From Dethiobacter sp. (lineage in GTDB: Bacteria; Bacillota; Dethiobacteria; Dethiobacterales; Dethiobacteraceae): a stretch of DNA of 51,497 nt. Positions 1-51,497 of this stretch are shown here, piece after piece; position 1 is the first letter of the stretch, and the number at the start of each line of letters is the position of its first letter. The stretch is taken from positions 1-51,497 of the forward strand of contig DYEY01000005.1 of NCBI GenBank assembly GCA_020725465.1, written 5' to 3'. A program made the translations under genes and the position numbers. Under the pieces are notes generated by a model. It was not told the DNA's origin and did no database searches. It saw only the letters and a list, made by a program, of their open reading frames with translations.

Positions 1-43
1 CCGCCAGCGTTCGTCCTGAGCCAGGATCAAACTCTCCAAAAAA
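1..43 (-). rRNA. rrs: 16S ribosomal RNA, 5' end only (partial)
   Basis: Read on the minus strand this is the universal 5' start of bacterial 16S rRNA: GAGAGTTTGATCCTGGCTC followed by AGGACGAACGCTGGCGG at the window edge. Only about 40 nucleotides lie inside the window; the rest of the rRNA operon continues to the left. The exact mature 5' end is uncertain by a few bases. Confidence 0.95.
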
Positions 44-204
44 TATTCCCAGGCTGCCAGGCAGCCGGTTCAACCTTTGAATGTTGATTTTGGCCCCAAT
101 TGTTTTGAAGCGTTTCGCCCGTCCGGTTCAGAAGTCCCAAAACCCCTGCCTCGACGGAGCGTAAAGTTTACATCTATTCGATGTGTACTTCGCATGGCGT
201 TCCT

Positions 205-224
205 GTTCAGTTTTCAAAGAGCGG
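205..224 (-). promoter_or_regulatory. boxA-like antitermination element in the rRNA leader
   Basis: On the minus strand the leader contains CCGCTCTTTGAAAACTGAAC. This resembles the GCTCTTTGAAAACT boxA-type element of Firmicutes rRNA leaders that recruits Nus factors. It lies between the rrn promoter and the 16S start, where such an element is expected. The assignment rests on motif and position only. Confidence 0.6.
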
Positions 225-261
225 TTCTCAAAAAATCATCGCTGTCAGCAGCGACTTTTAT

Positions 262-290
262 ATACTAGCATATTTGCTGAGACTTGTCAA
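262..290 (-). promoter_or_regulatory. rRNA operon promoter (sigma-A type)
   Basis: Minus strand: -35 TTGACA (285-290), a 17-base spacer and -10 TAGTAT (262-267), with an A-rich stretch upstream that could act as an UP element. Transcription would start near 255, giving a leader of about 210 bases before 16S. The rest of the gap up to the lysS stop (291-491) shows no convincing gene or intrinsic terminator. Confidence 0.75.
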
Positions 291-491
291 ACTGTTTTTC
301 GACGTTAACTTCCACCATCGATGCCAGATAATGTACGCTGATGGTCAGCATCATTTAATATAACATCCCCGGTCCGGTAAGACAAACCTCACCAACCACG
401 TTTATACTGATTGAGCATTTTTTATGTGCGTCTAGGTTAAATGTCTTCTGCTTTTCTAAGTATTTCACCATTAATGACAGGTATACATTAA

Positions 492-1955
492 TCAGTCCCG
501 TGGACGCAAGGTGGGAAAAAGAATTACGTCACGGATTGAAGGAGAATCGGTCAGTATCATCACCAACCGGTCGACGCCGATGCCAAGTCCGCCCGTGGGG
601 GGCATGCCGTATTCCAGGGCGGTGACAAAATCTTCGTCAAGCAGCTGGGCCTCTTCGTCACCGGCGGCCCGTTTGGCCATCTGCTGCTCGAAACGGCTCA
701 GCTGGTCAATAGGGTCGGTAAGCTCCGTAAATGCATTGGCTATTTCACTGGCTGCCATAAAAGCTTCGAAACGGTAAGTCAAAGCCGGGTCGTCTTCCTT
801 GCGCTTGGCCAGGGGCGACACCTCAATGGGGTAATCAAGAATAAAAACCGGCTGAATCAGGTGTTCTTCCACTTTTTCTTCGAAGATTTCATTCATTATC
901 TCACCGCGGGTACTACCGGCCTTAACTTCCAGGCCAAGACGACGGGCGGCGCTTACTGCCTGCTCCGTTGTGGCTATGACAGAAAAATCAATGCCTGTAT
1001 ATTTGCGGATGGCCTCAACCATGGTCACTCTGGGCCAGGGAGGGGTAAGATCGAGCTCAGTGTTTTGGTAGGATACTTTCATCGAGCCGGTAACCACACC
1101 GGCCACATGGGAAATCATCTGCTCGGTCAGTTCCATCATATCCGTGTAGTCGGCCTGCGCCTGGTAAACCTCCACCGAAGTAAACTCAGGGTTATGCCTG
1201 GTGGAAATGCCCTCGTTGCGAAATATCCGCCCCAGCTCATATACCCTGTCCAGCCCGCCCACAATAAGTCTTTTTAAATGCAACTCAGTGGCAATGCGCA
1301 GGTAAAGGTCCATGCCCAGCGCATTATGATGAGTAATAAAAGGGCGGGCGGAAGCGCCGCCCGGGATGGCGTGCATCATGGGCGTTTCTACCTCCAGGAA
1401 ACCCCGGTCATTCAAAAATGAGCGCATAGCCTGTACAATACGGCTGCGCGCTATGAAAACGTCTTTAACCTCAGGATTTGTAATCAGGTCAAGATAGCGT
1501 TGCCGGTAGCGCAGGTCCACGTTGGTAAGGCCATGCCATTTTTCAGGCAAAGGCCGCAAAGACTTGGCCAGCAGGGCAAACTGTCTGACCGACACGGTGA
1601 CTTCCCCCCGCCGGGTGCGAAAGACTTCTCCGGTCACGCCGATAATGTCGCCTATATCCAAAAGCTCAAAAACACCGTAGGCCCTCTCCCCGATGTCGTC
1701 TAAGCGGACATAAATCTGTACCTGGCCGCTTGAATCCTGCAGGTTGGCAAAGGAAGCCTTGCCGTGGGCACGGATTGTCATCAACCTGCCGGCCAGAGAA
1801 ACGGTTTGCCCTGCAAGCGCGTCAAAACGGCCGATAATATCGGCCGCATGGTGGGTGACTTCATATTTCCTGCCGTAAGGTTCCACGCCCATACTGCTCA
1901 GCTTGGCCAGCTTCTGCCGTCGTATCTGTTCCTGCTCGCTGTAAAGTTCTCCCAT
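492..1955 (-). CDS. lysS: Lysyl-tRNA synthetase (class II)
   Basis: It charges tRNA-Lys with lysine in the cytoplasm. The protein has an N-terminal anticodon-binding OB-fold (roughly residues 55-145), then the class II catalytic core with motif 2 ([15 protein letters not shown]) and motif 3 ([11 protein letters not shown]) near the C-terminus. The length of 487 residues is normal for a bacterial LysS. I prefer the ATG at 1955 (MGELYSEQ) over a GTG at 1970 because MGEL is family-like and a GGTGGTGAT ribosome-binding stretch precedes it. It starts 21 bases after greA ends, so the two are co-transcribed from the promoter at 2690-2718. No lysine T-box or riboswitch is visible upstream. The greA-lysS pairing is common in Firmicutes. 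Confidence 0.97.
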
Positions 1956-1976
1956 CAGCCGTATCACCACCGGTTA

Positions 1977-2450
1977 TTAAAGAATTTGGATTATCTGGTA
2001 TTTCAGTACCCCCGCTGGCACAGTAACTTCCACCACATCACCGATTCTTTTATTAAGAATGGCTTTACCCACCGGTGATTCATTGGAGATTTTATTTTCA
2101 GCCGGGTTAGCTTCAGCTGACCCGACAATTGTGTACTGAAAATCTTCATCGTATTCCAGATCCCTGAGAAGAACCCTGGAACCGATTCCCACCTTGTCCG
2201 GACTGGTTTCGGCATCGTCAATCAGCCGCACATTGCGCAGCATCTTTTCCAGTGTAATAATCCTTCCCTCGATAAAAGCCTGCTCGTTTTTGGCGTCCTC
2301 ATACTCGGAATTCTCAGAGATATCCCCGAATGAAATGGCTGTCTTAATACGGGCAGCCACTTCCCGGCGCCTGACTGATTTCAGATATTCCAGCTCTTTT
2401 TCCAGTTTTTCCAGGCCTCCCTGAGTAAGTATCACTTCTTTACTTGCCAT
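1977..2450 (-). CDS. greA: Transcription elongation factor GreA
   Basis: GreA binds the RNA polymerase secondary channel and stimulates cleavage of the backtracked transcript 3' end. The 157-residue protein has the N-terminal antiparallel coiled coil (about residues 8-75) whose loop carries the acidic signature [10 protein letters not shown]. The C-terminal FKBP-like domain contains [14 protein letters not shown]. An AAAGGAGCGAACGTA ribosome-binding region precedes the ATG at 2450. It is the first gene of the greA-lysS unit and is preceded by a leader of about 230 bases from a consensus promoter. Confidence 0.97.
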
Positions 2451-2558
2451 TACGTTCGCTCCTTTAAGGCGTTTTCAAAACCCACTTCCAAGTATATTCG
2501 CAAACCAATATAAAGTTTACTCCGGGCAAAAGGTTCTCAATTAGGGTAAGACGACAAC

Positions 2559-2578
2559 GAATCGCCGGATGGCGATTC
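2559..2578 (-). promoter_or_regulatory. Stable hairpin in the greA leader
   Basis: The greA 5' leader contains a perfect 8-bp inverted repeat GAATCGCC/GGCGATTC with a 4-base loop. No T-run follows on the minus strand, so it is not a classical terminator. Its role is unknown; it could stabilise or regulate the greA-lysS transcript. Confidence 0.4.
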
Positions 2579-2689
2579 AGGATAATACGGACGTCTGTGT
2601 CCCTGTTAAGCGTTGCCTCTTGCCTTTCCCTATTATGGCTAACAGGGGTGGTTTTATAACAGCGGGGTGCTTGCAATTTTTTCTAGTCC

Positions 2690-2718
2690 ATTATAAAACA
2701 GTATTTTTACTTTGTCAA
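2690..2718 (-). promoter_or_regulatory. Consensus sigma-A promoter for greA-lysS
   Basis: Minus strand: perfect -35 TTGACA (2713-2718), a 17-base spacer and perfect -10 TATAAT (2690-2695). It lies directly after the stop codon of the acyl-ACP-reductase-like gene. It therefore decouples greA-lysS from the genes upstream and leaves a leader of about 230 bases (to 2451). Confidence 0.85.
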
Positions 2719-2725
2719 ACGTAAG

Positions 2726-3814
2726 TCATTCCTTTTGCAGGCGTGACAGGCTACGGATTGCCTTACGCCTGATGGCGGCGATTTGTTCCGGATTAACTGC
2801 CCGGTCAAAACAGCGTAACCCTGAAACCCTGAAGCGGTGCTTCCGGGCCAGCCCGGCAATCTCGTCCGCCTGCCCCACCGACAGTTCATGCCCCAGGGAG
2901 CAGAGCTCATACCGGTCTTCCAGGGCCAGCATCATTGTCTCCGCCATGCCGGCTGACACGGTGCCGGGAGGCAAACCTAAATTAAAGCCCAGATCTACAT
3001 GCCCCGGCACCTCCACCAGTGCACCTTCAATGGCAAAAACATCGTCACGCAGCTCCGCCACCCGCCGGGCAAGATCTCGCGGCCTTGTCACATCACAGAC
3101 CACCGCCCCGGGTTTCAGCTCCGACACATCAATTATACCTCCCGCTGCACCGGTGACATTAATGAGAATGTCAGCACGCCGTACAGCGCGCCTTATATCG
3201 GCTGTAATTTTGACCGCCAGGCCGCTTTCCTTCAGTATTCTGACAGACAGGTAATCCAGCTCCCTGTTGTTTTCGGCAAACAATGTAAGAAACCTTACTT
3301 TGCGTGCCAGGAGACGGGCAACAACACTGCCGGCCGGCATACCTGCCCCCACAACCACAAACTCGGCTCCACCGGGATCCATCCCCATTGCTTCAGCGGC
3401 TTTTACCGCTGCTTCCAGAGCAGTAACCAGCGCAAAAGCATTTCCTGTAGTCACTGCAATTTTAAGGTTACCGGCCAATGTTACACCAGCGTCCCCCACC
3501 AGCGCTGTCATGGCTCCCAGTCCCACTATCCCGACATCCAGCCGTTCAGCCAACCGGCCGGCCTGAATAATTTTTTTTATAACTTTTCCCTGTGGTAGTT
3601 GCACCATTTGGGCGGAAGTCAGGGGGCAGCATATAAAATATCCTGTTGTTTTACCATACGGAGACTGTATTCCTGTTATTTTTGACAGCTTAAACGGGGG
3701 GAGAGAACGGGTAACAGCCTCTGCCGCCGGCAGGGGAAAACGGCGCAAAAACTTCAGCCTGCGATAAACATCACTTATTTCGATAGGGTGTACAATAATG
3801 GCAAAGTTCCCCAT
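2726..3814 (-). CDS. Acyl-ACP reductase-like / predicted amino acid dehydrogenase (COG5322-like)
   Basis: A 362-residue Rossmann-fold oxidoreductase. Its overall plan resembles cyanobacterial long-chain acyl-ACP reductase: an N-terminal GKTTGYFI region, the GIVGLGAMTALVGDAG segment (residues 95-110), TTGNAFA (122-128), a dinucleotide-binding G156-A-G-M-P-A-G162, and a C-terminal AGMAETMMLALE helix. In the cyanobacterial enzymes that helix begins with a cysteine proposed to form the acyl thioester. Here the matching position appears to be Gly289, so acyl reduction is doubtful. It lies 15 bases after the quinate-dehydrogenase-like gene and is probably co-transcribed with it and the HTH regulator. 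I recognise the family; the substrate is unknown. Confidence 0.75.
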   Translation of the reverse strand: MGNFAIIVHPIEISDVYRRLKFLRRFPLPAAEAVTRSLPPFKLSKITGIQSPYGKTTGYFICCPLTSAQMVQLPQGKVIKKIIQAGRLAERLDVGIVGLGAMTALVGDAGVTLAGNLKIAVTTGNAFALVTALEAAVKAAEAMGMDPGGAEFVVVGAGMPAGSVVARLLARKVRFLTLFAENNRELDYLSVRILKESGLAVKITADIRRAVRRADILINVTGAAGGIIDVSELKPGAVVCDVTRPRDLARRVAELRDDVFAIEGALVEVPGHVDLGFNLGLPPGTVSAGMAETMMLALEDRYELCSLGHELSVGQADEIAGLARKHRFRVSGLRCFDRAVNPEQIAAIRRKAIRSLSRLQKE

Positions 3815-3828
3815 ACCGCCTCCTGAAA

Positions 3829-4752
3829 TTATTGCAGGTAGGTAATACGCGGCCGGAAATTCAGCTCTTTCAGCAGCCTGGAATAATTCTCTGCCGTCAA
3901 TTCCCGCTTTTCACCCGCAATGGCAACCAGGAGCGCTTCCATAACGTTGGTACCAAAAGAACGCCCTTCCAGTTCCGGAGTAGTTGTTACCAGAGTTCTT
4001 ACACCACGTTCTCTCAACAGAGCCACATCCTGAGCCGTGGTAGTATTGGTTATGATTACTTTGCCCGACATATCGCCGGGCATATACCTTTTTATAAAAT
4101 GAAAGTCCCCCGCCACCACAGCGGCTTCGGCAAAAAGACCGGAGGCTTTGGGCTTGTTTTCCTCCTGTTTTTTTCCGGTAGGATAGAGCATGGAAAGGGG
4201 AAGCTGACATATTACCGGTGCCAGGACCCTGGCAACCAGGTCAAGCGCCTTCAGTGAGCGCAAGGGTACAGGTATACCTATGGTAAATACCAGGTCACCA
4301 CAGGTTAAAGGACACCCTGCCTCTTCCAGGGCTTCAGCCATACCAAAGCGGTCCGATCCCGCCATCATCAAAACACGGGGCCGCCCACTCAGGATATCGG
4401 TATGCTGGAGAAGATACGTGATGACGTTGCGCTCAAGCGTATTTTTCAGTCCAGATCCATCAACAATGGGTGTTATCTTCGCGGCCCGCACTACCTTTTT
4501 GGCGTCGCGCAATGCATAGCGGCGGTTTCCCGCAAAAATATACAGATCCATACCGCCAAGGCCAAACGCATCCACTTTGCCGTCGAGCCGGGAAATCATG
4601 TCGGTCATGGCATTTAAATCACCGTCGGTCCCTATCCGTTCTACCCGGCAGAGCTGGCCTGCCATCTCCACCTCCACAGCATGATTGCGTTTAGACGAAC
4701 CAAGGCTGATGCTGACAATGCGTTTCACCGCTCTCCCTCTCCTTTTTTTCAC
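3829..4752 (-). CDS. Quinate 5-dehydrogenase-like conserved protein
   Basis: A 307-residue protein resembling Firmicutes proteins commonly annotated as quinate 5-dehydrogenase, although the classical shikimate-dehydrogenase motifs are not obvious. Visible features are an N-terminal KRIVSISLGSSKRNHAVEVE strand region, a DAFGLGGMDLYIFAG loop around residues 58-72, and a later VIITNTTTAQDVALLRERG segment that looks like a nucleotide- or substrate-binding alpha/beta unit. The ATG of MKKRRGRAVKR or an internal start at KRIVSIS is possible. It sits between the HTH regulator and the acyl-ACP-reductase-like gene, with short spacers, so the three likely form one transcript. The function is not established. 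Confidence 0.55.
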   Translation of the reverse strand: MKKRRGRAVKRIVSISLGSSKRNHAVEVEMAGQLCRVERIGTDGDLNAMTDMISRLDGKVDAFGLGGMDLYIFAGNRRYALRDAKKVVRAAKITPIVDGSGLKNTLERNVITYLLQHTDILSGRPRVLMMAGSDRFGMAEALEEAGCPLTCGDLVFTIGIPVPLRSLKALDLVARVLAPVICQLPLSMLYPTGKKQEENKPKASGLFAEAAVVAGDFHFIKRYMPGDMSGKVIITNTTTAQDVALLRERGVRTLVTTTPELEGRSFGTNVMEALLVAIAGEKRELTAENYSRLLKELNFRPRITYLQ

Positions 4753-4773
4753 CCGTAAGGCAATGATAAAAAT

Positions 4774-5292
4774 TTACAGGCTTAAAAGCAACGCTTCCAG
4801 CTGCTGCGGGTCCACCCGGATATCGCCGGTCACCGGTGTGGGGGCTATATCGGTACCCAGCACCTGGTTATCCAACAATGCTTCCGCCAGGCGGATCCAT
4901 TTGGGTGAGCAAAAAACAAGAACTGTATCACACTGCCTGAACCGCTCAAGCAAAGACATTACGCTGTTAAAGAAGTCCATACCGCTGCTTTGCTCCACCA
5001 GTAACCAACGTTCACGGTTGGAAAGGATAAGGCGTTCCTCAATGCCATATCGGTCAGCCACGGCATGCAGTTCGTCACCATTGGCGACGGGGAAGGCAAT
5101 AAGGCCGATGCGGCCACCGCGGCGAATGTTCCCGATCGTTTCAAGACGGGAAATAAAAGTCCTGTCAATTTTCAGCCTGGCGGCCGTTTCCTGCTGGGAA
5201 AGCCCTTCGCTGCGAATTTTCAAAATGTTTCTGACCACATTGTCAATCTTTTTTAAGTCGATCAGTTTGTCGCCAATCCTAATAAATTCCAT
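4774..5292 (-). CDS. HTH-domain transcriptional regulator
   Basis: A 172-residue protein with an N-terminal helix-turn-helix of the Cro/C1 type: GLSQQETAARLKIDRTFISR at about residues 31-50, followed by LETIGNIRRGGRIGLIAFPV. The rest looks like an alpha/beta domain and ends in a leucine-rich tail. I chose the ATG at 5292 (MEFIRIGDKL) because GGGGAG lies four bases upstream; a longer frame to 5340 has no such signal. It is followed 22 bases later by the quinate-dehydrogenase-like gene and may regulate that small operon. The ligand is unknown. Confidence 0.7.
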   Translation of the reverse strand: MEFIRIGDKLIDLKKIDNVVRNILKIRSEGLSQQETAARLKIDRTFISRLETIGNIRRGGRIGLIAFPVANGDELHAVADRYGIEERLILSNRERWLLVEQSSGMDFFNSVMSLLERFRQCDTVLVFCSPKWIRLAEALLDNQVLGTDIAPTPVTGDIRVDPQQLEALLLSL

Positions 5293-5405
5293 GCTACTCC
5301 CCGCTTGTGCACAGATTTGTGGACAAATAAATTTTACCACTGTTTCATTAAGGCCGCAAGTGCAGCCAATAAAACAGTTACAACTGATACAGCGCCCGGC
5401 AGCCG

Positions 5406-6371
5406 TTATCTGTCAGGGGTCAGGGCTGTCATGATCTCTCTCATTTCCTCCCGTGTCTGTGCCCCCATTATAAGCTTCCGGACAGCGGCAGCGCCGGCTA
5501 CGCCCCTGATATACCAGGCCATATGCTTTCTCATTTCTCTGACGCCGATATACTCACCTTTCAGTTCCACCACCATGTCAAGATGCCGGAGCGCCAGCAT
5601 CACGCGTTCCTTCAAACACGGTTCGGGCAACAGCTCTCCTGTCTCCAGATACCTGACTGTCCTCTTTATCAGCCAGGGGTTGCCCATTGCCCCGCGTGCC
5701 ACCATCACCGCGTCACACCCTGTCTCCTGCAGCATTTCCGCCGCTTTCACCGGTGTATATATATCCCCGTTACCTATTACCGGTATACTGAGGCTTTCTT
5801 TTACTTTTTTTATGATTTCCCAGTCCGCAGTCCCGCTGTAGCCCTGCTCACGGGTCCTGCCATGCACCGTAACAGCGGCGGCGCCACCTTCCTGGACCGC
5901 CAGCGCCACCTCCACGGCGTTGATTTCAGACTCATCCCATCCTTTTCTTATCTTCACCGTTACCGGCAGCCGCACCGCAGCTCTGACCGCCGACACGATA
6001 TTTTGGGCTTTGGAGGGATCACGCATAAGGGCGCAGCCTTCACCTCTTCCCGCCACTTTTTTTGCCGGGCAGCCCATATTGATATCAATAAGGTCCGGTT
6101 TAAGACAGCGTTCAATTATAACGGCGCCTTCCGCCATTATTTCCGGTTCGCGGCCAAAAAGCTGGACACCAACAGGCCTTTCTTTCGCCTGGAATTCCGC
6201 AATCTTCAGGCTCTGCCCGGGCGCACAGACTGTTCCCCTGGCACTGATCATTTCCGTAAAAGTTAGCGCCACCCCCATCTCCACCGCCAAGCGCCTGAAC
6301 GCACTGTCGGTTACACCGGCCATGGGTGCGAGGACAACGCGGTTTTTAAGTGTTACCGGCCCTATTTTCAT
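5406..6371 (-). CDS. dusB: tRNA-dihydrouridine synthase (DusB type)
   Basis: An FMN-dependent enzyme that reduces uridine to dihydrouridine in the tRNA D-loop. It begins with the FMN-barrel signature APMAGVTDSAFRR and carries DINMGCPAKKV, whose cysteine is the catalytic proton donor. It continues with VTVHGRTREQGYSG, GNGDIYTP and MVARGAMGNPWL of the TIM barrel, then a helical C-terminal domain. The 321-residue length fits the family. The start at 6371 (MKIGPVTLKN) has GGAGGC upstream; the frame stays open to 6575, but that part overlaps the XRE gene and is not Dus-like. In Firmicutes dusB is often close to greA-lysS; here three genes separate them. Confidence 0.95.
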   Translation of the reverse strand: MKIGPVTLKNRVVLAPMAGVTDSAFRRLAVEMGVALTFTEMISARGTVCAPGQSLKIAEFQAKERPVGVQLFGREPEIMAEGAVIIERCLKPDLIDINMGCPAKKVAGRGEGCALMRDPSKAQNIVSAVRAAVRLPVTVKIRKGWDESEINAVEVALAVQEGGAAAVTVHGRTREQGYSGTADWEIIKKVKESLSIPVIGNGDIYTPVKAAEMLQETGCDAVMVARGAMGNPWLIKRTVRYLETGELLPEPCLKERVMLALRHLDMVVELKGEYIGVREMRKHMAWYIRGVAGAAAVRKLIMGAQTREEMREIMTALTPDR

Positions 6372-6426
6372 GCCAGCCTCCGTCCTGTGTGTTAATATTA
6401 TGTTGTAATCCAAAAAAAAACACCCG

Positions 6427-6654
6427 TCAGGACGAGTGCTCACGCAAAGCGCCGGGCAAAACAAACATTTCCTCCAGAGGCACATTAAGAACCCGGGATA
6501 TTTTTTTGAGAAGTTCCAGGCGGGGATACTTGCTTCCCCTTTCAATACTGGATAACAGACTGACCGATATACCAATTTCCTCAGCCAATTCCTGCTGCGT
6601 CAGTCTTTTCAGGCGTCTGAGCGCCCGTAACCTGCGGCCCAGGAGTTCCGACAT
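6427..6654 (-). CDS. Small XRE-family regulator
   Basis: A 75-residue protein that is almost entirely a Cro/C1 helix-turn-helix: LTQQELAEEIGISVSLLSS (residues 18-36), then IERGSKYPRLELLKKISRVL. This is typical of stand-alone repressors such as SinR/Xre. A GAGGAGG ribosome-binding site precedes the ATG, and a good promoter lies at 6685-6712. It is transcribed toward dusB, 55 bases away, and divergently from the two small membrane-protein genes. The target is unknown; the shared intergenic region is a natural candidate operator. Confidence 0.88.
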   Translation of the reverse strand: MSELLGRRLRALRRLKRLTQQELAEEIGISVSLLSSIERGSKYPRLELLKKISRVLNVPLEEMFVLPGALREHSS

Positions 6655-6684
6655 GCTGCTTCCAGCCTCCTCGTGAATACCGGG

Positions 6685-6712
6685 ATTCTATTTTCTTCGA
6701 CAAAGAAGTCAA
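6685..6712 (-). promoter_or_regulatory. Promoter of the XRE regulator
   Basis: Minus strand: -35 TTGACT (6707-6712), a 16-base spacer and -10 TAGAAT (6685-6690), 30 bases ahead of the ATG. It lies in the divergent region 6655-6797. Confidence 0.65.
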
Positions 6713-6797
6713 TGATTCCTTCCTGACTTAACATATTCAGACAAAAAGGATTTTTACGGGGCCGCATTGAATATACCCGTCAAAGGGGGGTTATATA

Positions 6798-7190
6798 ATG
6801 TCACAGGGATGGAGTATCAGAAATATCTATATGTACCTGATTTCTTTTGTTACCCTGATGATGGTACTGTTTGGAATAATCAGTTTTCTGAACAATACCG
6901 CGCGGTTTTTCCTGGAGACGGACTACAGGTATTACATCACCCTGATGGATATAGAGCAGGAATACCTGAATACAGGCAGGGATGTGCCTCCGGTTAAGGA
7001 ACTGGAAAGAATACGGGAGGAAAGACATCTCGCCGGACAGGAAGAAGATTACCTCCGAAACAGGGCATACCGCCTGCGGAACCTTATTGGCTCTCTGGCT
7101 GTATGGCTGGTGCCACTGCCTTTCTACCTGTACCACTGGCGCAAAATAAAAGAAGAGCATTATCCGCCCCGGGGAGGTGCAACGGCATGA
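6798..7190 (+). CDS. Small two-TM membrane protein, DUF5671-like
   Basis: A 130-residue protein with a hydrophobic segment at residues 9-31 (IYMYLISFVTLMMVLFGIIS), a charged soluble middle (about 40-92) and a second hydrophobic segment (about 95-112) ending in YLYHWRKIKEEH. The pattern resembles the DUF5671 membrane family. The start has a strong AAAGGGGGG ribosome-binding stretch. Its stop overlaps the start of the next gene by ATGA, indicating translational coupling with a paralogue of the same architecture. The function is unknown. Confidence 0.75.
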   Translation: MSQGWSIRNIYMYLISFVTLMMVLFGIISFLNNTARFFLETDYRYYITLMDIEQEYLNTGRDVPPVKELERIREERHLAGQEEDYLRNRAYRLRNLIGSLAVWLVPLPFYLYHWRKIKEEHYPPRGGATA

Positions 7191-7558
7191 AACTGAGATG
7201 GGATATTAAACACCTGTATTTATATCTGGTCTGCTTTGTTATGCTGATAACGGTAATTGTGGGGGCCACAACTTTAATCAGATCGGGCATTGACCTGCTT
7301 GTGCCGCTGCCCGGCCAGTATAAAAGCCCTGCACGACCTGTCGACCCATTTCCCCCTACCTACCCCAAATCAACCCTTGAGCCGGAGGTTATCGGGCGTG
7401 AACTGCAAAACCAGAAAGAATTCAATGAAAAATGGCAGCATGATAACAATTTCCGTTTAGCAATGCAGAACGTAATGCGGGGCCTCTCCACGCTCATCGT
7501 CGCGCTGCCCGCCTACCTGTATCACTGGCACAAAGTCAGGGAACTGGCTGGCGAATAG
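7187..7558 (+). CDS. Small two-TM membrane protein, paralogue of the upstream gene
   Basis: A 123-residue protein beginning MKLRWDIKHLYLYLVCFV. It repeats the layout of its neighbour: an N-terminal membrane segment (about 10-30), a soluble middle that here is proline-rich (about 40-65), and a C-terminal membrane segment closing with YLYHWHKVREL. The matching LPxYLYHW ending shows the two arose by duplication. The start at 7187 overlaps the preceding stop (ATGA); longer readings upstream run into the neighbour. The pair may form a heteromeric membrane complex; no function is known. Confidence 0.75.
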   Translation: MKLRWDIKHLYLYLVCFVMLITVIVGATTLIRSGIDLLVPLPGQYKSPARPVDPFPPTYPKSTLEPEVIGRELQNQKEFNEKWQHDNNFRLAMQNVMRGLSTLIVALPAYLYHWHKVRELAGE

Positions 7559-7564
7559 AAACCA

Positions 7565-7590
7565 ATATGCCCCCGGGACCGGGGGCATAT
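7565..7590. terminator. Palindromic hairpin between convergent genes
   Basis: An 11-bp perfect stem (ATATGCCCCCG/CGGGGGCATAT) with a GGAC loop lies between the convergent membrane-protein and YbjQ genes. An A/T-rich stretch follows on the plus strand but there is no clean T-run. It is probably a shared terminator. Confidence 0.5.
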
Positions 7591-7601
7591 AAATTAATTA
7601 A

Positions 7602-7904
7602 CTAAATTTTTATAGCCGTTCCGTAGACATAAATTTCCGCCATTCCGGTAGAGATGGTAGACGAAGAGAAGCGGATACCCACAACGGCATTGGCTCCCAG
7701 CTTCTTTGCCTCGGCCTTCATTTCTTCAAAGGCGGCATCGCGAACTTCACTCATGAGATCCGCATATTCCGAAACATCTCCGCCTATCAGCTTCCGGACC
7801 CAAGCCAAAATGTCTTTGCCAAGGTGTACCGCTTTAACCTTGTTTCCCCTTACAATCCCCAGAACCTCATAGTCAACCTTAACGTCAGTGGTCGTCAGCA
7901 ACAC
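7602..7904 (-). CDS. YbjQ/UPF0145 family protein
   Basis: A 100-residue protein of the YbjQ family (putative heavy-metal-binding domain; actual function unknown). Family features are an N-terminal LTTTDVKVDYEVLGIVRG, the central helix (DLMSEVRDAAFEEMKAEAKKLGANAV) and the closing VVGIRF...YGTAIKI strands. The length is typical. It begins six bases before the stop of the ABC permease gene (7911), so it may be the last gene of the GntR-ABC operon. Confidence 0.85.
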   Translation of the reverse strand: MLLTTTDVKVDYEVLGIVRGNKVKAVHLGKDILAWVRKLIGGDVSEYADLMSEVRDAAFEEMKAEAKKLGANAVVGIRFSSSTISTGMAEIYVYGTAIKI

Positions 7905-7910
7905 TGTTCA

Positions 7911-8675
7911 TCAAACCTCCTTTTTACAAAATATCTGGCAACCGGCAACGAGCAGCACTATTACAGACAACGCCATTAAGACCACGGGGACGGCAGGAAA
8001 AACCCCACCCAGAAAGTACCGGGCAGCATTCATGTGGGTGAACAGAGACAGCTTTCTGGTCTGTGCCAACAGGCCGAGAGCGGAAATTAGCACCACCACC
8101 AGGACAGCAGCACCGCCTGCTTTTACCGGATCTTCGATGAGTGTGGAAAAGAGCATAGTCACGGCAAAAATCACCAGTATTCCAAGCAGGGTAATCCCGG
8201 CAGCTACCAGCAACCTGCCGGCCTCAACACTGTGGGGTGTAAAGGAAGCCGTCAGTATCAGGGTCAGGGTGGAAACCGTCACCGCAGTTACCAAAATGAT
8301 TGCTCCGGCTGCCGCCTTGGAGAAAAATACCACCCGGCGGGAAACAGGCCTGGTGAGCAAAAAACCGGCGGTTTGTCCGTGAAATTCTCCCGCTATCAGG
8401 CTCATGCCTGTGAGTATAGCAAGAATTGTTCCGATTTGAGTCAGGTTTTTGGCATTCCACTGGCTCCAGATGTACACCGAATAGCTGGTGAAAACATTGG
8501 GTGGAAACAGGTTCCCGTATCTTTCCAACTGGTCCTGCGGCACCATGAAGATGAAATCCCTGATGGTTTCATACACCAGTGCCAGCCCTATCGCCATCGC
8601 CGCCAGCAAGCCGGTTCCCACCACCAGTTTCCAGCGCGCCTCCCGCAGCTCCTTTAAGATAAGCGCTTTATTCAT
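7911..8675 (-). CDS. ABC transporter permease (ABC-2 type)
   Basis: A 254-residue integral membrane protein with about six hydrophobic segments: near residues 17-37, 75-95, 115-140, 145-170, 175-195 and 225-245. The loop EFHGQTAGFLLTRPVSRRVVFFSKAA is typical of ABC-2 permeases. The ATG at 8675 (MNKALILKEL) follows AAGGGGTGA and overlaps the end of the ATPase gene by eight bases, which is the usual coupling. With the ATPase it would form an exporter or lantibiotic/antibiotic-response transporter like the Ytr system. The substrate is unknown. Confidence 0.88.
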   Translation of the reverse strand: MNKALILKELREARWKLVVGTGLLAAMAIGLALVYETIRDFIFMVPQDQLERYGNLFPPNVFTSYSVYIWSQWNAKNLTQIGTILAILTGMSLIAGEFHGQTAGFLLTRPVSRRVVFFSKAAAGAIILVTAVTVSTLTLILTASFTPHSVEAGRLLVAAGITLLGILVIFAVTMLFSTLIEDPVKAGGAAVLVVVLISALGLLAQTRKLSLFTHMNAARYFLGGVFPAVPVVLMALSVIVLLVAGCQIFCKKEV

Positions 8676-9561
8676 GACGGTCACCCCTTACCTTCTCGAT
8701 AAAGATTTCTTCCAGGTTCTGGTCTATGATGTCCAGCGTAAAGTACGGGTACTTTTTAATTTCAGCCAAAATCCCCTCCAGATTTTCTTCCACTGCAATT
8801 AAATAGGCGCTTCCTTCCCTGGAAACCTCGGTTATTCCGGGCTGTGAAAACAGAGAAGAACCGGGTTCTCGCTGAAACACCACCCTGATCTTTTTAACCG
8901 TTGTTTTCAGGTTATCCATGGAACGGACATCCAGCAGCCGGCCCTGGTTGATAAAAGCAACTTTGTCAGCCACTCTTTCCACGTCGTGCAGCTGGTGAGA
9001 GGAGAGAAAGACCGTTTTGCCCTGCAGGGAAATTTCATCCAGTATGATGCGCAAAAACTCCTGCCGGTTTATCGGGTCAAGTCCTGACGAGGGCTCATCC
9101 AGAACCAGCACCTCCGGTTCGTGTGCCATGGCCAGTATCAGCGCCAGCTGTGTTTTCATCCCCTTGGATAAATTCTTTATTTTTTCTTTGGAAGGAAGGC
9201 TGAAAAAATCGAGGTACCTTTTAATCAGTGCGCTGTTCCAGCGGGAATAGAACTGCCGGCTGAAATTTAAAATTTCGTTCACGCTCATGTAGCCGTACAT
9301 TTGCTGCACTTCTGCCACATAACCCACCTTGCGCAGTACCTGCAGAGACTCACCGGTAATACTTTTGCCCAGTATCCGGCCACCCCCGCTGTCCGGGCGC
9401 AGTAAACCCAGCATCATCTTGATGGTGGTAGTCTTACCCGCGCCGTTTTGACCAAGAAAGCCCAATATGCTACCCGCCTCAACATTAAGGGATAGATTTT
9501 CCACAGCCATCTTTCCCCGAAAGCTTTTTGTCAGGCCGTCAAGTTCAATTGCCCATGTCAT
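8668..9561 (-). CDS. ABC transporter ATP-binding protein
   Basis: A 297-residue ATPase with Walker A GQNGAGKTT (around residue 38), an unusual signature NLSKGMKTQ in place of LSGGQ, Walker B VLVLDEPSSGLD and the switch histidine in SSHQLHD. The KGMK variant of the C-loop is common in YtrB/BcrA-type ATPases. The ATG at 9561 (MTWAIELDGL) overlaps the end of the GntR gene, and GGGAG precedes it. It pairs with the permease encoded immediately downstream. Confidence 0.93.
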   Translation of the reverse strand: MTWAIELDGLTKSFRGKMAVENLSLNVEAGSILGFLGQNGAGKTTTIKMMLGLLRPDSGGGRILGKSITGESLQVLRKVGYVAEVQQMYGYMSVNEILNFSRQFYSRWNSALIKRYLDFFSLPSKEKIKNLSKGMKTQLALILAMAHEPEVLVLDEPSSGLDPINRQEFLRIILDEISLQGKTVFLSSHQLHDVERVADKVAFINQGRLLDVRSMDNLKTTVKKIRVVFQREPGSSLFSQPGITEVSREGSAYLIAVEENLEGILAEIKKYPYFTLDIIDQNLEEIFIEKVRGDRHE

Positions 9562-9961
9562 TATCTTCATCTCCCTTCCGCAAACGCTCTTTCCAGTTCG
9601 CCAGCTTTTTCAGAAATTGCTCTTTTAAAGTTTTCGAATCAACCGACAACTGGTATGCCTCCACCATCAGGTTCTCCAGCGCCCTGTCCAGGGCTGCTTC
9701 CTGCAGGGCTGCATCCTTTTGCTTTTTAAGCGCCACAAAGGTACCGAGGCCGCGTGCCGTTTCAATGATACCTTCCCGCTCCAGTTCCTGGTAAACTTTG
9801 TACACCGTATTGGGGTTGATTGTCAGGCGCAGCGCCAACTCCCGGACCGAGGGCAACTGTTCCCCCTCTTTCAGCAGTCCGCTGGCCACCGCTTTTTTAA
9901 CCTGCTCTTTCAGCTGCACATATATGGGAACCCCGCTGTGCGGGTCAACATAGTACCACAT
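9545..9961 (-). CDS. GntR-family transcriptional regulator, YtrA type
   Basis: A 138-residue repressor: a winged helix at residues 3-70 with the signature PSVRELALRLTINPNTVYKVYQ, then a short helical C-terminus of about 65 residues instead of a large ligand-binding domain. This is the hallmark of the YtrA subfamily, which typically controls the ABC transporter genes in its own operon. I chose the ATG at 9961 (MWYYVDPHSG), with GGTGG six bases upstream. The promoter at 10005-10033 and two AGTGATA direct repeats between it and the gene (about 9975-10000) suggest autoregulation. Confidence 0.9.
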   Translation of the reverse strand: MWYYVDPHSGVPIYVQLKEQVKKAVASGLLKEGEQLPSVRELALRLTINPNTVYKVYQELEREGIIETARGLGTFVALKKQKDAALQEAALDRALENLMVEAYQLSVDSKTLKEQFLKKLANWKERLRKGDEDNDMGN

Positions 9962-10004
9962 TATACACCACCGTATCACTGTACTATATCACTAATACAC
10001 CCCT

Positions 10005-10033
10005 AGTATACTTCTAAAACTTTCTGCCGTCAA
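10005..10033 (-). promoter_or_regulatory. Promoter of the GntR-ABC operon
   Basis: Minus strand: -35 TTGACG (10028-10033), a 17-base spacer and -10 TATACT (10005-10010). Downstream, before the GntR start, lie two AGTGATA copies in the same orientation that could be part of the GntR operator. The operator assignment is a guess. Confidence 0.7.
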
Positions 10034-10057
10034 GCATCTTCACTTATCGATTTCCGA

Positions 10058-10080
10058 CAAAAAAAGCCCTCCCGGGGCTC
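10058..10080 (-). terminator. Intrinsic terminator after the activase operon
   Basis: Minus strand: AGCCC/GGGCT stem with a CGGGA loop followed by seven T residues. It lies about 130 bases beyond the last gene of the CoA-activase operon. The stretch 10081-10212 between them holds a second GC-rich inverted repeat (near 10190) and no gene. Confidence 0.7.
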
Positions 10081-10212
10081 AGTTTTGCTTATTCTGTTAG
10101 TATACCAATGCACCAGACAAAATCAGGGCTACCCTTATGACGGTTGTGGCGATATTAATAGCTGAAAGTGTGTTTTGTACTCGTATTAAGCCGGCCCGCC
10201 GGCCTTGCTTTC

Positions 10213-11181
10213 TTACCCGGTTTTCTTCAGAGTTTCCCACTTGCCGCAGCGCCCGCCCCAGCGGGCCAGTATTTTACCGTCCACATGAATATTCACAATC
10301 TCACACAGGTTAGGACAACCCTGGCACTCAAAGCTGCTGGCCTGGTATTCCATTTCTGAAACTTCAAACCCACGGAAGCTGGATTCCTGCTTATCCCTGA
10401 CCGCCGATCTGGCCAGGAGCGCAGCACCGATGGCTCCCATTACATCGAAATATTTGGGCACTGTAATTTCCAGGCCCAGCGCTTTCTCAAAGGCGGCTCT
10501 GATGCCCACATTGGCAGCCACTCCTCCCTGGAAAACCACAGGGCTCTGGATGTCTTTGCCTTTACCCACATTATTTAAATAGTTCCTGACCAGCGCGTCA
10601 CACAGGCCGGCGATAATATCGGGTATGGGGTGGCCCATCTGCTGCTTGTGAATCATGTCAGACTCGGCGAAAACAGAGCAGCGGCCGGCGATACGCACCG
10701 GTGATTTACTCTGCAGGGCAAGCCCGCCAAACTCTTCAATGGGGATATTCAACCGTGCAGCCTGGTGGTCAAGGAAGGATCCGGTTCCGGCGGCGCAAAC
10801 CGTATTCATGGCAAAATCCACCACTATTCCGTCCCGCAGCAGTATAATCTTGGAATCCTGGCCTCCCACTTCCAGAACCGTCCGTACCCCCGGCAGCAGG
10901 TAGGATGCTGCCACCGCGTGGGCCGTAATCTCATTTTTCACAGTGTCAGCACCCACAATAATGCCGCTGAGTGTACGGGCACTGCCCGTTGTTCCCACGC
11001 CGCGCACCACATACTTACTGCCGTGCAGTTCTTCTCCGACCCGGCGGATTCCTTCCTGGACAGCCTTAATGGGTTGGCCGCGTGTACGCAGGTACAGGCT
11101 GACCACTACTTCTCCCTGCTCATTAATGGCTACCATGTTAGTGCTAACCGAACCCACATCAATTCCCAAAAAAATCTGCAT
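10213..11181 (-). CDS. CoA-substrate-specific enzyme activase (HgdC/BadF family)
   Basis: A 322-residue ASKHA-fold ATPase that, in this family, uses ATP hydrolysis to drive an electron from its [4Fe-4S] cluster onto a low-potential partner. Motifs: phosphate-1 GIDVGSVSTNM (residues 6-16), EVGGQDSK, cluster cysteines in NTVCAAGTGSF and GRCSVFAESDM, and VVFQGGVAANVG. Beyond the canonical fold of about 260 residues there is a C-terminal extension with CQGCPNLC and GGRCGKW, which could hold another metal site. The ATG overlaps the previous stop (TAATG). The partner it activates is most likely one of the two upstream proteins, since no dehydratase subunits are present. Confidence 0.88.
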   Translation of the reverse strand: MQIFLGIDVGSVSTNMVAINEQGEVVVSLYLRTRGQPIKAVQEGIRRVGEELHGSKYVVRGVGTTGSARTLSGIIVGADTVKNEITAHAVAASYLLPGVRTVLEVGGQDSKIILLRDGIVVDFAMNTVCAAGTGSFLDHQAARLNIPIEEFGGLALQSKSPVRIAGRCSVFAESDMIHKQQMGHPIPDIIAGLCDALVRNYLNNVGKGKDIQSPVVFQGGVAANVGIRAAFEKALGLEITVPKYFDVMGAIGAALLARSAVRDKQESSFRGFEVSEMEYQASSFECQGCPNLCEIVNIHVDGKILARWGGRCGKWETLKKTG

Positions 11182-12260
11182 TAACTCACCTCCCGCTGGC
11201 TACGTCTCTGTTGCAACAGATCCACAAAGGCTTCCAGCCGTGTTTCAATCCCCGCCCGGCCTGTCTGCTCGTCCAGAAACAGGGTGAGTACCGGTATACC
11301 CTTATCAGCGCTGATAGCTGGCATAATACTTTTGGCCACGATTTCCGGGATACAGGTGAAAGGAGCCAGTTGCACCACACCGTCAAACCCATGCTCCGCA
11401 TACCGCACTACCTCGCCAACGCTGTTTTGCCCGTGCCCGCCCACCAGCTGATTGAGATAAGGGATAGCGCGCGACCTTATATCTCTTTCCCGGTTAACCA
11501 GGGCATTATCCCTGGTCCAGTTGGTAATGAAGATAGAACGGTGGACCAGGACACCCATATCACCCAAAATTTTTTCTATATCATGGTTGGCGAAAGGCTC
11601 CAGCACCACATATATTTCACCTATCAGGCCGATTTTAAGCGGATTTCTGGACTTGTCCGACGGCAGGCTTTCCATGCCCGCCAGTCCCGCCTGCACAGCC
11701 TCTCTTACCTGGGGCATTGTCCTGGCCTCCCGGATATAGTCCAGTGCCTTTTCATAAGCCTGTGTCAGGGCCCGGCGGTCTAAAACGTACGGCCGGAGCT
11801 GGTGCAGCCTGTCTTCAGCGGTGTCCAGCGCCCTAAGCTTCTCCCAGGTAATCCTGAACTTGCGGTAACAGTTTAGCCATGAGCTCTGCGGACGAACCAG
11901 GTTGTATATGTTCTTGCAAAAATTAAACGGCGCCATCAGCGGCGGTTCAAGGATAATCAGACGGACGGAATGCCCAAGGTCGTGCAGGATTCTTTTATGC
12001 AGCTCACCGTAATACCCGGCGCGGCAAGGGCCGAATCCTCCAGAACTGGCCAGTGTATCCGCCCCGGCTTCAATCGCCTCCAGGTAGGTGCCAAGCAATA
12101 TTTTAAAAGGCAGACAAGCAAACTCAGGAGCATGCTGTACACCCAGGGAAAGAGTTTTTTTTGACGGCACAGGCGGGTATATAACCTCATGTCCCAGTTC
12201 CTCCAGCCAATAACCGATAGCAATATGTGAGTTCCCCATATAAGGAAAAGATATCTTCAT
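11181..12260 (-). CDS. CoA-activase-associated protein (COG3581-like, HgdB/HgdA superfamily)
   Basis: A 359-residue protein beginning MKISFPYMGNSHIAIGYWLE. It has well-separated cysteines: EFACLPFK (about residue 49), GFGPCRAGYYG (about 79) and PFTCIPEIV near the C-terminus. These are the type that ligate an iron-sulfur cluster in the 2-hydroxyacyl-CoA dehydratase superfamily. Proteins of this type are usually encoded next to a BadF/HgdC activase and a DUF2229 protein, as here. It overlaps the upstream gene by ATGA and the downstream gene by TAATG, so the three products are probably made in fixed ratio. The reaction catalysed is unknown. Confidence 0.78.
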   Translation of the reverse strand: MKISFPYMGNSHIAIGYWLEELGHEVIYPPVPSKKTLSLGVQHAPEFACLPFKILLGTYLEAIEAGADTLASSGGFGPCRAGYYGELHKRILHDLGHSVRLIILEPPLMAPFNFCKNIYNLVRPQSSWLNCYRKFRITWEKLRALDTAEDRLHQLRPYVLDRRALTQAYEKALDYIREARTMPQVREAVQAGLAGMESLPSDKSRNPLKIGLIGEIYVVLEPFANHDIEKILGDMGVLVHRSIFITNWTRDNALVNRERDIRSRAIPYLNQLVGGHGQNSVGEVVRYAEHGFDGVVQLAPFTCIPEIVAKSIMPAISADKGIPVLTLFLDEQTGRAGIETRLEAFVDLLQQRRSQREVS

Positions 12261-13231
12261 AACAGGCCCTTCTTTCTCTTTAGCAAGTCAACGAAGGCTT
12301 CAACCCTGGTTTCCACTCCCGCTTCTCCGGTATGCTCGTCTATGGTTACAGTCATAAAAGGAACCTGCCTGCTATGTTTGGCCTCCAGTTCAATCAGTTT
12401 GTTGGTCATGGCATCCGGCCCGCAACCAAAGGCGGTTACATGGATAATCCCGTCCACGGAGTAATCCCGCAGATAGTAAAGGCATGCCCATACCACCCGG
12501 TTGCTGTAATACCAAAAAAGGTTTTTGGGCAGGCTCTTTCCCATTCGCCTGAGGGCAGGTTCCGCAACCATATCGGGAGTTACCACATCCACGCCCTGCA
12601 AACGCAGTTTTTCCAGTAACCGGACACTGACATAGTCATCGTAAAGGGCATACGGGTACCCCAAAACCGCCAGCTTAATCCCTGCACCTTTCTCCCTCCG
12701 GTTGGCAGCATGTCCGTTTTCCAGCAGTGAGAAAGCTTCCTCGGGCGTCAAACCCTGCAATAATAGTTTCCGGTAGCGCTGGATATTATACCTGGCAGCC
12801 CGAATAGCCGCGGCTATCCTTGCCCTGTTGCCGGTAAAACGCCTGCCCACACGGTACAAAAAGCGGTACAGTTCATGTCTCCCCTTCTTTAAATCAAGGC
12901 GCAGATCAATCAGCTCAGGGAGCCCGGCTATGGAGTAGCGCACCATATCCGGCAAGCCAAGAAACTTCGGACACAGTGTCACCTTTCCATCCAGAGACAC
13001 AAGGCGTGGCAGAAACAATATATCTACCTTGTCTTTCAGTGCCTCTACGTGGCCATGGTATAGCTTGATGGGCACACAGGCATCGTTAACCGTCTCCCTG
13101 ACTCCCGCATCCATTAATTCTTTATTGGAAGGCGGCGATACCACAACCTCGGCACCCACTCCCTCAAATAAAGCCTTCCAAAGCGGATAAAAAGAAAAAT
13201 AGGATAATGTTCTGGGCACCCCGACTCGCAC
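12257..13231 (-). CDS. CoA-activase-associated protein with DUF2229 (COG3580-like)
   Basis: A 325-residue protein with the DUF2229 opening VGVPRTLSYFSFYPLWKALF and conserved cysteines in VNDACVPIKLYHGH, VTLCPKFLG and HVTAFGCGPDA, likely iron-sulfur ligands. It is the first gene of the three-gene activase operon. I prefer a GTG start at 13231 (MRVGVPRTLS): the AAAGGGGTGAT ribosome-binding stretch sits six bases upstream. The open frame extends to 13273. No reliable promoter was found in 13232-13310. The physiological substrate is unknown. Confidence 0.78.
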   Translation of the reverse strand: MRVGVPRTLSYFSFYPLWKALFEGVGAEVVVSPPSNKELMDAGVRETVNDACVPIKLYHGHVEALKDKVDILFLPRLVSLDGKVTLCPKFLGLPDMVRYSIAGLPELIDLRLDLKKGRHELYRFLYRVGRRFTGNRARIAAAIRAARYNIQRYRKLLLQGLTPEEAFSLLENGHAANRREKGAGIKLAVLGYPYALYDDYVSVRLLEKLRLQGVDVVTPDMVAEPALRRMGKSLPKNLFWYYSNRVVWACLYYLRDYSVDGIIHVTAFGCGPDAMTNKLIELEAKHSRQVPFMTVTIDEHTGEAGVETRVEAFVDLLKRKKGLL

Positions 13232-13310
13232 GGCAATCACCCCTTTTCCCTGCCCGGGCCAAGTCGTCCCCATTATTTCTCTATTCGCCTAGACAGCAAA
13301 TATTCCTGCC

Positions 13311-13342
13311 AAAAAAAACAGAGTCTCCCACTGGGAGACTCT
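13311..13342 (-). terminator. Strong intrinsic terminator after the gamma-carbonic anhydrase-like gene
   Basis: Minus strand: GAGTCTCCC/GGGAGACTC 9-bp stem with a 3-base loop followed by TGTTTTTTTT. It separates the gamma-CA-like gene from the activase operon. Confidence 0.85.
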
Positions 13343-13359
13343 TGCTATTAAAATTTTTT

Positions 13360-13881
13360 TCATCCACAAATGCCAAGTGCCAGCCTGTAATCCTGGGCAC
13401 GCCGGGCATACCTCTCCGTCAGAGCACGTATATTCCCAATTTCTTCCTGTTTTAGCTCCCGCAACACCCTGGCCGGTACCCCAACCGCCAGGGTGCCCGC
13501 CGGTATCTCCTGCCCTTCCCGCACAAGGGCTCCCGCTGCTACTATGGCATTATCTCCTACCCGGGATCCATCAAGCAGAATAGCCCCCATGCCGATTAAA
13601 GCACCACTGCCCACCCGGCAACCATGAAGGACCGCTTTATGCCCAACGGTCACATAGTCTCCGATGACAGTGGGAAATTCTGAATCCACATGGACTGTGC
13701 AATTGTCCTGAATATTGGTGTACTCTCCAATAATAATCTCGTTAATATCCCCCCGCAACACAGTGTTGAACCAGATGCTGCTGCCCGCCATCAGCTTAAC
13801 CCTGCCGATGATATGCACCCCGGGCGCCAAGAATACATCCTCTGCCGCCACAGGTACAAACTCCTTAAATTTGTAAAACAA
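13360..13881 (-). CDS. Gamma-carbonic anhydrase family protein (left-handed beta-helix)
   Basis: A 174-residue hexapeptide-repeat protein. The repeats run from about residue 15 to 140 (APGVHIIGRV, SSIWFNTVLRGD, ITIGEYTNIQDNC-type turns), with metal-ligand histidines in CTVHVDSEF, TVGHKAVLHGC and the preceding loop, as in gamma-class carbonic anhydrases (YrdA/PaaY/Cam group). It ends with a helical tail. Many members have no measurable carbonic anhydrase activity, so the catalytic role is uncertain. I favour the TTG start at 13881 (MFYKFKEFVP) because GGAGG lies eight bases upstream; the frame runs on to 13923. Confidence 0.85.
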   Translation of the reverse strand: MFYKFKEFVPVAAEDVFLAPGVHIIGRVKLMAGSSIWFNTVLRGDINEIIIGEYTNIQDNCTVHVDSEFPTVIGDYVTVGHKAVLHGCRVGSGALIGMGAILLDGSRVGDNAIVAAGALVREGQEIPAGTLAVGVPARVLRELKQEEIGNIRALTERYARRAQDYRLALGICG

Positions 13882-13920
13882 CCCTATCACCTCCACGGAT
13901 ATTATACACGACACCCAAAA

Positions 13921-13948
13921 CAAATAAAATCCCCCGTTGCCGGGGGAT
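13921..13948 (-). terminator. Intrinsic terminator after the 50-aa membrane peptide gene
   Basis: Minus strand: ATCCCCCG/CGGGGGAT 8-bp stem with a GCAA tetraloop followed by TTTATTTG. It ends just before the gamma-CA-like gene. Confidence 0.75.
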
Positions 13949-13971
13949 CAGAGTTTGCCACAACAGCAAAG

Positions 13972-14124
13972 TTATCCTTCTTTGGGCCAGGCGCAAAAAC
14001 CTACCGACTCCTCTGTCAGCTTTCGGTCCACACGGCGTGTGACATCTTTGGATACCACAAACCTTACTATCCAGGAGATACCGAGAAAAGTGAGCAACAT
14101 TACTAAAATCGCCGTTAAGTTCAT
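13972..14124 (-). CDS. Small single-TM protein, 50 residues
   Basis: A short reading frame starts MNLTAILVMLLTFLGISWIV: one hydrophobic segment (residues 4-21) followed by a charged tail containing RFVVSKDVTRRVDRKLTEES and a single cysteine near the end (GFCAWPKEG). An AAAGGGGTG ribosome-binding stretch lies six bases ahead of the ATG and a good terminator follows at 13921-13948, so the unit is complete. The layout is that of a small membrane-anchored accessory peptide. I do not recognise the family. Confidence 0.65.
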   Translation of the reverse strand: MNLTAILVMLLTFLGISWIVRFVVSKDVTRRVDRKLTEESVGFCAWPKEG

Positions 14125-14278
14125 TACTCACACCCCTTTCCATGATATGAGCGCCCACCATAATGGTGGTTTATGCCTATATATTTGGTTACTAATAGTA
14201 TAAAACATGTCATTTAAATTGTCAATATATTCTGACAAGTTAATTATTTAACAATTACGGCTACAAAGCCGCTGTTTC

Positions 14279-15064
14279 TCAGTAAATTCCGCCGCTATTT
14301 TTACTTGCGGCACGCAAGGCACCTGTTCCTGATTGCCGGCGCTCATTATCAAAAGAGAGTATCCCTGCGGGGCAGTTAACCGCGCAGGTGGCACAACGAA
14401 TACACATTTCATTATCGAACCGGTTATTGTCGCCAAACCCGCGGTACGGCTCAAGCTGCATCGGGCAGACAAGAGAACACTTGCCGCACTTACGGCAGGC
14501 TTCGGTTGCCGAAACCGTAACCTTTTTATCGGTAACACGGTTCAGCCTAAGCAACTTACCCAGTTTATACATTAACACCTGGAAGGTCCCCATCGGACAG
14601 AAAGAACACCAGGCCCGCGGCCTGACATAAAAAGCCAGCGCGCTCCCTGACACAGTCACCACCAGGTAGTTCATAACAAATATGAATCCCAAACTGTCTA
14701 AAAAAGAAGCGGCACCGAAAGTTGCAGACACCCGAATCAATCTTTGGCCCAGCATAAACATGAACCAAAAGAAAGCAAAGAACACCATTGCTTTCGACCG
14801 CAGAAAACCCGGTATTTTCTTATTTCTGCTTACAGGCATGATAACATAGTCAAACAGGCTGCCATGCGGGCACAGATTGCCGCACCAGTATTTGCCGTTT
14901 AAAAAACCGAGAATCCCAAGCGCCAGCATCACCGGTATAACCAACAGCCCCAGCCTGGGGTGCCACAGCCCGCCCAGCGCCACCAGCAAAATAAATATCC
15001 AGGCGTACTTTCTCAGCCTCGGGGAAAACCGGTTCTTCCTGATGTAATGCAGGTTAGAACCCAC
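14279..15064 (-). CDS. Membrane polyferredoxin (NapH/CcoG/NosR-like 4Fe-4S protein)
   Basis: A 261-residue protein with membrane segments near residues 20-50, 95-115 and 130-150 and two C-x3-CP motifs (CGNLCPHG, CSFCPMG) at membrane boundaries. These are typical of the NapH/NosR family that passes electrons from quinol to periplasmic partners. A C-terminal double ferredoxin domain follows (CRKCGKCSLVCP and CIRCATCAVNCP), binding two [4Fe-4S] clusters. I prefer a GTG start at 15064 (MGSNLHYIRK), nine bases after GCGGAGG; an ATG at 15082 contains that ribosome-binding site. It has its own promoter overlapping a CsoR/CstR-like palindrome, suggesting copper- or persulfide-linked control. The partner is unknown. 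Confidence 0.85.
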   Translation of the reverse strand: MGSNLHYIRKNRFSPRLRKYAWIFILLVALGGLWHPRLGLLVIPVMLALGILGFLNGKYWCGNLCPHGSLFDYVIMPVSRNKKIPGFLRSKAMVFFAFFWFMFMLGQRLIRVSATFGAASFLDSLGFIFVMNYLVVTVSGSALAFYVRPRAWCSFCPMGTFQVLMYKLGKLLRLNRVTDKKVTVSATEACRKCGKCSLVCPMQLEPYRGFGDNNRFDNEMCIRCATCAVNCPAGILSFDNERRQSGTGALRAASKNSGGIY

Positions 15065-15089
15065 TAAGGCAATCCTCCGCATATAAATA

Positions 15090-15106
15090 ATACCCCTACT
15101 GGGTAT
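15090..15106 (-). promoter_or_regulatory. CsoR/CstR-like operator palindrome
   Basis: The 17-base ATACCCCTACTGGGTAT is an imperfect palindrome (ATACCC...GGGTAT). It has the G/C-tract-flanked-by-AT shape of operators bound by CsoR/CstR/RcnR-type repressors. It sits directly downstream of the -10 box of the polyferredoxin gene, where a bound repressor would block transcription. No csoR-like gene lies in the window. Confidence 0.55.
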
Positions 15107-15135
15107 ATTTTAGGCCACTCCTTTCTGCTTGTCAA
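15107..15135 (-). promoter_or_regulatory. Promoter of the polyferredoxin gene
   Basis: Minus strand: -35 TTGACA (15130-15135), a 17-base spacer and -10 TAAAAT (15107-15112). The palindrome at 15090-15106 covers the expected start site. Confidence 0.75.
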
Positions 15136-15207
15136 CCCCGGATATTTTTTAATTTTGTTTGGTTCAGTTGCAATTCCTGCCTGAGTATGCTAAAATTTAA
15201 TCTGCGT

Positions 15208-15284
15208 CGGGGCGTAGCGCAGTTTGGTAGCGCGCTTGGTTCGGGACCAAGAAGTCGCAGGTTCAAATCCTGTCGCTCCGACCA
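15208..15284 (+). tRNA. tRNA-Pro (anticodon CGG)
   Basis: A 77-base cloverleaf: acceptor stem CGGGGCG/CGCTCCG (one G-T pair), a D-arm with AGCGCAGTTTGGTAGCGC, anticodon stem CTTGG/CCAAG around the loop TTCGGGA (anticodon CGG, reading CCG), T-arm with GGTTCAAATCC, discriminator A and an encoded CCA end. It is the only tRNA I see in the window and stands alone between two minus-strand genes. Confidence 0.97.
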
Positions 15285-15298
15285 TTGAAAAGCTTTAA

Positions 15299-15331
15299 CG
15301 GGGGGCCTTCTTAGGTCCTCTGTTTTTTTTG
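15299..15331 (+). terminator. Terminator of the tRNA-Pro transcript
   Basis: Plus strand: GGGGGCC pairs with GGTCCTC through two G-T pairs around a 6-base loop, followed by TGTTTTTTTT, 15 bases after the tRNA 3' end. Confidence 0.7.
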
Positions 15332-15410
15332 TAATGCAGTTTTAATGCAATTAACGCCAAAAAAGGGACCCCTGCCCCTGCTGTTCCTGATTTAACAGTT
15401 AAGGACAGGG

Positions 15411-15438
15411 TTAAAAAAAACGCCTTTTCAGGCGTTTT
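15411..15438 (-). terminator. Intrinsic terminator of the BFN-family gene
   Basis: Minus strand: ACGCCTGAAAAGGCGT hairpin (stem AAAACGCC/GGCGTTTT) running into eight T residues, overlapping the last codons of the gene. Confidence 0.8.
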
Positions 15439-15868
15439 AGTGAAGCCCTTCCCCTTGGTCATCCACGACTATGTCTTTAAAGTCGTAGGTAAATTCCACC
15501 AGCCCCGGCATCATGTAAATAGGGGCGCCGCTCCTGATGGCCAGGGCGATGGCATCGCTGGGCCGTGAATCAATTACCGTTTTGCTGCCGCCATGGTTCA
15601 GATGAATCTCTGCGTAATAAGTGTTATCTTTGATGCTGGTAACTACAATTTTCTCTACTCCCGCTCCCAGCTCACCGATAACTGTCTTCAGGAGGTCATG
15701 GGTAAGAGGCCGGGGAGGTACTTCGCCCTGCAGCGGCAGGGCTATGCTTTGCGCCTCAAGGGGACCGATTACAATGGGCAGGACCTTTGTTTCCGCTTTG
15801 TCAGCCAAAAGCACGGTAAGTTCGCCGCTTTGGCTGATGGTAATAGCCTTAACCTTCATTTCCAGCAC
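15437..15868 (-). CDS. Bifunctional nuclease (BFN/DUF151) family protein
   Basis: A 143-residue member of the DUF151 family: LPIVIGPLEAQSIALPLQG (residues 30-48), RPLTHDLLKTVIGELG, then DSRPSDAIALAIRSGAPIYM. This is the conserved core of plant BFN1 and the bacterial homologues. The N-terminal strand carries the regulatory-looking AITISQSGELTVLL. It lies alone after the tRNA and ends in its own terminator. The start could be GTG at 15868 or ATG at 15859 (MKVKAITI). Nuclease activity is reported for plant members; it is only inferred here. Confidence 0.88.
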   Translation of the reverse strand: MLEMKVKAITISQSGELTVLLADKAETKVLPIVIGPLEAQSIALPLQGEVPPRPLTHDLLKTVIGELGAGVEKIVVTSIKDNTYYAEIHLNHGGSKTVIDSRPSDAIALAIRSGAPIYMMPGLVEFTYDFKDIVVDDQGEGLH

Positions 15869-15997
15869 CGGACGACCCCCGCTTTCACTGGTATTGGGCC
15901 AAAGCCCTCACTATTGCCTTCTATATATCGCTGTTAGATAAAAAATGTGAAATTCCTGCTCCGTAACTTATGTTTTTTGTGAAAAGTGAGGGTAAAA

Positions 15998-16966
15998 TCA
16001 CTGTACCTTGAATTGGGGGACAGGATTCAGCCAGCCTTTAAGCTTGCCGAATCTGAGCAAATCATCAACATATTCTATTTCTTTTAGCAGGAGGTCCTTG
16101 AAGATGCGGCGCACCCGGTCGTTTACAGTGCTTTGCTTCAGAGCCTGGGCGTGAAAGATGGTGGCACCCATAATGCCGGCCAGTATCATCCGGTACATAT
16201 GATCATCATCAATCAGTTCAGTGTAGTTGCCGGGCAAATTAAAATCTTTGGGGCTTTTGGGCAGCAAGATGCCAAAATGAGCCAACTCATTCTCCAGTAT
16301 GGCAGCCTGTTTTTTCAAAGAATTTTGCAAACCTGCTTTTATCATTTGCTTAAACTCAGGATCTTTGGCAAAGGCGTAATATATCTCCGTCTGGCTGATG
16401 TTGTCGTAGCGGAAGGTAAGGTGATCAAACAGGTGGAAAGCCTCACCCGCACCCAGCTTTTCGTCTACCCCGGCTGGTATCTGCGTATAAAGCGGGGGCG
16501 TTTCCAACCAGCCTTTCATTCTCAGGTAGGCAATAATACCATCCGAACGCTCAATGGCCTGACGGGTGAACTTCATTAGCATTTTTCTGATAGGATCGCT
16601 GTCGGTGACGGTGCGCAGAGCACGCAGCAACTGCTCCACGTTTTCCTGGGCAAAAATGAAAAATTCCTGGGCCATGTACTCGTCCATCAGGGCCTCGGTA
16701 TTAACGGCACTGGTCACCGCGGCCCTGTTCTTGTCCGGCCCTGCAATCCCATATTTTTTGATCTGTTCTTCCAGCACCTTTATATCATCCCGGATATCTC
16801 TCAGAAACAGTCCTATCAGGATCTTCAGGTCCCCGTCGTGCACGAAATTCTGCCACATCTGCATCAGTTCCACCGCCATGTAATTGGTCTTCAGGATATC
16901 CCACAGTGAACTGGCCTCCTGGACGTTGACCTGCATCCCTTTTTTCTTCATGGTAGGGAAAATCAT
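15998..16966 (-). CDS. DUF3231 family protein (two ferritin-like repeats)
   Basis: A 322-residue, mostly alpha-helical cytoplasmic protein built of two repeats of about 150 residues, the DUF3231 layout of Bacillus and Clostridia proteins linked to spore coats. The first half (ALMDEYMAQEFFIFAQENVEQLL) and second half (YRMILAGIMGATIFHAQALKQ) show matching helix pairs. AYLRMKGWLETPP and LRFGKLKGWLNPVP end the repeats, which shows internal duplication. The start at 16966 follows AAGGAG, and that region folds into a hairpin (16965-16999). It stands alone on the minus strand. The spore role is from family knowledge, not shown here. Confidence 0.85.
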   Translation of the reverse strand: MIFPTMKKKGMQVNVQEASSLWDILKTNYMAVELMQMWQNFVHDGDLKILIGLFLRDIRDDIKVLEEQIKKYGIAGPDKNRAAVTSAVNTEALMDEYMAQEFFIFAQENVEQLLRALRTVTDSDPIRKMLMKFTRQAIERSDGIIAYLRMKGWLETPPLYTQIPAGVDEKLGAGEAFHLFDHLTFRYDNISQTEIYYAFAKDPEFKQMIKAGLQNSLKKQAAILENELAHFGILLPKSPKDFNLPGNYTELIDDDHMYRMILAGIMGATIFHAQALKQSTVNDRVRRIFKDLLLKEIEYVDDLLRFGKLKGWLNPVPQFKVQ

Positions 16967-16999
16967 AATACCGCCTCCTTAAAGTTTTAGCGGTATTAT
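16965..16999 (-). promoter_or_regulatory. Hairpin enclosing the DUF3231 translation start
   Basis: A perfect 10-bp inverted repeat (ATAATACCGC and GCGGTATTAT) flanks a 15-base loop containing the Shine-Dalgarno AAGGAG. The right arm ends inside the start codon (AT of ATG). In the mRNA the start codon would be partly base-paired while the ribosome site sits in the loop, a plausible translational control device. Fold and function are inferred from sequence only. Confidence 0.5.
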
Positions 17000-17041
17000 A
17001 TCCATTTATTTACATATTTATTTGTTCGTTGACAGCGCCTT

Positions 17042-17800
17042 TTATTTTTTCAGTCCATGGCAGAACTCGGCCAAGGCACGGCTAAACAAATCCGGCTGTT
17101 CCAGCATAACCATGTGGCCGGCACCCGGGATTTCGGCCAGTCGGGCATTGGGAAGATTTTCTGCCAGGTAGATGGAGTATTTGAGAGGTGTCAGCCTGTC
17201 ATTGTCACCGCAGATCACCAGGGCGGGAAGGGTGATTTCGCCCAGCCTGACCCTGATGTCAAAACTGTTGCAGGCGGTAAAGTCTGCCAGGTAGGTGGCA
17301 CAGGTGCTAAGGCCGAACTGGCTGTACCAGGACCTAATTTTCTCAAGTCCCACCAGCGGTCCAAAGGCCCAGCCCGAAATCATCTCCCCGACCCTGGCCG
17401 CATCACCGGCCCGGCAGACATCCAGGATGGCCGGCGCCACACTCAGCCTGGCCCCTGTACTTACCAGTACCAGGGCCCGCAGCAGCTCCGGTTGCTCCAG
17501 TGCCGTGGTCAAAGTGATGGCGCCGCCCATTGAGTGCCCGCAAAGGACCGGCTGTACCCCCAGTTTTGCTATAAATTCAGCCACCACTTGCGCGTACCCG
17601 CTGACAGTATCCAGCGCGTCACCGCCTGACAGGCCGTGCCCAGGCAAGTCCAACGCCAGCAGGCGCCAGCCGGGAGGCGGGGTTACCTCCAGCCAGTGCA
17701 GCGAATTACCGCCCGCACCGTGGATTAAAAGAACAGTATTATCACCTTTTCCCTGTTCACGGTAAAAAACTTTCTTACCATTGATGTTCAGTTCGGCCAT
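17042..17800 (-). CDS. Alpha/beta hydrolase
   Basis: A 252-residue alpha/beta-hydrolase: oxyanion region LLIHGAGGNSLHW (residues 24-36), nucleophile elbow GHSMGGA (serine about 95), acid in VICGDNDRLTP and catalytic histidine in PGAGHMVMLEQP. There is no signal peptide, so it is cytoplasmic. Its start overlaps the end of the FAD-dependent reductase gene by 13 bases, so the two are translationally coupled and may act on the same lipid-like substrate. The specific ester or thioester substrate is unknown. Confidence 0.88.
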   Translation of the reverse strand: MAELNINGKKVFYREQGKGDNTVLLIHGAGGNSLHWLEVTPPPGWRLLALDLPGHGLSGGDALDTVSGYAQVVAEFIAKLGVQPVLCGHSMGGAITLTTALEQPELLRALVLVSTGARLSVAPAILDVCRAGDAARVGEMISGWAFGPLVGLEKIRSWYSQFGLSTCATYLADFTACNSFDIRVRLGEITLPALVICGDNDRLTPLKYSIYLAENLPNARLAEIPGAGHMVMLEQPDLFSRALAEFCHGLKK

Positions 17801-18927
17801 AACCGTCCCTCCTTTTCTGCCTCCGCGGTGACCCTGTCAAGATCCAGGCCGGTCTGCCAGCTGGCTCTGGCCAAGCCCCGTGTCAGGTAATGCAGGGTAG
17901 CCGCCTGGGTAAGCACAAATCTGCCGTGCCGGAGAAGGCGCCCGAATCTCCCAAGGCCGGAGCCAAAAGCTGCTGCCATCAGGTCATTAAGCCCGTCGAA
18001 ATCAAGCAGCATCCAGGCCTCCATTATCCTCTGTTCCAGTTCCAGGCGGCGGCCGATAATTTGTCTGACCATCTCGCCGTACCGGTTAACCTGGCCGGAC
18101 GCAATAGCCCGCGCGGCCAGTACACCGGATATGCATGCTGTATCAATGCCGCCGCCGTGCAGGGGGGAAGCAAGGCCGGCGGCATCACCTACCAGCAGCG
18201 TCCCGTCCCGTACCAATTGTTTTGCCATACTGACCGGGATAATACCACCGGCTTTCTTTAAAACCGGGCAGGCTTCCAGGCCCTCCCGGCGCAGGACCCT
18301 TTTCAGTTCGGCGCTGATGGAAAGGTTTGGAGTTTTTTTGCAGAACCAGCCGATTCCCACGTTGGCTTCTTTGTCGCTTTTGGGAAAAATCCAATAGTAC
18401 CCGGTATAGTGGGGCTCGGTTACCGCCTTCAGCCGGCCGTTCAGGCCGGAAAAATCCCCGCTCAGTGTATACTGAGCTGTATAGGCAAAGCGGACTTTTT
18501 CCCTTTTGTCTGAGGAAACGGACTTTACGCCGCTGGCGTCAATCACCCAATCATATTCTTTCTTTAGCCGGCCAAGATGCTCCGCAGCAACAGGCCAATG
18601 TTCATATATGGTACAGCCAGCCCTGCCTGACTCTTCAGCCAGTGCTTTCTGCCATTCCCGGCGGTCAATCATCCACAGGTTCAGGTTGGAGCAGTCCACT
18701 AAAAAATCGTCTTTGACGGTGAGAAGCACCTCGCGGACCCGGAAACGCACTCCGTATGATGGTGCGCCCAGCAGGTTGAGCAGGTCAAAGAACCCCTCTC
18801 CGCAGCTGATTTTATCTCCCACCCCATATTTCTCGAAAACAGTTACATTTAACCCCAGTCTGGCTGCTTCACGGGCAGCGTACAAGCCAGCCGGACCCGC
18901 ACCAATTACAGCTACTGAACCTTTCAC
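17788..18927 (-). CDS. FAD-dependent oxidoreductase, geranylgeranyl-reductase family
   Basis: A 379-residue flavoprotein with an N-terminal FAD-binding motif VIGAGPAGLYAAREAARLG, a central WVIDASG, the PHYTGYYWIFPKSDKEANVGIG strand pair and the second FAD motif LLVGDAAGLASPLHGGGID. This is the pattern of the geranylgeranyl reductase / digeranylgeranylglycerophospholipid reductase group, which saturates isoprenoid double bonds. The following helical region is family-like. It overlaps the hydrolase gene downstream. An isoprenoid or quinone side-chain substrate is plausible, but not provable from sequence alone. Confidence 0.82.
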   Translation of the reverse strand: MKGSVAVIGAGPAGLYAAREAARLGLNVTVFEKYGVGDKISCGEGFFDLLNLLGAPSYGVRFRVREVLLTVKDDFLVDCSNLNLWMIDRREWQKALAEESGRAGCTIYEHWPVAAEHLGRLKKEYDWVIDASGVKSVSSDKREKVRFAYTAQYTLSGDFSGLNGRLKAVTEPHYTGYYWIFPKSDKEANVGIGWFCKKTPNLSISAELKRVLRREGLEACPVLKKAGGIIPVSMAKQLVRDGTLLVGDAAGLASPLHGGGIDTACISGVLAARAIASGQVNRYGEMVRQIIGRRLELEQRIMEAWMLLDFDGLNDLMAAAFGSGLGRFGRLLRHGRFVLTQAATLHYLTRGLARASWQTGLDLDRVTAEAEKEGRLWPN

Positions 18928-18991
18928 AGTATACCCTCCCGAAGAGGCCGGACATTACCATCATACCTTGAAGCAGACTGAAAAATACGAG

Positions 18992-19894
18992 CTAAATTGA
19001 ACGGCTTTTGGCTGGCCGCAGTTTAACCGATCCGGCAGCGGCTGTTATATTGATATCAATTATGGCGTCTTTGTCCTCAATGTTCCTGCTGGCGTACGTC
19101 CGATCACCCCGGGCTGTCATTTTGGCGTCTTCGGCATCAACGGAAACCAGCCCGCCACTGACCCGCAGCCGGACACCGGTGTTATCAGGGACATAGATGG
19201 TGACGCTGCCTGCACCGCTCTCTATGGTAATATTGCCATCGTATACGCCAAGGTGAAGCGTCAGGTCCCCGGCTCCAGCCTTCAGTTCCAGGTTCTGAAC
19301 CTTTAAGTTGCGCATATCAAGTTCGGCTTTGGTAGCGCCGGTACGCAAAGAAATATCAGCGGGAAGGTCACCGGGGACGTTAATTTGCCAGGAGGAGGCC
19401 TGGCGTCCCAGGTGTTTCGGGAACTCAACGTCCTGGATGGTAACTTCCGCAATGCCACCGGCATTTATGTTCCTGACTTCAGGCTCGGCATTAGTCCGGA
19501 ACCGGGCCTGTATCAGTTTATCCTGCATTGTCGCCTCACCCAGAGTGAACTCACCGGCATGCTGAATAAGGCTTAGTTCCAGCTTCTGAATCCCTTCCAC
19601 CCTTAACAAGCCGACATTGCTGGTTTTGACCGGACCGGAGGGCCCAAAGTTAATAAAGGGAGCAAAAGAAAAGAAGGAAAGTATAAACAGGCCGATTATT
19701 AACGGTACCAGGCAGCCCAGGCCACCTGCGCCCCTGCCGGAAAGAATCAGGGCGCCCCAGAGGACAATCAGGAGCGGCCAGTACCGCCACAAATCAGCGG
19801 CAACCCGGGGCGGTATCACCCCTGCGTTTACCAATACCCAGACAGAACCCACCAACAGCAGCGCAACACCAAGGACTATCCGGTCCGCCTTCAT
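18992..19894 (-). CDS. LiaF-like cell-envelope stress protein (DUF2154/toastrack-type domain)
   Basis: A 300-residue membrane protein: three hydrophobic segments within residues 5-90 (RIVLGVALLLVGSVWVLV, then YWPLLIVLWGALIL, then CLVPLIIGLFILSFF) followed by a beta-rich repetitive domain (LELSLIQHAGEFTLGEA, LELKAGAGDLTLHLGVYDG, IESGAGSVTIYVPDN). This resembles the extracytoplasmic or cytoplasmic beta-domain of LiaF/YvqF proteins. The ATG at 19894 (MKADRIVLGV) overlaps the PspC stop by ATGA. With PspC it forms a likely envelope-stress pair; the usual LiaRS two-component system is not in the window. Confidence 0.8.
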   Translation of the reverse strand: MKADRIVLGVALLLVGSVWVLVNAGVIPPRVAADLWRYWPLLIVLWGALILSGRGAGGLGCLVPLIIGLFILSFFSFAPFINFGPSGPVKTSNVGLLRVEGIQKLELSLIQHAGEFTLGEATMQDKLIQARFRTNAEPEVRNINAGGIAEVTIQDVEFPKHLGRQASSWQINVPGDLPADISLRTGATKAELDMRNLKVQNLELKAGAGDLTLHLGVYDGNITIESGAGSVTIYVPDNTGVRLRVSGGLVSVDAEDAKMTARGDRTYASRNIEDKDAIIDINITAAAGSVKLRPAKSRSI

Positions 19895-20289
19895 GAACGC
19901 CTGCCACCAAATGCGCCAAATATCATGACCAGGCCGGCGGCTATCAGGACCAGGGGCCACAGGTGCCTGACAAAACCAAATGGAAACAGGTTGCGCAACA
20001 GGAAAAAGACCCCGATGGCAACTATAATGAGCCCGGCTGTCCGGCTGTCAGCAACAGGCCCGCCTGTACTCTCCTGTTTTGCTCCCACGATTATTTCATC
20101 ACCGTAATTGGGCTCTTCCGGAATAATTATCCACGCTATCAGGTAAGCAAGCAGGCCGGTGCCACCCAGCAGCACGGCAAGCACCCAAAGCAGGCGGATG
20201 ATGGTCACATCCACATCAAAATAGCGGGACAGCCCCAGGCAGACGCCTCCTACCGCCTTGCCGTCCCTGGCGCGGTACAGTTTTTTCAT
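19891..20289 (-). CDS. PspC-domain membrane protein
   Basis: A 132-residue protein with an N-terminal PspC domain (KLYRARDGKAVGGVCLGLSR..., then IIRLLWVLAVLLGGTGLLAYLIAWIIIPEEP) and a C-terminal pair of hydrophobic helices (GLIIVAIGVFFLLRNLFP, LWPLVLIAAGLVMIFGAFGG). PspC proteins take part in phage-shock/envelope-stress responses. I chose the ATG at 20289 (MKKLYRARDG) with AGGAGGTGA at ideal spacing. It is followed with an ATGA overlap by the LiaF-like gene. Confidence 0.9.
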   Translation of the reverse strand: MKKLYRARDGKAVGGVCLGLSRYFDVDVTIIRLLWVLAVLLGGTGLLAYLIAWIIIPEEPNYGDEIIVGAKQESTGGPVADSRTAGLIIVAIGVFFLLRNLFPFGFVRHLWPLVLIAAGLVMIFGAFGGRRS

Positions 20290-20396
20290 AACTTTCACCT
20301 CCTGGGTAAGAATACGCCCTTCTTGCCTGTTTTTCCTCTCTCTGATACATATTTAAAGAACCGGCAGCGAAAATTATATAACAGGGAGGTGATACA

Positions 20397-20573
20397 ATGG
20401 AAACGAAAGACTTCCTGAAAAGAGCCATGCTTAATGAACAGGAACAGGTACGGGATTACCAGCGCTTTGCTTTGGGTGAAAAAAACGAAGAAGTCAAAAA
20501 GGCTTTCCTGGAATTTGCTGAAATCAGCGGACATACCGCCAGCCGTATCAAAGACCTCCTGGAAAAACTGTAG
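20397..20573 (+). CDS. Small rubrerythrin-like helical protein, 58 residues
   Basis: A short frame starting METKDFLKRAMLNEQEQVRD and ending HTASRIKDLLEKL. It is predicted all-helical and reads like the first helix pair of ferritin-like/rubrerythrin small proteins (E...E..RDYQRFA...AFLEFAEISGHTA), but too short for a full four-helix di-iron site. A strong AGGGAGGTGATACA ribosome-binding region precedes the ATG and a terminator follows at once. It diverges from the PspC operon. The function is unknown. Confidence 0.75.
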   Translation: METKDFLKRAMLNEQEQVRDYQRFALGEKNEEVKKAFLEFAEISGHTASRIKDLLEKL

Positions 20574-20576
20574 CAA

Positions 20577-20602
20577 AAGAAGCCCGCATACCGGGCTTTT
20601 TT
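20577..20602 (+). terminator. Intrinsic terminator of the 58-residue protein gene
   Basis: Plus strand: AGCCCG/CGGGCT stem with an ATAC-type loop running into TTTTTT, between convergent genes. Confidence 0.8.
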
Positions 20603-20640
20603 CATTTGATAAGTCTGTTTGCGCCGGAAGCAGTCCGCAT

Positions 20641-21801
20641 TTATACGGCGGAGAACCTGCGCTGCTTCTTTTCCCGGAAAATTGTTTCATAAACGTCCGC
20701 CAGCCTGCCTGCCATGTTCAAAGCCGAGATATGCTTGGCTTCCTGAAGGGCGTTTGCGGACATGGCGGTACGGAGCTTGTCATCCTGCAGCAATTGAAGT
20801 ACCCTGTCAACAAAGATCTCCAAAGAAAGTGGGGTCAGGAACCCGTCCACACCGTCTTTGACCATTTCCGATGCACCAAGCGCCTTAACTGCCACGCAGG
20901 GAAGGCCTGCCGCCTTGGCCTCACCCAAGACAATACCCTGGGTTTCGGTGGTGGAAGCAAATATAAACAGGTCTGCACCGGCGTAACTGTTTACCACATG
21001 CTGGCGTGACAACGGTCCGGTAAAAATAACGTCCTCTGCCAGGCCAAGTTGCCTTGTTTCCTGTTCCAACTGAGATCTCTCCGGCCCATCACCCACGATG
21101 ACCAGCTTGGTTGGGGAAGCAGCCTCGCGCACCCTTAAGTAAGCCTGCAACAAAAAACTTACATTCTTTTCCTTGCCAAGACGCCCTAGGTGCAGCAATA
21201 TTTTCGTTTCTTTATTGATTCCATAGGTTTCCCGGAGCCAGTGGCGGTTAACCTGCTGAAACTCTTCAATTTCTATGCCGGTTGGAACAACTTCAACCCT
21301 GGTCTGAATATTTTTGCCCACAATTTCCTTAACAATTTCGGTGGGTGCAATAACCAGGTCACAGCGGTTGCAGAAATTCCGTGACAGGCTCAGTACCACC
21401 CGGCGCGAGATGCCCTGAGCAAAAGGCAGGTAGTGAACATACTGGTCGTACATGGTATGGTAGGTAAATACCAGCGGCAACCCGTACCGCCTGGCATAGC
21501 GGGCACCCAGCAACCCAAGTGAAAAAGGCGAGTGAACGTGAATCACGTCAAGCCCTATCTTTTTAATGGTAGGCCGCAGGTAAAGGGAGAAAGGCAGGGC
21601 GATGGTAAACTCCGGATAGGTAGGGCTGGGTATGGATATAAAGCGGAAAACACGCGCTTCTTTTTTGTAATTCGGGTAGCTTGGCGCGAAAATATATACT
21701 TCGTGTCCCAGTTCTGTCAGTTTGGCCGAGGTTGTCTCGATGGAACGGACGACACCGCTGGTATATGGCCGGTAGCTGTCGGTGAACATACCGATCTTCA
21801 T
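20641..21801 (-). CDS. Glycosyltransferase family 4 (diacylglycerol glucosyltransferase-like)
   Basis: A 386-residue GT-B glycosyltransferase: N-terminal MKIGMFTDSYRPYTSGVVRSIE typical of 1,2-diacylglycerol 3-glucosyltransferases, acceptor-domain motif HVHSPFSLGLLG, and the C-terminal nucleotide-sugar domain with HLGRLGKEKN, VIVGDGPER and the E-x7-E motif in TETQGIVLGEAKAAGLP. No signal peptide; it is peripheral to the membrane. It probably makes glycolipid from diacylglycerol and a UDP-sugar. It is transcribed away from the 21964-31315 locus and may be independent of it. Substrate specificity is inferred from the N-terminus only. Confidence 0.85.
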   Translation of the reverse strand: MKIGMFTDSYRPYTSGVVRSIETTSAKLTELGHEVYIFAPSYPNYKKEARVFRFISIPSPTYPEFTIALPFSLYLRPTIKKIGLDVIHVHSPFSLGLLGARYARRYGLPLVFTYHTMYDQYVHYLPFAQGISRRVVLSLSRNFCNRCDLVIAPTEIVKEIVGKNIQTRVEVVPTGIEIEEFQQVNRHWLRETYGINKETKILLHLGRLGKEKNVSFLLQAYLRVREAASPTKLVIVGDGPERSQLEQETRQLGLAEDVIFTGPLSRQHVVNSYAGADLFIFASTTETQGIVLGEAKAAGLPCVAVKALGASEMVKDGVDGFLTPLSLEIFVDRVLQLLQDDKLRTAMSANALQEAKHISALNMAGRLADVYETIFREKKQRRFSAV

Positions 21802-21928
21802 CTGTTAACCTCCCTGTTGTTGTTGCAGCCTGGTATTAGCCTTGTCATTTGCTTAATCTGCTATGCAAATCATAACCGGACAATAATATATTCGACAAAG
21901 GTAAAATATCCCCTGCTGCTTACGGAGC

Positions 21929-21953
21929 AAAAAAATACCGGCATTCACCGGTT
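21929..21953 (-). terminator. Intrinsic terminator after the first paralogous unknown gene
   Basis: Minus strand: ACCGG/CCGGT stem with a TGAATG loop followed by ATTTTTTT, 11 bases beyond the stop at 21964. The remaining gap 21802-21928 shows no gene. Confidence 0.75.
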
Positions 21954-21963
21954 TACTGCTCTG

Positions 21964-22626
21964 TTACCTGGCCTCAGGAGGGTAGGGCAGCCACGGGAAT
22001 AAGTCAGGGTACTCTTCACCAGCAAGCACTTCTTCACAGTCAGGAGGTTCGGGACAGAAACCATAGGCAGGTATCATCAGCTGTACGGCAGATGTAAGCT
22101 TTATCAGAACAAATATGCCAATACAACAAATTATAACGGTTTTTATAAAATCGTAGTCCGGTTCCTCATACTTAACTACACCTGACAGGCATTCCAGGAA
22201 AGGAACGGAACACCGCAGGCGCAGGCGCTGTTCTCCTGCGCGGGGAATATGGTAATCATTGGTAACGGTAAAGTCCTTATAAAGATCAATCACCTGATCA
22301 TCCAGAAGAGTGATTTGCAAATTGATCCGATAAGTAAAGGTTACACGTACCCGGCCGGCCTTGGTTGCCATACAGTGAGGGCCGTCCAGAAGCTCCGCGT
22401 TTCTGCAGGTTACCTCACTTACCGGGTTATCGGGGTCAGCTTCGAAAATAAACTCATCTTTGTTTACCCTGACGCTTTTATACTGGTCATACACCATTTC
22501 CGCCACGATGCAGACAATTTCGGTCGGTGGCGGACAACCGTAAACCGGATCACAGGGCCCTGGTATTATACTGTTTGTTAACTGCCTGGCCGTATGTCTG
22601 TTCTTGCCATCGCCGCGCGCACTCAT
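21964..22626 (-). CDS. Conserved membrane-anchored protein, paralogue A
   Basis: A 220-residue protein with a conserved N-terminal block PVYGCPPPTEIVCIVAEMVYD (around residues 29-49), a beta-rich middle (residues 60-150, with RVRVTFTYRINLQITLLDD), a single membrane segment TVIICCIGIFVLIKLTSAVQL (about 163-183) and a cysteine-rich end PAYGFCPEPPDCEEV. The same blocks recur in the neighbour at 22682, so the two are tandem duplicates. The VYD...K and beta pattern is faintly reminiscent of SPOCS (DUF3794) spore-coat domains, but I am not confident. Orientation and neighbours suggest a spore- or envelope-associated role. The function is unknown. Confidence 0.6.
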   Translation of the reverse strand: MSARGDGKNRHTARQLTNSIIPGPCDPVYGCPPPTEIVCIVAEMVYDQYKSVRVNKDEFIFEADPDNPVSEVTCRNAELLDGPHCMATKAGRVRVTFTYRINLQITLLDDQVIDLYKDFTVTNDYHIPRAGEQRLRLRCSVPFLECLSGVVKYEEPDYDFIKTVIICCIGIFVLIKLTSAVQLMIPAYGFCPEPPDCEEVLAGEEYPDLFPWLPYPPEAR

Positions 22627-22681
22627 TTAAGAACCGCCCTTTCTGTTTGTATAGACGCTTTTCTGGCAAGCGGATTAACGC

Positions 22682-23347
22682 TTACCCGTCCCATGGCGGG
22701 AAGGGAGGCCATTTGAAATGAAATTCAGGGCACTCACCGCCGCCGCTTTGGACCTCCTCGCAATCCGGCGGCTCCGGACAAAATCCGTAGGCTGGCACCA
22801 TTAGCTGAACCTCGGCAAAAAGCCTTATAATAAGCAGTATACCTATACAACAAACAATAATTGTTTTGTTCTGATTACCTGCCTGGGACTTTGCTTTAAC
22901 GACACATTCCAGTCCCTCAATGAAGGGTATGTCACAACTTATTTCCAGGCCTTGTTCACCGGCACGGGGGACATGAAAGCTTTTAACCACCGTGACCTCC
23001 TGGGTGCGGATTATTTCTGTGTTATTCTCAAAACAGACCTTTATTTTAATACCATACTTAAAGGTGACACGAACCCTGCCCGGCCTGCTGTCGTCGCAAA
23101 CCGGGCCATCCAGAAGCTCTACGGATTTGAATTGGACATCCACCACCGGGTTTGACAAATATGAATAAACAACAAACTCATCTTCTTTTATCTGAGTGTT
23201 TTTACACTCATCATAAACCTTTTTGGCAACTATACAGACTATTTCGGTCGGAGGAGGACAGCCGTATACCGGATCATAACGCCCGGGTTTTATGCCGGCA
23301 ACCTGTAGGGCTGGTAATCCATTACTTTTTGAACCACAGCTACCCAT
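22682..23347 (-). CDS. Conserved membrane-anchored protein, paralogue B
   Basis: A 221-residue tandem paralogue of the preceding protein. Shared blocks: PVYGCPPPTEIVCIVAKKVYDECK near the start, ELLDGPVCDDSRPGRVRVTF, HVPRAGEQGLEISCDIPFIEGL, the membrane segment KTIIVCCIGILLIIRLFAEVQL and the ending PAYGFCPEPPDCEEV. The N-terminus (MGSCGSKSNGLPALQVAGIK) differs from A. It starts in the divergent region 23348-23521 and is transcribed into paralogue A after 55 bases. I do not recognise the family reliably. Confidence 0.6.
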   Translation of the reverse strand: MGSCGSKSNGLPALQVAGIKPGRYDPVYGCPPPTEIVCIVAKKVYDECKNTQIKEDEFVVYSYLSNPVVDVQFKSVELLDGPVCDDSRPGRVRVTFKYGIKIKVCFENNTEIIRTQEVTVVKSFHVPRAGEQGLEISCDIPFIEGLECVVKAKSQAGNQNKTIIVCCIGILLIIRLFAEVQLMVPAYGFCPEPPDCEEVQSGGGECPEFHFKWPPFPPWDG

Positions 23348-23521
23348 TTAGCAAATAACCTCCCTTCATTATGTCATGCAATTTCCGCTGTACGCTTTTT
23401 GCTGTCAATATATGCGCCCCCTGCTCATATTGTGAAATATTGCAGCTTACTTTTTTCCAGTCATGTTGAAAGTGTCCCGGTTATATACATATTATATATA
23501 CAGTCAGGGAGGCTGCTTAAA

Positions 23522-24976
23522 ATGAGTATGATTATGATGCTGCCATATTTCTGTCAGATAAACCAACAATCGGTTTTTTTAAGGCTGAATGAAAGGGGGG
23601 AGCTATGCCTGCAAAGAAAAGATCTGCAGTCAGAGTGGCGGCCTGAAGAAGTCATCCATAAGGAGTGCCGCTGCTTTGCCGCGGCACCGGACGCCCGGGG
23701 CAGCCTGCATGTAATCGCCGTTGACGGCAAACGTAAGCTTACCTATTTTCTGGTTGGCGAAGCTGATATAAGGCAACCGCCATTTATCATTAAAAACAGC
23801 CCCCATCATATCATACTTTCATTTTATCCCGGTGGCAGCGGCTGTTTTTTCAGCAGTGACAGTTCAAACAGGCTGATTTGTGCCAGGTATACGCTGGCCA
23901 CCGGTTGGAGTGAAGAAAAACCGGGATTTAACGGAGATATGTCTGTGCCGGTTTGTTTAATAACAGACAAAAGCGGGAGGCTGCACCTTATCACGTACAG
24001 CCTGACGGACGGTAGCCTTCTTTATCGCTGCGGCATGCCGGGGCAAAAATGGACAGAGCCCGTTCAGCTTGATACTGCCCTGGAGCTGCCACTGCCCCCG
24101 GCACTTTGGATTGATGCCAGCCTGAACGTGCATACTGCCTGGTACGTTCCCCGGCAACATTCAATTAATTACCGGCTTAAAAAAGCCGGTGGCTGGCCGC
24201 AAGGGGGATGGCAACCGGAACAATATCTGCAAGCTAATATGCCAGTTCGTCTCCTGTCTTTCCACGAACAACCTGACAGCCTGAAAATATGGTTAATGGG
24301 AGATGGCGGCCAAATACAGATTTTTTCGCGGTACAACGGTGAATGGGACTGTACTGAACATGAAACCGGGTTTCGCCTTCCCGTTCGCTTTGGATTTGTG
24401 GGCGGGGAATGGTACAATTTGGCCGACTCCCTGCCGGCAACCGGCTGGTTTTTCACTGCCGGGCAGGAAGAAGGCAAAGATAAGCGGTATCCAACCAAAG
24501 CGGGGCGGGAGCAAATTAAAGCTGCTGTCGGGACAGACTGGCAGGAAGCGCAGGAACAGCAACTGCTGATACAGATTATGGAGTTAATGGAAGAAAACAG
24601 GAATTTAAAGGCAATTTTAAATGAGAAAGATGAAGCTCTGGCCCGGTACCGCGCTATGCCGGAAGAGGATTTTTACAAAAAGCAGCACGCGGAACAAAAG
24701 GCTGCTATAAAGAAACTGGAAGGAGAATTGAGGCGCCGCGACTCAGAATTAAAATCATACAAAGACCAGGTGGAACGATTACAGAAACAGCTTGCCGCGC
24801 GGGAAACCGAACAGAAAACAGACCGGGCCGAAATCACTGCCTTGCGGCAACAAATTTCACAATACCAGCAGCAGAAAGCCTCGCTTAGCTCCGCCATCCG
24901 CAAACTGGAACAGGAGCTGGCAAGAAAAAAAGGGATCTTTGGATCAATTTCATCTCTGTTTCATAAAAGAGAATGA
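23522..24976 (+). CDS. Beta-rich (propeller-like) protein with long C-terminal coiled coil
   Basis: A 484-residue protein. Residues 1-300 are a series of short beta-strand repeats with W/G/D turns (YTLATGWSEEKPGFN, LYRCGMPGQKWTEP, NYRLKKAGGWPQGGWQ), as in BNR/propeller-type repeats. Residues 340-470 form a continuous coiled coil (ELMEENRNLKAILNEKDEAL through IRKLEQELARKKG). It ends GIFGSISSLFHKRE. No signal peptide is seen. I chose the ATG at 23522 (MSMIMMLPYF), with GGGAGG nine bases upstream. It begins the plus-strand cluster that continues with the 687-residue protein. A scaffold or surface-layer role is a guess. Confidence 0.6.
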   Translation: MSMIMMLPYFCQINQQSVFLRLNERGELCLQRKDLQSEWRPEEVIHKECRCFAAAPDARGSLHVIAVDGKRKLTYFLVGEADIRQPPFIIKNSPHHIILSFYPGGSGCFFSSDSSNRLICARYTLATGWSEEKPGFNGDMSVPVCLITDKSGRLHLITYSLTDGSLLYRCGMPGQKWTEPVQLDTALELPLPPALWIDASLNVHTAWYVPRQHSINYRLKKAGGWPQGGWQPEQYLQANMPVRLLSFHEQPDSLKIWLMGDGGQIQIFSRYNGEWDCTEHETGFRLPVRFGFVGGEWYNLADSLPATGWFFTAGQEEGKDKRYPTKAGREQIKAAVGTDWQEAQEQQLLIQIMELMEENRNLKAILNEKDEALARYRAMPEEDFYKKQHAEQKAAIKKLEGELRRRDSELKSYKDQVERLQKQLAARETEQKTDRAEITALRQQISQYQQQKASLSSAIRKLEQELARKKGIFGSISSLFHKRE

Positions 24977-25053
24977 AACTGTCACGCAAACTGCCTGTTT
25001 AAAATAAATTATAAAAAAAGGGAAATGAATCTGCACAACAGAGGAGGATAGTA

Positions 25054-27117
25054 ATGCCTGAGAACGATAATGCCCGAAAAGAAGTTTTGCCCTATGACAG
25101 CGGTTTATTTGGGGTATACCAGACTATTTTGGGCTGGAAAGGAAACCAGGCCAAAGGAAGAGTGGCCCTGGAACAGGTGGAAAGCGTCCAGAAGATAATA
25201 CAGAGCATGATACACGACGGCATTTTGCAGGCCAACCTGCAAGGTTCGGACCCAAGGGTTCTACGGCCGGATACCGAAATTGTATTCAGGCCTCCCGACT
25301 GGATGAACCCGGAGGTGGCAAAATACATCAGGGAAAATATTGTCACCACTTTTAAAGAAGGTGGCTCCGCTGGTGAACCACAGTCCCCCGAAAAAAAGTT
25401 CAACAGGAGAGTGCACAGTTATTTTGCCACCGGGAGCCTGCCTGACAGGGGTGACGCGGATCTTGATGAGCCAGGCGCGGAAAGCAGCCTGAGCACACCA
25501 GTCAAAGAAGAGCCACAGAAGCCAGGCAAAAATTTGATACCCGATATAGTTACCGAATTGGCCGGCGCAGTGAAAAAAAGAAGGTTTGAAAATAATGCAA
25601 ACGCTGCCATTACAGCCGGTGTACTTAACTGGTTATACGATACCGACCCTTCTGTACTTAATAATGTCTGTTTTGCCAGTAAACAAAAATGGGAAATACA
25701 AAAAAACTTTGTCAACCCGATTGCCGGTTTTGATTATAAAACCCAAATGTCTGTCCTCTCACCCGTCGGCATTCTGTATTTATTCAGACAATTCTTTTTT
25801 GAGCTGGAAACTTTTTTGGGCACCCCGGAAGGCCATGTTTGGGTAAATGCCGGTGGCACCGCTGAGCTTGAAGAAGTGGAACCCGATGACTCCATCGCCC
25901 AAAATTCTTATTCCCTGGCGGAACCTGATGATATTCTGGAGCTGGTGGCAGAAAACAACAGAAATAGCCTGCAATATGCCCTAAACGAGTGCGACTCGGA
26001 AGAATGGGTAACGTGCCAGGCGGATGTTACAGCTGAAATAAGCTACGAACGTAACAGCCGGTTGTCCAGGGAAACAGCCTATAAACAGCTAAGACAAAAT
26101 ATTGAGAAATTGTCCCGGGAGCTACGGCGCAAATCCAGGAAATCATTCAGAGCCGCCACCGGAACTGGCAGTAAACGCTATATGGTTGAAAATACCGGCA
26201 ATAAGCTGGTTAATTACGAGCTCCGCCGCAAAATGAAAAAAGTTGGCATCAAGGTTCAGCCCATAGGCATACAAATGTGCTGGCAGTTATACATTAATGA
26301 CCCGGCCGGCCGTCTTAACATTCCTGACTTGGTGTATATTCCGGCGCCGGAAGAAGCAAAGTCCGATTTACAGGTCAGCTGCTTTTATGAAGAATATAAG
26401 AAGGCAATCAGCGAAGCCAACAAACATGCCGGTTCGTTTCGCAGGCGCTCATCCGCTGAGCTGCGCCAGGAAGAAAAAAGGTTAATTTACCGTTATCTTT
26501 TCCAGCAAATCATGGGGTCAGAACCCAGCCAGTCCAAGTATGTTGCCGACGAAATACTGAGATCTTTGTTTGACATTGATAAAATCTTCTTTTTTGTGGC
26601 GCCTGACTGGTGGCTGCCCCGGGACAGATCCATACAAGCCACTCAGCTAAGTGCCCAGTCCGGTAATGCGCCGGCAGAGGAATCCGCCGGCAGCAACGTG
26701 ATCGGCCCTGGCTGGCTGATACAACAAAACGCGGACAACCACAGGAACGCCCTGATAAATTCCCCCTGGGCCAAGGTGGTTATACCCATCAGGACCGGCA
26801 AAGAAATCGCCGTCCTGAAATGGTTACAGCAGGACCATATCGAAGGAAGCGACGGGCTTGATGACCCTTATCAGGGAGAAGACCCCGAGCTGAAAGGGAA
26901 AACCATCGGCCAGGCGCTTGACCTGCTGGCGGAAAAAGTCATGGATAGTACAGTAAAGATTAACACCGCCGGATATGCCCTGCAGGAAACAGGGTTTGGT
27001 TCCGGACCGGCCTGTACCGATACAGACGACCCCATTGAGCCTGTTGGTCAATGGATAGTGAGTATACCGACCAACCAGGTAGTGGCCGTGGAATATGATA
27101 CCAACCAAAAAGCATGA
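25054..27117 (+). CDS. Large conserved protein of unknown function, 687 residues
   Basis: It has no signal peptide and no catalytic motif I can name. The first 80 residues look like a small alpha/beta domain (FGVYQTILGWKGNQAKGRV). A linker rich in P/E/S (about 110-165) follows, then a helical-beta core with LSPVGILYLFRQFFFELETF and GHVWVNAGGTAELEEV (about 245-285), a charged helix (about 350-385) and NKLVNYELRRKMKKVGIKV then QPIGIQMCWQLYINDP (about 400-435). That last segment recalls a signature in very large uncharacterised proteins of diverse bacteria, usually over 1000 residues, so this may be a short relative. GGAGGATAGTA precedes the ATG; a terminator follows at 27144. Confidence 0.6.
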   Translation: MPENDNARKEVLPYDSGLFGVYQTILGWKGNQAKGRVALEQVESVQKIIQSMIHDGILQANLQGSDPRVLRPDTEIVFRPPDWMNPEVAKYIRENIVTTFKEGGSAGEPQSPEKKFNRRVHSYFATGSLPDRGDADLDEPGAESSLSTPVKEEPQKPGKNLIPDIVTELAGAVKKRRFENNANAAITAGVLNWLYDTDPSVLNNVCFASKQKWEIQKNFVNPIAGFDYKTQMSVLSPVGILYLFRQFFFELETFLGTPEGHVWVNAGGTAELEEVEPDDSIAQNSYSLAEPDDILELVAENNRNSLQYALNECDSEEWVTCQADVTAEISYERNSRLSRETAYKQLRQNIEKLSRELRRKSRKSFRAATGTGSKRYMVENTGNKLVNYELRRKMKKVGIKVQPIGIQMCWQLYINDPAGRLNIPDLVYIPAPEEAKSDLQVSCFYEEYKKAISEANKHAGSFRRRSSAELRQEEKRLIYRYLFQQIMGSEPSQSKYVADEILRSLFDIDKIFFFVAPDWWLPRDRSIQATQLSAQSGNAPAEESAGSNVIGPGWLIQQNADNHRNALINSPWAKVVIPIRTGKEIAVLKWLQQDHIEGSDGLDDPYQGEDPELKGKTIGQALDLLAEKVMDSTVKINTAGYALQETGFGSGPACTDTDDPIEPVGQWIVSIPTNQVVAVEYDTNQKA

Positions 27118-27143
27118 TTTTATCCGGTTTAACCGTCCTGCCC

Positions 27144-27174
27144 GCAGGCTGAAGTTCAGCCTGCTTATTTTTTT
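27144..27174 (+). terminator. Intrinsic terminator after the 687-residue protein gene
   Basis: Plus strand: GCAGGCTGA/TCAGCCTGC 9-bp stem with an AGT loop followed by TTATTTTTTT. It separates the two structural-looking genes from the glycosyltransferase/ATP-grasp operon. Confidence 0.8.
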
Positions 27175-27229
27175 CACTACTTCCCGGCCCATCTCATAAA
27201 CTGAATAAGAGAAAGGAGTGTGCCCAAAA

Positions 27230-28270
27230 GTGAAAGTATTGCATCTGAACCGTTTTTTTTATTCAGGCCAGACCACCCACGTATTCTCTCTGGTTAAAGA
27301 ACAGCAGAAACAGGGGCATCTGGCCCATTTGGCCATTGAAGGATATCCGGCGCTGCGGGCCCTTGAGACTTACAGGGATACCATTGAGAAACTGAATGCA
27401 ACAATGTTGCGGCCCGGAGATGAAAACAATTTAAAACGCCTGATTGAGCAGTACAAATTCAACCTGATTCATGCCCACTCTTCACTGACATTTCCCGTGG
27501 CGCTGAAGCTCAGCAGGGAGTACAAGATACCTTTTGTGGTTACCTGTCACGGGCTTGGCCTCAATAAAGAGGAAAACAGGCCTTATTTAAACGAAGCGGG
27601 TGTGCTTTTCTGTATCTCCCGGCGGGTAGCTAACAGCCTGCATGAGTTTTCAGATAAAATCCGGGTAATTGCCAACGGGGTAGATTTGGATGAGTACAAG
27701 CCGGCAAAAAAATGCGATCCGGTAAAAATAGCTCTGGTGTCAAGGGTTGATGCCTGGAAACAATACGGTTTCGACCAGTTATGCAAAGCGGTGGATCTGT
27801 TGGAGGGCGTTAAGTTCATTGTGGCGTCCAACAAACCACCAATCAGTACCACAGCAAAATATATCGGCTGGACTGATAATATTTCTTCGCTGCTCGCCCA
27901 AACCGATATTGTGGCAGGTACGGGACGGGCCATCATTGAGGGCCTCGCCACCGGCAACGCGGCCATAATACTGGGGAGAACCTACCAGGGAATACTTACC
28001 CCTGACAAAATGGAAAACCAGCAGGACCTGGATTTCAGCGGACTCTCAGGCAGCGTGCCATGCTACAAAACTATTTTTTTTGACCTGGCCAAACTTACCC
28101 AAAACCCCATTTATCTGCAAAAACTCCAGGAACAGGGTCGCAGGCTGGCTGAAAAACATTTTGACAACAAAGTGATCTGCAAACAGATTATTAAGACCTA
28201 TACAGAAGTTCTGAAAACAACACTGACAGCTCCCGACCATAGCCATGCAGGTAAGAGAAAATGCAGGTAG
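27230..28270 (+). CDS. Glycosyltransferase family 4, first of the coupled four-gene operon
   Basis: A 346-residue GT-B enzyme starting MKVLHLNRFFYSGQTTHVFS. The N-domain has IHAHSSLTFPVALKL and VTCHGLGLN; the C-domain has VIANGVDLDEYKP, IALVSRVDAWKQ, and GTGRAIIEGLATGNAAIILG in place of the usual E-x7-E loop, followed by YQGILTP. The later glycosyltransferase of this operon carries the same unusual loop, so they are related. I chose the GTG at 27230, which has AAAGGAG eleven bases upstream. It overlaps the next gene by ten bases. The donor and acceptor are unknown. Confidence 0.8.
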   Translation: MKVLHLNRFFYSGQTTHVFSLVKEQQKQGHLAHLAIEGYPALRALETYRDTIEKLNATMLRPGDENNLKRLIEQYKFNLIHAHSSLTFPVALKLSREYKIPFVVTCHGLGLNKEENRPYLNEAGVLFCISRRVANSLHEFSDKIRVIANGVDLDEYKPAKKCDPVKIALVSRVDAWKQYGFDQLCKAVDLLEGVKFIVASNKPPISTTAKYIGWTDNISSLLAQTDIVAGTGRAIIEGLATGNAAIILGRTYQGILTPDKMENQQDLDFSGLSGSVPCYKTIFFDLAKLTQNPIYLQKLQEQGRRLAEKHFDNKVICKQIIKTYTEVLKTTLTAPDHSHAGKRKCR

Positions 28271-29115
28271 GGATTATATCACAGGCAATCAGGCAGCAGG
28301 ATATGGCTGCCTTTAACAGGGCGGCCAAAAGAAAAAAAATTAACCTGATATTCCTGGCCCCATCCTCACTGGCAATGCTAATTAAAAACAACCGGCTGAC
28401 TTTACTCCACAATAACAGGCCGCTGAACCTGAACGGCCTTATAAACTGGGAGCCATACCCGGTTTTCGACGAGCTGGAAAAGGTATGTAGCAGCCTTGAT
28501 ATTCCTTTTGTCAACCGCACTGAGGCGGTACGCGCCGCCCGCAACAAAATGCTGACCAGCCTGGCGCTTTTTTCCTCCTCACTGCCTCAGCCGGACACCT
28601 GTTATCTTTATTCAGATATAAAAACCGGTCTGGTACAGCTGGGAATTCCCCTGGTTTACAAACCCAAAACCGGCACCCGTGGCCGAGGGGCTCTGCTGCT
28701 CAAATCAGATGCCCAAATCCCCCGCTTCGCTGCCGCCTTATCCGGGAAACACGGGCTTTACCTGCAAAGTTATATCCCAAACCACGGCTTTGATATCCGG
28801 GTGGCAGTGGTGGGAACGAGAGTGCTTGGCGCAATAAAGAAAACCGCAGCCCCGGGCGAATGGAGAACCCATGTAGCCTACGGCGGAACAACCTCCGCTT
28901 ATCCGGTAACCAGGGAACTGGAACAGCTTTCCCTGCAGGCGGTAAAAGCGCTGGGACTGGACTTTGCCGGAATAGACATTATGGTGGACAGCAGTGACGG
29001 CAGCTATAAAATACTGGAAGCCAACGCGGTGCCCGGCCTGGCCATTTTTGAACAAACCACTGGCAAATGTATAGCTGAAGCCATACTGTCACATTTGCAA
29101 ACGTATTGGAGATGA
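28261..29115 (+). CDS. RimK-type ATP-grasp ligase
   Basis: A 284-residue ATP-grasp protein: N-terminal alpha/beta domain (MQVGIISQAIRQQD), substrate region NRTEAVRAARNKM, lysine-bearing LVYKPKTGTRGRGALLL for ATP binding (about residues 136-152), LYLQSYIPNHGFDIRVAVVG, and the metal-binding end GIDIMVDSSDGSYKILEANAVPGL with the E-x-N triad. ATP-grasp enzymes of this type join a carboxylate to an amine or thiol through an acyl-phosphate. Its position between two glycosyltransferases, overlapping both, suggests it adds an amino acid or similar group to the glycan being made. Confidence 0.85.
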   Translation: MQVGIISQAIRQQDMAAFNRAAKRKKINLIFLAPSSLAMLIKNNRLTLLHNNRPLNLNGLINWEPYPVFDELEKVCSSLDIPFVNRTEAVRAARNKMLTSLALFSSSLPQPDTCYLYSDIKTGLVQLGIPLVYKPKTGTRGRGALLLKSDAQIPRFAAALSGKHGLYLQSYIPNHGFDIRVAVVGTRVLGAIKKTAAPGEWRTHVAYGGTTSAYPVTRELEQLSLQAVKALGLDFAGIDIMVDSSDGSYKILEANAVPGLAIFEQTTGKCIAEAILSHLQTYWR

Positions 29116-30134
29116 TTTCCCTGCGCGTGCTTTTCACGTCACCTTTAATCCGGAGCGGTATGTTCACCCACGTCTGCGACCTGGCAGAACAGCTCAGGCA
29201 GCTGGGACTGCACCCTTACCTCGCCTTAATCAACCACACCAAAAACAACATGTCACTGCTGCGCCGGCTACCGGCAATCCCGGTTCATTTTTACAGCACA
29301 TCTGGCGAGCTATCCGACCTGGTCCGCAAACTCCGGATAAACCTTATCCATTCCCACTCACCTCTGACGCTGGACTCCTCTCACCGCATTGCCGAAAAAC
29401 TGTGTGTGCCCCTGGTTATTACTCTGCACGGGATAATCCACTGGCCCACTCTCTTTGCAGAAGCCCTGGCATACGCTTCAGGCATTATTGCCACCGGCCC
29501 GGAAACAGCCTGGTCCGCAGGCAGGGAATATTATAAAAAGACAACCGTTATCTTTAACGGTGTGAATATTCAGCGGTTCAGACCACCACCCTGCGAAACC
29601 ACAAACGGCCCGCTGCGGATACTTTATTTCGGCCGGACCAGGGGCCCGGACGCACAGGGAGTTACCGCCCTCGACAAAGCGGTGGGAATGCTCCGGCAAA
29701 AAGGCAGAAAACTGGAAGCCACCCTGGCAGGCCACGTGGCAGGCGTCTTTCCAGTCAACCTTAAACCATGCGGCTGGGTAGATGACCCGGTACCTCACCT
29801 GCAGCGGAGCCACGTTGCCTTTGGCCGCGGCCGCTCACTCCGGGAGGCCATGGCCTGCGGAAATGTGGGGTTCCTGCTTGGCCAGGGATACGGGGGTATC
29901 TTACACAGAGAGTTATTCACCGCAGGCACTCCCCCTCCCTTCAGCAGCGCCCTGGCCCACGGCGCCCGGGTACCCGAGGCCGATGTTATAAGCTCTGACC
30001 TGGCGCTTCTCTGTGACAACCGCGCATTGTTGCAATCTTACAGAAAAGAGGCTCGTTTGATCGCCGAAGAACACTTTGACTCCTGCCGCATGGCTGAAAA
30101 GACAGTCAATGTGTACCGGCAGGCGCTACGCTAA
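29112..30134 (+). CDS. Glycosyltransferase family 4, second of the coupled operon
   Basis: A 340-residue GT-B enzyme, a relative of the gene at 27230. N-domain: VLFTSPLIRSGMFTHVCDLAE, LIHSHSPLTLDSSHR and ITLHGIIHW. C-domain: VIFNGVNIQRFRPP, ILYFGRTRGPD, CGWVDDPVPHL and GRGRSLREAMACGNVGFLLG with QGYGGIL, the same variant nucleotide-sugar loop as in the first enzyme. The ATG at 29112 overlaps the ATP-grasp stop by ATGA. A TTG six bases earlier is an alternative start. It is followed after 56 bases by the YheC/D-type gene. Confidence 0.78.
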   Translation: MISLRVLFTSPLIRSGMFTHVCDLAEQLRQLGLHPYLALINHTKNNMSLLRRLPAIPVHFYSTSGELSDLVRKLRINLIHSHSPLTLDSSHRIAEKLCVPLVITLHGIIHWPTLFAEALAYASGIIATGPETAWSAGREYYKKTTVIFNGVNIQRFRPPPCETTNGPLRILYFGRTRGPDAQGVTALDKAVGMLRQKGRKLEATLAGHVAGVFPVNLKPCGWVDDPVPHLQRSHVAFGRGRSLREAMACGNVGFLLGQGYGGILHRELFTAGTPPPFSSALAHGARVPEADVISSDLALLCDNRALLQSYRKEARLIAEEHFDSCRMAEKTVNVYRQALR

Positions 30135-30190
30135 CCGCAGCGCATCGGCTTATCTTCGTTAACATTTAATACAACCCGGAGGAGAAAGTT

Positions 30191-31315
30191 ATGATACCGG
30201 CAAAAACCGGCAAAAGACCCCGTGTCGGTGTATTCGTAGCACAGGGTATTATCAGGGATTTAAAGATGCAAAAAGGAAACAGCATTTACAAGATTAAACA
30301 CCTGGTTGACGCCAACCGCATAGCCGGTACCGACCTGTTTTTTTTCTCAATAAACGGTATTGACTTCGATAACTCCAGGATCAATGGTGTATATTTCGAT
30401 TACGCCAAAAAGGTCTGGGCGGAAAAAATTTTCCCCTTCCCCGATGTCTTCTATGACCGGGTTAAAGGAATAATGACCTTTAAAATGTCAGGGGAAGAAG
30501 TCCGGCGCAGGTTCGACAGCCTGGGCATAAAAAAACTGAATTCCCGCCATTTTTTTGACAAATGGGAACTTTACCGGATATTGCAGTCTGATGAAAACCT
30601 GCGCAAACACCTCCCTGCCACACGCCGGTACAACAGCATCGACGATCTGACTGAGATGTTGGGCCGCTTCAGTAAAGTCTACCTGAAAGGCCGCACCGGC
30701 AGCCGCGGCAGACAAATCATGTGTATCACCAAGCTGCCTGACGGCGGCTACGACTACAGATATTACCTGGATTCGGTTACAGTAAAAAAAACATATGACA
30801 CAAGTCATCTGGGCAAAGTGACTGAATCTTTCTTCACAAACAAAAACGTCATTGTCCAGCAGGCCATTGACCTCCTCAGTGTAAACGGCCGCCTCGCTGA
30901 CTTCCGGGGAGAACTGCAAAGAAACGGTAAAGGCGAATTATCCATCACCGCCATCCCCGTCCGTCTCGGTAAAGACAACTCCCCGGTATCAACCAGAGGG
31001 GACAGCTACCCCTTTGAAACCTTTTTTAAAGAGCTGCTGCACTACCCCGACCGGGAAATAACCCTGCTCAGAAGCAGGGTGGAGCAACTCTTGCTTGACA
31101 TCTACAAATACATTGAAAAATGCTACGGCCCCTTCGGCGAGCTGGGCATCGACATCGGCCTCGACAACAACAACCGCTTATGGTTCTTCGAATGCAACGC
31201 CAAATCTGCCAAAGTATCCCTCTGCCACACAGCCGGCGCGGAAACCCTGCTTAAAGCGTTTTTAAACCCGCTTGAGTACGCCAGGTATATAAACAGTTTT
31301 CCGCATAGGGATTAA
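30191..31315 (+). CDS. YheC/YheD-family ATP-grasp protein (endospore coat-associated)
   Basis: A 374-residue ATP-grasp protein with the YheC/D layout: an N-terminal domain RPRVGVFVAQGIIRDLK..., then DVFYDRVKG, KLNSRHFFDKWELYRIL, an ATP-binding lysine segment VYLKGRTGSRGRQIM (about residues 163-177), INVQQAIDL-like VIVQQAIDLLSVNGRLADFRGE and the metal-binding close GELGIDIGLDNNNRLWFFECNAKSAK. Bacillus YheC and YheD are spore-coat-associated. GGAGGAGAAAGTT gives a strong ribosome site. It is the last gene of the glycosyltransferase/ATP-grasp operon, which ends at the hairpin 31314-31342. Confidence 0.87.
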   Translation: MIPAKTGKRPRVGVFVAQGIIRDLKMQKGNSIYKIKHLVDANRIAGTDLFFFSINGIDFDNSRINGVYFDYAKKVWAEKIFPFPDVFYDRVKGIMTFKMSGEEVRRRFDSLGIKKLNSRHFFDKWELYRILQSDENLRKHLPATRRYNSIDDLTEMLGRFSKVYLKGRTGSRGRQIMCITKLPDGGYDYRYYLDSVTVKKTYDTSHLGKVTESFFTNKNVIVQQAIDLLSVNGRLADFRGELQRNGKGELSITAIPVRLGKDNSPVSTRGDSYPFETFFKELLHYPDREITLLRSRVEQLLLDIYKYIEKCYGPFGELGIDIGLDNNNRLWFFECNAKSAKVSLCHTAGAETLLKAFLNPLEYARYINSFPHRD

Positions 31316-31342
31316 ACCGGGGGCCAGTTGGACCCCCGGTTT
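31314..31342. terminator. Bidirectional terminator between convergent genes
   Basis: A 10-bp inverted repeat AAACCGGGGG/CCCCCGGTTT with a 9-base loop lies between the YheC/D-type gene (plus) and the subtilase gene (minus). It is flanked by short T-runs on each strand. Confidence 0.7.
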
Positions 31343-31346
31343 ATTG

Positions 31347-33074
31347 TCAGTTTTTTGTAAAGCTGTTTGCAGGTGTCACTCCATCCCAGGTCAGGCCGCT
31401 GGCAAAAACATTGGTGACTGTTGTAGTGTAGGTGCCTTTAGGCGCGTTGTTCAAAGTAAAGGTGACTGTGCCGTTGCTCCCTGAGGTGCCGGTACCGGAG
31501 GCAACCAACTTACCATCACGGGTTAACTGGATGGAAACCGACGCTCCAGAGACTTTATTGCCAAAATTGTCTGCAACGGTTAGTGTGACACTGAGGTGCT
31601 GGTTATTATTTTTGCCGCCGTTTGTCGAGTAGTTTACAGAAACGACTCCAACTGTCGTGGCGGTGGAAGTTTTAGTTAACACAAAGTCTACCGGAACAGA
31701 TGATTCATTCGAAACAATAACACTTTCGGTTTTTGACTCGTACCCTGTCTTGGAAGCGGTAACGCTGTATGTGCCCACCGGAAGCGATAAGGTATATCCA
31801 CCATTATTTTCGGTTACCGCTGTAAACGTAGTACCGTCTTTAACTGCTGTTATGTTTGCACCGTCAATTGCAAGCCCTGTACCTGCTTCTTTTACGGTGC
31901 CGGTGATGGTGCCTGTTTGAACCTGATTCGGGGGAGGAGCACCGGTGACAGCAGCCAGAGCATTGACCAGACCAAAACCGAAGTGCTGGTCACGGCCTGT
32001 TACACCTAAATCTGATGCTGTTTCGTTCAAAAGGTTACGAAGTTCAGTGTTAGAAAGTTCGGGATTATTAGCCCAGACCAGCGCCGCCACCCCGGCGACA
32101 TGGGGGGAAGCCATGGAGGTGCCGCTGTAGGTCACATAGCCACCAGGCACCGTGCTGTAAACCGATACTCCCGGCGCCGATAATTCCAGTTGATCACCGG
32201 TGCTGGAAAAGGAAGCCCGCTTATTATCTTTATCTATGGCTGCCACAGCAATCACTGAATTGTACCGGGCAGGGTAATTGATGTTATTGCCTGTACCCCT
32301 GAGATTACCGCTGTTGCCGGCGGCAGCCACCAGAAGCAACCCTGCGTTATAAGCATTATTGCAGGCGTTCTCCAGAGTTGTTGTGCCGCTTGATGCCCCA
32401 AGGCTCATGTTGACAATCTTCATGCCGTTGTTTTGGGCCCACTCAATGCCTGCCACCACACTGCTTGTAGTACCAGAACCGCTGTCACTCAGAACCTTGA
32501 CAGCATAAAGGTGAGCTTGCGGCGCAACGCCAACAACACCAAGATTATTGTCAAGAGCGGCAACAGACCCGGCTACATGGGTGCCATGGCCGTGCCCGTC
32601 ATTATAGTTGCCATTGTTGTCTAAAGTGTTCCAGCCCCCCAAAACTTGGAGATCGGTATGAGGGCCTATACCAGTATCCAGGACCGCCACCTTAATTCCG
32701 GCACCTTCGGTACCGGCTGTCCAGGCTTCAGGAGCCCTGACATGAGGTATCCCCCAAGGTATGGTCTGAGAAACGGCAAACACTTCGTAGTCCGGCTCTA
32801 TATAACTAATCAGGGGATGTCGTGAGAGCGCCTGCACAGCGTTTGCCGGCAGTTCCGCAGCCACAACAGGGACAATGGAAAAAACCCTTGAAACCTGGCC
32901 GCCGAAAGCGGTAATAAGGCCAATTTCAGCCTTTCCCGGCGCCGAGTGGAACCCTATAAGCACCGCCTGCTTTTCCACAGGGCGCGCAAGAGCGGCCGGG
33001 GCTACCATCATAACAAGCAATATCGCTACCAGTAGGAGACACAACCAGTTGCTTCTGATTGTTTTTTGTGGCAT
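31347..33074 (-). CDS. Secreted subtilisin-like serine protease with two C-terminal beta domains
   Basis: A 575-residue subtilase (peptidase S8). It has a signal peptide at about residues 1-30 (cut near ALA-RP), an I9-type propeptide (about 35-100) and a catalytic domain with Asp133 (VLDTGIG), His163 (GHGTHVAG), oxyanion Asn254 (AAGNSG) and Ser320 (SGTSMASPHVAG). A linker GAPPPNQVQ leads to a carboxypeptidase-regulatory/CnaB-like domain (about 388-470, TGTITGTVKEAGTGLAIDGA) and an Ig-like domain (about 475-575, VTLTVADNFGNKVSGASV). AAAAGGAGG precedes the ATG. It is presumably exported and self-matured; the beta domains may bind the envelope. It stands alone between two terminators. Confidence 0.93.
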   Translation of the reverse strand: MPQKTIRSNWLCLLLVAILLVMMVAPAALARPVEKQAVLIGFHSAPGKAEIGLITAFGGQVSRVFSIVPVVAAELPANAVQALSRHPLISYIEPDYEVFAVSQTIPWGIPHVRAPEAWTAGTEGAGIKVAVLDTGIGPHTDLQVLGGWNTLDNNGNYNDGHGHGTHVAGSVAALDNNLGVVGVAPQAHLYAVKVLSDSGSGTTSSVVAGIEWAQNNGMKIVNMSLGASSGTTTLENACNNAYNAGLLLVAAAGNSGNLRGTGNNINYPARYNSVIAVAAIDKDNKRASFSSTGDQLELSAPGVSVYSTVPGGYVTYSGTSMASPHVAGVAALVWANNPELSNTELRNLLNETASDLGVTGRDQHFGFGLVNALAAVTGAPPPNQVQTGTITGTVKEAGTGLAIDGANITAVKDGTTFTAVTENNGGYTLSLPVGTYSVTASKTGYESKTESVIVSNESSVPVDFVLTKTSTATTVGVVSVNYSTNGGKNNNQHLSVTLTVADNFGNKVSGASVSIQLTRDGKLVASGTGTSGSNGTVTFTLNNAPKGTYTTTVTNVFASGLTWDGVTPANSFTKN

Positions 33075-33142
33075 ATTAATTTCCTCCTTTTTCTGTTAAT
33101 TTCATAGTACAGTTTTGAAATCCAAACATCAAGGGAAAATTC

Positions 33143-33164
33143 AAAAAGCCCGCGAGGGCTTTTT
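33143..33164. terminator. Bidirectional terminator, end of the zinc operon
   Basis: AAAAAGCCC/GGGCTTTTT 9-bp stem around a 4-base loop overlaps the stop of the Fur-family gene, giving a T-run on both strands. Confidence 0.8.
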
Positions 33165-33594
33165 AATTTTGTTTTTTGCTGCAGTCGGCACAGCGGCCGA
33201 ACAGTTCAAAAGAGTGGCCAAGCAGGGTAAAACCTTCTTCCGCTGCCCGCTCACTGTACTCCCGGGTAGCGGGACAATAAGAGACGCAGACTGCTTTCTC
33301 GCATTCCACGCAGACCAGGTGATGGTGGTGGTGGCGGATGTCGCCGTTTAGCTCAAACACTGCGCCGGAGCTGAGGGAGATTTGGTGCAGGATGCCGATG
33401 CCTACCAGCAGCCGTAGGTTGCGGTAAATGGTATCCAGGCTGACCCGCGGCTGGATATCCCGCATCATAGCGTGGATTTCCCTGGCTGTGAGGCGCCTGT
33501 TTTCGCCGTCCAGCACCCGGAGGATAGCGCGGCGCTGGGAAGTAACCTTGTACCCCTTATTCTTTAAAGTCTCCAGAGACCCTGATACCGGCAA
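33163..33594 (-). CDS. zur: Fur-family regulator, probably Zur
   Basis: A 143-residue Fur-family protein. The winged helix runs over residues 10-85 (GYKVTSQRRAILRVL, HAMMRDIQPRVSLDTIYRNL). The metal-binding region RHHHHHLVCVECEK and two CxxC pairs (CVEC and CADC), which hold the structural zinc, complete it. Fur-family members sense iron, zinc, manganese or peroxide. The neighbouring znuA, znuC and znuB-like genes point to zinc, so Zur is the best call. Its start overlaps the end of znuB by 38 bases. The operon operator is likely the palindrome at 36218-36241. Confidence 0.85.
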   Translation of the reverse strand: MPVSGSLETLKNKGYKVTSQRRAILRVLDGENRRLTAREIHAMMRDIQPRVSLDTIYRNLRLLVGIGILHQISLSSGAVFELNGDIRHHHHHLVCVECEKAVCVSYCPATREYSERAAEEGFTLLGHSFELFGRCADCSKKQN

Positions 33595-34501
33595 ACCGTT
33601 TCACCCCCGTTCCCGCCAGTTTCCGGAAAACCGCCGCCAGCAAAAACAGCAGTACAGAGGTCATTACAATGCTGCCACCGGGAGCAAGGTTGGCATGGTA
33701 AGAAAAGAAAAGGCCGAGAATTACCGAAGCCAGGGCAAAAGCATAGGAAAACAGGGCAGTGGCCCGGAAGCTTCGCCCTAACTGCAGCGCAGCCGCCACC
33801 GGCACGGTGATAAGGGAAGACACCAAAAGCATACCCACTACGCGCATGGATACGGCAATGGTAACGGCGGTGGAAGCCACAAAAAGGAAGTTTACCAGGT
33901 CTGCCCGCACTCCGGAAGCCCGGGCAGCTTCTTCGTCAAAAGCGATATAAAAGAGCTCTTTCTGGAATAAGGCCACCAGCAGCACCACCGCCGCACCCAC
34001 CGCGGTTATCAGCACCAGGTCCTGCCGGGAAATGGCTATGACACTGCCAAAAAGGTAAGAGAAAAGGTCCGCGTTGAAGGCGCGGCTCAGACTGATTAAT
34101 ATTACTGCCAGGCTTACACCGGCTGATATGATAATTGCTATGGCCAAATCGGTAAACACGCGGTAAGAACGGCGCAGGGTCTCCAGGGCAGCGGCGGCCA
34201 GCAGGGAAAGCGCCAGCGCCGTACCGAGGGGGTATGTCCTGGTGAACATACCAAGGGCAACCCCGGCCAGGGACACATGGGCAAACATCTCTCCGATCAT
34301 GGAAAGCCGGCGCAGTACAAGGTAAATGCCGATGGTGGGGCAGATTACCGCCACCACCAGGCCGGCCAGGTATGCCCTTTGCATAAAGCCGTAAGCCAAA
34401 AATTCAAACAAGCTGTTCACCGACCTGTCAGTGTTTATGCCGGATAAGGCGGACTTTGGTGCCATAGGCCTGCTCCAGTACTTCTCCTGAGCAAAGGCCA
34501 T
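33557..34501 (-). CDS. znuB: Zinc/manganese ABC transporter permease (ZnuB-like)
   Basis: A 314-residue membrane permease of the metal-type ABC-3 family with about eight hydrophobic segments. The signature LRRLSMIGEMFAHVSLAGVALG and GVSLAVILISLSRAFN mark the family, as does FDEEAARASGVRADLVNF. The natural start is probably in the MAFAQEKYW to MQRAYLAG region: the segment before residue 30 is hydrophilic and overlaps znuC, so an internal start near residue 39 (34387) is possible. With ZnuA and ZnuC it imports zinc. It overlaps zur downstream. Confidence 0.9.
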   Translation of the reverse strand: MAFAQEKYWSRPMAPKSALSGINTDRSVNSLFEFLAYGFMQRAYLAGLVVAVICPTIGIYLVLRRLSMIGEMFAHVSLAGVALGMFTRTYPLGTALALSLLAAAALETLRRSYRVFTDLAIAIIISAGVSLAVILISLSRAFNADLFSYLFGSVIAISRQDLVLITAVGAAVVLLVALFQKELFYIAFDEEAARASGVRADLVNFLFVASTAVTIAVSMRVVGMLLVSSLITVPVAAALQLGRSFRATALFSYAFALASVILGLFFSYHANLAPGGSIVMTSVLLFLLAAVFRKLAGTGVKRFAGIRVSGDFKE

Positions 34502-35180
34502 CCGGGCTGCCGTGAAAAAACAGCTTCTGGTTCAGGCAGGCCACTGTCTGGACCTGTTCAGATACAATCCCGATGTCGTGGGTAACCATAAGAAGGGTAA
34601 GCCCGTGTTTCTCCCGCAGCAAAGACAGCAAGTTAAAGAATATTTCTTTGGCATCCTGATCTACACCCACGGTTGGCTCATCCAGAATCAGCAATTCCGG
34701 GCGGCACACCAGGGACCTGGCGATAAAAATCCGCTGCTGCTGTCCGCCGGAAAGTTCCCCCACAGTCCGGCCGGCCAGGTCCAGGGCACCAACGCTGTCC
34801 AGGGCTTGTGCTACCATCTCCTTTTCACGCCGGCCGGGGCGCCTGAGCAGGCCAAGCAGCGGAGAGAGTCCGGCGGTGACCACCTCCTCTGCCGTAGCAG
34901 GGAAGCTGTGCTCAAAGGATGTTGCGTTTTGGCGTACGTAGCCCACACGTGTCCATTCGCGGAAGCGGTCCCGGTCGGTGCCAAAGAGCCTGACTGTACC
35001 GGTTACGGGTTTTAAAAGCCCTACCATTATTTTAAGCAGTGTGCTTTTACCCGAACCGTTGGGGCCCACAATGCCAAGGAAATCCCCCCGGTTGACGGTG
35101 AGGCTTACATCATCCAGTATGGTTTTGGTACCGTAACGAAAGGAGATGTGTTCCAGTTCCAGGACAGGTTCCACAAACAC
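34428..35180 (-). CDS. znuC: Zinc/manganese ABC transporter ATP-binding protein (ZnuC-like)
   Basis: A 250-residue ATPase with Walker A GPNGSGKST (about residue 40), Q-loop YVRQNATSFE, signature ELSGGQQQR, Walker B LLILDEPTVGVD and switch histidine VTHDIG. The DEPTVGVD form is characteristic of metal-uptake ATPases. It follows znuA after five bases and leads into znuB, so the three form one importer operon. The partner permease is encoded downstream. Confidence 0.94.
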   Translation of the reverse strand: MFVEPVLELEHISFRYGTKTILDDVSLTVNRGDFLGIVGPNGSGKSTLLKIMVGLLKPVTGTVRLFGTDRDRFREWTRVGYVRQNATSFEHSFPATAEEVVTAGLSPLLGLLRRPGRREKEMVAQALDSVGALDLAGRTVGELSGGQQQRIFIARSLVCRPELLILDEPTVGVDQDAKEIFFNLLSLLREKHGLTLLMVTHDIGIVSEQVQTVACLNQKLFFHGSPDGLCSGEVLEQAYGTKVRLIRHKH

Positions 35181-35185
35181 CCCTC

Positions 35186-36196
35186 CTATTCGTTTAGGGC
35201 GACCAGCAGCTGCTCCAGGTTTTCATACATGACGGAAAAATAGTCCTTGCCGGCAGCCATCTCTTCTTCACTTAATCCCTCCAGGGGGTTTAAGGTCAGT
35301 ATACCGGCACCGGTTTCAGCGGCAAGCGTGCGAACCAGGCGGGGTGAGGCCAGGGGTTCCTTGAAAACATACCTGATACCGTGGCTGCGGATGAAGTCGA
35401 CTATTTCCTTAAGCTGGGCCGGGGTTGGCTCAATGTGGGGCGACAGCCCGCTGATGCCAAGCTGGACAAGGCCGTAGCGCTTAGCAAGATAGGCAAATGA
35501 CAGGTGAGTTACAACAAACTCACGGCGGGTGGTTTTGGCCAGTGCCGACCTGAAATCTGCGTCCAGGCGTTCTATTTTACTTTTGAAGAGGGCGAAATTT
35601 TCCCGGTAATACTGTTCACCGGAAGGGTCAACACTGATGAGCGCTTCAAGGATGTTTTTACCCTGCTGCAGCGCCAGCAGCGGGTCCAGCCAGACGTGCG
35701 GGTCGGGAAGGTCATGGTCGTGGTGGCAGTCTTCTTCATGGTGGTGATCGCAATCTTTTCCGTGGTCGTGGTCGCAGTCTTCTTCATGGTGGTGGTCGCA
35801 GTCTTCTCCGTGGTCATGGTGATGCCGGTAGCCGGAAAGGGGGACTATCCCTTCTGAAGCATTTACCAACAATGGCTTTTCTGTGCCAATCCCGGCGGTG
35901 ATTTTTTCCACCCAAGGCTCAAGGCCAAGCCCGTTGTACACCAGAATATCAGCAGCATGCAGACCGGCCACCAGCCGGGGACCGGGCTCCCAATCGTGCG
36001 GCTCCACTCCCGGCGGCACCATGTTCACCACTTCAACCCTGTCACCGCCGATTTTTAAGGAAAAGTCATAAAGCGGGTAAAACGAAGCATATACTTTGAT
36101 TTTTTCCAAAGCGGCAGGGGCTGCGTCCGGCTGCCGGCAGCCGGACGCTGAAAACAAAGCAATAATAACAACCAAGGTAAAAAAGAATCTCTTCAT
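35186..36196 (-). CDS. znuA: Zinc ABC transporter substrate-binding lipoprotein (ZnuA-like) with Cys/His repeat loop
   Basis: A 336-residue cluster-A1 metal-binding protein. Residues 1-20 form a lipoprotein signal ending SASGC (lipid-anchored Cys20). Metal-ligand His67 (EPHDWE) and His167 (DPHVWLDP) are present, with THLSFAYLAKRYG as the third ligand region. Between them a low-complexity loop (124-162) is rich in His, Asp and Cys: four 8-residue units with cysteines at 133, 141, 149 and 157. Cluster-A1 loops are usually His-rich without Cys, so this is unusual. It is the first gene of the zinc operon, behind the promoter 36247-36275 and palindrome 36218-36241. Confidence 0.93.
   Translation of the reverse strand: MKRFFFTLVVIIALFSASGCRQPDAAPAALEKIKVYASFYPLYDFSLKIGGDRVEVVNMVPPGVEPHDWEPGPRLVAGLHAADILVYNGLGLEPWVEKITAGIGTEKPLLVNASEGIVPLSGYRHHHDHGEDCDHHHEEDCDHDHGKDCDHHHEEDCHHDHDLPDPHVWLDPLLALQQGKNILEALISVDPSGEQYYRENFALFKSKIERLDADFRSALAKTTRREFVVTHLSFAYLAKRYGLVQLGISGLSPHIEPTPAQLKEIVDFIRSHGIRYVFKEPLASPRLVRTLAAETGAGILTLNPLEGLSEEEMAAGKDYFSVMYENLEQLLVALNE
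35711..35806 (-). repeat. Four 24-bp tandem repeats encoding the ZnuA Cys/His loop
   Basis: Residues 131-162 of the ZnuA-like protein are four imperfect 8-residue units: EDCDHHHE, EDCDHDHG, KDCDHHHE and EDCHHDHD. The DNA shows the matching 24-bp tandem repetition. The length could vary between strains by slippage. Confidence 0.85.
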
Positions 36197-36217
36197 TTTG
36201 GCCTCCCGGGTAGTTTT

Positions 36218-36241
36218 ATAAATAGTAATATTCCTATTTAT
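36218..36241 (-). promoter_or_regulatory. Putative Zur operator
   Basis: An inverted repeat ATAAATAG-N8-CTATTTAT lies directly downstream of the -10 box of znuA. The 8-bp arms and A/T content resemble Fur-family operators. Assignment to Zur is by location, because the Fur-family gene ends this operon. Confidence 0.6.
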
Positions 36242-36246
36242 ACAAA

Positions 36247-36275
36247 ATTATACCCGTCTCAGCCGCGACTGTCAA
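36247..36275 (-). promoter_or_regulatory. Consensus promoter of the zinc uptake operon
   Basis: Minus strand: perfect -35 TTGACA (36270-36275), a 17-base spacer and perfect -10 TATAAT (36247-36252). The -35 box overlaps the stop of the YdcF gene. Confidence 0.8.
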
Positions 36276-36898
36276 ATAAAGGGCAAAAAAGCCCGGGTGA
36301 AAATTTTCCGGGCATAATACTCAAGCAGTGCAGCGCATTCCCGCAGCGTATATTTAAAGCGTTCCCGGGGCACGTAGTAAGACATTCCCGCCGTCACCGG
36401 CGCCCGCAGAGGTATGATGCCAGAGTCGCGGGCCAAGAGCACCGACCTTTTCATATGAAAATAGTCGGTAACGATAAACGCTTTCCGCCAGCCCTGCCCG
36501 CGCATAATGGCGGCGGCATAGGCCATGTTTTCACGGGTGTTGGTGGCCTGATCCTCAAGGTAAATGCTGCTTTCATCCACCTGCCAGGAGCGTGCCAGCA
36601 CCGCCATGGCCTCTGCTTCGGCGGGCGGGTACCGGCCGAGGCCTCCGGAAAAAATCAGGTTAGGGGCCCGCCCCTGGTGGTAAAGAGTGCTGCCCCGCCA
36701 GACACGGGCACGCAGCGCCGGACTGGGGCCGGCCGACCAGACAGCGGCACCAAGGACGATTATCACATCGGCTTCTCCCTGGTCTTCCTGCAGGCCGTAA
36801 CTGACTATATGACTGTACATGACAAGCACAAAAACAAACGGCAGCAGAACAGACAGGGCAAGCAGCTGTAAACCCTTTATTTTTCTTTTGGCAGACAA
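36272..36898 (-). CDS. YdcF/SanA-type DUF218 membrane protein
   Basis: A 208-residue protein with one N-terminal membrane segment (about residues 10-30) followed by the DUF218 core: ADVIIVLGAAVWSAGPSPAL, PNLIFSGGLGRYPPAEAEAM, LEDQATNTRENM and AFIVTDYFHMKRS. The family is linked to envelope functions such as polysaccharide or vancomycin-barrier maintenance, but its biochemical role is unsettled. It follows the peroxiredoxin-like gene by four bases and is presumably co-transcribed. Confidence 0.87.
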   Translation of the reverse strand: MSAKRKIKGLQLLALSVLLPFVFVLVMYSHIVSYGLQEDQGEADVIIVLGAAVWSAGPSPALRARVWRGSTLYHQGRAPNLIFSGGLGRYPPAEAEAMAVLARSWQVDESSIYLEDQATNTRENMAYAAAIMRGQGWRKAFIVTDYFHMKRSVLLARDSGIIPLRAPVTAGMSYYVPRERFKYTLRECAALLEYYARKIFTRAFLPFI

Positions 36899-36902
36899 AA
36901 TT

Positions 36903-37445
36903 TCACCTTCTGTGCTTTGACAGTTGATTTATTATTTCTTCTGCGGCTGGCCGGTCTTCGGGAAACCGGCTGCGGTAAACAAAACGTATGTCGCCTTTGC
37001 CGTCCACCACCACATCGCCGCCCATCTGCCCGGCATGCGAACCTTTGCGCATTTTGGGGTAGCCGGACAGGCGTAGTTTCAGGTAAGCAACAACGGTACC
37101 CAAGCCGGCTATCCCTTTTTCTTTATAAACCATTCCGTACTGCCGGTAAACCCACCTTTCCCGGTCCAGCAGAAAAACAAAGGGAAATTTGTGGGCGTCT
37201 ATCATTTTTTTCAGACCGCCACCGTTTTCAAAAGAGATAACCAGCACTTCACCGCCCAGGTGCTGGATACGTCCGTATTGCCGGCGCAGCGCTGACAGGT
37301 GCGCTCGGCAGAAGATTGAGCCCAGATGGCGGATAAAGACCAGCAGGACGGGGCGGCCCCGGTATTTCTCCAGACTTACGTTCCGCCCGTACGCATCCGG
37401 CAGGCAAAACTGCGGCGCTGGCGTACCGGGTTCCAATATTTGCAT
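36903..37445 (-). CDS. Peroxiredoxin-like (AhpC/TSA) protein
   Basis: A 180-residue thioredoxin-fold protein starting MQILEPGTPAPQFCLPDAYG. The peroxidatic-type motif reads RHLGSIFCRAHL: where relatives usually have a C-x2-C pair (GCPFC), the first cysteine is replaced by serine, leaving one cysteine. This matches peroxiredoxin-like proteins of the AhpC/TSA_2 group, where activity is uncertain. The ATG at 37445 follows AAGGGGG; the frame is open further upstream but would overlap the MATE gene. It leads into ydcF. Confidence 0.85.
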   Translation of the reverse strand: MQILEPGTPAPQFCLPDAYGRNVSLEKYRGRPVLLVFIRHLGSIFCRAHLSALRRQYGRIQHLGGEVLVISFENGGGLKKMIDAHKFPFVFLLDRERWVYRQYGMVYKEKGIAGLGTVVAYLKLRLSGYPKMRKGSHAGQMGGDVVVDGKGDIRFVYRSRFPEDRPAAEEIINQLSKHRR

Positions 37446-37480
37446 AATTATACCCCCTTGCCGGCAGCGTGGGCACTGCC

Positions 37481-38860
37481 TTATTCTGCCTGCTCCGCCG
37501 GAAAAGGATTGTCCGGCAAAAACACCGGGATGCCCTGACAGCGGAACTCTCTTTGTACCAGGTACAGGGTAACGGCAAAAGCCAAAAGATCCGCCAGCGG
37601 CGTTGACATCCATATACCTGTCAGGTTAAACACCCGCGGCAGCAGGATAACAAAAGGGATATACAGGATAAACTGGCGCAGGAGTGAAAGCAAAAGCGAC
37701 AGGCTGCCCCTGCCTATAGCCTGAAAAAACACCACAGCAATTGTGTGGACACCAATCAGGGGGTACATCAGAACCATTATTCTGACCGCCCCCACCCCTG
37801 TCTGCAGGAGCAGGGGGTCTGAGTTAAAGATGCTGAGGAAAAACCGGGGAAATAGGAAGAAAAGAACACCGGACAGGGTTACCAGCACCGTGGCCGCTGC
37901 CGCTCCCTGGGCCATGGCCTCGCGAATGCGCAGCAGCTTCCCGGCGCCGAAGTTGTAGCCGATAATGGGCAATATACCCTGGGCAATGCCGATCACAGGC
38001 ATAAAGGCAAACATCTGGAAACGTACGGCCAGACCCATGACTGCAATGGGAACATGGCCAAACCCGCCCAGGATACGGTTGACGAAAACCAGCGAAATAT
38101 TGGCGGAAACCTGGGTAAGAAGGGAAGGCAGGCCCACGCGGTATATATCAACAATTACGCTCAGGTTGGGTTTGAGGTGGCGCAGGCGGATGTCAAGGGG
38201 GCTTTTGCACGCCAGGAAGTACCAGGCCTGTATACCCACGCCAAAAACTTTGGCCAGTACCGTCGCCACCGCGGCGCCGCGGATTCCCATTCCCAGCACA
38301 AAAATAAAAATCGGGTCCATGACAATGTTGGAAACTGCCGATATCACCATTACCGTCATCGGCAGCATGGCATTGCCTTCCGCCCGGATGGCATGGTTCA
38401 GCATCATGATCAAAAAGAGCAGGGTGGCGCCATTGAATATCACGGACATATATTCCCGGGTATGCCAGACAATTTCCGGCGTGGCGCCAAACAGGCGAAG
38501 CAGCGGGTCTAAGAAAAACAGGCCTACCAGGGTGGCGCCCAGCCCGCAGGCCAGGGCCAGTAATATTACCTGCCCCATGGCGGTGGCAGCGTCTTCTTCC
38601 CTGCCGGCGCCCAATGAGCGGGAGATGAGCGAGGCAGCGCCCACGCCGGTGCCGATGGCCAGCGCCCCGAGCAGCATCTGGATGGGAAAGGATATGGACA
38701 GGGCGGCGATGGCCTCACTGCCCAGCCTGCCGACAAAGATAGTGTCTACGATATTATAGGAGGCATTCACCGCCATGGCCAGGGTAGCCGGCAGCGAGAA
38801 GCGCAGCAGCAACCTGGAAATCTTTTCTTCACCCATGGCGGTATGGTTTTTATACTGCAT
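37481..38860 (-). CDS. MATE-family efflux transporter
   Basis: A 459-residue transporter with twelve predicted membrane segments. Family features: SLPATLAMAVNASYNIVDTIFVGRLG at the N-terminus, SLISRSLGAGREEDA, and the second-half equivalent QGILPIIGYNFGAGKLLRIRE. MATE proteins export cationic drugs or metabolites in exchange for Na+ or H+. A perfect -10 box and TGGACA promoter lies upstream. The peroxiredoxin-like gene starts 35 bases downstream. The substrate is unknown. Confidence 0.93.
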   Translation of the reverse strand: MQYKNHTAMGEEKISRLLLRFSLPATLAMAVNASYNIVDTIFVGRLGSEAIAALSISFPIQMLLGALAIGTGVGAASLISRSLGAGREEDAATAMGQVILLALACGLGATLVGLFFLDPLLRLFGATPEIVWHTREYMSVIFNGATLLFLIMMLNHAIRAEGNAMLPMTVMVISAVSNIVMDPIFIFVLGMGIRGAAVATVLAKVFGVGIQAWYFLACKSPLDIRLRHLKPNLSVIVDIYRVGLPSLLTQVSANISLVFVNRILGGFGHVPIAVMGLAVRFQMFAFMPVIGIAQGILPIIGYNFGAGKLLRIREAMAQGAAAATVLVTLSGVLFFLFPRFFLSIFNSDPLLLQTGVGAVRIMVLMYPLIGVHTIAVVFFQAIGRGSLSLLLSLLRQFILYIPFVILLPRVFNLTGIWMSTPLADLLAFAVTLYLVQREFRCQGIPVFLPDNPFPAEQAE

Positions 38861-38921
38861 TACCGGTTCCCTTTCGCATGCTTCCGTCCCTCTCTTTTTC
38901 TGGCAAGCCTGATACGAATTG

Positions 38922-38950
38922 ATTATACACTCCCGCCTGGTTCCTGTCCA
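38922..38950 (-). promoter_or_regulatory. Promoter of the MATE transporter gene
   Basis: Minus strand: -35 TGGACA (38945-38950), a 17-base spacer and -10 TATAAT (38922-38927). The opposite-strand gap toward the Rieske gene holds only a weak extended -10 (TGGTATATA near 39027-39035). Confidence 0.7.
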
Positions 38951-39084
38951 GCGCCGCCATTTACTTTGTCCTTTTTCTTAAAGCATTGTTCTGTCTGCAG
39001 GTTTTTCTATGCTTTTGTGGCATGATTGGTATATAATATAAAAAAGAACCAGTTACCCCGGTAAAGGGAGAGGGGCGGGCAAAT

Positions 39085-39396
39085 GTGAGTTGGTTTATGG
39101 CCGCGGGCAGGGATGATTTGGCTGCTGGCGGACGCTTACGGCTGAAAGTTGGCAATACTGATTTACTGCTACTAATGATTGGCGGGGAGGTTTTTGCGCT
39201 TAAAAACCAGTGTCCTCACCTGGGTTGCGCCATGCACCGGGGGAAGCTGGAGGGGTACCTGTTATGGTGCCCCTGTCACGACTGGATTTTTGACGTGCGC
39301 ACCGGTGAGTTTGTCATCGCCCCGGAAATCAAAATACCGGTTTTCCCGGTAAAAGTCGTGGATGGCAAAATCATGGTCAATATGGAGGAGGAATAA
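39085..39396 (+). CDS. Rieske [2Fe-2S] ferredoxin
   Basis: A 103-residue Rieske-type protein. The cluster motifs C-P-H (CPHLGCAMH) and C-x2-H (CPCHDW) are present and the spacing of the second pair fits a small stand-alone Rieske ferredoxin rather than a bc1 subunit. It has no membrane anchor. The GTG start follows GGAGAGGGGCGGG. It is the first gene of a redox trio: Rieske, glutaredoxin, ferredoxin-thioredoxin reductase catalytic protein. The electron donor and acceptor are unknown. Confidence 0.87.
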   Translation: MSWFMAAGRDDLAAGGRLRLKVGNTDLLLLMIGGEVFALKNQCPHLGCAMHRGKLEGYLLWCPCHDWIFDVRTGEFVIAPEIKIPVFPVKVVDGKIMVNMEEE

Positions 39397-39398
39397 AA

Positions 39399-39644
39399 GT
39401 GGACGTTTTTCTTTACGCCCTGAGCACCTGTTACCATTGCAGGCGCACCAAGAAATGGCTGGACGACAACGGTATCAAGTATGATTTCGTCGATGTTGAC
39501 CTGGCGCCGGAGGAAGAAAAGAAGCGCCTGGTGGGGGAAGTAAAAGATCTGACCGGTGCCAGCCAGTTTCCCGTGATTAAAAAAGGCGACCGGCACGTGG
39601 TGGGGTTTAACGAAGAAAAAATCCGCGACCTGCTGGGAGTGTGA
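39399..39644 (+). CDS. Glutaredoxin-family protein
   Basis: An 81-residue thioredoxin-fold protein with the active site STCYHCRRTK, the cis-proline FPV and the close GFNEEKIRDLLG typical of glutaredoxin/NrdH proteins. It starts two bases after the Rieske stop (GTG start) and is followed by the ferredoxin-thioredoxin reductase gene with three bases between. Its most likely reductant is the adjacent FTR-type protein. Confidence 0.9.
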   Translation: MDVFLYALSTCYHCRRTKKWLDDNGIKYDFVDVDLAPEEEKKRLVGEVKDLTGASQFPVIKKGDRHVVGFNEEKIRDLLGV

Positions 39645-39647
39645 CAG

Positions 39648-39983
39648 ATGGACACCTCCAGGCGCAAAGCGGTCCTGCGCCACTGGTATGCCCGGGTGGT
39701 GGACCTGCTGGGCTACAAATTTACCCCCGATGAGGAAATGGCCGACTTTCTGCTGGAGCAGGAAGTGCTGATTGAACGAAAGCACGGCAGCCCGTATTGT
39801 CCCTGCCAGTTTATCAGCGGTAACAGGGAAGAAGATATGAAAATAGTCTGCCCCTGCATCCCTTACCACCGGAAGCACTTTGATGCCATGAAACAGTGCT
39901 GGTGCGGCCTTTTTGTACACAAGGACGTGGACGATCCGTCGACGCTCCGCCAGATACCGGCCAGTGAGATATTGGCAGATTAG
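39648..39983 (+). CDS. Ferredoxin:thioredoxin reductase catalytic subunit-like protein
   Basis: A 111-residue protein with the FTR catalytic-chain signature: CPC (residue about 51), CPC (about 68) and CWC (about 84). These six cysteines hold the [4Fe-4S] cluster and the redox-active disulfide that reduce a thioredoxin-fold partner with ferredoxin electrons. It lacks the variable chain of plant FTR, as prokaryotic relatives do. It directly follows a glutaredoxin gene, suggesting a ferredoxin-to-glutaredoxin route. The operon ends in the strong terminator at 39988. Confidence 0.9.
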   Translation: MDTSRRKAVLRHWYARVVDLLGYKFTPDEEMADFLLEQEVLIERKHGSPYCPCQFISGNREEDMKIVCPCIPYHRKHFDAMKQCWCGLFVHKDVDDPSTLRQIPASEILAD

Positions 39984-39987
39984 TCAA

Positions 39988-40032
39988 GTGGCAAGGCCGG
40001 AAGCCTGGGCTTCCGGCCTTGCCACTATTTTT
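39988..40032 (+). terminator. Very strong terminator after the redox trio
   Basis: Plus strand: a 17-bp perfect stem (GTGGCAAGGCCGGAAGC/GCTTCCGGCCTTGCCAC) around a 4-base loop, followed by TATTTTTTC. The T-run overlaps the last codons of the acyl-CoA synthetase gene on the other strand. Confidence 0.9.
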
Positions 40033-41659
40033 TCTTCCTCTCCGCTTCCAGTTTACGCAGTTCTCCCCGCTTTACCTTCCCCGTTACCGTCATGGGCAGT
40101 TCCGGCACGAACTCGATTTCCCGCGGGTATTCGTGGGCGGCCAGCCTGGTTTTGACAAAGTTCTGTATGTCTTTTTCCAGTTCCCAAGACGCCCGGTAGC
40201 TGTCTTTTAAGATAATAAAGGCTTTAACCACCTCTCCCCTCAGCTCATCCGGGCTGCCCACCACCGCGGCAAGGGAAACGGCCGGGTACTTAAGCAGGCA
40301 GTCTTCTATTTCCGAAGGGCCGATGCGGTAGCCGGAGCTGGTGATTACATCGTCATTGCGGCCGGCAAACCAGAAATATCCCTCTTCGTCCATCCGGCCG
40401 GTATCACCGGTGAGTAACCAGTCCCCGGCGAATTTTTCACGGGTAGCCTTCTCATTTTCCCAGTACCCGAGAAACATGACGGGGTCGCCTTTTTTGACGG
40501 CAATCTCACCGCTTTCCCCGGGCGGCAGGGGATTGCCGGCTTTGTCCACCACCGCCAGCACGTGCCCCGGTACCGCCCGGCCCATGGAGCCGGGTTTGAC
40601 AGGCATAATCTCGGCACAGTTGCTGACCAGTATATTGGCTTCGGTCTGGCCGTAAAACTCGTTGATTACAATTCCCAGTTCCTGTTTGCCCCAGTTTAGC
40701 ACCTCTTCGCCCAGAGGCTCACCGCCGCTGGCCAAAGTGCGTACCGAAAGTTTGTGCCTGTCTTTTACCGCGCCGGCCGAGCGGAGCATTTTTAAGGCGG
40801 TGGGGGGCATAAAGATATTTTTGATATTGTGCCTGGCAATGAGGCTAAGCATCTGTTCCGGGTCAAACTTTTTGGCCCGGAACGCCACCACCGGTATGCC
40901 GTGATGGAGGCTTGGGAAAAGCACATCGATAAGTCCGCCAATCCAGGCCCAGTCGGCCGGTGTCCAGAAAACGTCACCGGGACGGGGAAAAAAGTTATGG
41001 GAGAATTCCACGCCGGGCATGTGACCGAGCAGTACGCGGTGCGCGTGCAAAGCTCCTTTGGGCGGGCCGGTGGTACCCGAGGTATATATGATCAGAGCCG
41101 GATCATCCGCCAGTGTCCGCACCGGAGCCAGCCGGACCGAGGCTTTGGCTGTTTCCTTTTCGTAATCCAAAAGGCCCTGGTCTCCCGGGATGTTTTCGCC
41201 CACACAGATAATGTTTTCAAGAGACTCCAGCTCCTCTTTCACCGCCAGTACCTTATCCAGGTTTTCCGCATCCACGATTACCGTTTTGGCCCGGCTGTTG
41301 CCGAGGCGGTAGGCCAGCGCTTCCGGGCCAAAGAGGGTAAACAGGGGGATATTGATCAGGCCCAGTTTGAAGCCGGCCAGGTGGGCGACTAGCGTTTCCG
41401 GCTGCTGGGAAAGGACGATACCGAAGCGGTCACCCTTTTTCATCCCCAGGCCCGACAGCAGGTTAGCCAGGCGGTTGGATCTTTTTTTCATTTCACCGAA
41501 GGTGTACACATCCACCCTGCCGGCAGCGTCTTCATAGATTAATGCCGGCCTGTCCGGGTTGGTTTGGGCATGGCGGTCACAGATGTCCTCCGCTATGTTG
41601 TATTCACGGGGTATGGACCAGCGAAAATTATTATAAATTTCGGAATAACTCTTTGCCAA
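40025..41659 (-). CDS. AMP-forming acyl-CoA synthetase
   Basis: A 544-residue ANL-superfamily ligase: ATP motif YTSGTTGPPKGAL, GQTE region NEFYGQTEANI, TGDTGRMDEEGYFWFAGRNDD with the acidic adenylation residues, and the C-terminal catalytic lysine region TGKVKRGELR. It activates a carboxylic acid to its CoA thioester via an acyl-AMP. The TTG start at 41659 (residue 9 of the longer frame) lies right behind AAAGGAGGAGG. It follows the TRAP genes downstream of a bulged hairpin (about 41705-41737), so it may be partly co-transcribed with them. The substrate is a presumed medium- or aryl-acid. Confidence 0.92.
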   Translation of the reverse strand: MAKSYSEIYNNFRWSIPREYNIAEDICDRHAQTNPDRPALIYEDAAGRVDVYTFGEMKKRSNRLANLLSGLGMKKGDRFGIVLSQQPETLVAHLAGFKLGLINIPLFTLFGPEALAYRLGNSRAKTVIVDAENLDKVLAVKEELESLENIICVGENIPGDQGLLDYEKETAKASVRLAPVRTLADDPALIIYTSGTTGPPKGALHAHRVLLGHMPGVEFSHNFFPRPGDVFWTPADWAWIGGLIDVLFPSLHHGIPVVAFRAKKFDPEQMLSLIARHNIKNIFMPPTALKMLRSAGAVKDRHKLSVRTLASGGEPLGEEVLNWGKQELGIVINEFYGQTEANILVSNCAEIMPVKPGSMGRAVPGHVLAVVDKAGNPLPPGESGEIAVKKGDPVMFLGYWENEKATREKFAGDWLLTGDTGRMDEEGYFWFAGRNDDVITSSGYRIGPSEIEDCLLKYPAVSLAAVVGSPDELRGEVVKAFIILKDSYRASWELEKDIQNFVKTRLAAHEYPREIEFVPELPMTVTGKVKRGELRKLEAERKKK

Positions 41660-41704
41660 ATTACCTCCTCCTTTGCTGCTCAAGTACAGCGTTTTCTCTT
41701 CAAG

Positions 41705-41737
41705 GGAAAAGGGCCAGGTGTGAAGCCAGCCCTTTAC
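41705..41737 (-). terminator. Possible attenuator or terminator after the TRAP genes
   Basis: Minus strand: AAAGGGC-TGG pairs with CCTGGCCCTTT through one bulge, followed by TTCC only. It is weaker than the other terminators seen here, so partial read-through into the synthetase gene is likely. Confidence 0.4.
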
Positions 41738-41767
41738 TCGCTGAGATATAAAGCCGGTTAACCGAAG

Positions 41768-43090
41768 TTAAATCAGGCCCGCCACCCGTGGTACAAACAG
41801 TATGATACCGGGGAAGGCGGCCAGAATTGCCACCCCTGTCAGCATGAGCAGGATGAATGGTACAACACCCCTGTAAATATGGTGCAGTTTAACCTCCGGC
41901 GGGGCAACCCCTTTAAGATAAAAAATGGAGTAAGCAAAGGGAGGCGTCAGGAATGAAGTCTGCATCACCACAATATTCATCATGGCAAACCAGACCGGGT
42001 CATATCCCAGGTTGGCGGCGATGGGGGTAAAGAGGGGCACAGCGATCATGATAACCCCGATCCAGTCGATAAAGGCGCCCAGCACCACGATTATCAGCCA
42101 CATCACAACCAGGATGCCCCAGGGCGGCAGCGGCAGCCCCATTACCATGCCCTGCACCACCCGCCCGCAGCCCAGGCGCAGGAAGATGGCTGTGAAGAAG
42201 CCGGCACCGATTAGCACCATGTAAACCATGGAACTGGTCCGCAGCGCGCGCATGGCGGCTTCCTTAAGGTTGTGCCAGTTCAGTTTTTTATAGCAGGCAG
42301 CCATGATACAGGCGGCAAAAGCGCCCATGGCGGCCGCTTCAGTGGGAGCGGCCAGACCGAAAAAGATGGAGCCAAGCACTGCCAGGATCAGGCCCGTAAC
42401 CGGCAGTACCGATGTTACAAACATCATGGCTTTCTGGCCGGTACTGTATTTGGCCACTTCATCCCCCGCCGCCGGCCCCAGCTTCGGGTTCAGGTAACAG
42501 CGGATAGCGATGTAGGCGATATAAAGGCCGGCCAGTAGCAGGCCAGGCAGGAAGGCAGCCAGGAGCAGGACTCCCACGGACAGGGCGGCGGTGGGGCCGT
42601 AAACAAGTATCAGGATACTGGGCGGAATCAGGATGCCGAGCGTCCCGCCGGCGCAGATGGCACCGGTGCTGAGCGGCTTGTCGTACTCATAGCGCAGCAT
42701 GGCCGGCAGGGCCAGGATGCCCATGGTTACCACCGAAGCGCCCACCACACCGGTGGCGGCGGCAAAAATGGTACAGGCGGTGATGGTGGCGATAGCCAGC
42801 CCGCCCCGCAGTTTGCCCAATATCACAAACATGGCGTCGTAAAGCCTGCCGGCAATACCTGACTGCTCAATGATAATACCCATGAAGACAAACAAAGGTA
42901 TGGCAATCAGGACGTAATCGGACATGACGCCGAACAGCCGGAGCATAAAAAGGTCAATCACCCTGGTACCGATGAACATGATGCCAAAAATGGTAGCGGT
43001 GCCGCCCAGCACGAAACCGATGGGATAACCAAGAACAATCAGGACAAACAGTGAACCCAGCATTAATGCGGTAATGGATTCCACGCTCAC
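41768..43090 (-). CDS. dctM: TRAP transporter large permease (DctM family)
   Basis: A 440-residue protein with about twelve membrane segments, including GYPIGFVLGGTATIFG, LLIAIPLFVFMGIIIE-like stretches, SGAICAGGTLGILIPPSI and AFIDWIGVIMIAVPLFTPIA. It forms the main translocation channel of a tripartite TRAP importer with the DctQ and DctP proteins encoded upstream. Its start overlaps the DctQ gene by four bases (ATGA). The upstream CoA-transferase and downstream acyl-CoA synthetase suggest an organic acid substrate. Confidence 0.92.
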   Translation of the reverse strand: MSVESITALMLGSLFVLIVLGYPIGFVLGGTATIFGIMFIGTRVIDLFMLRLFGVMSDYVLIAIPLFVFMGIIIEQSGIAGRLYDAMFVILGKLRGGLAIATITACTIFAAATGVVGASVVTMGILALPAMLRYEYDKPLSTGAICAGGTLGILIPPSILILVYGPTAALSVGVLLLAAFLPGLLLAGLYIAYIAIRCYLNPKLGPAAGDEVAKYSTGQKAMMFVTSVLPVTGLILAVLGSIFFGLAAPTEAAAMGAFAACIMAACYKKLNWHNLKEAAMRALRTSSMVYMVLIGAGFFTAIFLRLGCGRVVQGMVMGLPLPPWGILVVMWLIIVVLGAFIDWIGVIMIAVPLFTPIAANLGYDPVWFAMMNIVVMQTSFLTPPFAYSIFYLKGVAPPEVKLHHIYRGVVPFILLMLTGVAILAAFPGIILFVPRVAGLI

Positions 43091-43605
43091 GGGCGCTCAC
43101 CCCCTGTAATCACAACAGACAGGTCTTTCAGGAATTCGGAGATTCCCTGCAGAAACAACAGGAATAACCCTGCAAACAGCCAGGCCTTGAAAGGGTAGAT
43201 GGGAGGCAGCCAGGTGCCAGCCGCCGCCCTTTCCTTAAAGACCCAGGACATTTTCAGGTTGGGTAACATGGCTTTTAAAAGCATGTAGAGGAACGGGAAA
43301 AACAGCGCCAGGGCCATAATGCAGGCCAGTGCGGCCGCGATACGCCGCGGCAACCTCTCGGTTATCAGGTCCACCGCCACGTGGCCGCGCATCTTAAAGG
43401 TGTAAGCCATGCCGAAGATTAAAAATATGCTGCTTAGCATGTACGTCATGTCGTAGCTCCACAGGGTGGGGCTCTTAAAGGCGTAGCGCGCCACCACTTC
43501 GTACACCAGCGTCAGCACCAGGGCAAACATAAAATAGGAGGCAAATCTGGCCACCCATTCATTCAGTTTATCGATAAATTTAGTTATAAACAGTACTACT
43601 TTCAA
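43087..43605 (-). CDS. dctQ: TRAP transporter small permease (DctQ family)
   Basis: A 172-residue protein with four predicted membrane segments and the family features SYDMTYMLSSIFLIFGMAYTFKMRGHVAVDLI in the middle. Together with DctM it forms the membrane part of the transporter. It overlaps DctM. A hairpin between dctP and this gene (43648-43675) may lower expression of the permeases relative to the binding protein. Confidence 0.88.
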   Translation of the reverse strand: MKVVLFITKFIDKLNEWVARFASYFMFALVLTLVYEVVARYAFKSPTLWSYDMTYMLSSIFLIFGMAYTFKMRGHVAVDLITERLPRRIAAALACIMALALFFPFLYMLLKAMLPNLKMSWVFKERAAAGTWLPPIYPFKAWLFAGLFLLFLQGISEFLKDLSVVITGGERP

Positions 43606-43647
43606 CAGCAGCTCCCCCTATCAGGCGTAAAGAGCCAGAAGATTTGG

Positions 43648-43675
43648 GGTGCGGCTCCCGCCCGGGAGCCGCACC
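43648..43675 (-). promoter_or_regulatory. Hairpin between dctP and dctQ
   Basis: A GC-rich inverted repeat GGTGCGGCTCCCG/CGGGAGCCGCACC-like stem with a short loop sits between the binding-protein and permease genes and is not followed by a T-run. It resembles REP-like mRNA-stabilising hairpins that keep binding-protein mRNA more abundant. Confidence 0.5.
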
Positions 43676-43692
43676 GGAATGGCGAAAGAGCG

Positions 43693-44796
43693 CTACCTCT
43701 TCCGTATGGGCACCATGAAGTCTTCGTAAGCCACGAACTTGTCGTAAAACTTCTTCTGGGATTCCCAAATTTCTTTAAAGAAGGGATCCTTTTCCGCCAG
43801 GCCGTCAATGTAGGCCCAGGCCTGCTTCCGGAACTCGAGCTGGGCTTCCGGTTCCACTGTTACAGCGATATTGCCCCGGGCTTTCCACTGGTCAAGCACC
43901 TTGATACCCATGGAGATATCCTTGGCCCAACCCCAGAGGGTGGTGGAACGGGCGGCGGTCTTGACAATGGCCTTCAGGTCGTCGGGCAGGGCGTTGTAAG
44001 AGTCTTTGTTAATGGTAATTTCGAACAAAACGCTGGGCTGGTGCATGCCGGGGCCGGTGAAATACTTGGTCACTTCATGGAAGGCGCCGACGTTGTTAAC
44101 GGCGGGGGAACTGAATTCCAGGGCGTCCAGGATCTTCTTCTCCAGCGAGGGATAGAGCTCGGCGGCAGGCAGGGTTACCACGGCCACGCCCATTCCCTTC
44201 AGGATTTCACCCCACCAGCCGGGTGTGCGGTACTTCAGGCCTTTCCAGTCTTCCAGCTTGGCCAGCGGCACGTTAGAGTGAGCCAAAAGCTCAGGGTGGG
44301 TGATGCCGCCGGGGAAGGTAATGACGTTCATGCCGGCGTTGTCATACATCTTTTGCATATACTCCAGGCCGCCTTCTTCGTACATCCAGACCAGGTGCAT
44401 CAGGGGCTCAAAGCCCATGGGGATGGAGGCGAAGAACGGAACCGGGGGCATTTTGCCCATCCAGTAACCGGGCCAGCTGTGGAAAGCGTCGATAGCGCCG
44501 CGATGGGCCGCGTCCAGCACTTCCAGGGGAGGCACAATGGCGCCGCTGGGAGACACATCGATGACCAGGCGGCCGCCGCTGGCCTTGTTTACTTCTTCAG
44601 CCCAATGTTCGGCCATCTGGTGCAGCAGCCAGCCCTGGGGCCAGGAAGTGGCCATCTGCCAGCGAATGACTTCCTTTTTGGGCTCCGGCTGGGCACCGGG
44701 CGCCGGCTGGGCGGCCGGTTTGGAGCCGCAGCCTGCCACAGACACCACAATAAACACCAATAACATTGCCACTACCAACCACTTTTGCTTTTTCAT
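43693..44796 (-). CDS. dctP: TRAP transporter substrate-binding lipoprotein (DctP family)
   Basis: A 367-residue periplasmic-type binding protein. Residues 1-23 form a lipoprotein signal (VVSVAGC, Cys23 lipid anchor) followed by a proline/alanine linker (PAAQPAPGAQPEP). The mature part has the TRAP-family core WQMATSWPQGW, GLKYRTPGWWGEILKGMG with the conserved substrate-carboxylate arginine, and AAELYPSLEKKILDALEFSSP. AAGGAGGGGAAAGT precedes the ATG. The ligand is probably a carboxylic acid; the exact identity is unknown. Confidence 0.93.
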   Translation of the reverse strand: MKKQKWLVVAMLLVFIVVSVAGCGSKPAAQPAPGAQPEPKKEVIRWQMATSWPQGWLLHQMAEHWAEEVNKASGGRLVIDVSPSGAIVPPLEVLDAAHRGAIDAFHSWPGYWMGKMPPVPFFASIPMGFEPLMHLVWMYEEGGLEYMQKMYDNAGMNVITFPGGITHPELLAHSNVPLAKLEDWKGLKYRTPGWWGEILKGMGVAVVTLPAAELYPSLEKKILDALEFSSPAVNNVGAFHEVTKYFTGPGMHQPSVLFEITINKDSYNALPDDLKAIVKTAARSTTLWGWAKDISMGIKVLDQWKARGNIAVTVEPEAQLEFRKQAWAYIDGLAEKDPFFKEIWESQKKFYDKFVAYEDFMVPIRKR

Positions 44797-44832
44797 ACTT
44801 TCCCCTCCTTGTAATTTTGATGAATTGAACTG

Positions 44833-46434
44833 CTAGACCACGACCTTAAGCTTTTCACCTCCCCCGTCATCCCCCGCCATGAAGCCGGCATAGCTGTAGA
44901 GGGCCATGGTTTCTTCCCTGAAGATGCGGGGATCCATGGTGCAGAGGTTGGGTGAGATTAATGGTTTAAACTCCATCTGGGCCAGGACATCCTTTTCCAG
45001 GTCCACTCCGGGGGCGATTTCAATCAGGGTCACGCCCTCCGGTTGCAGTAAGAACACCGCCCTTTCGGTGATATAGTAAATCTCCTTCCCTTTCTCACGG
45101 GCATATTCCCCGCTGAAAGTCACCTGGTCCACCATCCGGACGAACTTCTTCTGGCGGCCTTCACATACAATGCGTAAACTCCCGTCCTTTACCTCCACCT
45201 CCAGCCCGCCGGCGGTAAGAGTGCCGCAATAAACCACTTTTTTGGCATTCTGGCTTATGTTGATAAAACCGCCGGCGCCGGCGATGCGGGCGCCGAACTT
45301 GCTCACATTGACATTGCCGAGGGCGTCCACTTGGGCGCTGCCAAGAAAAGCGATATCAATGCCGCCGCCGTCGTAGAAGTCAAACTGGTTGGGTTGGTCG
45401 ATGATGCACTCCGGGTTGTAAGCAGCGCCAAAGCATAACCCTCCTGCCGGTATACCCCCGATGGGCCCTGACTCCACTGTCAGTTTCATGAAGGAGCTCA
45501 GCCCTTCTTCCGCGGCCACCGAGGCAACCCCTTCCGGCATGCCAATCCCCAGGTTCACCACCACGCCGGGCCGCAGTTCCATGACCGCGCGGCGGGCAAT
45601 AATTTTGCGTTCATCAAGGGGCATGGGCGGTATGCCAGCCAGCGGTATCCGGATTTCCCCGGAGAAAGCCGGCTCGTACACCATGCCGAAAGATTGCATG
45701 TGGTTCTCAGGGCGGGCCACAACTACCGCGTCCACCAGAATGCCCGGTATTTTCACCAGCCTGGCCGGCAGTGTATTGGCTTCCACAATCCGTTCCACCT
45801 GCACGATTACCTTGCCGCCGGAGTTTTTGGCGGCCTGGGCGATGGAGAGCACCTCCAGCGTCAGCGCTTCTTTTTCCATTGAGATGTTGCCGTTTAAGTC
45901 GGCGGAGGTGCCGCGCAACAGGGCGACCTGGATGGGTATGGGGCGGTACAGCAGGTATTCCCTGCCTCTGATTTCAATCAGCTCCACCAGGTCTTCCCAG
46001 GTAATGCTGTTCAGTTTGCCGCCCTGCAACCGGGGATCAACGAAAGTCTTCAGGCCGACGTGGGTGAGAGTGCCGGGCTTGCCGGCGGCGGTATCGCGGA
46101 AAATATGCGAAATCACACCCTGGGGAAAGTTGTAAGCTTCGATCTTGTTTTCAATGGCCAGGCGTCCCAATTTGGGGGCCAGGTTCCAGTGCCCACCAAC
46201 TACCCGCCTGACCAGACCCTCATGGGCCAGGTGGTTCATGCCTTTTTCCTTGCCGTCCCCTTGCCCGGCGGCATAGACAATGGTCAAACCGGTTGGCCGG
46301 CCCTCTTCCTCGAACCTTTCTCCCAGGGCCAACGTCAGCTCCTCGGGGTGCCCAAACCCCACAAACCCGTCAATGGCCACGGTGTCGTTGTCGTTAATCA
46401 GCCTGACCGCTTCTCTCGCTGACAATATTTTCAT
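44833..46434 (-). CDS. Acetyl-CoA:acyl CoA-transferase, fused alpha/beta subunits
   Basis: A 533-residue family I CoA-transferase in which the two subunits, separate in acetate CoA-transferase, are fused. The N-terminal half has [18 protein letters not shown] and [11 protein letters not shown]; the C-terminal half has [17 protein letters not shown] and the nucleophile glutamate in TVESGPIGG, then [18 protein letters not shown]. It moves CoA between acids. The ATG at 46434 follows GGAGGCGGG. It is the first gene downstream of the sigma-54 promoter and is followed by the TRAP transporter genes. Confidence 0.9.
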
Positions 46435-46484
46435 GTACCCGCCTCCTGCCGTGTAGATGAGCTTGTCTTTCCGAATTTTATTGT

Positions 46485-46500
46485 TGCAAATTTTCCGCCA
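46485..46500 (-). promoter_or_regulatory. Sigma-54 (-24/-12) promoter of the CoA-transferase operon
   Basis: Minus strand: TGGCGGAAAATTTGCA. The GG (-24) and GC (-12) doublets have the required 10-base spacing of the TGGCAC-N5-TTGCA consensus. It lies about 51 bases upstream of the CoA-transferase ATG and downstream of two upstream palindromes and the sigma-54 activator gene. Confidence 0.8.
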
Positions 46501-46573
46501 ATATTTCAGATACAGATAAGTGCCTAAAACCAAGACTTTCTGAAGATGGTCAGTTTATCTGACTTTTATGCAC

Positions 46574-46591
46574 TGTCTGAAAATATAGACA
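46574..46591 (-). promoter_or_regulatory. Upstream activator site 1 (palindrome)
   Basis: TGTCTGAAAATATAGACA, an 18-base palindrome with TGTCT/AGACA arms. It lies 74 bases upstream of the sigma-54 promoter. It matches the second site at 46643-46660 in length and arms. Confidence 0.7.
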
Positions 46592-46642
46592 TCATCGGCG
46601 GGAAGCCCGCAAATAAGCTGTTTCCGGCAGCGGCTAAGCAAG

Positions 46643-46660
46643 TGTCTAAAAAATTAGACA
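46643..46660 (-). promoter_or_regulatory. Upstream activator site 2 (palindrome)
   Basis: TGTCTAAAAAATTAGACA, an 18-base perfect-arm palindrome 143 bases upstream of the promoter, centre-to-centre 69 bases from site 1. It is followed at once by another TGTCTAAT half-site. It is the expected kind of enhancer for a sigma-54 activator. Confidence 0.7.
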
Positions 46661-46677
46661 TGTCTAATAATATAACA

Positions 46678-48774
46678 CTATTCAATACCGTATTTTTGCA
46701 TTTTTTGGTAAATAGCGGAGCGGTGGATGCCCAGCAGGCTTGCGGCCTGCTTTTTGTTATTCCTGGTCAGGGACAGGGCCTTTTTAATGGCAGCCTTCTC
46801 AGTCTCAGCCAAAAGCTCCTCGAGGTTTAGCGGCATCTCATCCCCCATCAACAGAAAATCTTCCAGCAACTGAAACTTCTTTTTCAGAAGGTAAAGAGGC
46901 AGGTGCCTTTTTTCAAGCTTCCCGCGCCTGTTTAAATTTATGGCCCGCTCCAGGACGTTTCGCAGTTCCCGGACATTGCCCGGCCAGCTGTGGGACTGAA
47001 ATATGGACACCACTTCATCATCCAGGCCATCAACCTTGGCTCCCATCTCTTCGTTCAGTTCGGCTAACAGCTGTCTGGCGATGAGGGGGATATCTTCCGG
47101 CACATCCCGGAGCGGCGGCAGCTCAATTCGGAAGATATTCAGCCGGTAAAACAGGTCTTCACGGAACTTCTTTTCTTTTACCAGGTCTTCCAGCGGGCGA
47201 TTGGAGGCGGCGATAACGCGCACATCCAACGGAATCAGTTGCGTTCCTCCCACCCTCTCCATTTCACGTTCCTGCAGAACCCTAAGCAGCTTGACCTGCA
47301 TGTCCAGCGGTATTTCACTGACTTCATCAAGGAAAATAGTCCCCCGGTTGGCCATTTCAAACTTGCCGGGCTTGCCGCCCTTTTGGGCGCCGGTAAAGGC
47401 CCCTTCGTCGTACCCGAACAATTCAGCCTCAAACAGGGTAGTAGGAATGGCGCCACAGTTTACCCGCACGAAGGGCCCGAAACGCCGGTAACTGTAATTA
47501 TGGATGGCGTGGGCGAAAATTTCCTTGCCAGTGCCGCTTTCTCCGTAAATAAGCACTGTGGAGTTGGAAACAGCGGCCTGCTTGGACAATTGCTTGGCCT
47601 TTATGATCTTGGCGCTGTTGCCGAATATGTTCTGGAATGAGTATTTGGCGCCCTTGATGCGCTGCAGCTCGGACTTGTAGTATTTTAATTCGTTTTCAAT
47701 CAGGTTAAGGTTTTCCGCCAACGCTTTTAATTCCCTGATGTCCCGGAACATCACCTTGCCCACGGCACCGATGACTTCCCCATCCTTAAAAATGGGAATT
47801 CGCATGACAACCATTTCTTTACCCTGTATCTTCTGGGTATGGCCTATCTCCGCCTTACCGGTCTCCACCACAATATGCATGCGGGTGTTCTCAATGACCT
47901 CGGTAACATGTCTGCCCACCGCTTCTTCCTCGCTGATACCCAGAAACTCCTGGTAGGCTTTGTTTATCCTGGTAATATAGCCGTGGCGGTCCACCAGCAA
48001 AAGACCGTCATACGTATTGTTCAGAATTGTCTCCAGCACTTCCACCGTGGTACGGGTATCTTCCAGTGTCTGGGCCAGCTTTTTTAGCCCCGTTATATCC
48101 TCAAAAACCGATACAGCCCCGATGACGCGGCCGTTGCTGGTAACAGGAGTACGGTTGCTAATCAGTGTCTTCCCGTTCAGCTCCACTGTTACACCAAGCT
48201 GCGGGGTGCAATCGTCGAGCAGCGAGCGCAGCGTGCTGCCCGGTATAACCTCGCCTATCGGGCGGCCCAACGCCTGTCCGGCCGGCAGTTCCAGGATACG
48301 CTCCGCCGCCCTGTTAAAAGTGGTAATGCAGCCGTCGGCATTGATGGCAACTATCCCGTCATGGGTGGAGTCAAGCACCGCAGCCAGCTTCTCCACCGTA
48401 GCCCTGTACTGCTCAGCCAGGTACCTGAGGGCGCCCACCTTATCCACCACTCCGATCAGCCTGCCGTCGCTGCCAGCCACAGGCACAATTTCCTGTTCAG
48501 AGGCTGCAATTTGTTCCAGCAGCTTGTCGTTGAACCTTTCTTTGTCAATAATCAGGCAATCCCTGTCCACTAACTGCGATAACGCCATTTCCGGAACAGC
48601 ACCGGGGCGGCACAAAGACTTGTCAGGGCGGACCAGGCCCAAAACCCGTCCTTCCTTATCAACCACGACGGCTCCGGCTGAGATCGCCTCCGCTGTCAGG
48701 TCGCACAGGCTCTGATCCTCTCTAAAGACAGCGCAACCGGGAACTACGATGTCCTCCATGCTGACCAAGTCCAT
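46678..48774 (-). CDS. Sigma-54-dependent transcriptional activator (CBS-PAS-PAS-AAA+-Fis)
   Basis: An approximately 698-residue enhancer-binding protein. Domains in order: two CBS-like segments (about 1-130, ISAGAVVVDKEGRVLGLV and VPVAGSDGRLIGVVDKVG), a PAS domain (about 130-230), a second PAS (about 250-350), a sigma-54 AAA+ domain with Walker A GESGTGKE, the sigma-54 contact loop GAFTGA and GTIFLDEVSEIP, and a C-terminal Fis-type HTH (KQAASLLGIHRSAIYQKM). The start is uncertain: the frame is open from 48861, but GAGGGATGGAC points to starts at 48774 or the TTG just after. It sits immediately upstream of the sigma-54 promoter and palindromes, so it should activate the CoA-transferase/TRAP operon. 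Confidence 0.92.
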   Translation of the reverse strand: MDLVSMEDIVVPGCAVFREDQSLCDLTAEAISAGAVVVDKEGRVLGLVRPDKSLCRPGAVPEMALSQLVDRDCLIIDKERFNDKLLEQIAASEQEIVPVAGSDGRLIGVVDKVGALRYLAEQYRATVEKLAAVLDSTHDGIVAINADGCITTFNRAAERILELPAGQALGRPIGEVIPGSTLRSLLDDCTPQLGVTVELNGKTLISNRTPVTSNGRVIGAVSVFEDITGLKKLAQTLEDTRTTVEVLETILNNTYDGLLLVDRHGYITRINKAYQEFLGISEEEAVGRHVTEVIENTRMHIVVETGKAEIGHTQKIQGKEMVVMRIPIFKDGEVIGAVGKVMFRDIRELKALAENLNLIENELKYYKSELQRIKGAKYSFQNIFGNSAKIIKAKQLSKQAAVSNSTVLIYGESGTGKEIFAHAIHNYSYRRFGPFVRVNCGAIPTTLFEAELFGYDEGAFTGAQKGGKPGKFEMANRGTIFLDEVSEIPLDMQVKLLRVLQEREMERVGGTQLIPLDVRVIAASNRPLEDLVKEKKFREDLFYRLNIFRIELPPLRDVPEDIPLIARQLLAELNEEMGAKVDGLDDEVVSIFQSHSWPGNVRELRNVLERAINLNRRGKLEKRHLPLYLLKKKFQLLEDFLLMGDEMPLNLEELLAETEKAAIKKALSLTRNNKKQAASLLGIHRSAIYQKMQKYGIE

Positions 48775-48991
48775 CCCTCTTTTCGCAATTTGGTTGCCGG
48801 GTAATTGCCCAACAATTTCGACATTTCTCGCCACATTCCCTGCAACCTCACGCAATGGCATTAAACAAGTGATAAGTAAAGCTTGTTGCTTATCTGATGG
48901 TCAGGCCATCATTACAATTCTACATCCTTTTCGTTATTCCTGCTTCAGGGCCGCCCGTTTTAAAAAATTGCTATGCCGGCGGGAACTCCGG

Positions 48992-49132
48992 TCACAGGGT
49001 TATTTTCCCCCCGAACAACAAAAAGATAAGGGCCAGGGCCATTAAAAGACCGATGAACGCTGCCATCGCCAGCAGTATGGCTGACAGGGTCAGGTATGTC
49101 TTCTGTCTTTTTGTCAGTTTCCGCTTTTTCAT
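48992..49132 (-). CDS. Small single-TM protein, 46 residues
   Basis: A short frame starting MKKRKLTKRQKTYLTLSAIL, with a basic N-terminus (K/R-rich residues 2-11) and one hydrophobic helix (about 14-40), ending LLFGGKITL. The basic start and single helix are typical of small membrane peptides. It lies between the sigma-54 activator and the NuoL-like gene on the same strand. The ATG lacks a strong ribosome site; an in-frame TTG at 49150, with AAAGGGG upstream, is an alternative start giving about 52 residues. I do not recognise it. Confidence 0.5.
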   Translation of the reverse strand: MKKRKLTKRQKTYLTLSAILLAMAAFIGLLMALALIFLLFGGKITL

Positions 49133-49236
49133 AATATTCTGTCTATTCAACAAAGGCCGCCCCTTTCCTGCCGGGAGAGGCGCTGCGGCTGAAATTTTTT
49201 ACACACCGGGGAAGCAAAATAACCGGCTAACTGCGT

Positions 49237-51486
49237 TCAAAAAGCCGTCAGGCTGAAAAACCGCATCAAAAGCACCAAAACCAAGGTCAGAAAAACGATC
49301 ATAATGCAAAGATCCAGGTTCATCAGCGAAAGCTTTCTGTAGACATTATCGCCGCGGGGGTTGTAATCCAGCTTAATCATGGCTACAAAAGCCCGCCACT
49401 CCGCCCGGCGCACCTGTTCTTGCAGCCTGGCAACCCTGCATACAAACCCGTCATAAATCCTGTCACGGAGAGTAATTACCAGTATCCTGATATACAGGCC
49501 GGCCCAGGGGACCGCTTTTCTTTCCACAACCCGGACCGAGGCCGCCAGGCCGGAGGCCGGCCCGATTGTTCCCACCAGGGAGCCTTCCGCCAGAGCTTCG
49601 AACAGACGGCCGTAGAGTGTAACCAAAAACAGCACGCGGGTCAGAAAAGGGCGGTAGGCCTTGTTTTCCAGCGATTCCAAAATGTTCCCGGCGCCGGTAA
49701 ACACCAGCATTAGCCTGGCCAGCACCGGGCGGTAAACCTTTTGTTCCACGCTGAGCCACAGGGGGAGCGGAAAGCGGAAGGCGCGCCGCGACAATACCAT
49801 AAACAGGACAGCGCCGATAGCCAGGGATACGGCGATGCCGCCGATATCTTTCAGGTTGTAGACACTCTCCTCCGCAATATGGGCCAGGTAGCCCGCGTCG
49901 TAGGTGAAGCCCCGGGCCATGGGCAATATTATCTTCTCTGTCAGGAAGCCGGGGAAAAGACCGCCCGCCAGGATACAGGCGGCAATGGCACCAAACACCA
50001 GCCGTTCCAGCCAGGTCTCCGGCTTAAAGCCGTGTTCCCCGCCGTGGTGGCCGTCTCCGTGCCCGCCGTGGCCGTGGTCCCGGCCAAGAAAGATGGAAGT
50101 AAACAGGCGCAGGATGTAACAGAAGGTGAGCCCGCCGGTAATGGTGAAGATTTTCTCCGCCACCAGCAGCGAAGGCAGGGACTGGTAGCCGTACGCCTTT
50201 ACAATGGCGTGGTGCAGCAGGGTCTTGCTGGCGTAACCGTTAAAAAGCGGAAACCCGGAAATGGCGGCACCCGCCACCAGGAAGCAGGCGGCGGTGACCG
50301 GGAACTTCCGCCACAGCCCTCCCAGCCTGCTGTATTCCAGGCTGTGGGTCCGCAGATACACGGCACCCACCATGAGGAACATGCCGGCTTTGAAGAAGGC
50401 GTGGTTTATAATGTGGTAGGAGAGGCCGGCAAAGCCCATGGGCCCTTTGTAGCCAAGATAAGCGGCGGCGCCAAGGCCCATCAGGATGTAGCCCATCTGG
50501 CTTACGCTGCTGTACGCCAATACCCGCTTGGCGTGGGTCTGGGACAGCGCCAGCACCGCGGCCACCGCCATGGTCATGATACCAATCCAGATCACCCAGT
50601 AACCCAACTCCGCAGTTATTTTAAACAGGGGCGACTTGCCGTCCACCGGGGTAAAAAGCTGGGTAAAGACGCGGATTAAGCCGTAAGCCCCGGTCTTGAT
50701 CATGATGCCGGAGAGCAGGGCGCTGGCCGGGGTGGGAGCTACCGGGTGGGCCTGGGGCAGCCAGATGTGCAACGGCACGGCGCCGGCCTTAATGCCAAAG
50801 CCGATGAAGAAAAGCACAGCCAGCAGGTAGCGCACGCCGCCCAGGGCGGCGATGCCCTCAAGGCCCGGGGCTATGGCCAGCGAACCGGTGGCGGCCCACA
50901 GTATCATCATGGCGCCAAGCAGGCATAACCCGCCAAAGATGCCCATGTACAGGTAGTTGCGCCCCGCCGCCATGGCTTCGTCGCTGTGGTTGTGGACAAC
51001 CAGGGCGTAAGACATCACCGTCATAGCCTCAAAGAACAGAAACAGGCTGAGGAAGTCGGCGGTGAGGAAAACGCCAAGGCAGCCTCCCAGCGAAAAGAGC
51101 AAAAACAGGTAATAGCGGGTGCGCGCCCCTTCGTGGTACATGTACTGCGTGGAATAAAGGGTGGCAAGAAGCCAGATGAACGAAGCCAGGGCCGCGAACA
51201 CAAAACCCATGAAGTCCACACGGAAATAGAGGCCAAGCCCGATAAAAAGCGGCAGGTCGAGCACTACCTCCCCCTTCTGCACATGGGGGTAGAGGGAAAG
51301 CACCAAAAGGAAGGTGGCAAGCGCCGTCGCTGAAGCCAGCCAATCACGGACATCCTCCCGCAGGCGCCCGGCCAGGCCGCAAAGCACCGCCCCCGCCACA
51401 GGCACCAGCACTATCCAGAGAGGCAGCGCGCTGACCACCGTCTGAGTGAGAATTTTTGCCGTTTCCGCAGGTCCCGCCCAAGTCAT
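49237..51486 (-). CDS. NuoL/HyfB-like proton-conducting antiporter subunit
   Basis: A 749-residue membrane protein of the complex I/Mrp/hydrogenase antiporter family. Family motifs: FLSLFLFFEAMTVMSYALV, FFIGFGIKAGAVPLHIWLPQAHPVAPTPASALLSG (with the proton-channel lysine and proline-broken helix), HAKRVLAYSSVSQMGYI, and the HAFFKAGMFLMVGAV region. Between about residues 475 and 495 there is a His/Gly-rich loop (GRDHGHGGHGDGHHGGEHG). The C-terminal third (about 560-749) is an additional region with further hydrophobic segments and a charged end. It starts near the window edge (51486); neighbouring subunits would lie to the right. Ion coupling is inferred from family. Confidence 0.9.
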   Translation of the reverse strand: MTWAGPAETAKILTQTVVSALPLWIVLVPVAGAVLCGLAGRLREDVRDWLASATALATFLLVLSLYPHVQKGEVVLDLPLFIGLGLYFRVDFMGFVFAALASFIWLLATLYSTQYMYHEGARTRYYLFLLFSLGGCLGVFLTADFLSLFLFFEAMTVMSYALVVHNHSDEAMAAGRNYLYMGIFGGLCLLGAMMILWAATGSLAIAPGLEGIAALGGVRYLLAVLFFIGFGIKAGAVPLHIWLPQAHPVAPTPASALLSGIMIKTGAYGLIRVFTQLFTPVDGKSPLFKITAELGYWVIWIGIMTMAVAAVLALSQTHAKRVLAYSSVSQMGYILMGLGAAAYLGYKGPMGFAGLSYHIINHAFFKAGMFLMVGAVYLRTHSLEYSRLGGLWRKFPVTAACFLVAGAAISGFPLFNGYASKTLLHHAIVKAYGYQSLPSLLVAEKIFTITGGLTFCYILRLFTSIFLGRDHGHGGHGDGHHGGEHGFKPETWLERLVFGAIAACILAGGLFPGFLTEKIILPMARGFTYDAGYLAHIAEESVYNLKDIGGIAVSLAIGAVLFMVLSRRAFRFPLPLWLSVEQKVYRPVLARLMLVFTGAGNILESLENKAYRPFLTRVLFLVTLYGRLFEALAEGSLVGTIGPASGLAASVRVVERKAVPWAGLYIRILVITLRDRIYDGFVCRVARLQEQVRRAEWRAFVAMIKLDYNPRGDNVYRKLSLMNLDLCIMIVFLTLVLVLLMRFFSLTAF

Positions 51487-51497
51487 GTTACTCCTCC

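Follow-up and report, generated by a model that had tools for sequence, protein, structure and literature searches.

Organization of the Locus

The window, meaning the whole 51,497-nt stretch of Dethiobacter sp. DNA under analysis, carries an eight-gene locus in which PAR-A and PAR-B are read divergently from ORF1, ORF2, GTA-RimK-GTB and a YheC/D gene (Table 1). A sequence-only reading of the same DNA had described two related family 4 glycosyltransferases (GTs) alternating with two different ATP-grasp ligases, joined by overlapping gene ends and lying behind two large uncharacterised proteins and two membrane-anchored paralogues, and had proposed that the locus builds a modified glycan on the spore surface. 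The ORF coordinates of all eight genes bear out this order as a real one, and the overlapping joints are present at GTA/RimK (10 nt) and RimK/GTB (4 nt). Judged by sequence comparison, the gene set is more than a chance assembly, as orthologous sets recur in rearranged form in other genomes of the family. The complete set was found in the host genome only, the other genomes holding a layered, rearranged module.

The locus is flanked by a gene for a glycolipid-synthase-like GT on one side and by S8 protease and zinc-uptake genes on the other (window positions 20641-21801, 31347-33074 and 33557-36196). In the relatives L121, L123 and L129, the same flanks hold a shorter locus or a lone GTA, an arrangement that resembles an insertion hot spot. 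Elsewhere in the window, a DUF3231 protein (15998-16966, minus strand) has a weak Coat_F match and is another possible spore protein.

Table 1. Genes and predicted regulatory features of the locus (window coordinates).
Feature	Position	Strand	Description	Basis
PAR-A	21964..22626	-	11 Cys, all-beta (predicted), PAR-B paralogue	family profile A3, Cys count, hydropathy
PAR-B	22682..23347	-	13 Cys, all-beta (predicted), divergent from ORF1	AlphaFold model
Sigma-K-like promoter, PAR-B (predicted)	23406..23434	-	CACAATATGAGCAGGGGGCGCATATATTG	motif match
Candidate sigma-E-like promoter, ORF1	23460..23491	+	GTCATGTT-N14-TATATACATA	post hoc; 8/13 f1 relatives
ORF1	23522..24976	+	484 aa from ATG; predicted propeller ~1-305, coiled coil ~326-480	AlphaFold, Foldseek, VIA
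ORF2	25054..27117	+	687-aa orphan at usual CAP-domain protein position	
Intrinsic terminator after ORF2	27144..27164	+	9-pair stem, then TTATTTTTTT	
Sigma-K-like promoter, GTA operon (predicted)	27175..27203	+	CACTACTTCCCGGCCCATCTCATAAACTG	20/20 GTA orthologues vs 23/305 control ORFs
GTA	27230..28270	+	GTG start; GT4-type glycosyltransferase	PF13439
RimK-type ATP-grasp ligase	28261..29115	+	10-nt overlap with GTA	TIGR00768 above cut-off
GTB	29112..30134	+	second GT4-type glycosyltransferase; ATGA 4-nt overlap with RimK	PF13439
YheC/D-type ATP-grasp protein	30191..31315	+	56-nt gap after GTB	PF14398

The PAR Family and Its Association With Sporulation

SpoVAA was rejected as a sporulation marker, because the host genome lacks it and B. 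subtilis was the only control in which it was found; since it is uninformative across these controls, SpoIVA was taken instead. The host genome carries spoIVA, as do 17 of the 20 sampled genomes of its family (f1). The compared genomes are related, so the P values given here are optimistic, and several of the genomes are fragmented MAGs.

PAR proteins were detected with a seven-member profile in 111 of the 398 phylum genomes searched. spoIVA is present in 109 of these 111 carriers versus 336 of the 398 genomes overall (Fisher P 1.4e-7, with kinship ignored), and the two carriers that lack it, G121 and G321, are 80% and 90% complete, respectively. Restriction to endospore formers, which had been suggested as a check on the spore reading, thus turned out favorably for the PAR family. 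In two other families, a PAR gene adjoins spoIVA (G005:C32:14571-16646 and G091:C1:1538387-1540547).

The PAR proteins are rich in cysteine, with 12-17 residues counted in most relatives. The AlphaFold model of PAR-B consists of very long beta strands (residues 35-186) with a core pLDDT above 90. It gave no Foldseek match at E <0.001 and no VIA match at Z >=5, and a known fold may still underlie it. For PAR-A and PAR-B, comparison with Pfam, NCBIfam and PHROG gave at most coiled-coil noise. When seven PARs were compared with Pfam at an E value of 10, there was no match, including to SPOCS/DUF3794, DUF4183 (F-ENA) and DUF3992 (S-ENA), and hhalign returned a probability of 19% against two presumed SPOCS-like proteins that themselves have no Pfam match. 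An assignment of PAR as SPOCS, F-ENA or S-ENA is unsupported by Pfam, by hhalign (for SPOCS) or by the fold searches.

The earlier description of the paralogues as membrane-anchored did not hold up. The hydrophobic stretch falls within a long predicted beta strand, relatives carry a lysine there and have lower hydropathy, and the sequence shows no evident signal peptide. A transmembrane assignment found no support, and from the model the PAR paralogues are probably not anchored in a membrane.

ORF1, ORF2 and the CAP-Domain Protein

ORF1 is predicted by AlphaFold (pLDDT 84) to comprise a propeller and a coiled coil of 150 residues. The best PDB matches of the propeller are the Photorhabdus PLL/PHL lectins (Foldseek E 1.7e-10), and superposition on a PLL lectin gives a VIA Z of 24.7 (rmsd 3.2 A over 300 residues), as opposed to about 18 for propellers in general and 20-22 for those of glycoside hydrolases and lyases. 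By this test the predicted model has the seven-bladed PLL-type propeller fold. While ORF1 is thus predicted to share its propeller with these lectins, it is only about 10-14% identical to them and carries the extra coiled coil, and its sugar binding is putative, a lectin-like fold in a model being no proof of this activity. ORF1 and ORF2 are both uncharacterised, as had been claimed, since Pfam, NCBIfam and PHROG return at most coiled-coil noise for them. An origin of the two proteins in a phage or tailocin was considered and rejected, as PHROGs, phages and viral contigs gave coiled-coil noise or nothing.

Once coiled-coil and low-scoring matches are removed, ORF1 occurs in about 23 of the 398 phylum genomes searched. 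In 18 of the 23 carriers it lies less than 2 kb from a PAR gene, and where 20 kb was mapped the pair is usually divergent. The conserved core of the locus is this PAR/ORF1 pair together with a CAP-domain protein, to which GTA is added in the class of the window. Behind ORF1, most relatives encode a secreted CAP-domain protein (PF00188), and in f1 and a second, distant family (f2) GTA comes next. Examples of the CAP-domain gene after ORF1 are found at L042:6382-6933, L089:7360-7950, L090:8555-9142 and L120:2611-3192, among others, and many of these relatives feature an RWPEPAWFA-like motif behind the signal peptide; the gene is absent from this position in the window. The window is therefore a variant, with two PARs, ORF2 at the CAP position and RimK-GTB-YheC/D behind GTA.

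ORF2 is found in 2 of the 98 class genomes, and the copy in the relative G310 is on another contig. A 1006-aa relative (33% identity, E 9e-32) is encoded on a linear plasmid of the actinomycete Embleya sp. NBC_00896 (L109:11032-14052), and weak relatives in Nonomuraea and Aulosira were reached through the Embleya protein. No known domain was found in the Embleya and Aulosira proteins. ORF2 appears to belong to an unnamed, patchy family of environmental bacteria. None of Embleya, Nonomuraea and Aulosira is known to form endospores, and because ORF2 has relatives in such bacteria it cannot be used as evidence for spore function; its reading as a spore protein has become doubtful. There is about an even chance that ORF2 entered the locus as a mobile gene with no functional tie to it: its scattered distribution speaks for insertion, whereas it fills the place of the CAP gene between ORF1 and the terminator, where it would be transcribed with ORF1.

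Glycosyltransferases and ATP-Grasp Ligases

GTA and GTB both match the GT4 N-terminal domain PF13439 (78 and 50 bits, respectively, with a Pfam cut-off of 28.5) and are about 27% identical to each other (alignment A4), in agreement with their description as two related family 4 GTs. The C-terminal GT domain PF00534 has no match in either protein at E 0.01, although the A4 profile does align to the C-terminal parts of the PglA and BshA structures. The first Glu of the E-x7-E motif is missing in the GTA alignment. GTA orthologues are found in f1, with more distant ones in f2, and GTA is also present in class relatives without RimK. Within the GT/ATP-grasp operon, no gene for nucleotide-sugar synthesis, a flippase or a polymerase was found.

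The two ATP-grasp ligases are of different types, as had been claimed. RimK scores 149.3 bits against TIGR00768 (NCBIfam cut-off 143.4) and aligns with the alpha-L-glutamate ligase 7qyr (E 3e-27). The fold, the family score and the ATP-grasp metal-binding residues (D239, E253 and N255, invariant in five members and aligned with 7qyr) are common to RimK and the alpha-L-glutamate ligase family. It differs from that family in its linkage to GTs, in forming a separate five-genome clade and in the motif GEFRSN, which every clade member carries as GEWR[TS]H (GEWRTH here, GEWRSH in one of the five). Because of this change, the amino-acid specificity may differ. The RimK-type fold alone fixes neither the amino acid nor the acceptor.

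The RimK clade was found in 5 of the 98 class genomes at more than 480 bits, the next match scoring 56 bits, and every member sits within a locus of the present kind or next to one. In the host (G000), G312 and G307, RimK occurs with PAR and/or ORF1 plus GTA and GTB. In G310 it occurs with PAR, ORF1 and GTA, and GTB is found on that contig too, at a distance of about 10 kb. In G302 its neighbors are GTB and a YheC/D, on a contig of 4.9 kb. Since the gene order is shuffled among these genomes, the linkage has been maintained through rearrangement.

YheC/D matches PF14398 over its full length (positions 2-255 of 255, 244 bits versus a Pfam cut-off of 26.8), and no relative of known structure was found. 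The GTB-YheC/D pair is present in the window and in G310, with looser pairing in G302, G300 and G311. Nine YheC/D-type matches occur in the host genome; another contig (G000:C70:1-30000; L044, L045) holds five of these, four of which are adjacent to each other. A matching YheC/D array in G310 (L039) directly adjoins GTA, PAR, ORF1 and RimK. Contig C73 of G310 holds, in a span of about 24 kb, a collagen-like protein, several YheCD, GTA, two PAR, ORF1, RimK and a GTB-YheCD pair.

Sigma-K-Like Promoters

In the published sigma-K consensus, a -35 element of 5 nt and a -10 element of 10 nt are separated by 14-16 nt (PMC517825). Patterns for sigma-K, -E and -G were run on the upstream regions of PAR and ORF1, with ORFs of the same loci as controls. 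The strict sigma-K pattern is found in 6 of 23 PAR upstream regions versus 9 of 271 control ORFs (P 4e-4), and a relaxed pattern, loosened after the PAR sequences had been viewed, in 15 of 23 versus 26 of 271 (P 3e-9). In loci fetched later, four of four PAR genes have a sigma-K-like motif. A sigma-A promoter was found upstream of PAR in none of 23 cases.

Upstream of GTA, the motif CAC-N14-17-CATAnnnT[AG] is present in nine of nine orthologues, three of which are from the distant f2, versus 23 of 305 control ORFs (P 4e-10). With the pattern fixed first, it was also found in 11 of 11 further f1 GTA genes, bringing the total to 20/20; P is about 5e-14 with one orthologue per genus. Nearly all sites are 44-54 nt before the start codon, and the L127 site is farther away because its start is called late. 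In the 51-kb window the motif has four matches, two of which lie exactly before GTA and PAR-B, while the other two (41513, plus strand; 14168, minus strand) are background. The elements and spacing before GTA and PAR-B fit the published consensus, and on this consensus evidence the two predicted promoters are termed sigma-K-like. The search for sporulation-sigma promoters, another check suggested by the sequence-only reading, therefore came out in its favor for GTA and PAR.

The GTA promoter begins eleven bases 3' of the strong terminator that closes the ORF1-ORF2 unit. The GTA-RimK-GTB operon that starts there probably continues into YheC/D, for which no sigma-K site of its own was found. Most GTB copies outside the operon are without the motif, which is present in 3 of 8. 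No sigma-K site was found upstream of ORF1, where the predefined two-part sigma-E pattern was also not significant. A motif found post hoc, GTCATGTT-N14-ATATA, occurs in 8 of 13 f1 relatives and in one of six relatives fetched later, and may be a sigma-E promoter of ORF1. In many GTA promoters (L120-L126, L131), the -35 region TTTCACCCCT forms an inverted repeat with the ribosome-binding region AGGGGTGAAA, at a distance of about 35 nt.

A Proposed Role in the Outer Spore Envelope

The host is a spore former, the PAR/ORF1 divergent pair is conserved, GTA and PAR are under predicted sigma-K-like control, PAR, ORF1, GTA and RimK are linked across genomes, and the pairing of GTB with YheC/D is repeated. 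The link to sporulation made by the earlier reading is thus retained, on the strength of spoIVA, the restriction of PAR and the sigma-K-like promoters, while PAR membrane anchoring and ORF2 as a spore protein have been lost from it. More likely than not, the locus acts in the mother cell during sporulation and makes an amino-acid-modified glycan or glycoprotein for the outer spore envelope. The functions of the operon enzymes are all predicted, and we infer the chemistry, acceptor and localisation of the product. Points that count against this reading are the lack of nucleotide-sugar, flippase and polymerase genes in the operon, the altered RimK motif, the occurrence of ORF2 relatives outside spore formers, and the missing sigma-K sites before YheC/D and most GTB copies elsewhere.

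Late in sporulation, the mother cell would use GTA and GTB to assemble a short glycan. An amino acid, glutamate or a relative of it, would be put on the glycan or on its protein carrier by the RimK-type ligase, and the YheC/D ligase would add another residue or act at the spore surface. The PAR proteins would form or join a disulfide-rich protein layer, and ORF1 would span from this layer (through its coiled coil) to the glycan (through its lectin-like propeller). Cysteine-rich spore proteins as a class have been proposed to form a disulfide-linked layer (PMC7333573), and YheD of B. subtilis forms a shell round the spore (PMC7911427). More tentatively, and as a possibility held with less than even confidence, PAR and ORF1 may represent an undescribed sigma-K-controlled spore-surface module, a cysteine-rich layer with a lectin-like tether, found in much of the clostridial phylum, to which a family-specific new glycan is added whose sugars are amino-acylated by the paired RimK and YheC/D.

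In a less likely alternative, GTA and GTB would be O-glycosyltransferases for PAR or collagen-like proteins of the spore surface, on which the ATP-grasp enzymes would extend peptide tails, with no free polymer. RimK itself ligates glutamate to a protein, which counts for this alternative, and a collagen-like gene is nearby in G310. There is also precedent in C. difficile, where SgtA glycosylates BclA3 (PMC7157674), likewise with a GT near surface-protein genes and with glycosylation at the spore surface. However, SgtA is a GT-A enzyme with TPR while GTA and GTB are GT4, and no ATP-grasp ligase is described in the SgtA-BclA3 system (PMC7157674). In addition, no collagen-like gene was seen in the window, and GTA recurs in class relatives without RimK.

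It is unlikely that the product of the operon is instead a small soluble molecule of sugar and amino acid (a compatible solute, thiol or cofactor) that serves the mother cell during sporulation or the spore. Bacillithiol and mycothiol follow the same logic of a GT4 plus a ligase, the GT profile matches not only lipid- and glycan-building GTs such as PimA but also the small-molecule enzymes BshA and MshA, and the RimK relatives MptN, LysX and CofF of cofactor and amino-acid pathways also match (NCBIfam). Against this, there are two GTs and as many ligases, encoded next to Cys-rich and lectin-like proteins, and in G310 these genes have a collagen-like gene and a YheCD array as neighbors. An ordinary vegetative cell-envelope or capsule locus with chance links to the spore, in keeping with the housekeeping neighbors (zinc uptake, glycolipid synthase) and the general nature of the GT families, is very improbable given the sigma-K-like motif before every GTA orthologue and the near confinement of PAR to spoIVA-bearing genomes.

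Relation to Known Systems

YheC/D ATP-grasp proteins are common spore proteins. Here, YheC/D is tied to GTs, RimK and a predicted late-sporulation promoter, a setting that points to a spore glycan being amino-acylated and opens this idea to testing. A literature search, with subscription titles mostly outside its scope, revealed no described system joining RimK or YheC/D with GTs in spores and no lectin-like propeller in clostridial spores. PAR and ORF1, the latter predicted to be lectin-shaped, are widespread families of spore formers without a Pfam or NCBIfam name. The csxA-bclA-glycosyltransferase exosporium cluster of Clostridium sporogenes (PMC7333573) likewise combines Cys-rich and GT genes, and the collagen-like gene of G310 adds to the likeness. 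It differs from the present locus in that GT4 enzymes, ATP-grasp ligases and a lectin-like propeller are found here, and the likeness of PAR to CsxA is one of Cys-richness only. YheC and YheD of Bacillus subtilis are mother-cell sporulation genes of the same PF14398 family (PMC517825; PMC7911427). While the B. subtilis genes are controlled by sigma-E and SpoIIID, YheC/D in the window trails a sigma-K-like operon with GTs and RimK. If a spore glycan is indeed amino-acylated by the paired RimK and YheC/D ligases, this would be the first biochemical role for the long-orphan YheC/D family.
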